Shown here: positions 1 to 25,883 of the stretch, piece after piece | How positions within the stretch are numbered: the first letter of the stretch is position 1 | How the letters are laid out: each line of letters begins with the position of its first letter | Virus record (IMG/VR): IMGVR_UViG_3300010151_000136 | Location: 1 to 25,883 of that record | Direction: 5' to 3' (one strand) | Length of the DNA stretch: 25,883 nucleotides | Source: a virus | The notes under the pieces: model-generated | The model's database searches: none | What the model saw: only the letters and a program-made list of their open reading frames with translations | Told to the model about the DNA's origin: nothing | Position numbers and translations under genes: made by a program

Positions 1-751
1 AATCACCAACAAGCATACTTGCTCCTGTGGTTGTGTCCATAGCCTCTAATTCTGTTGCACTTGCTACAATTTTGTATAGGGAAGTAATGTTATTTTGTAC
101 TCCTGCTAATGGTGCTGGTCCAGCAGCATCCATTGATTCAAGAGGCATTAACAACATATGGTTAATTGCTTCTGCGTGGGTAACTCCAACCTCTTCTCTG
201 TATGCAGCCATAATGTCTCCAATTCCATCATCAATCTTTGCCATTGCAGCAGCCAATTCTGAAATTTCGAATTGATGAGCAATAGTTTTTGGACTGACAT
301 ATAGTGTTTCATACAATGGTGCAATTGGGCTTAATGCTGCGGCAACAGCAGTTGTAAATGCAGCGTTTTCTGACACACCACCAATTACACCGTCTGTTGT
401 TGAACTGTGGCCTGTACCACCAACAGTAGACCATGTATCACCAGTTCCACCCAATGCTCTTTCTACCAAGACACGCCATCCACTTGAGGACCACGGTTTC
501 TTAGGCATCATAGCAAAAGCATTAATTTCACGATTTAGCATAGACCATACTTTCTGACCATAAATCAGATTGTATAGATTTGCATTTTGTCCGGTTGCTG
601 GATTTGCACCACCAACACCTGTTATTAAGCCATGGTCACCATGAATACCGGAAGTAATTCCAGCACTTTTCATAATTCCATATCCGCTAAAATCACCATA
701 TGTGGCTCGCTCTAAGTCTTCAATTGTTCTTATTTGATTTAATCCTGTCAT
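1..751 (-). CDS. Major capsid protein, HK97-fold (C-terminus beyond window)
   Basis: This gene encodes the likely shell protein of the virus head. It starts with ATG at 751, preceded by a strong ribosome site (AAGGTGA, five bases before the start), and stays open for 250 codons to the left edge, so the C-terminus is missing. The N-terminal part is helical and charged, followed by a Gly/Thr/Ser-rich stretch, a segment with YGQKVWSMLNREINAF, and a Trp-rich turn near PKKPWSSSGWRVL. This order resembles the N-arm and E-loop region of HK97-fold capsid proteins of archaeal and bacterial tailed viruses. Its place directly after the protease-scaffold gene is the classical order protease, scaffold, capsid. 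The assignment rests on composition, position and fold-like pattern, not on a database hit. An alternative is another abundant virion protein, which the position makes less likely. Confidence 0.8.
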   Translation of the reverse strand, partial: MTGLNQIRTIEDLERATYGDFSGYGIMKSAGITSGIHGDHGLITGVGGANPATGQNANLYNLIYGQKVWSMLNREINAFAMMPKKPWSSSGWRVLVERALGGTGDTWSTVGGTGHSSTTDGVIGGVSENAAFTTAVAAALSPIAPLYETLYVSPKTIAHQFEISELAAAMAKIDDGIGDIMAAYREEVGVTHAEAINHMLLMPLESMDAAGPAPLAGVQNNITSLYKIVASATELEAMDTTTGASMLVGD

Positions 752-773
752 TTTATTCACCTTCTATTAAAAT

Positions 774-793
774 CTTTGAATTTGAATTCAAAG
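774..793. repeat. Perfect inverted repeat between scaffold stop and capsid gene
   Basis: A 7-base perfect inverted repeat (CTTTGAA/TTCAAAG) with a 6-base spacer covers the protease-scaffold stop codon and the start of the short intergenic gap. The spacer with the right arm also forms a 12-base palindrome (TTTGAATTCAAA, 781-792), so two pairings compete. It could be an RNA processing or attenuation site, or a protein-binding site, that sets capsid protein level apart from protease-scaffold level. The function is inferred from position only. Confidence 0.4.
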
Positions 794-1483
794 GGATTTA
801 ACCTCCCTTACTAATTCATTTACCTCTTCCCATGATAACTCATGAAGATTATTCATCTTCAATAGCATATCTTCGGATAGAGAGGGAGCAGTATTAACTG
901 ATTCAACCTGCTTTGTGATTATATCATTATTACTCTCAAGAGACTTGCGTAATTCTGAAAATTCATTCTTTAGAGCATCTACTTCAGCACTTGCATCATA
1001 CTTTGACTTTGCTACTTTATCAGCCTCAACAATCAATTCTGATTTATATCGAGTCTCGAATTGCTCCTTGATAACATCATATGCTCTCTCTTCTTCCTTT
1101 TCAGCCTTAAATTGCTCATAGGCTTTAGCAAGGTTTTCCTCGCTTAGGTCAAGAGTTGAAACTTCATCGCTCTTTCGAGCAATAAAATCGCTGAACTCGG
1201 AATCATATCTTCCGACTAATGCACCATCAATTCTATTCTGTCCTGTTGGGTTATGTCCATATACTACTGATTCAGCCTTTGCCTCTTCATCCGTAGCCAT
1301 CATTTCTTCAGAATCAACATCTTCAACAGGTGCTTCGACAGGTGCTTCATCTTCATATCCCATCTTTTCTGCTTCTGCATCATCTTCATCTTCTTTAACA
1401 ACCATATTGTCATTCACTTGATTTCTCAATTGATTAACAATGTCGTTAAACTCTTCTAACGCTTTATTTATTTCGTTTGTCAT
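788..1483 (-). CDS. Probable separate scaffold protein from internal start
   Basis: Within the protease gene an in-frame ATG at 1483 (residue 186 of the long product) is preceded by AAAGGTGATAAA, as good a ribosome site as those of real gene starts in this window, such as the capsid gene. Initiation here gives a 231-residue product with the acidic region and long charged helices but without the protease domain. Phage lambda uses the same arrangement: Nu3 scaffold is made in frame from the 3' part of the C protease gene. The protease domain ends just before this point, so the start falls on the domain border. Production of the short form is inferred. Confidence 0.6.
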   Translation of the reverse strand: MTNEINKALEEFNDIVNQLRNQVNDNMVVKEDEDDAEAEKMGYEDEAPVEAPVEDVDSEEMMATDEEAKAESVVYGHNPTGQNRIDGALVGRYDSEFSDFIARKSDEVSTLDLSEENLAKAYEQFKAEKEEERAYDVIKEQFETRYKSELIVEADKVAKSKYDASAEVDALKNEFSELRKSLESNNDIITKQVESVNTAPSLSEDMLLKMNNLHELSWEEVNELVREVKSL

Positions 1484-2038
1484 TTTATCACCTTTATTTT
1501 TATTTTCTTTTACAATTTCAAATTTTGCTTCAGGGTTTATTCCTTCTTCACATATAGTTACTTCATGGAGTTCCAATTTATCTATTTCTTTGTATGTACC
1601 AATATCGGGGTCATATCTATTTGCTTTATGCATGGCTTGACCACCAATACTAAATGAACGTAATTTACCTCTCCTAATATCTCTTGATACTTCTTTAGCC
1701 TTTTCAATATCGCCACGCATCTTAATTACTACAAAGAATCCGGTTTCATCACAGCCTGTCTTTAATACATTACCTTTTGTATCAGTCCAATTATCTATAA
1801 CTTCCCCTACTTGAACATTTGAATGAGTAATCATGACGTTTTTATAATCACCCTTCATGAAATCTGTTGATGCTTCTCTTAATGCTTCTAATGTAATAAG
1901 GTCATTTTGTTTATCTAATACATCAACGGAAGCATATCCAGCAATAATTAATGGTTCATTATTCTTACTTTTTAATATGACTAATTCGGAACCTGCGCCT
2001 AAATGAGATGGTCTTAATTGTGTAGCCAAGACTGTCAT
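788..2038 (-). CDS. HK97-type prohead protease fused to scaffold domain
   Basis: The protein (416 residues from the ATG; a GTG directly before it is an alternative start) has two parts. Residues 1-180 match the HK97 prohead protease pattern (peptidase families S78/U35): IAGYASVDVLDKQNDLI near 32-48, the likely catalytic His in MITHSNVQVGEV (H72), the likely catalytic Ser in LRSFSIGG (S128 or S130), and the closing LHEVTICEEGINPEAKFE strand near 157-174. Residues 186-416 are acidic, then strongly helical and coiled-coil-like, as expected of an assembly scaffold. The protease matures the head by cutting scaffold and capsid protein after assembly. A TATA box 28 bases before the start suggests its own, leaderless transcript. 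An internal ribosome site (see 788-1483) probably also yields the scaffold alone. The last residues contain LSWEEVNELV, echoed at the end of the 5425-5655 product. Confidence 0.85.
   Translation of the reverse strand: MTVLATQLRPSHLGAGSELVILKSKNNEPLIIAGYASVDVLDKQNDLITLEALREASTDFMKGDYKNVMITHSNVQVGEVIDNWTDTKGNVLKTGCDETGFFVVIKMRGDIEKAKEVSRDIRRGKLRSFSIGGQAMHKANRYDPDIGTYKEIDKLELHEVTICEEGINPEAKFEIVKENKNKGDKMTNEINKALEEFNDIVNQLRNQVNDNMVVKEDEDDAEAEKMGYEDEAPVEAPVEDVDSEEMMATDEEAKAESVVYGHNPTGQNRIDGALVGRYDSEFSDFIARKSDEVSTLDLSEENLAKAYEQFKAEKEEERAYDVIKEQFETRYKSELIVEADKVAKSKYDASAEVDALKNEFSELRKSLESNNDIITKQVESVNTAPSLSEDMLLKMNNLHELSWEEVNELVREVKSL
1484..1496 (-). promoter_or_regulatory. Internal ribosome binding site for scaffold
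   Basis: AAAGGTGATAAA lies directly before the in-frame ATG at 1483. GGTGA complements the 3' end of archaeal 16S rRNA and sits four bases before the start. The same element with similar spacing precedes the capsid gene (752-762) and the gene starting at 5423, which supports real use. Confidence 0.6.
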
Positions 2039-2039
2039 C

Positions 2040-2072
2040 ACTATATATTTGTGTTAAATGACTATATAAAGG
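2040..2072 (-). promoter_or_regulatory. Archaeal TATA promoter, leaderless start of protease-scaffold
   Basis: The short gap between ligase and protease holds TTTATATA (2063-2070) on the coding strand. Its centre is about 28 bases before the protease ATG at 2038. Archaeal TATA boxes lie about 26-27 bases before transcription start, so the transcript would begin at about 2040, on the start codon. The gene has no ribosome site in front of it, unlike most others here, which fits a leaderless mRNA. The TFB-recognition element upstream is not obvious. Confidence 0.55.
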
Positions 2073-2082
2073 TAATCTATAT

Positions 2083-4824
2083 TTAATTGGAATATGTAAT
2101 AGATTTATGTTTATCTGCTTCAATATTCCACATATCTTCATCACTTGACTCATCCGTTGGTTTCGTTTCATATCCTGTCCATGCAACCCATTTATTTTCA
2201 TCATCAATAGGTACTACTCTAAAATGAAATTTACCATTGTACATTTTACCATCTAGTAAATATTCATGATAGCCATCTCGTTGTGCTCCTAATTCTAATT
2301 CTCCTTTATCGACTAATTTATGAGTGTCGGGTTTTTTATCTAATTGAGCAAGAAATTTATCTGCCTTTCCAAATAATTTGTATAAATCTGAAGGGCTATC
2401 TTGTTCTATTCTCCATGTAAAGTTTCTATCTTTAATTTTATACATGAAATTTAAATCTCCATCTTCTCTTTTCCATAATTCATATTTGTAATTTTCTATT
2501 TTAATGATACTTTTTAATGTAGTTTTATCATCATAAGAAAACATCTTATTATTATATATGATTCCGTAGGCTTTACCCTTATCTTTAATATATCCTATGA
2601 TAGCATTCTTTTCTATGTCTTTACTATCAGAACTAAATATTCTTCTAACGATATTAGGATGTTTTTCTTTCATTATTTTAACCATATCTTCTTCTCTAAT
2701 ATCATTTTCCATAACTTCTTGTTGAGCAGCCGTCATAAAAACCCCATTATCTTTAATATATTGTTGTTTCAATTCTTCTTTCCATATGTCAATATCTAAT
2801 ATAGCATTTTTAGCCATTAAGTTATTTTCATAAAAGCCTGATAAAATAAAACCATCTGTATCTATCGAAGTATTTAATGTTGCATTACCGTGTATTCCAT
2901 CCGTTATTGTATAAGATTTAGTTAATACTTCAATTGAATAATCTGATGCTGATTTCTTATTATCCTTTGATAAGAATTCTAAAGTGATAATTTTCTCAGG
3001 TTCTTCAACCTCAGGTTTTTCTATTACTTTAGCACTGTAAATTGAGAATCCGGAAGATGTCTTTTTTACTTCATCAACCTTAACTCTTATAATTTTACCT
3101 TTGGAAGATTTAATTTTTGTATTGAGGGCTTTACCCACTGATAAGTATTTAGCACCATCTAATTCTACTAATGGTTTATATTCTGTATCAGTCATAATTG
3201 GTCCTGCACCTAAAGTATAACTGTATGTGTTATTTTTATTCGTTCTAACATCTAATATAATTAAATCAAGGTCAACGAATTTTTTCCATTTAATCCATTT
3301 TGGATTTTTCTTCTTTCCTATGATATATGAAGATTTGGCATCTTTAATTATGACACCTTCAGATGTTGGATTTTTCATAATGGCTTTAGCGTAGTCTTCT
3401 ATTTCTTCTAATGAATCTGCAAAGCGTGTATCTCTTTTGGTAGGAAATTGTAAATATTCATCTGAATGTGTGGAGAATGTACCCATTAATTTATTCAACC
3501 TTTCTTCTAATTTTTGAGGGCCAATATCTTCTTTTTCTAATCTCATTATATCAAAGACGTGAACCTTTAATTTATAATCTTTAGATTGATTATCAGCATT
3601 TATGTATGATATTGTATCTGCTCTATGAAGTGGTTCATCTCCATTATATAGAACTGCTTCAGCGTCTAAAATACAATCGGGAAATTTATCATTTTTAAGT
3701 ATTTTAATTTGCTTATCGAATTTTCCTGTAATGTCTCTATTGTTATAGGAATATATTTTGATAGTATCAGTTTTATGAATTTGTATTCTCATACCATCAT
3801 ATTTTTCTTGCACTACCCATTCGCCTGTGAATCCCTTTAATTCTTTCATATCGTCAATTTCAAATATGCGATACATGGGTTTGTTAGGGAGAATAAAATT
3901 ATTTTTTGTACCTTTATCTTCTTTAGATATGTCAGATTTTAAAATATATTCTGCCCCATAATTTGTTTTTCTTCTAATGTATTTATCACTATAAGTATAT
4001 GTGAGTCTTTTTCCTGCCCATTCATATATTTTTTTTATTGAAATATGCCACGGTAATTCATATAATTTTTCAAATTCAGCAGTTATCTCTCTAATGCTTA
4101 TTACTTCTTTTTCTGCATCAACATACTTGTCAACAAGTTCTCTTAATAAATCTCTATATTTTTTTTGAGAGGCTTTCCTACCTTTCAATATCTTTTTAGA
4201 TTCAACCAATTCATTCCATTCTTGAGGTGTATGTTCTGTTGTAAATACCTTGTACAGTAATTGACGTGCTGCATTTAATTTACTTTTCAATCTTTTAATA
4301 TCAAAATCTTCACCGTAATTTTCATCTAACCATTCATAGATTTCTTTATCAGTTAAATCCAATCCAACATATCCTTCTGTGAAGTTATCCTCTTCATCTG
4401 TATGTTGTTTCCAAGATTCTAATGCTCCACGACCAACCCTATATGCCCAATGTAAAAACATAGCATATACTATTTTATCCTTAACTAAGGTTTCTAATAA
4501 TTTATCCCCATATTTTTTTCTAAATGGGTCTTTTGAAAATGACGAATCTTGTTGTATTTCTTTAACATTCTCATAAATCCTTTTTGCTTTAGCACCTTGA
4601 GGGTCTAATGCATTCTTATCAAATAGTAAAGTTTCAGAAAGTTTATCCCTTAATAAATCACCTACATTAGAAGGACTATCCCATTTGAGTCTAACATCTT
4701 CTACAACAGAAGCCCATTCATCTTTATAATCTTTAGGTCGCTCTCTTGCACTAAGATATGCTACTCTAACTTTATCATAAAGGGTTCTTAAATCCCTCGA
4801 AATAGGGTCTGACCTTTTAGGCAA
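2083..4824 (-). CDS. lig: Large ATP-dependent DNA ligase with extra N- and C-terminal domains
   Basis: The enzyme seals nicks in DNA using ATP and a lysine-AMP intermediate. All core motifs are readable in the 913-residue product: motif I EKYDGMR with nucleophile K341, motif Ia YSYNNRDIT (358-366), motif III CILDAEAV (384-391), motif IIIa VFDIM (about 423-427), motif IV SEGVIIKD (488-495) and motif V KWIKWKK (509-515), then an OB-fold-like region to about 620. This is the archaeal/eukaryal ligase type. The roughly 310 N-terminal residues are helical and charged and could be a diverged DNA-binding domain. The about 290 C-terminal residues are unusual and end with a compact segment YHEYLLDGKMYNGKFHFR (about 852-869) that looks like a separate small beta domain. 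Translation starts at TTG behind AGGTGATAA. It lies inside the head-assembly genes rather than with replication genes. Confidence 0.9.
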   Translation of the reverse strand: MPKRSDPISRDLRTLYDKVRVAYLSARERPKDYKDEWASVVEDVRLKWDSPSNVGDLLRDKLSETLLFDKNALDPQGAKAKRIYENVKEIQQDSSFSKDPFRKKYGDKLLETLVKDKIVYAMFLHWAYRVGRGALESWKQHTDEEDNFTEGYVGLDLTDKEIYEWLDENYGEDFDIKRLKSKLNAARQLLYKVFTTEHTPQEWNELVESKKILKGRKASQKKYRDLLRELVDKYVDAEKEVISIREITAEFEKLYELPWHISIKKIYEWAGKRLTYTYSDKYIRRKTNYGAEYILKSDISKEDKGTKNNFILPNKPMYRIFEIDDMKELKGFTGEWVVQEKYDGMRIQIHKTDTIKIYSYNNRDITGKFDKQIKILKNDKFPDCILDAEAVLYNGDEPLHRADTISYINADNQSKDYKLKVHVFDIMRLEKEDIGPQKLEERLNKLMGTFSTHSDEYLQFPTKRDTRFADSLEEIEDYAKAIMKNPTSEGVIIKDAKSSYIIGKKKNPKWIKWKKFVDLDLIILDVRTNKNNTYSYTLGAGPIMTDTEYKPLVELDGAKYLSVGKALNTKIKSSKGKIIRVKVDEVKKTSSGFSIYSAKVIEKPEVEEPEKIITLEFLSKDNKKSASDYSIEVLTKSYTITDGIHGNATLNTSIDTDGFILSGFYENNLMAKNAILDIDIWKEELKQQYIKDNGVFMTAAQQEVMENDIREEDMVKIMKEKHPNIVRRIFSSDSKDIEKNAIIGYIKDKGKAYGIIYNNKMFSYDDKTTLKSIIKIENYKYELWKREDGDLNFMYKIKDRNFTWRIEQDSPSDLYKLFGKADKFLAQLDKKPDTHKLVDKGELELGAQRDGYHEYLLDGKMYNGKFHFRVVPIDDENKWVAWTGYETKPTDESSDEDMWNIEADKHKSITYSN

Positions 4825-4832
4825 ATTATCAC

Positions 4833-5423
4833 CTATTGTGGTCTAACATCCATTGGTTTTAAAACTTCAGAACTTGGAACTCTTGTAGTAGTCAAATATT
4901 TCTTTAGTTTTTTAACAGCATCTTCTAAGGTACTCAATAATTCTTTTCCTTCACTTGTTGACATAGGATTCATAGCCTTTTCCATTCCTTCTACTTCATC
5001 ATCATCAGGTTTTAATGTATCTTTTACTGCTGCCCCTGTTAAAGCACCTGTTTCACCTACTGTTAATATAGGCCATAATTTTTCTTCATCTTCTTTCTCT
5101 AAAAGAGAACCAGTATAATTTCTGGTAAAATTACCAACCTTAGGAGCCTTAGTTACTTTTTCCTTATTAGGTTTAGCAGCACCTCTTGGAATTGCTTTAT
5201 TACCTAATGAAGAATCATCTGTGAACATTGTTCCACCAACATCTACTTTCTTTGAAGTAGGATTTTTAATTGTAGGCTTCTTTTCAAAATCAATAGGACT
5301 TCCTAAATGATTAGAAATATGTCCCAATAATTCTCTTATAGCAGTTAACGCTGCAGTTACTCTTCTTTCAGAATCACCCATATTTTCTGTTGGGAAATCC
5401 ATATTTATTCCTTCTTCTACCAT
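4833..5423 (-). CDS. Unknown 196-residue protein of the head module
   Basis: I do not recognise this protein. The start is the ATG at 5423 because it follows GGTGAATAAA, a good ribosome site; an in-frame GTG further upstream lacks one. Residues 15-40 form an amphipathic helix, the middle is Lys/Pro/Thr-rich and probably disordered, and residues about 150-180 form a second Lys/Glu-rich helix. The gene sits between the 76-residue protein and the ligase gene, inside the portal-to-capsid operon, so a small structural or assembly role is likely but unproven. No membrane segment, zinc site or enzyme motif is visible. Confidence 0.7.
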   Translation of the reverse strand: MVEEGINMDFPTENMGDSERRVTAALTAIRELLGHISNHLGSPIDFEKKPTIKNPTSKKVDVGGTMFTDDSSLGNKAIPRGAAKPNKEKVTKAPKVGNFTRNYTGSLLEKEDEEKLWPILTVGETGALTGAAVKDTLKPDDDEVEGMEKAMNPMSTSEGKELLSTLEDAVKKLKKYLTTTRVPSSEVLKPMDVRPQ

Positions 5424-5424
5424 T

Positions 5425-5655
5425 TTATTCACCACTTAATTTTACTACTAATTCATCTATTTCTGACCAATCCATTTTAGCAATTGTATCTGAGTTAGGT
5501 ACACTACCTACATCTGCACTAATTCTCGGTACTATTCCTTCTACTTTAATTAGACCTGCCTTTAATAATACATTATCTGCATTAAAAACAGTTGTTTCTA
5601 ATCGCTTTACTCGGTCTACTAATTCTTTCATTAACATTATTAATTCTTCACTCAT
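5425..5655 (-). CDS. Small coiled-coil protein with C-terminal W-E-L-V motif
   Basis: This 76-residue protein has an N-terminal coiled-coil (residues 1-30, heptad-like Leu/Val spacing in KELVDRVKRLETTV), a short hydrophobic middle, and a C-terminus containing MDWSEIDELVVKL. That tail resembles the C-terminus of the protease-scaffold protein (LSWEEVNELVREV). Shared C-terminal helices in head-assembly proteins may bind the same partner, for example the capsid protein or portal; this is inference. The start overlaps the stop of the preceding 829-residue gene in an ATGA, typical of coupled translation. No family is recognised. Confidence 0.75.
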   Translation of the reverse strand: MSEELIMLMKELVDRVKRLETTVFNADNVLLKAGLIKVEGIVPRISADVGSVPNSDTIAKMDWSEIDELVVKLSGE

Positions 5656-8141
5656 TTGTTATCACCTGTTTTAGGATATATTAATTCTCGAAGACCTCGA
5701 TACAAATTTTCATAATCCTTACGTAATCTTGTTGCAAGTTTGACTACTTTAAGGTTTTTGTCTTCATATCGCAATATCTTCTTATTTAATTTCTTATCGC
5801 CCTTGACCACACCTAAAGTTTTTAGCACCTTTATCAATTCTTCTAATTTAAGAAAATCATGTCCAAAATATTCTGTTGGGTCAGCAACGTTTAAAATTGT
5901 TTTTAATTTCTTTTTCTGTTTTGCATTTAAGGATTCTAATATAAGACCTACATCTTCCTTAAAAATAATATCATCAGATTCATTTATCATATCAAGTAGA
6001 GTTTCTAATGACTTTTTAACTCTTTCACCCTTTTCGTTATATCCGATAATACTATCAATTTCTTCTTGAGATTTACCATCTTCAGATAATTTTTTTCTCC
6101 ATTCTGTTTCGGACAATTTTGAATGTTTAGGTACTCTTGTTCCATCAGGTCTGCTACCTACTTTCATATCAACTTCTTTATCTGTACCTCTTTGAGGAAA
6201 TTCATATTCTCCCTTATACGGTTCATCAATGTCAGCATCAGCAGGTTCAAGTCGTTCTCTTAATTCTTGAAATTTTGAACCTGCAATTTGAGAAGTAGAA
6301 CCGAATTTATCAGAAGCCACAGGCTTGCGTTGTGGGCCTCTTCTACTTACTGGTTTTTCTGTTGAAACTGATTTTGGTTGTTTAAGATATTCTATTTTTC
6401 CTTCTTCCTCTTCAATAGTTTTAAGTAAATCTACTAAAATACTTCCGCCCCTTTTTCTTCTATTTATTTTTAAATGATTTTCGAGAATAAAATGTGCATA
6501 AGTTTTATTGGTATTAGGAACCTCTTCTTGTAATTGGTTAATAATAACATCTTCTGCTTTTTGTAATTGTTGTTTTGTTTTACCTTTTTTATCGGAACTA
6601 ACTTTATTACCTTGTGCAATATTAAATACTGTAGTAATAATAGAACTTCTTAAACCTCTTGGTATTTGATTTATTGCTCTCTTATAATTTCTAATAATAT
6701 TATCAAAAGATACTTCTCCAGTATTAGGGTTAAGAATTACACCTTTATTTATTGCATTTACTAGTTTAGGTAAAACTTTATTGGAGAAATCAAATAACAC
6801 CATTATTTCATCTGTTGCTATTTCTACGAAGCCGGTGATAACTGCATTTTTCCACCCCTGTAAGAAATAGGGAAAATCTTCAATATTATCTCCTACTTCA
6901 TTCCATATACCCATCATAGTTACTAAAGTATTGGAAGGTTCAGGCAACTTTGGTTGTTTTCTTTTAACTTGACTTATAATTTCATCTTTATTTTCACTAT
7001 TTCTAAAATTAGGAATAGTCATTTCAGGTTCTATTTCTTGAATTCTATATTCTGCATAATCACTTAAAAGAGGGTCATTAAGCCAACGTTCTTGAGATAA
7101 ATCCATCGGAGCATCCTCTTTTAAAAATTCTACCCCTTTTCTTGTTATTTTACTATTATCGTTAGTAAAATTTCCCCATCTTATAGTATGTAAACCTGTT
7201 TTTGATATTTTAGTACCTTTTACCTTCCCCTTTTTATTATTTGGTTTAGAACCTAAAGTTGCACCAATAGCCCTTGCTTCTAAATAAGTTGCTGTTCTAC
7301 CCGCAGTAGAAATTCTTTTTCTTTCTTCTTCAGCAAACTCTTCTTTCATAGTTTCAAGAATTGTAGTTAGTGCTTTTTTATCATCTTCTTCTACAATCTT
7401 TTCATTAATGAATCTCTCTAATCTTTTTATAGAATCTTTTTTATTGCGGTCATTTAAATTACCTACCAAGTTTAATAATTCAAATAATTTAGCACTGTTA
7501 GTCGAATGCGCCCACTGAGTAAATAAATTTTCTGTTTTAGGCATAGTAGATAATTGTTCTTTCCAATCCTTTTCTCTTTGTTTAAGATGTTTCTGCCTTT
7601 TCACTTTTTCTGCTTCATCCCTTTCTTTTCTTTTTTCAGGAGAAATTAATTTCATTGGTGATGCAGATATTTTATAATCATTATATACTTTTAATAAATA
7701 TTTATCGGTTTCGTTAGGATATTTTTTCCTTAATACTTCTAATAAAATATCAATAGATTTTTTTTCCTTTTTAGGAATTGGTTCATCCTTTATCCATTGT
7801 TTTATTGCTTCATTTATCAATTTTTCTCTTTCTGCTTTTTCCTTATTGTAATATTCTGAAGGGTTTTCTCCACTACCTGCGGACTTCCAATTATCTTTTT
7901 TCCATTTACTCATTTTATTATCAATTACTTCTTTATATTTATTAGGTAAAAAAGATTTAGTCCTATTATGTAATAATCGCTTTTGATGATTAATTTTATA
8001 ACGTACTTCATCTGAAATATTTCTATATTCTTTATTTGAAATATCTACCGCCTTTAATAAATTAGTTCCTTTGATAACTAAAGGAATAATTCGACGTATA
8101 AGGCTATTAGAATAAGCCTGTATTAAAACGGTAGAGTTCAT
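5652..8141 (-). CDS. Large unknown protein (829 residues), probable virion component
   Basis: I do not recognise this protein. The ATG at 8141 gives 829 residues. The sequence is mostly helical and very rich in Lys and Glu. Residues 60-300 look like long charged helices, a more globular hydrophobic patch lies around GIWNEVGDNIEDFPYF (near residue 415), a proline- and arginine-rich probably disordered linker follows (about 600-660), and another charged helical block ends the protein. Its place two genes after the portal is where tailed viruses often keep head-completion or ejected proteins. No MuF, peptidase or lysin motif could be found. Size and position argue for a virion protein, but that is inference. 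Confidence 0.75.
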   Translation of the reverse strand: MNSTVLIQAYSNSLIRRIIPLVIKGTNLLKAVDISNKEYRNISDEVRYKINHQKRLLHNRTKSFLPNKYKEVIDNKMSKWKKDNWKSAGSGENPSEYYNKEKAEREKLINEAIKQWIKDEPIPKKEKKSIDILLEVLRKKYPNETDKYLLKVYNDYKISASPMKLISPEKRKERDEAEKVKRQKHLKQREKDWKEQLSTMPKTENLFTQWAHSTNSAKLFELLNLVGNLNDRNKKDSIKRLERFINEKIVEEDDKKALTTILETMKEEFAEEERKRISTAGRTATYLEARAIGATLGSKPNNKKGKVKGTKISKTGLHTIRWGNFTNDNSKITRKGVEFLKEDAPMDLSQERWLNDPLLSDYAEYRIQEIEPEMTIPNFRNSENKDEIISQVKRKQPKLPEPSNTLVTMMGIWNEVGDNIEDFPYFLQGWKNAVITGFVEIATDEIMVLFDFSNKVLPKLVNAINKGVILNPNTGEVSFDNIIRNYKRAINQIPRGLRSSIITTVFNIAQGNKVSSDKKGKTKQQLQKAEDVIINQLQEEVPNTNKTYAHFILENHLKINRRKRGGSILVDLLKTIEEEEGKIEYLKQPKSVSTEKPVSRRGPQRKPVASDKFGSTSQIAGSKFQELRERLEPADADIDEPYKGEYEFPQRGTDKEVDMKVGSRPDGTRVPKHSKLSETEWRKKLSEDGKSQEEIDSIIGYNEKGERVKKSLETLLDMINESDDIIFKEDVGLILESLNAKQKKKLKTILNVADPTEYFGHDFLKLEELIKVLKTLGVVKGDKKLNKKILRYEDKNLKVVKLATRLRKDYENLYRGLRELIYPKTGDNK

Positions 8142-8143
8142 TC

Positions 8144-8362
8144 TCAAACTTCCTTCATCTTTTTATTAAATTTAGGTCCACCTGTAATATATCCGGGAAC
8201 TTTATCTTCTATTGTTTTTGATGGTTCTGATTCTTCAGGTACTCCTGCTGGAACCATATTCTGTGTTTTCTTTACTTCCTTTACAGGTTTATTAACGGTT
8301 TTCTGTAAATCTTCTATTTGCTGTTTTGCTGCTTCTAATCTTCTTTTTATTATATCTTTCAT
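8144..8362 (-). CDS. Small charged helical protein after portal
   Basis: This is a 72-residue protein whose ATG lies one base beyond the portal stop (TAAAATG). The first 40 residues form a Lys/Glu/Gln helix likely to be coiled-coil (IIKRRLEAAKQQIEDLQK), the remainder is Pro/Gly/Ser-rich and probably flexible. It could be a portal-associated or scaffold-like factor by position. No known family is recognised. A longer reading from upstream start codons would overlap the portal gene and is not supported by a ribosome site. Confidence 0.65.
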   Translation of the reverse strand: MKDIIKRRLEAAKQQIEDLQKTVNKPVKEVKKTQNMVPAGVPEESEPSKTIEDKVPGYITGGPKFNKKMKEV

Positions 8363-8363
8363 T

Positions 8364-10013
8364 TTAACCAACCTTCCTTTCTGTTCTTCTATCAACATTA
8401 TTATTTGCTGCTTCTTTTGGTAATCCCATATTTCTTTTTGGAGGGCCAACACTCATACTTGGTTTATCTCTAGTTTTTTTTTGGTCAGGTTGTGGAGCAC
8501 CTACACCTTTTCCTCCACCCAACATAGCCTGTTCTTGCATTTGTCCTAATTGACTTGCATCAATATCTGTTCCTGCATATGGGTCAGTTTCTAATTTTTT
8601 ACCTTCTTCTCCTTCCGGTACATCTTTAGGTTCAGGTGGTGGTTTTGAATATATGAAATTACCATCTTCATCCATATCTACTTCAAATCCTAAATTCTTA
8701 ATTTGTGTAGCAAGGTTAATTTCAATTTCTCTTCTTCTTAATTCAGCCACGTTATCTTCTTCTTCTGAACGAAGTAGCATAAGATTCCAATCCGATATAC
8801 CAAATTGCTTCATTAAATATGGGAAGAGGTATTGATTATAAACATTCTGTGCCATTTCTACACTTCTATTTGTTACAAGTATTTGCATACCTTCATTATT
8901 TAAACCACCACTTGTTGAAGAATCAGCCATAAAGATATTACTAACTCCGTAAAAAGCAGAAATTCTTGTTCTTAAATCTTCCTTTACATTAATATAATCC
9001 ATCTCTTTCATAGTATTCATAAACTGAATCCATTCTACTGAACCACGATTAGTGCCTTCTGTTTCAATACCCATGATTGGTATATAATGAGGGTCTTTCT
9101 CTAACTTCTCCTTTACACCTTTCCAATATTTAATAAGTGATTCCATGTTATTTGTTTGTACTGCAAGAATACCTCTTGGTGTTCTAGCCTTTGTATATGA
9201 AGTATTAATATAATTCTCCATAGCAATAAGTGTTGTAATATGAGTCCATAATGTTAAAATGGGAGGGAAACCATATAATCTACTTGGGTGATATTTACTC
9301 AAATGTATAACTTCACCTCTTGTAAAATATTGGTCTTCTCCATGTACTCTATTAGTATAATGTATTGGTTTTAATTTACTATTACATTCAGGACACCTAT
9401 TACTATAATCTGTATCATATACCTCTCTATGAGTTAAACAAGTAAAATGGGCTGTTCCTCTATCACCTTCTTCATCTACATCAATATACATTGTTAGGGG
9501 GTCGCCCCTATATATTTCTTTTATACGGTGAAGGGCTATTTCCCCCTCATTATCTATATAGTATTCTTTCACTATTATTAAATATGCATCATCAGCAATA
9601 TTTAAATCTGCTTCTATTTCTTTTAACACATCAATAAATTTTTGTTCAGACTGATTAATATATCCTTCAAAAAATTTCTCAGCATATTCTTTTTGTTTAA
9701 CAGATGGTGAAACTAAATTAAGAGAATCACAATTATTACAAGATTCTATAACTTTATCATATTTTGTTTTACAATCAACACATTGTTTAACGAATGCTTT
9801 TTCCCAAACATATCCTCTTCTGAAAATTTCAGTTTTTAATTGTGTAATACAAGTCCTAACAACAGTAGATTGATTCGCTACATTATATAATACTGGACCT
9901 AAAATATGTTGAGGGTGTCTTCTTTCCTGAATACCTAAATTGAAAACATCCTTATCTAATGGAACAGGAGTCCTTCTTTTAATAAATTTCTTTAAATAAT
10001 CTCTTACTCCCAT
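8364..10013 (-). CDS. Portal protein with zinc-ribbon-like insertions
   Basis: The portal forms the dodecameric ring at one head vertex through which DNA is packed and ejected. The 549-residue product from ATG 10013 has the length and layout of portal proteins: an N-terminal helix, a central domain with FTRGEVIHLSKYHP and YGFPPI (typical portal wing segment), a long alpha region, the TGG-like STSGGLNNEG loop, and a Pro/Gly-rich C-terminal tail. It follows the terminase with only the endonuclease fusion between. It carries two Cys clusters: C78-x2-C81 with C92-x2-C95, and C192-x2-H195 with C207-x2-C210, which look like zinc sites and are not usual in portals. A GTG fifteen bases upstream is an alternative start. 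Confidence 0.88.
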   Translation of the reverse strand: MGVRDYLKKFIKRRTPVPLDKDVFNLGIQERRHPQHILGPVLYNVANQSTVVRTCITQLKTEIFRRGYVWEKAFVKQCVDCKTKYDKVIESCNNCDSLNLVSPSVKQKEYAEKFFEGYINQSEQKFIDVLKEIEADLNIADDAYLIIVKEYYIDNEGEIALHRIKEIYRGDPLTMYIDVDEEGDRGTAHFTCLTHREVYDTDYSNRCPECNSKLKPIHYTNRVHGEDQYFTRGEVIHLSKYHPSRLYGFPPILTLWTHITTLIAMENYINTSYTKARTPRGILAVQTNNMESLIKYWKGVKEKLEKDPHYIPIMGIETEGTNRGSVEWIQFMNTMKEMDYINVKEDLRTRISAFYGVSNIFMADSSTSGGLNNEGMQILVTNRSVEMAQNVYNQYLFPYLMKQFGISDWNLMLLRSEEEDNVAELRRREIEINLATQIKNLGFEVDMDEDGNFIYSKPPPEPKDVPEGEEGKKLETDPYAGTDIDASQLGQMQEQAMLGGGKGVGAPQPDQKKTRDKPSMSVGPPKRNMGLPKEAANNNVDRRTERKVG

Positions 10014-10014
10014 A

Positions 10015-11394
10015 TTATTCAACCCCACTCTCTAATTTATCCATTAAACTCATTTTACAATTATCGTGATATTTAACTACAACTTCAGGGTCAATACCAT
10101 ATTTATCAAATTCTGTAGTATTCCTAGCATCCTTCCAATTTTCATATTTAATCAATTTAAAAATTTCACCGAGTCGTGGTTTAGCCCACTCTTCCCTCTT
10201 GTGTTGTTGTTTGATACGGATTGCCTCTAATAATAGTTTCCCTTGTGCTTTCTTCATTCTTAGATGAGTCATACACTTATTTAAGATGGTTGTAATATCT
10301 CCCTGACTGTAAAAATTGAGTCTATGTTGACTTCTATTATTCTCTCCTACTTTTTGGTCAAGATGTAATCTGCCACATTTTAACTCCTTTTCTAATTCCT
10401 GAAAGAATGCTCTACCTCTATCACCTGTTGCTATCATACCTATTCTTGGTGCGTATGATGAATCCATTGTGATATATCCATCTGAATCAATAAATCCTGC
10501 CACATAGGAATATAAGTCTTTCTTAATTATATCTCTAACTAAATAATAATCATTATTTACTTTGGTAGCCTTAATTTTTCTTAACATTTTTGAAATAGAT
10601 TGAGGCGTTGATATTTTATTATACGCTTTAGGTAGTCTTGAATGAATTTCATTAGAAGATAGGCCGGGATTATTAATAAGAATATTTTTAATATTATCTT
10701 CTATCATTTCCTTTTTAGATTTTCTTAGAGATTGATGATTAATTTGTTTAAGAATTTTCCTAAATTCTTTTTTACAAGTGGCTATGTTAATTGTATGAGA
10801 AGAATATTCAGAACCATAATCCATCCCTTTTCTTTCTAAATCACTTTCCCACATTTTACATAATAAATCAATTAATTGTTCTCTCGTTTTTCCATCTTTA
10901 ATAGAATATAATTTGTATATATTATCAGGTTTTAATGTCATTTTCTTTAAAGGAATTTGGTATGGTTTTATCCAATATATTGAATCTACACACTTTTGAA
11001 TATAATATTCATATGCTGTAATTAAATGGTCAATACCTTTGAGAATTTTATTTCTTGCATCACCCTTTAAATTTCTACGCATATTGCGTAATTCCTTTAC
11101 TAATTCAGGAATTTGTTTATCTGCTACTATTGGCTCCATAGGATATTTGTAAATGTAATCATTGGCTTCAGTTAAATTAATTTTTAAATTTTTAGAAATT
11201 GTCTTAAGAATATCTATTTCATTTCCATACTGCATATTAATCCAAGATGGAAATTCTTCTTTCTTAAATCCTACTGTTTGTATTACTTGTTGACGTTGAG
11301 TATTGAGAGCATCTGTTGTTTCTTTAATTTCATCTACCCTTTCTTGTAAATCATCTACATCTATTTCTTCATCTTCTTTACTAATTAATACCAT
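10015..11394 (-). CDS. Winged-helix/LAGLIDADG endonuclease fusion protein
   Basis: The 459-residue protein has three visible parts. Residues 1-140 are a charged, helical region with no recognised family. Residues about 229-286 form a winged-helix DNA-binding domain (NPGLSSNEIHSRLP then PQSISKMLRKIKA and a YYL wing). Residues 290-400 are a LAGLIDADG homing endonuclease domain with a single motif, VAGFIDSDGYIT (297-308), holding the likely catalytic Asp. With one motif, such enzymes usually act as dimers. The ATG at 11394 overlaps the terminase stop by 14 bases and follows GGGGGTGG. It is a stand-alone gene, not an intein: no splice-junction residues are seen and the neighbouring terminase is intact. 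It may promote its own spread or protect this locus from related viruses; the first part could be an older viral protein captured in a fusion. Confidence 0.8.
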   Translation of the reverse strand: MVLISKEDEEIDVDDLQERVDEIKETTDALNTQRQQVIQTVGFKKEEFPSWINMQYGNEIDILKTISKNLKINLTEANDYIYKYPMEPIVADKQIPELVKELRNMRRNLKGDARNKILKGIDHLITAYEYYIQKCVDSIYWIKPYQIPLKKMTLKPDNIYKLYSIKDGKTREQLIDLLCKMWESDLERKGMDYGSEYSSHTINIATCKKEFRKILKQINHQSLRKSKKEMIEDNIKNILINNPGLSSNEIHSRLPKAYNKISTPQSISKMLRKIKATKVNNDYYLVRDIIKKDLYSYVAGFIDSDGYITMDSSYAPRIGMIATGDRGRAFFQELEKELKCGRLHLDQKVGENNRSQHRLNFYSQGDITTILNKCMTHLRMKKAQGKLLLEAIRIKQQHKREEWAKPRLGEIFKLIKYENWKDARNTTEFDKYGIDPEVVVKYHDNCKMSLMDKLESGVE

Positions 11395-12796
11395 ATATAC
11401 CACCCCCTATGTTAGTCTGAGGGGATGTAGGGTTAAAAAGGCTACTGCCATCTATATCAATAAATGTATCTGAAAATTGTTTAGTTGCGTAATTTGCCAA
11501 TGCTAATGCAATCACTATATCATCATGCGCTCCTACACCTTCAATTTTACCATTAGCATTGATACCAAATGCACCTAATTCCTGTTCAATTAATTTAGTG
11601 ACAGCCCTTGATGTTTCATCTTTCATAGGTAAAATCAATTTATGATTATCAATATTCATTTGTAGATTTAGAATAATCTCTTCCTTTTTCTTTCTACTCA
11701 TTGTAAATTCTCTAACTGGGAAATCTGAAATGCTTTTCAATTCCATAGCGAAGGCTTTAGCGAATGTGTTAGTTTCTATCATTACAATTTCAGGTCTGTA
11801 TCGTCTACATAATTCCATGATGTGTTGTATGTGTTCTCTAAAGTCTAACCCTCTTGCTCTAAGCATATGCACTACTTGTTTATTCATGTCATCATCAACT
11901 TCAATAACCATCATTACTGTAAAGTCACCCTTTGCTGATATAGCAGGGTCATATCCAATATAGTATCTATAACCCTCCCTATGAGATGAATGAAGCCTCG
12001 CTTCTTTATCCTTACAAGCCTTGATGTGTTCAGGGTCAAAGAGCATTGTGTTAGTACTGATAGGTACACACATATATTCTCTTGTGAATTTCATTGAACC
12101 AATTTCCATCTTACGGGCTTCTAATTTTTCTAAGTTCCATCGAGAAGACCATAAGGCTTCTCCTGCTGGATTGATTGCAGGGTATCTATGAACATTGTAT
12201 GCAGGGTTCTCTTCTAACTGTGCAAATATGTCTGTATAGGTGAATGGAGTGCCTATCATGCGTAGAGAGGCTGTATGGTGTAGTGTAGGTATCATATCAC
12301 CCCAAAACCAATCAGTAACTCTTTGAATAGCAGCCATTGAGAATTCCTTTAGTGGGTCATCGACAATAATTTCTTGTGGGTGAAGCCCACGGATTTGAGT
12401 ACCAATAGAACGCTCTAATATTTCATTACCATTTGTTAATCTCATGGAGCCAACAGCCCAACCTTGACGGGGCTTAAATTGTTTTAACTGTGGTATATTT
12501 GTAAACATTCTATCAATGTCTTTCATATGAACCATTGTCTGTTTATGGTTGGAGGAAATGTAAAGCATTTGATAAGGTGGTTCTTGAAAACATAATTGGT
12601 ATACTGCCCAAGCGTGAAAGAAAACTGATTTTCCGTGGTCCCTTGAACAGATAATTACTGTACGGTCTGTATTATAAACTTGTTCTAACCATTCTTTGTG
12701 AAAATCTGCTAATTCATAACCGAGAATTTTAGTAAAGAAATATGGGAAATTTCCTTTGGACATTTCCAAGTCCATTTCAGTTAATAAATCTTGCAT
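11381..12796 (-). CDS. terL: Terminase large subunit
   Basis: This is the motor and nuclease that packs viral DNA into the prohead. The ATPase half shows a Walker A-like CSRDHGKS (50-57), a Walker B hydrophobic strand ending in Asp-Asp (EIIVDD, 142-147) and a coupling motif near MIGTPF (180-185). The C-terminal RNase H-like nuclease half shows YIGYDPAIS with D283, VMIETN with E341, and GAHDDIVIA with D425/D426, the three acidic metal ligands. Length (471 residues) is normal and the protein looks complete. ATG 12796 follows AAGGTGA, which overlaps the preceding gene's stop. It is followed by the endonuclease fusion and the portal. A zinc protein at 20523-21185 is a candidate small subunit. Confidence 0.95.
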   Translation of the reverse strand: MQDLLTEMDLEMSKGNFPYFFTKILGYELADFHKEWLEQVYNTDRTVIICSRDHGKSVFFHAWAVYQLCFQEPPYQMLYISSNHKQTMVHMKDIDRMFTNIPQLKQFKPRQGWAVGSMRLTNGNEILERSIGTQIRGLHPQEIIVDDPLKEFSMAAIQRVTDWFWGDMIPTLHHTASLRMIGTPFTYTDIFAQLEENPAYNVHRYPAINPAGEALWSSRWNLEKLEARKMEIGSMKFTREYMCVPISTNTMLFDPEHIKACKDKEARLHSSHREGYRYYIGYDPAISAKGDFTVMMVIEVDDDMNKQVVHMLRARGLDFREHIQHIMELCRRYRPEIVMIETNTFAKAFAMELKSISDFPVREFTMSRKKKEEIILNLQMNIDNHKLILPMKDETSRAVTKLIEQELGAFGINANGKIEGVGAHDDIVIALALANYATKQFSDTFIDIDGSSLFNPTSPQTNIGGGIYGIN

Positions 12797-12800
12797 ATTT

Positions 12801-13073
12801 TCACCTTAATTTATAATATGTAGTTGTAGTACCTAATGTTTTTACTAGTCTTTTTTCATATTTAGAATGCTTTGACATATAAACTTTAACTTTATTATCT
12901 GTTGGAACATTTGAATATGCAGGGTATCTTCTTGTTTCATCTTGTTTTATCTTATCTATTAACTCATATACATCTACTATTATATCTCTCGACGTTCTTT
13001 CTTTTCCATCAGCCATTACTCTTTCAATAAATTCTTCAGTATTTTTAAATTTAATAACATCTTCCCAACTCAT
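12801..13073 (-). CDS. Small W-motif protein, possible winged helix
   Basis: The 90-residue product starts at ATG 13073 with MSWEDVIK, the shared N-terminal signature of this virus block. An upstream in-frame reading is rejected because the signature and the start context fix the start here. The remainder has three predicted helices and a C-terminal TTTYYKL strand, which together look like a small winged-helix fold (recognition helix around PTDNKVKVYMSKH). DNA binding is therefore possible, with low confidence. It directly precedes the terminase gene; the terminase ribosome site overlaps its stop codon. Confidence 0.75.
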   Translation of the reverse strand: MSWEDVIKFKNTEEFIERVMADGKERTSRDIIVDVYELIDKIKQDETRRYPAYSNVPTDNKVKVYMSKHSKYEKRLVKTLGTTTTYYKLR

Positions 13074-13074
13074 A

Positions 13075-13179
13075 TTATTCACCTTTCCCCACTCTACATT
13101 CAGTACACCAATCAGAAGGATTATCACTTCTCTTTTTACATGGTATTAATGAAATTAATTCTTTGACAATATCACACAT
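13075..13179 (-). CDS. Mini-protein (34 residues) with Cys pairs
   Basis: A 34-codon open frame overlaps the end of the preceding surface-protein gene by eight bases (shared GATGTGTGAT) and ends two bases before the next ATG. It contains C2, C14, and a WCTEC pair (C25, C28), which could bind zinc. It fills exactly the space between two real genes, and overlapping junctions of this kind are the rule in this operon. No family is recognised. It might be non-coding. Confidence 0.45.
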   Translation of the reverse strand: MCDIVKELISLIPCKKRSDNPSDWCTECRVGKGE

Positions 13180-13927
13180 CTTCTTCACCTTCTATATAGA
13201 CACCCATCCATGTTACTTCAGTAATCATTTCACCATCTTCATCAATTAAATAGGCGTATATATCATATCTACTTTCAGTAAAATTACCCAATGTCATATT
13301 GCGATAACCAATATCACCATTATAAACACTGTAATAATCAATAGAGAAATTGACAGGTTCTCCACCACTACTATTATTTTCATATGCTAAAAATTGTACT
13401 TCAACATCCTCAGTTTCTTCACAATCTAAATCTACATCATATTCAAATTTAAGTTCAGTATTATTATTCTGATATTCTAAATATCTATCATAAAAGAATG
13501 GTTCGCATTCTACCTCTTCTTCCTCATATTCACAAGAACCATCATCATAATTTGCATACTCATCATAATTTAAAGCATCATAATCTGTACAACCATAATA
13601 ATATTCTTCTTCTTGATATTCTTCTTGATATTTTTCTTCCCACATCCATTCATCATCACCATCACCAGCAGGAGTTAAATCAATAAATCCTCCTAATTCT
13701 AATCCACTTGTAGCAAGAAGTAAAAGAATAGGAATAAGAGCAGTAAGTAATTTATGTGTTGCTTTAGCAGCAACAGTAGCCTTCTCAATAGCAGTAGTAT
13801 TTTCTTGTAAATTGGATTGATTAAGTTTTCCATCATCTAGTAAATCTTCTATAATGTCTGCTTTATCTCTACCTGTTAACTCAGCAATTTCATCTGCACT
13901 ATCTAATGCTTCTTTAATATCGCTCAT
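13172..13927 (-). CDS. Membrane-anchored acidic surface protein with Cys/Asp repeat
   Basis: The 251-residue protein has a charged, probably cytoplasmic or intravirion N-terminus (1-58) and one hydrophobic membrane segment (about 59-82). An extremely acidic Tyr/Glu stretch (93-111) follows, then a single Cys/Asp repeat, GCTDYDALNYDEYANYDDG and onward (112-134). The GCTD...NY...DDGSC pattern is known from many secreted proteins of Bacteroidetes and marine archaea and is thought to bind calcium. Residues 142-245 alternate beta strands in an Ig-like pattern with several N-x-S/T sites, suggesting a glycosylated outer domain. Its start has one of the strongest ribosome sites in the window (AAGGAGGT). 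A role on the host or virion surface, for example attachment or superinfection exclusion, is inference. Confidence 0.8.
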   Translation of the reverse strand: MSDIKEALDSADEIAELTGRDKADIIEDLLDDGKLNQSNLQENTTAIEKATVAAKATHKLLTALIPILLLLATSGLELGGFIDLTPAGDGDDEWMWEEKYQEEYQEEEYYYGCTDYDALNYDEYANYDDGSCEYEEEEVECEPFFYDRYLEYQNNNTELKFEYDVDLDCEETEDVEVQFLAYENNSSGGEPVNFSIDYYSVYNGDIGYRNMTLGNFTESRYDIYAYLIDEDGEMITEVTWMGVYIEGEEDV

Positions 13928-13931
13928 AATT

Positions 13932-14516
13932 TTACCTCCTTAGTGTATTAAACCATTTTTCTAATTTTTCGATTGGTTGATAAACATACCACGTTTTACC
14001 GGTATCATCTAATCTATCCAAAGTCCAAGATGGTAGCCCTCTATGATTTTTATGAAAATCAGGTTCTGAATTATAAAATTCGCTATGTGTTATACCTCTA
14101 TTTAATGTGATAAGAAAGGGTCTATTAGTAGCCATAGATTTTGCTAATCCATTTCTTAATTTAGCCAATGTTGGATATACACCAAGTTTTCTAAAGTTAG
14201 GAATATCATCAGATGCAGTTAGACTTGTTCCTGATAAAGTATATGCTCCCCCATCTACTACCAAATCTTGATATTCTCCAGTGCCACAATAACCTATTAC
14301 TTTTCCTACCAAATCAGGTCTTTCTTTCCCATCAATAATTACTTTTGTAATTCTTGCAAAAAAATATTGTAGATTTGTTGAATCTTTAAATGTAACTGTT
14401 TCTTTAGTATTTCTTCTATTTCGCCTATAACCCCAATCATTTTCTATCATATTTAAAACAGTTTCTTCATCTATTGGACCATGAGTGCTAAATTTTAAAT
14501 CACCTTTCTTTATCAT
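13932..14516 (-). CDS. Unknown 194-residue protein, possibly acetyltransferase-like
   Basis: The ATG overlaps the previous stop (ATGA). The protein alternates strands and helices: an N-terminal helix, strands around YFFARI, LVGKVIGYCG and LVVDGGAYTLSG, a helix LAKLRNGLAKSMA, and a strand RPFLITL. This order is loosely like the GNAT acetyltransferase fold, but the signature acetyl-CoA loop (Q/R-x-x-G-x-G/A) is not clear, so the function is uncertain. If correct, it could modify a viral or host protein. It lies between an 842-residue unknown and the membrane-anchored surface protein. Confidence 0.6.
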   Translation of the reverse strand: MIKKGDLKFSTHGPIDEETVLNMIENDWGYRRNRRNTKETVTFKDSTNLQYFFARITKVIIDGKERPDLVGKVIGYCGTGEYQDLVVDGGAYTLSGTSLTASDDIPNFRKLGVYPTLAKLRNGLAKSMATNRPFLITLNRGITHSEFYNSEPDFHKNHRGLPSWTLDRLDDTGKTWYVYQPIEKLEKWFNTLRR

Positions 14517-17041
14517 CTAAATAGCCCCTTAATTTTATAAACAAGTTCGCTCGAAATACCATTTTCTACAGCAATAGTATTAAATGATGATTGAGAATTT
14601 ACAATATTGTATATATCTACACCATAAATATCTATATCATCTTCCTTCTTAATTTTGTTAATTACATATGATAAATTATCTATATCATCAATATCCATAT
14701 TAGAAATATAGATTTTTTTATTATTCATTTTTCTTATAATATCAGTTGCTTCTAACATAGCATGAGTAATTGGTCCTGCTAATTTTTTCCCACTACTCTT
14801 TAACATTCCTACAAGAGCATCGTGTTTTGTTCTTAACTTACCTCTTTGCCCCATATTTTCTTCTACATAGGTTACATATTCACGAGATTCTAACAACCCT
14901 AACAAATTATCTAATTTATAATTATTCTCCTTTTGAATTTTATTCCATTCGGGTAATGATTTACCACTCCATCTTTTCTCTTTAACGGTTTCAGGATTTT
15001 TAAAAGAATCCATAGCAATTTCATATAGAGAATCACCAAATATTGCAGTAACTTCTTCTATAATATCTTGTAGTGGAGTTTCTTCTTCAGATTCAATTGC
15101 GACACCCTGCCAAAAATTAATATAAGATTCTAGTCCTCTTTGAAATAAATTAACTAAATCTGCATCATAATATAATTCATCCGGTCTTCTTATCGCTTTC
15201 ATAAAATCAATTACATTTTGATAATCTGCAGAATCAATAAGAGGTTCGATACCTCTATTTATAGTTTTTCGAGCCTGTGCAGTTTTACTACCTGATAAAA
15301 TTTTAGGAAATTCTTTAAATTCATCTGATTCATAAAATTCTGGTACATCATCTAAAAATACATATTTTCCTGATAGTGGTTCAATATAATATTCAGTGAT
15401 TAATTGTAATATTTCATCTAAATCATTCATTCGGTCAACATCTTTTTGAGTCATTTTTGTAGGTAATGGTATTGATGTTCCACCTTGATTTAAAGAAGGA
15501 GATTTAGATGCTCCCCTTGCTGTTCTAACTTTAGTTAAAATCGGAATTGAACCTGATGTAATTTTTAATATTTCGCCTAGTTTTTTAAAGAATTTTCTTG
15601 TATTAGTATTAACAAAATTAACTGCTTCTCTATAAGCCCCTTCTTGTGTAAAATTTTCTACACGTATATTGCCGTTATAGTCAATATATTCTACATCTAT
15701 ACTGATATATGCTCTATCTAATACATCTATACTGATACTTTCTCCTATTACGGGCATATAATAATGACCCTCAATAATTAACGCTTGTGATTTTTTATAA
15801 TTATCTAAAAATGTATCAATTTCCCCATCTAATATACTTTCAATAGTTTCTAAAAGAGGTCCAGCAGTATAATTAAAATTTTCTTTAATTTGTTCTTTGG
15901 CCTTTTCGATTACATTATCAGTATAATCTTCATTAATTTTATTATTTTCAATTAATAGTAAAAATATTGGGTCCATTTTAACGATTTCTTTTTTAAATTT
16001 TCTTTCTGCTTCTTCAATATCATCTACTAAATCATCTGCTGCTGTTGGGTCAAAAGAACCACCTACTCCCGCTACTACTCCCTCTTCAGGAAAATCTCTT
16101 TCCTCTCTTACTGTGTCCAATATTTTTCCTGCTGCTTTACTTTGAGTTTCATATGCTTCTAATGATTTAGGTAATTGTTTCCCAATTGATTTTAAGAATT
16201 CATATACTAATCTATTAATTTTTGATTCTTCTACTAATTCTTTATTTTCAACCGCCGCTAATTGTAAAACATAATTAGGTAATTTAATATCTCTCATCGC
16301 TTCAGATAATTCTTTTACTGTTTCTGTTCTTGTATCAAATTGTTCAATGAAAGGTATAATATTTTCTAAAAAGGGACCGATATTATCAAAGTATTCAGCA
16401 AGTTTCTCAAAAGATTCATGTATACCATGCCAATATTTATAATATCCATCTCTTTCATTTGTACTTAGAGCATTTACGTTAACCAAAGTTCTTTCAATTT
16501 CTTTTAATGCTTCAAATTCTGATTTTGTATGTGTATATGCTTCAGGTTCTTCTTGTTCTAATATTGATAGTAATTTATTTATTACTTCTAATTCATCTTC
16601 TGTGAAAGGCTCATCGCCAGCAGGATTAGGTGCATTAGTTTTAGCATCATTTAAAAGTTCTATTAATTGTTCTTTCTTATTTATTGCTGCAACTGATAAT
16701 AATACATTCTCTATTGGTGTTTCTTTGATTTTATTAATGGTTTTATCAACGATAACGAATTTATTTCCACCACTTATTAAATCTCCCATCGGTGATTTAT
16801 GGATAGCAAAATTAGATGCTACTCCTATATGTGGATTAAAAATTTCACTCCTATCTGTTAATGTTTCATTTCTCGCTCTTAAGTATTTAATAAAATCTCT
16901 CCTTTTAATATCTACTTCTTCATTAACATTTGCTAATACAGCATCTATTGTTTTTGCCTTTGGTTCTCTTGGAGGTTCTGCACCATAATTTCTAGCAACA
17001 AGAGAATCAACAATATTTTGAACCTTTTCACTTAATTTCAT
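14513..17041 (-). CDS. Very large unknown helical protein (842 residues)
   Basis: I do not recognise this protein. It starts at ATG 17041 in an ATGA overlap with the preceding gene. The sequence is rich in Lys, Glu, Ile and Asn and predicted mostly helical, with a Gly/Pro hinge near GVVAGVGGSFDP (about 335), a more beta-rich block near 430-460 (HYYMPVIGESISIDV), a basic Ser/Pro linker around 505-525, and a helix-turn-helix-like end (NTIAVENGISSELVYKIK). It does not carry the W-motif. Together with the next upstream gene it makes up more than 1,500 codons of unassigned protein just before the terminase, so a tail or ejected internal protein is possible. That is inference. Confidence 0.75.
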   Translation of the reverse strand: MKLSEKVQNIVDSLVARNYGAEPPREPKAKTIDAVLANVNEEVDIKRRDFIKYLRARNETLTDRSEIFNPHIGVASNFAIHKSPMGDLISGGNKFVIVDKTINKIKETPIENVLLSVAAINKKEQLIELLNDAKTNAPNPAGDEPFTEDELEVINKLLSILEQEEPEAYTHTKSEFEALKEIERTLVNVNALSTNERDGYYKYWHGIHESFEKLAEYFDNIGPFLENIIPFIEQFDTRTETVKELSEAMRDIKLPNYVLQLAAVENKELVEESKINRLVYEFLKSIGKQLPKSLEAYETQSKAAGKILDTVREERDFPEEGVVAGVGGSFDPTAADDLVDDIEEAERKFKKEIVKMDPIFLLLIENNKINEDYTDNVIEKAKEQIKENFNYTAGPLLETIESILDGEIDTFLDNYKKSQALIIEGHYYMPVIGESISIDVLDRAYISIDVEYIDYNGNIRVENFTQEGAYREAVNFVNTNTRKFFKKLGEILKITSGSIPILTKVRTARGASKSPSLNQGGTSIPLPTKMTQKDVDRMNDLDEILQLITEYYIEPLSGKYVFLDDVPEFYESDEFKEFPKILSGSKTAQARKTINRGIEPLIDSADYQNVIDFMKAIRRPDELYYDADLVNLFQRGLESYINFWQGVAIESEEETPLQDIIEEVTAIFGDSLYEIAMDSFKNPETVKEKRWSGKSLPEWNKIQKENNYKLDNLLGLLESREYVTYVEENMGQRGKLRTKHDALVGMLKSSGKKLAGPITHAMLEATDIIRKMNNKKIYISNMDIDDIDNLSYVINKIKKEDDIDIYGVDIYNIVNSQSSFNTIAVENGISSELVYKIKGLFR

Positions 17042-19176
17042 TCTTCTTCACCTACTTCTTGTTGTAAATATCCAGTATCTTCTAAATATTTTTGTACTGT
17101 AATTTTTTGATTATTATGTTGTACTCTATGTTTTGTATATTTATCTGATGTGTCTTCACCAATCGCAGTAATATAATTTATAAGTTCTCCAGAAACTCTA
17201 TCAGATAAATTTTGAAGTAAATTAGATAATGTATTGTGTGCTGTATCTAAATCTGCCTGAATACCTAATTTATTATTAACGTAGTGCATTCCATCTACAT
17301 CTTGTATATATTCTTTAGAAGGATGCATAGCAAATTCCATTAATTCTTCTTTATCATCAGGCATATCCAAACCTCTTTTTTTACTAATTTCTATTAATAA
17401 ATTATTTAAATTATCATAAAAGTTATCACTTATTTCAGTCATCGCTAATGTATAATCACTTAAATGTTCTTTACTATAAAAATCTTTCACGATGGTTATG
17501 ATTGCTCTTAAAGAATCTATAAATGATTGTCTATTATTACTTGCGAATAATTTACCTTGAGGTATAAAATCTACCCAATTTCCTGTGGCTCCCCTTAATG
17601 GGATAATCCTTTTAAATTCCTGCTCAAATTCTTCTTTAGAATCCGATTCATAGAATAATAAGAATAGAAGAGAAAATACATTTTGTTTAAATTTACCTCT
17701 AATGTTAAAAATATCTACTATTTCATTGAAATTAATTTCTCTCGATTCTCCCATTTGGAATTTTATTTCTCCGGGTCTAACTATCAATTCTGACTCTTGA
17801 TAAATTTGTTTAATTTGATTTATAATTTCTGCTTGTTCATCTGCTGGTGCTTCTTTTAATTGTTCTTTTAATGGTAATGCTCTTTCATCAGCAACAGTTT
17901 TTTTCTCTGTGTATTTTTTCCAAGCCTCATCAAATAAATCACTACCCCCACTCTTTAATTTATTTCTAATATAGTCAATAGCCTGTTCCTTTAAAGCACT
18001 TTGAACATCTCTTTCTTCAGGGGTAGCATTTTTCATCTCTTCAGAGGGCTTTAATTTATATTGTCCTATTTTAAAAGGTTCTGGATTAGTGTCCATTTCC
18101 CTTTTAATAAAATCTAGCGCAAAATTTGTTTTTAATTCTGCCTGTCTATGTTTAAGAGTTAAACCCTTTCTTCCCATATCGACAACTCTCATAGCATTAT
18201 TAAGAGTAGTTCCACTTGATTTAATTGATATATCCCATAAAATCTTAATCGCTTTATCTTTATATGAATTTAATTCAGTATCTGAAAGTATAGTGGATTT
18301 ATGTAATACGTTAATTAATTTTTTAAATTCTGTCATAGATAAAGTTTCTATTTTAGCATCTATGTTAGGCATGGGGAATGCCACTTCTGTTGTAATATCA
18401 GATACAGTTTCTATTTGAGATGTTTTCTTTTTTCTTGGGCCAAATGGTTCTTCTTCAGGTGCTCCAAAAGGTGTAGTTACTTCCCTAGTCCTTTGTCTAA
18501 TATCTCCTTCTTCTGTTGCGACCAATTTATCTTTTTTACTTCTTGTAGTAATTTCCATTGTGGTTGGATTATTACCAACACCATATTTATATTCAAATAT
18601 ATTACTGATTTTTTTATCTATTCCTGCATCTTCATCCGGTACTTCTCTTTTAATATTATCAATGGCCTTACCAAAACCTTCAGGAACATCTATAATATTA
18701 TTTAATTTACGCATCCAACTTTGAGTTGCGCTACTAAAATTACCTTGAGTTATTTCATTAACATAACGAGCAATAGCATAAAAAGAATCAATATCTTTCC
18801 TTTCTACAAAATCATTAACTAAAGGTTGTAATGTTTCCTTTACTTCCTGTTGTCCTGTGATTTCAATATTAAAGTGAGATTTGAAAGATTTTGCCTTTTC
18901 TAATCTTTTTTTAATTTCTACAAGTGAAATCTTTTTAACTCTTCTTGTCCCAAAATATAATTGTTGGGCTAATCCTTCAACTATTGATGGTCTTCTTTTA
19001 GGTAAATTTGCTAAATCTGTTTCTAAATTATTTATAACTCTATCTAATTCTCTTGCTTTTCTTGCAGATTCTTTTTCATCTAGGGCTTTAATATCTTCTA
19101 CGGATGGAAAAACACCAGTCTTAATTGAATTGGACCAATTGCCCACACCCGCTTTTAATAATAATTGCCAAGACAA
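17038..19176 (-). CDS. Large W-motif protein (712 residues), unknown function
   Basis: Translation begins at TTG 19176, chosen because it follows AAGGTGATAA and because the product then begins with MSWQLLLKAG, the signature of this block. The protein is mostly charged helices, with a mixed-charge Pro-rich stretch around 230-260 (TPFGAPEEEPFGPRKKK), and no membrane segment or enzyme motif visible. It is the largest of the proteins carrying the signature. If the signature directs proteins into the head, this would be a candidate internal or ejected virion protein, like the large ejection proteins of T7 or P22 in size but with no sequence link seen. Confidence 0.78.
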   Translation of the reverse strand: MSWQLLLKAGVGNWSNSIKTGVFPSVEDIKALDEKESARKARELDRVINNLETDLANLPKRRPSIVEGLAQQLYFGTRRVKKISLVEIKKRLEKAKSFKSHFNIEITGQQEVKETLQPLVNDFVERKDIDSFYAIARYVNEITQGNFSSATQSWMRKLNNIIDVPEGFGKAIDNIKREVPDEDAGIDKKISNIFEYKYGVGNNPTTMEITTRSKKDKLVATEEGDIRQRTREVTTPFGAPEEEPFGPRKKKTSQIETVSDITTEVAFPMPNIDAKIETLSMTEFKKLINVLHKSTILSDTELNSYKDKAIKILWDISIKSSGTTLNNAMRVVDMGRKGLTLKHRQAELKTNFALDFIKREMDTNPEPFKIGQYKLKPSEEMKNATPEERDVQSALKEQAIDYIRNKLKSGGSDLFDEAWKKYTEKKTVADERALPLKEQLKEAPADEQAEIINQIKQIYQESELIVRPGEIKFQMGESREINFNEIVDIFNIRGKFKQNVFSLLFLLFYESDSKEEFEQEFKRIIPLRGATGNWVDFIPQGKLFASNNRQSFIDSLRAIITIVKDFYSKEHLSDYTLAMTEISDNFYDNLNNLLIEISKKRGLDMPDDKEELMEFAMHPSKEYIQDVDGMHYVNNKLGIQADLDTAHNTLSNLLQNLSDRVSGELINYITAIGEDTSDKYTKHRVQHNNQKITVQKYLEDTGYLQQEVGEEE

Positions 19177-19186
19177 ATTATCACCT

Positions 19187-19366
19187 TCAGACTAAATATA
19201 CTGAGGCTGCTATAATAATAGGTAGTGCTATTAAAATATATTTCTTATACTGGGCTACTTTAGATAGTATCATTTTAGATTTAGATTCATTTATTAAACC
19301 TAAGTCTTCTATTATATCTACTACATCTTCAATTAAATCTTCTGCTGCTTCTACTGTTTCTTCCAT
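19187..19366 (-). CDS. Small tail-anchored membrane protein
   Basis: The 59-residue product (ATG 19366 behind AGGTGA) has an acidic N-terminal helix, a short basic loop (SKSKM, AQYKKY) and a C-terminal hydrophobic segment (YILIALPIIIAASVYLV) that ends at the stop. This is the layout of a tail-anchored membrane protein. It could be a holin-like or host-membrane factor; nothing more specific is visible. A GTG nine bases upstream is an alternative start. Confidence 0.7.
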   Translation of the reverse strand: MEETVEAAEDLIEDVVDIIEDLGLINESKSKMILSKVAQYKKYILIALPIIIAASVYLV

Positions 19367-19371
19367 AATAT

Positions 19372-19665
19372 TCACCTATAAAATTTTCTTGCTTGTGGTG
19401 GTAATTCCCAATAATGTACTAAATCACCCAATTCTTTTGAATATTTTTTACCCTCTTCTGTTTTAGGTTGCCATGACATCCTTAGATTTTTTAAATCCAT
19501 TAGAAGTCCATAACTTTTATTGTTATCCCACTTTTCAACAAGTTCAAATAACTCCCCTTTGTATAATTCACCTTCTTCATTAGTAGGTTGCCACCCTTCT
19601 AACAATTCTTTGGTTTCATTTAATATTGCAGTTCCACCAAATTTTAGTATCTCCTGCCATTTCAT
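19372..19665 (-). CDS. W-motif protein with two 40-residue repeats
   Basis: The 97-residue protein starts with MKWQEILKFG in an ATGA overlap with the previous gene. After the signature it holds a clear internal duplication: WQPTNEEGELYKGELFELV ending at W46, and WQPKTEEGKKYSKELGDLV ending at W86, spaced exactly 40 residues apart. The shared pattern is W-Q-P-x2-E-E-G-x2-Y-x2-E-L-x2-L-V-x2-W. The repeated units may bind a repetitive partner or pair with each other. No known family is recognised. Confidence 0.8.
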   Translation of the reverse strand: MKWQEILKFGGTAILNETKELLEGWQPTNEEGELYKGELFELVEKWDNNKSYGLLMDLKNLRMSWQPKTEEGKKYSKELGDLVHYWELPPQARKFYR

Positions 19666-19889
19666 TTTTTCCTCGCCTCATCTCTTCTTCTATTATATTC
19701 GTCAACAGCCTTCATATAACATTTTTCACAGACATATTTATTATCGGGTAATTTATAATCGGGGCTGTTCTGACATTTTGCACATCGGATTCTATGACGG
19801 TCTATTTCTCCCCTAGTATCAATACTTTCGTCTATTCTAATTTCTTCTTTTTTAATTTCATTATATTTTGCTATTGTTTCCCAACTCAT
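19662..19889 (-). CDS. W-motif zinc-ribbon mini-protein (75 residues)
   Basis: The product begins MSWETIAKYN. It then has a charged linker and a four-Cys site, C36-x2-C39 and C54-x2-C57, that should bind one zinc ion, followed by a basic helical tail (NRRRDEARKK). Such small treble-clef or ribbon-like modules can bind nucleic acid or protein. The start context GATTAAAATGAGTTGG is shared exactly with the preceding gene's start, which suggests gene duplication or shuffling. Confidence 0.78.
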   Translation of the reverse strand: MSWETIAKYNEIKKEEIRIDESIDTRGEIDRHRIRCAKCQNSPDYKLPDNKYVCEKCYMKAVDEYNRRRDEARKK

Positions 19890-19890
19890 T

Positions 19891-20145
19891 TTAATCGCCT
19901 CTTTCAGGGTACTCAGTAACCTTTTCTAATTCTGTTCTAAGATAATTAAACATATCTTCTATATTATTGAATTCTTTTCTTAGTGGTTGTGCATCACTTT
20001 GGGAATATCTAAATTGTACTACATATTTTTGTACATCTTGTACCATGTATGTGCCTATTTCAAAAGATTTACCAACATAAGGAGGTGATGCAATACCACC
20101 AGCACTTTCATGTAATGGTTTTTTGATAATATTTGTCCAACTCAT
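19891..20145 (-). CDS. W-motif protein (84 residues), unknown function
   Basis: The start is ATG 20145, giving MSWTNIIKKP; upstream readings overlap the 29-residue gene and lack support. After the signature there is a Gly/Pro stretch (GGIASPPYVGK), then strands around GTYMVQDVQKYVVQFRYS and a C-terminal helix (NIEDMFNYLRTELEKV). This beta-beta-helix plan is compact and globular. No zinc site and no recognised family. Confidence 0.72.
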   Translation of the reverse strand: MSWTNIIKKPLHESAGGIASPPYVGKSFEIGTYMVQDVQKYVVQFRYSQSDAQPLRKEFNNIEDMFNYLRTELEKVTEYPERGD

Positions 20146-20146
20146 T

Positions 20147-20236
20147 TTAATCATATTTCCTTTTCGTTGGGTGAACCCAGTCTGAATCATCTTCTTCATC
20201 TCCAGACCATGCTTTTAGTATATCTTTCCAACTCAT
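20147..20236 (-). CDS. W-motif mini-protein (29 residues)
   Basis: A 29-codon frame beginning MSWKDILKAW, followed by an acidic stretch (SGDEEDDSDW) and a basic end (PTKRKYD). Its start overlaps the stop of the upstream mini-gene (AATGAG) and its stop abuts the next start. It consists of little more than the signature, which makes it the smallest carrier and a useful test case: if real, the signature alone must have a use. Confidence 0.6.
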   Translation of the reverse strand: MSWKDILKAWSGDEEDDSDWVHPTKRKYD

Positions 20237-20340
20237 TTTTTACACCCCATAATTAAATCTTTACCTTCTTTTTCTTCTGCTTTGTCTAACTCTTTAGACC
20301 ATAAATCAAACCACGAATCTAAATATATACATCTTGTCAT
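20233..20340 (-). CDS. Mini-protein (35 residues), unknown
   Basis: The ATG at 20340 follows AAGGAGATGTTAAC, a good ribosome site, and the frame ends overlapping the next start. The sequence has Trp and acidic residues (SWFDLWSKELDKAEEKEG) and two Cys (C4, C33). It lacks the exact W-motif but its SWFDLW core could be a diverged copy. No family is recognised. Confidence 0.5.
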   Translation of the reverse strand: MTRCIYLDSWFDLWSKELDKAEEKEGKDLIMGCKK

Positions 20341-20352
20341 GTTAACATCTCC

Positions 20353-20526
20353 TTAAACATCATCTGTTTCGTCTCCGCCGCCTACATCTACTGAATCTTG
20401 TTCTCGAATACATTCCATACATCGTTCATATCTATATTCAGAGCCTCCAATTTTTTTAGCCATGAAAGTTTTTCCACATTTTCTACATTTACGCTTAACG
20501 TTTTTTAATATGTCTGTCCAACTCAT
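20353..20526 (-). CDS. W-motif zinc mini-protein (57 residues)
   Basis: The ATG overlaps the stop of the possible small terminase gene (ATGA). The product begins MSWTDILKNV and continues with C14-x2-C17 and C36-x2-C39, one probable zinc site of the ribbon type, then an acidic Gly-rich tail (GGGDETDDV). Zinc ribbon plus signature is the commonest combination in this block. Confidence 0.7.
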   Translation of the reverse strand: MSWTDILKNVKRKCRKCGKTFMAKKIGGSEYRYERCMECIREQDSVDVGGGDETDDV

Positions 20527-21185
20527 GTTAACATCTCCGCTACATCATCTCTTATCTCTGTCCATATCTCAGGGTACTTCTGTATAAGAACCTTTTGTAT
20601 AACCTCAACCTGTTGAACAATAATCGTTTCTTCTCTTTTATGTACTAACTGTCCCTTAAACTCTAACATGTATTTTAGCGACTCTCTAATTTCCTTCGCC
20701 AATTTGGTTAATGAGTCTATCTGTTTAGTGGATAGTTCTGTCTCATTTAAAAGTTCCTCTACCTTGTCTTGTAAAATAGACACATTACCCTGTAATATGT
20801 CAATTTCGTTTATATCTATTCGTGCTATATCCATCGCTGCGTGTTGCTGCACAATTGGTTTCAAGTGTTTAGATATATGTAATTGTATTTTATCTACTGA
20901 ACAGTCAAGTAATTCTGCTGCATTAGATGGTGTTAATCCTCCCTCCATTATTCTAACTTCTAAATCTGCACGATTAGGATGAGTACAAAGAACACAGGAT
21001 GGATTAGAATTGTCGTGATAGGCTCCTAAATGATTCTGCATATGCTTTTTTGAAGTACCTGAAAACCAATTATTCTGTTTATCTAAATCATCACAGGATA
21101 AATTACCTGATAGAATATCTTCTTCTAATCCATCACGTTCTTCATGTTGACAAAGTTTGCAGGATTTTCTAATTTTTCTAGTCAT
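20523..21185 (-). CDS. Double zinc-knuckle DNA-binding protein, possible small terminase
   Basis: The 220-residue product (ATG 21185) has two copies of a Cys2-His2-like module: C9-x2-C12-x-H14 with H48-x3-H52, and C64-x2-C67-x-H69 with H103-x3-H107. The second copy reads CVLCTHPNRADLEVRIMEGG then a helix-turn-helix-like stretch (SNAAELLDCSVDKIQLHI) before the closing His pair. This CxxCxHPxRxxLE...H...HL plan occurs in phage small DNA-binding proteins. The second half is a long coiled-coil and a helical end (KYPEIWTEIRDDV), which fits an oligomeric small terminase. The distance from the large terminase gene (about 8 kb) and the absence of a firm family match leave a general transcription factor possible. 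Confidence 0.75.
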   Translation of the reverse strand: MTRKIRKSCKLCQHEERDGLEEDILSGNLSCDDLDKQNNWFSGTSKKHMQNHLGAYHDNSNPSCVLCTHPNRADLEVRIMEGGLTPSNAAELLDCSVDKIQLHISKHLKPIVQQHAAMDIARIDINEIDILQGNVSILQDKVEELLNETELSTKQIDSLTKLAKEIRESLKYMLEFKGQLVHKREETIIVQQVEVIQKVLIQKYPEIWTEIRDDVAEMLT

Positions 21186-21186
21186 A

Positions 21187-21435
21187 TTAATCCCACTCTG
21201 CTTCTTCCATTTCTGCCCGAATCTTTTCTTCACATTCTTTACAATAAGCGTCATCTTTATCTATTTTTTTCTTTTCACCACAACGCTTACATTCTTTATC
21301 AACGAGGTCGCTATCATCCCATTCTTTTTGTCGCCCCTCTTCTTCTTCTTTTTCTCTCGCCAATCTTTCTTTTCTCTTTCTGCGAATATTATCTATACTC
21401 CAATCACTAGATTTTAAAATATCTTTCCAACTCAT
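21187..21435 (-). CDS. W-motif zinc-ribbon protein (82 residues)
   Basis: From ATG 21435 the product begins MSWKDILKSS. A strongly charged helix follows (RRKRKERLAREKEEEEG), then C49-x2-C52 and C65-x2-C68, a likely zinc ribbon (CKRCGEKK, YCKECEEK), and an acidic helical end. The next gene starts directly after its stop (TAATATG). A structural or nucleic-acid binding role is possible; no family is recognised. Confidence 0.75.
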   Translation of the reverse strand: MSWKDILKSSDWSIDNIRRKRKERLAREKEEEEGRQKEWDDSDLVDKECKRCGEKKKIDKDDAYCKECEEKIRAEMEEAEWD

Positions 21436-21440
21436 CTTAA

Positions 21441-21584
21441 TCACTTCTTATATGAAAATTTATCATTCAATTTATCTTTCCTTTTATTACAAGCACCACA
21501 TGGTTTAATGCCAACTGCTTTTGTCATGCGAGCAATTGTATCTCCTACACCTTTATCATCTTTAAGTATTTTTTTCCAATTCAT
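21441..21584 (-). CDS. W-motif mini-protein with CxxC and RKxKLN tail (47 residues)
   Basis: The product begins MNWKKILKDD, then KGVGDTIARMTKAVGIK, then CGACNKRKDKLNDKF. The order G-x-G-D-T-I, G-I-K and C-x2-C-x2-R-K-x-x-x-L-N resembles a small conserved protein that I have seen in many tailed phages, where it has no assigned function; this is memory, not a search. Here the N-terminal signature appears fused in front of that known module, which would mean the signature is a movable tag. It lies between the 365-residue and the 82-residue genes. Confidence 0.72.
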   Translation of the reverse strand: MNWKKILKDDKGVGDTIARMTKAVGIKPCGACNKRKDKLNDKFSYKK

Positions 21585-21585
21585 A

Positions 21586-22683
21586 TCAGCACTTCCTTAA
21601 TATTTGAGTCCACGACTTAAGTACTAAACCTGTGGGTGCGTAATTTTCAGAATCTTTTTCTGTCGAACTACCGGGTTTTTGATGAGTATTTATTTCATCA
21701 CCTAATACTTCCTTAATCATTCTATTTAACGCTAAGTTATTTGATGGAAATTTAAATCTAATCTGTTTAATTTTTTCTAATCCTACTACTTCTTCAAATC
21801 CTCTTGCTACCTCTAATATTTTTGCTTCATCTTCATTAGCAATAGCATAAACATGATTAGAAAATGCTGCATTTAATCTATCTTTTACAGGTGCTCTTGA
21901 TTTTCCCTTTGGATAAATAGAAGGGTCGTTAATTACTTTTTTTACATGTTCTATAACACTTGGAATTGTAGCAAATGCAGGTGGCCCTTTAGAATTATTT
22001 TCTACTGTAATAACTGTGTCATCTCCCGGCTTTATTTTTTTAACCGCATCAATAGCCATTCTAGCAATAATCATTATACTATCTTCTGATTCTTCTGATA
22101 TTGCTTGCCACATTGGAGGTTTAGCCTCCCCTTTCTTTTTACTAGTCCATTCTGGTTGTGCCGTAGCCATTTGTCCTTTAAATCCTTCCTTGTGGTCTAA
22201 GGCCCATGCCACATAATCATTATATGCTTCTGTTCTATAATGACCATATACTACTCCCCTTGTAATAGAGGGTTTTGTTTCATCCTCGGTTTCCTTGAAT
22301 GCTACCACTGTATGAAATTTAATATTACGTGGATTCCAATCCTTTCTTTTTAGAATATCTTTCATTTGTTTAGTATCTTTTTCTAACTGTGCTTTATGTT
22401 TGTATAGTATAGCATCGCCATCTAGTATTTCACTTATAGATTCTATTAAAAGTCCTAAACCTTCAATTGACCTTGCTTGGTCCCTCGCATAAGTGTCTTC
22501 CCCATGTTCTAATATTTGGTCTAATGCTGTTTTAGGTAAATTTTGTAATGGTCCTCCACCAACAACACCCCATTGAGCACCCTTATCCCATTTAATTTTC
22601 CAAGCATCCCATTTTGCTTGTACTTGTCTGAATTTACCTCTTTGTGTAAAATTCTCTACTGTTCCCCATCTTGACATATTCAT
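21586..22683 (-). CDS. Unknown 365-residue protein with C-terminal W-motif
   Basis: The ATG overlaps the previous stop (ATGA). The N-terminus is Trp- and Lys-rich (MSRWGTVENF, KWDAWKIKWDKG). The middle alternates strands and helices around HTVVAFKETED and ITRGVVYGHYRTEAYNDYVAWALD, and a hydrophobic helix near SIMIIARMAIDAV. The protein ends in LKSWTQILRKC, a copy of the signature at the extreme C-terminus instead of the N-terminus. No enzyme motif is recognised. It follows an acidic W-motif protein in the same operon. Confidence 0.78.
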   Translation of the reverse strand: MNMSRWGTVENFTQRGKFRQVQAKWDAWKIKWDKGAQWGVVGGGPLQNLPKTALDQILEHGEDTYARDQARSIEGLGLLIESISEILDGDAILYKHKAQLEKDTKQMKDILKRKDWNPRNIKFHTVVAFKETEDETKPSITRGVVYGHYRTEAYNDYVAWALDHKEGFKGQMATAQPEWTSKKKGEAKPPMWQAISEESEDSIMIIARMAIDAVKKIKPGDDTVITVENNSKGPPAFATIPSVIEHVKKVINDPSIYPKGKSRAPVKDRLNAAFSNHVYAIANEDEAKILEVARGFEEVVGLEKIKQIRFKFPSNNLALNRMIKEVLGDEINTHQKPGSSTEKDSENYAPTGLVLKSWTQILRKC

Positions 22684-23858
22684 TCCTCATCTTCATCATC
22701 ATCATAAGTTATATGATGTTCAGCAGGGCTAAATGTAGGAGAACTTGTTAATCCTGCTCCTGTTTTTTTCTGTAATATAGATTGCCAGTTGAGTTCTCCG
22801 GTATATTCGCTGTTGTGTTCGCTTGCATATTTGTCTTCAAATTCATCTCTCCTTTCTTTTTGTTTATCGGGGTCTAACATTTCACTTTCTGATAATTCCT
22901 GTACTGGATATTCGTTTGGGTTTGATACTTTTGGATTTAATTCCATTTGTCCTTGCATCACTGGTAATTTAATAAGGAATGATTGTGTAACCCATCGTGC
23001 TAATTCTGAAATTTCTTTTTGAATAACAGGTTCTTTTAATTTATCTTTAATTGCCTTCCCCATATTTGTAGCCTTTACTTGACCATTACTTTCAGATACA
23101 GCAACAATGTCACTTTCTAATTCATTAATAGTCCTATCTTCTTCCTCATCTATTTCTTCTTTTATTGCTCCCCAAGCACCGCCACCTTGACCGCCCCAAA
23201 ATCCTTTAGGTAAAGGCTTTTCAGGGTCTAATCTAATTTCTTCTGTATCTTCATCATCTTTATATCTATACGCTTCATCATATTTATGTCTCACAAAATC
23301 ATAACATTCATCAAATATTGTAGAGATATATTTTTCTGCTGCTCTGTAAAGTGTTTCAGTTATTTTTTGGTATTCATTAGTCCTAAATAATGCATCAATA
23401 TTGGTTTCAGAATCTTCTGCTGCTTCTCCTTGCGGTCCTGTTTTAAGTGTATCTTTCATCCATTGTGATATACCTTCTTGAAAAAAATCAGTAGCCAAAT
23501 TTATCCCTAATCTTTTAATCATTTTCATATTTTTAGTTGGAACCTTTTTCATTGGTTTAAAACCCCTACCATCTTCATCCATTTGTGTAACTTCATTTTG
23601 ACCAACACTTATATTAATAAGCATTCGTTCAAACATCTGTTCAATAGTAGTGAACCAATTAGTAATTTCTGCTTCATTTATCATACCGTAATCTTCTACA
23701 AATGTATCATCAGGGTAGATTCTCCTTGTAGGTGATTCTTCAGTAGGTTCTTCACCTTCAGGAATATCATATTCATATCGAGGATGTTTTGTTTGTTCAG
23801 GATAATCCTCTTCTTCCTCATCCTCATCTTCTTCTTTTAATATATTCTTCCAAGTCAT
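22680..23858 (-). CDS. Acidic W-motif protein (392 residues) with second internal motif
   Basis: The product begins MTWKNILKEE and continues with a long Asp/Glu run. Residues 60-180 are helical and amphipathic, the middle has a Gly-rich patch (GFWGGQGGGAWG, about 220), and a second signature copy, LNWQSILQKK (W358), lies 30 residues before an acidic C-terminus (YDDDEDEE). High acidity and helical content suit a scaffold-like or DNA-mimicking virion protein, but no family is recognised. Two signature copies in one protein suggest either fusion of two tagged genes or two binding sites for one partner. Confidence 0.78.
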   Translation of the reverse strand: MTWKNILKEEDEDEEEEDYPEQTKHPRYEYDIPEGEEPTEESPTRRIYPDDTFVEDYGMINEAEITNWFTTIEQMFERMLINISVGQNEVTQMDEDGRGFKPMKKVPTKNMKMIKRLGINLATDFFQEGISQWMKDTLKTGPQGEAAEDSETNIDALFRTNEYQKITETLYRAAEKYISTIFDECYDFVRHKYDEAYRYKDDEDTEEIRLDPEKPLPKGFWGGQGGGAWGAIKEEIDEEEDRTINELESDIVAVSESNGQVKATNMGKAIKDKLKEPVIQKEISELARWVTQSFLIKLPVMQGQMELNPKVSNPNEYPVQELSESEMLDPDKQKERRDEFEDKYASEHNSEYTGELNWQSILQKKTGAGLTSSPTFSPAEHHITYDDDEDEE

Positions 23859-24004
23859 TTTTCATCAACTGCCTTTTTTAATAATTCTATTATACTCAAT
23901 GGTATACCTAATTCTTTTCCTTTCTTTGTAAAGGCTTTTAGTGCTGCTTCCCAATCTTCAATATCTTCATTAGATACCGATTTTAAATAATCTTTCCATG
24001 TCAT
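23855..24004 (-). CDS. W-motif mini-protein (49 residues), helical
   Basis: The product begins MTWKDYLKSV and is otherwise two amphipathic helices (DIEDWEAALKAFTKKGKEL and LSIIELLKKAVDEK) joined by GIP. Start and stop both overlap or abut neighbours: start context GATTAAAATGACATGG as in other carriers, and stop in an ATGA overlap with the next gene. It may act as a small adaptor. No family is recognised. Confidence 0.68.
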   Translation of the reverse strand: MTWKDYLKSVSNEDIEDWEAALKAFTKKGKELGIPLSIIELLKKAVDEK

Positions 24005-24009
24005 TTTAA

Positions 24010-24192
24010 TCATCTACAAGGTACGCTTAGGTGGTATTTACATAATTTTTGCTTACATCTATTACATTTTAATACTGGTTTTCTATTACAATAATCACAA
24101 GTTTCTTGTTTTTCTTTGAATGTCATTCTTTCTTCGACGTGTTCTGATTCAACAGGAACCGCCATAATTTTTAATGTGTTTTCCCAAGTCAT
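24010..24192 (-). CDS. W-motif zinc-finger mini-protein (60 residues)
   Basis: The product begins MTWENTLKIM and ends with a dense zinc cluster: C32-x2-C35, C43-x2-C46, C51-x2-H54 and C59. The spacing C-x2-C...C-x2-C-x4-C-x2-H resembles B-box or AN1-type fingers, which usually bind protein. Its start overlaps the preceding stop (ATGA), and its first 21 coding-strand bases after position 24190 nearly repeat a segment inside the preceding gene. Confidence 0.75.
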   Translation of the reverse strand: MTWENTLKIMAVPVESEHVEERMTFKEKQETCDYCNRKPVLKCNRCKQKLCKYHLSVPCR

Positions 24193-24818
24193 CTAAACAC
24201 TTCCACATGACCACAATCTTCACATTTAAATCTTCCTTGAGCATCCTTCGCACCTTTTTTTGGCCTATATTCTTCCTGTTTCATTTGACCCCCACACTCA
24301 GGACATTTAAGTGCTTTTAGTGTGTTATCCCACGTTTGGTATTTATATTCATCTCTTAAAAGAACGCCTTTCCAACTTAATTGAACATTATCATTCCAAT
24401 CAGGATTTTTTTCTTTAATTTCTGTACACCTCATCCACAATTCTAATGCTTCTGCTCCTGCTTGTTTAACTGCTGATGCTGCAGCAGTAAAGATAGATTG
24501 TTTAACATTAACTTGTACATATTTATTAAAAATATTCATTACAGTATTAATAATATCTGTATTGCCACTTGTAACATTTTTTAATTCTAACAATAATTTA
24601 AGGAAATCTTTACATGGTATTGATTCTACAGAAAGTAATTCTCTCAACATATATATCTTGATACTTTCATCATTTTGAGCCATGTAATCTTCTATGGTAT
24701 CTTCCCAAGCATTTTTTGCCGCTTCACAACAATCTTCTGCTCCTACTTTTAAATTATCTACCGCAACCTGTGAAAAACTAATTTCATTATCGCTAATGAT
24801 AATTTCAGGCATTGGCAT
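24189..24818 (-). CDS. Helical protein with tandem internal W-motifs and zinc ribbon
   Basis: The 209-residue product starts at ATG 24818 behind GGAGAGAATATT. Residues 15-130 are amphipathic helices. Then come two internal signature copies, LSWKGVLLRD (W149) and QTWDNTLKAL (W163), and a C-terminal zinc ribbon, C172-x2-C175 and C199-x2-C202 (CPECGGQM, CEDCGHVE). The second copy plus ribbon looks like one of the tagged zinc mini-proteins joined in frame to a helical domain. No family is recognised for the first part. Confidence 0.78.
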   Translation of the reverse strand: MPMPEIIISDNEISFSQVAVDNLKVGAEDCCEAAKNAWEDTIEDYMAQNDESIKIYMLRELLSVESIPCKDFLKLLLELKNVTSGNTDIINTVMNIFNKYVQVNVKQSIFTAAASAVKQAGAEALELWMRCTEIKEKNPDWNDNVQLSWKGVLLRDEYKYQTWDNTLKALKCPECGGQMKQEEYRPKKGAKDAQGRFKCEDCGHVEVFR

Positions 24819-24839
24819 AATATTCTCTCCTATATGTCG

Positions 24840-24878
24840 ATTTGTGTTTGTCTTTATTAATGTATCTATATATCAACG
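24840..24878 (-). promoter_or_regulatory. Possible promoter in 47-base intergenic gap
   Basis: The gap 24819-24865 is one of the two longest in the window. On the coding strand GATATATAGATA ends the upstream gene, about 50 bases before the ATG at 24818, followed by an AT-rich run and GGAGAG. A TATA box there would put transcription start near 24843 with a 25-base leader holding the ribosome site. The element is weaker than the one at 2063-2070. Confidence 0.25.
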
Positions 24879-25462
24879 GATAATATTGCATCACGTATCT
24901 TATTATACCACTTATCTCCTTCGGCTTCGAATGCGGGCCTTTCCTCATATGGAAAATGTTTTCCTGTTACTTTTAAATATCCAATATCAAATGATATAGG
25001 GTCATGTGCATCATCAGCGATGTACCATTTTGCTGATACAAATCCTCTCGAATAAAATTCTGCATCTATTTTACTGCCAGTAAAATTACTATACCAATTT
25101 TTATCACTATACATCTCTTTTAAATGTTGAAGTACAAAACAAGCATCCTTTTCATTAATATTATCTGAAACGAAAGTATAAATTATTGCAAGTGAATGTA
25201 AATTATCATCAACATTATGACTCCACCCATAAGCCCCTTTTCCCCGAATTCCATCTGTATCTATAAAAGTTTTAATTTCATGGTCCCAATGCTGAAATTC
25301 CCATTTATCTTCAGTAACACTATCTGCTAATTCATTTCCTATTACCTTCAATCGGTCTGCAATTTTAAATAATTTCTCTCTACAATTTTTCTTTTTCTTA
25401 GGTTTAGTAGGAATATTACTACCCATTGTGGTTGTACCTATCTGTAATTGTTCTTTCCACAT
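24866..25462 (-). CDS. Unknown 198-residue protein, diverged W-motif start
   Basis: The chosen ATG at 25462 gives MWKEQLQIGT, which resembles the signature shortened by one residue. A Lys-rich patch follows (KPKKKKNCREK), then a mixed fold with helices (FKIADRLKVIGNELADSV, KDACFVLQHLKEMY) and strands (SAKWYIADD, SFDIGYLKVTG). The previous gene stops two bases before this start. The compact globular pattern suggests a folded domain of unknown function. Confidence 0.7.
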   Translation of the reverse strand: MWKEQLQIGTTTMGSNIPTKPKKKKNCREKLFKIADRLKVIGNELADSVTEDKWEFQHWDHEIKTFIDTDGIRGKGAYGWSHNVDDNLHSLAIIYTFVSDNINEKDACFVLQHLKEMYSDKNWYSNFTGSKIDAEFYSRGFVSAKWYIADDAHDPISFDIGYLKVTGKHFPYEERPAFEAEGDKWYNKIRDAILSVDI

Positions 25463-25464
25463 AA

Positions 25465-25883
25465 TTAGCACTCCGTAAAAGCCTCTATTAAAGTAGATAA
25501 AATTTGTCTTGATTGGTGATATTTCCAATCTGTTGCTTGATTCCATCCAGAAAAATCTATATCTAAATTTAAAGTTATTTTAAATTCAACCAAACCTTGA
25601 GTAAAATGAACTTCCAACCAGTCATCATTCCTAATCATTGACCAAACGTTTATTTCTGGACTAGTATAATTAAATAATAATAACTTATTCTTCGGGTGGG
25701 TTGATTTCTTATTTCGAAGAACGTGTTGAAAGTGCTCTACTAATTCCTCCTTAACCCCCATAATTATACAAGCAAAGTCTTCTGATACTGTATCAATATT
25801 ACTACCTTTAAATGAATATAAATTAATAAATCCATATTCATGTGGGTGTATTTTCTTAACAACACATTCTAACCATTTTTTAC
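25465..25883 (-). CDS. Unknown protein, N-terminus beyond window
   Basis: The frame is open to the right edge, so at least 138 residues are present and the true start lies outside; an internal ATG at 25761 follows no special feature and is probably not the start. The visible beginning reads KKWLECVVKKIHPHEYGF. Later parts alternate strands (NKLLLFNYTSPEINVWSM, WLEVHFTQGLVEFKITLNLDID) and end in a helix (SRQILSTLIEAF). No family is recognised. Confidence 0.65.
   Translation of the reverse strand, partial: KKWLECVVKKIHPHEYGFINLYSFKGSNIDTVSEDFACIIMGVKEELVEHFQHVLRNKKSTHPKNKLLLFNYTSPEINVWSMIRNDDWLEVHFTQGLVEFKITLNLDIDFSGWNQATDWKYHQSRQILSTLIEAFTEC

Follow-up and report, generated by a model that had tools for sequence, protein, structure and literature searches.

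Many unrelated proteins of a marine archaeal tailed virus begin with variants of the same eight residues, and we consider it likely that this peptide is an N-terminal capsid-targeting propeptide, by which cargo docks inside the prohead; the S78 prohead protease then probably removes the peptide, cutting behind Lys8. The window (the whole 25,883-nt stretch of viral DNA that we analysed) carries twelve such tags. A capsid-targeting role had been suggested in a first-pass annotation, and it is supported here by the restriction of the tag to the structural strand, its clustering around head genes, tag-like helices in head proteins and the homology of tagged cargo to cyanophage proteins. The role remains an inference, since these viruses have been studied neither by mass spectrometry of virions nor in binding assays.

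Each of the twelve peptides opens an ORF on the minus strand, as do all features given below, exactly where the annotation had placed it. The start codon is ATG in eleven and TTG at 19176, and the products do span 29 to 712 aa. Nine tags strictly follow the proposed pattern M-[STNK]-W-x-x-[ILV]-[LI]-K; of the other three, MTWENTLK and MTWKDYLK differ from it at position 6, and in MSWETIAK it is position 7 that differs. MTWENTLK (24169..24192) starts a 60-aa zinc-ribbon-like protein (24010-24192) and MTWKDYLK (23981..24004) a 49-aa conserved protein (23855-24004) whose homologs retain the tag, fusions included (MKWTDYLK inside a fusion in G004). MTWKNILK (23835..23858) opens a 392-aa protein (22680-23858), relatives of which keep the tag despite only 24-31% body identity; close to its C-terminus lies a second, internal tag-like motif, NWQSILQKK (22764..22790). 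The 365-aa conserved protein (21586-22683) has a tag-like C-terminus, KSWTQILRKC (21589..21618), immediately preceded by a conserved GL-x-LK junction. Next come MNWKKILK (21561..21584) on a 47-aa protein (21441-21584), MSWKDILK (21412..21435) on an 82-aa zinc-ribbon-like protein (21187-21435), MSWTDILK (20503..20526) on a 57-aa CxxC protein (20353-20526), a second MSWKDILK (20213..20236) on a 29-aa protein (20147-20236), MSWTNIIK (20122..20145) on an 84-aa protein (19891-20145), MSWETIAK (19866..19889) on a 75-aa CxxC protein (19662-19889) and MKWQEILK (19642..19665) on a 97-aa repeat protein (19372-19665). The TTG-initiated MSWQLLLK (19153..19176) belongs to a 712-aa conserved protein (17038-19176), whose relatives open with MSWISLLK, MSWISILK, MNWKLILK or MWFSILK, and MSWEDVIK (13050..13073) to a 90-aa protein (12801-13073) adjoining the terminase large subunit gene, terL.

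The virus is Magrovirales-like. Magrovirales, viruses of Poseidoniales, have genomes of about 90-110 kb in which one strand carries the head/tail cluster and the other the replication cluster (PMC10768690, PMC12999244). Relatives located via the terminase large subunit (11381..12796; PF17289, 4e-10) show this layout, with two opposed gene clusters in 90.8-95.6 kb; the window itself is a 25.9-kb fragment. The Magrovirales gene set is also present: HK97-fold major capsid protein (MCP), portal (8364..10013; PF04860, 1.7e-11), prohead protease, PolB, clamp loader and ATP-dependent ligase, the replication genes having been found in relative G001. There is as yet no proteomic, structural or genetic work on these viruses.

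Across the window and nine relatives of the same virus group, the N-terminal tag occurs in 178 of 657 structural-strand genes and in none of the 425 replication-strand genes. Shuffling the first 12 residues of the same gene set gave a mean of 1.3 tags and a maximum of 6 in 200 shuffles. Tags are densest around TerL, portal and head genes and few in the tail module. The relatives hold 735 distinct tags, with as many as about 26 tagged genes on one contig and a cargo gene set that varies between genomes; internal tags are found where fused cargo proteins join. A search of related viral genomes, proposed in the first-pass annotation as a check, found the tag with a loose DNA pattern in all 18 contigs tested, on a single strand within each, against 3 matches in total for a reversed control pattern. 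A strict DNA pattern matched at least 119 loci in IMG/VR and, in 257 Gb of prokaryote genomes, gave only 2 chance-like matches, both in rumen bacteria. The tag is thus not equally common in host genes, which would have refuted the suggestion, and a host-wide motif is ruled out. Among the head-region proteins examined of HVTV-1, an isolated relative (Druskaviridae), none had an SW..ILK N-terminus, and we dropped this family as an experimentally tractable tagged relative. We found no prior description of the tag in the literature searched, which did not include the principal publications on magroviruses (Philosof 2017, Prabhu 2025).

The tag consensus is M-S-W-x-D-I-L-K. Information content is 2.7 bits at Lys8 and falls to 0.3 at position 9; in 703 tags, position 8 is Lys rather than Arg by 692:11, against a background of 1.9:1. 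No conserved Glu was found at positions 9-16 of tagged proteins, the tag ending at ILK. Homologs of an 831-aa protein carry either the tag or a longer leader, both ending in ILK (MSWQLILK|EIPF versus NYEDILK|AINF). Constraint acts on the peptide and not on the DNA, because all synonymous codons occur: the tags draw on the complete codon sets for Leu (six), Ile (three) and Lys (two). A Shine-Dalgarno-like sequence precedes 548 of the 703 tags. An element read as DNA or RNA (a start-codon context, a regulatory site or a recombination anchor for swapping cargo genes) would fit the dominance of AGT among Ser2 codons (364 of 703 tags) and the variation of cargo genes by genome. Yet codons vary freely at Ile6, Leu7 and Lys8, the distance from ATG to Trp is not fixed (MWEDILK, MNKSWSDILK, MNNWKNILK), synonymous changes make up a larger share of codon changes in tags (113:215) than in bodies (1126:4310), and C-terminal and internal copies exist. 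We rejected this reading, which we regard as highly improbable, on codon freedom and variable Trp register.

The hydrophobic-hydrophobic-Lys (hhK) junction that closes the tag is common to the MCP, the prohead protease and a small core protein. The protease gene (791..2038; PF04586, 7.3e-11; phrog_23555, head maturation protease) adjoins the MCP gene, and its Peptidase_S78 domain marks the product as an S78 (HK97-type) prohead protease, to which a scaffold-like C-terminal region of coiled-coil type is fused. Its hhK-type sites read [VI]LK (one VIK) and IAK or ITK. In the alignment of relatives Lys376 ([IV]xK; 911..913) is invariant, a candidate autocleavage site at which a cut would free the C-terminal helix. 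An in-frame internal ATG (Met186) following GGTGAT (1481..1492) is probably, judging from sequence alone, the nested start of a free scaffold protein. The MCP gene is truncated by the contig end; its N-terminus (668..751) ends in GIMK28, and [IL][LIM]K is invariant at this end in 49 of 49 distinct relative MCPs (PF17236, SU10_MCP, is matched in relative L084), which makes the stretch up to GIMK28 a candidate propeptide. The 76-aa core protein (5425-5655), whose C-terminal tail is MDWSEIDELVVKLSGE (5428..5475), has hhK[SA]G in most homologs. HK97 gp4 cleaves after a lysine. Lys8 resembles a site at which the prohead protease would cut, although there are no cleavage data. As a caution, lysine is common in AT-rich genomes and hhK sites are short.

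Two head proteins also resemble the tag at their C-termini. The protease ends in the tag-like helix SWEEVNELVREVKS (794..835), with Trp in 32 of 32 relatives, always as [ML][ST]W, and the tails of the 76-aa protein have Trp in 56 of 56 distinct homologs. Both end in a W-x-x-[IVL] helix, which is all they share with the tag; the ILK ending is absent. The protease helix (residues 403-415) is predicted with a pLDDT of about 80, the rest of the model being of low confidence (47 overall), and the C-terminal helices alone are usable. We infer, without binding data, that the W-x-x-[IVL] helix is the docking core; cargo would therefore borrow the core's own address. The MCP model (pLDDT 32) was unusable, and no tag receptor was identified.

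In the mechanism that we propose, the tag would form a short amphipathic helix, capped by Ser/Thr/Asn2 and Asp/Asn/Glu5, and dock through Trp3 and Ile6-Leu7 in a receptor within the prohead, most likely the MCP inner face or the scaffold core. After assembly, the S78 protease would most likely cleave after Lys8 and cut the MCP N-terminus at the matching site, so that cargo would be released in the head, packaged with DNA and probably ejected into the host. Virion location, docking partner, cleavage and ejection are all inferred.

Docking might also occur without cleavage. Encapsulins have an HK97-fold shell that is loaded with unrelated cargo by means of short linear peptides, the cargo-loading peptides. 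The tag would act in a like manner, but the encapsulin peptides are mostly C-terminal, non-cleaved and cellular. A retained peptide of this kind, binding the inner shell with Lys8 in a salt bridge, would account for the compact motif, its N-cap and amphipathic pattern and the W-x-x-[IVL] helix on protease and core protein. We think this unlikely, though not negligible: the preference for Lys over Arg and the dead stop after Lys8 fit a protease P1 residue, MCP N-termini and protease linkers share an invariant hhK junction, and homologs' tags and long leaders stop at an identical ILK. Conversely, the octapeptide could be a prohead-protease site only, with cargo entering by its body or by DNA binding, as hhK sites without Trp in the MCP, protease and core protein and internal tags at cargo junctions might suggest. 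There is little to commend this reading, since MCP sites dispense with Trp3 and the N-cap, yet all tags share Trp in varying register, and cargo bodies have no other feature in common.

Clustered by body, the 135 tagged proteins with 40 aa or more fall into 73 unrelated groups, a minimum for the number of unrelated bodies. From residue 10-11 on, some bodies share 74-83% identity with domains found in head-region proteins of T4-like cyanophages, and carry the tag where cyanophage-type homologs have other N-termini. The cyanophage proteins (T4-GC 119, phrog_727) have the same basic domains (RIPRKKGQPANSKKHSDLYTDENPKG..., DACYxKVxxRYxxWPSAYASGALV), mostly at 74-85% identity in the best matches, in genes likewise beside terminase and head genes. 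They string these domains in one large protein, apparently split by gp21-like [LIM]xE sites, whereas in the archaeal viruses many domains have a small gene to themselves and carry an individual SW..ILK tag. Over 78 aa, the tagged cargo protein L226 shares 42% identity with S-CREM2 gp137, which mass spectrometry detected in purified cyanophage virions; the 4 unique peptides covered 4.1% of gp137, in an unspecified region (PMC10665884). This support for a cargo role is thin, and the similarity is inflated because the shared domain is basic. Could the tag instead direct proteins elsewhere in the host cell, such as a membrane, a replication or assembly site, or degradation? Amphipathic N-termini with Trp can bind membranes and some cargo is PAP2-like. 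However, the absence of the tag from replication-strand genes, its near absence from host genomes, the tag-like helix on a protease that must act inside the prohead, and cargo shared with T4-like head-region genes make this improbable. More broadly, and only as a possibility on which we are rather undecided, a single N-capped W-x-x-[IVL] docking code may run the head interior, at protease-scaffold and core C-termini and at the N-termini of some 26 swappable cargo proteins per genome at most, with a Lys-specific hhK cut maturing shell and cargo, and cargo modules may pass between archaeal viruses and T4-like cyanophages, re-addressed by the local tag.

Herpesvirus UL26/UL26.5 offers a parallel for the core: it is a protease-scaffold fusion that is cut internally, has a nested start for the scaffold and docks to the shell by a short tail at its C-terminus. 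The archaeal protein is likewise a fusion, for which internal cut sites, a docking tail and a probable nested start are inferred from sequence, and it differs in sequence. We know of no herpesvirus that carries the tail motif at the N-termini of many cargo proteins. Like the tag, the T4 capsid-targeting sequence (CTS) of IPI, IPII, IPIII and Alt is a short N-terminal peptide, of about 8-10 residues, common to several unrelated proteins, which in T4 are internal ones; this is one of the features that define such sequences. Residues 4 and 7 drive targeting in T4 (PMC9026906), and both peptides have an aromatic and a hydrophobic anchor three apart, here W3 and I6. Basic cargo and a variable cargo set are also common to both, and removal by the prohead protease would be as well if the archaeal tag is cut as we propose. 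The archaeal tag has another sequence and ends in hhK; membership of the T4 CTS was rejected because there is no [LI]xE cleavage site at its end. T4 tags few genes, unlike these archaeal viruses, which also have an S78/HK97-type protease with a tag-like helix at its C-terminus. In the giant phages SPN3US and phiKZ, internal proteins have N-terminal propeptides and the protease a C-terminal one (PMC10052503); these differ in their A-x-E cleavage motif (SPN3US), in being mostly long and in lacking a common octapeptide.

If our reading is correct, no capsid-targeting sequence had, as far as we could find, been recognised in an archaeal virus before this one, which would address far more proteins than that of T4. 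As an address label, its most likely function, it could allow the set of helper proteins in the virion to change, much as an unrelated label does in T4, and would suggest that unrelated viruses evolved an aromatic-x-x-hydrophobic address plus a protease cut for the same cargo domains. Dozens of nameless genes in abundant ocean viruses would become predicted virion cargo, prohead protease cut sites could be predicted, and a simple sequence rule would pick out, in uncultured viruses, those virion proteins that are injected or condense DNA. The tag might also serve to load proteins into archaeal virus capsids.

Pfam named few of the cargo bodies: PAP2 and, weakly, DUF5754 and DUF6782. One cyanophage homolog opens with MMKSFIDFSEN, which resembles the T4 CTS.

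The N-terminal octapeptide tag (consensus M-S-W-x-D-I-L-K) that the first-pass annotation had ascribed to twelve ORFs is present on all twelve, on the minus strand and at the positions claimed, one of them (19176) using a TTG start. The strict pattern proposed for it describes most of these ORFs, three deviating at position 6 or 7. When related viral genomes were searched with the definition M-x(0-3)-W-x-x-[ILVF]-[ILVM]-[KR] at the gene start, the tag was found on 178 of 657 structural-strand genes and on 0 of 425 replication-strand genes (window and nine relatives); shuffling the first 12 residues gave a mean of 1.3 expected by chance. In IMG/VR the strict DNA pattern matched at least 119 stretches, the majority bearing several tags on the same strand; in 257 Gb of prokaryote genomes it had only 2 matches. 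The tag is therefore viral and lineage-specific and no host habit; that it might be equally common in host genes, which would have refuted the proposal, is not borne out. Its carriers are indeed unrelated: when tagged proteins of 40 aa or more (135 in all) are clustered by body, they form 73 clusters unrelated to one another, of which 52 have a single member. Tagged genes concentrate near the genes for the terminase large subunit (TerL) and the head, and few sit with the tail genes.

The window is a linear 25.9-kb fragment of the virus record with 31% G+C, its genes nearly all on one strand in the order major capsid protein (MCP) N-terminus, S78 prohead protease, DNA-ligase-like protein, portal, TerL and tagged block. 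A TerL search recovered at least 80 IMG/VR relatives (68-89% identity). In the 91-96 kb contigs of relatives the structural and replication clusters are opposed, and one relative, G001, encodes an SU10-type MCP, PolB, an ERCC4 nuclease, a clamp-loader ATPase and an ATP ligase. This organization and gene set fit the Poseidoniales-linked tailed viruses of the Magrovirales (PMC10768690, PMC12999244), to which we assign the group by features, without reference-genome comparison. Two stretches (L142, L166) come from a tagged contig that, at 184,733 bases, is roughly double the usual genome in length; it may be a head-to-tail dimer assembly, or else a relative with a larger genome.

Tags use all six Leu, three Ile and both Lys codons, and the constraint acts on the peptide, not the DNA. 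Among 735 distinct tags, position 3 is Trp, and the frequencies elsewhere are 0.55 for Ser2 (Asn and Thr also occur), 0.64 for Asp/Asn5, 0.79 for Ile6, 0.74 for Leu7 and 0.94 for Lys8. The Trp can also stand at residue 2, 4 or 5 (MWEDILK, MNNWKNILK and MNKSWSDILK, beside MSWKDILK). The pairing of Ser/Thr/Asn at position 2 and Asp/Glu/Asn at position 5 resembles a helix capping box, and AlphaFold, though its models were poor, places the start of a tag-related C-terminal helix of the protease at that helix's Trp.

That helix belongs to one of two C-terminal tails that match the tag at the N-cap, Trp and Trp+3: the protease tail reads [ML][ST]W-x-[EQD]-... in 32 of 32 relatives, and for the 76-aa small core protein (5425-5655) each of the 56 distinct homologous tails has the form [DSEA]W-x-x-[IL]-.... 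Both proteins must enter the prohead and, judging from these resemblances, the tag may mimic their docking address; candidate receptors would be the MCP inner face or the scaffold core. The T4-like capsid-targeting role put forward in the first-pass annotation thus gains genomic and sequence support from clustering near head genes, tag-like tails and cyanophage cargo, the role itself remaining inferred. We consider a capsid-directed role likely, with the docking partner inferred and no virion data for the group.

In T4, the capsid-targeting sequence (CTS) depends on its first ten residues: residues 4 and 7 act in targeting, 8 and 10 in processing (PMC9026906). W3 and I6 of the tag are spaced as T4 residues 4 and 7, and the tag closes with Lys8. 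Membership in the T4 CTS was rejected, as sequence and cleavage motif differ; the tag would work like a CTS without being one by either, its cut and docking partner being inferred.

Lys8 carries 2.7 bits of information and position 9 only 0.3, and Lys:Arg at position 8 is 692:11 against a background of 1.9:1. A hydrophobic-hydrophobic-Lys (hhK) junction, [IL][LIM]K[AGSQ], is invariant in 49 of 49 MCPs within an otherwise variable N-terminal linker, and the protease follows a similar rule, with invariant K23, K215 and K376 within variable linkers. Homologs of an 831-aa protein start with either the tag or a leader of about 30 residues, some leaders ending in ILK as the tag does. From the stop after Lys8, the Lys bias, these sites and the leaders we infer that the S78 protease would cut after hhK, so removing the tag. 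Cleavage after Lys8 is somewhat favored on this inference, with no virion data for the group. The protease gene (791-2038, minus strand) also has a conserved in-frame internal ATG at 1481-1483. Met186 is preceded by a Shine-Dalgarno motif in 12 of 24 relatives, versus 18 of 281 other internal Mets, and the internal ATG probably yields a free scaffold protein. A protease-scaffold with a probable nested start and a docking tail is reminiscent of herpesvirus UL26.

Among the tagged cargo of relatives, two proteins match proteins of T4-like cyanophages. For one, the alignments pick up immediately after the tag, from residue 10-11, and the best records reach 74-83% identity; the DACYxKV domain of the other matched 365 records at 60-90% identity. 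In the cyanophage counterparts the domains are joined, through [LIM]xE-like joints, into one large protein whose gene lies next to those for terminase or the head, and the P-TIM68 homolog starts MMKSFIDFSEN, similar to the T4 CTS. A tagged cargo in L226 shares 42% identity over 78 aa with the C-terminus of S-CREM2 gp137, of which 4 peptides were identified from purified virions (PMC10665884, Table 3), a thin link to a virion location. In three T4-like cyanophage stretches (L243, L244, L247), T4-GC 119 proteins resemble polyproteins, with cationic modules split by gp21-like [LIM]xE sites, a layout that suggests processed internal head peptides.

Where cargo genes are fused, the tag is often kept at the joint (GEITMSWKNVLKQKKLSPKQKK in the related contig G002). 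Tagged cargo includes PAP2-superfamily phosphatases (L088:2687-3742 and L101:11844-12683), the former with an internal tag-like SWEDFIFK followed by a cationic Cys-rich tail. Tandem tagged paralogs in G001 (83832-89600; L087:3832-9600) stay alike for about 20 more residues past the tag (NIQISSQRTSSKDYVKPDE), with a variant in other genomes (NQIQVGRQKLRSDNQPLPDD). In the head operon, a 913-aa DNA-ligase-like nucleotidyltransferase (2083-4824, minus strand) lies between protease and portal and is possibly a virion enzyme; relatives carry a second, canonical ligase in the replication module (G001 64711-66219). Between TerL and portal lies a 460-aa protein (10015-11403, minus strand) bearing a LAGLIDADG-like stretch (YVAGFIDSDGYI), an arrangement shared by all relatives checked.
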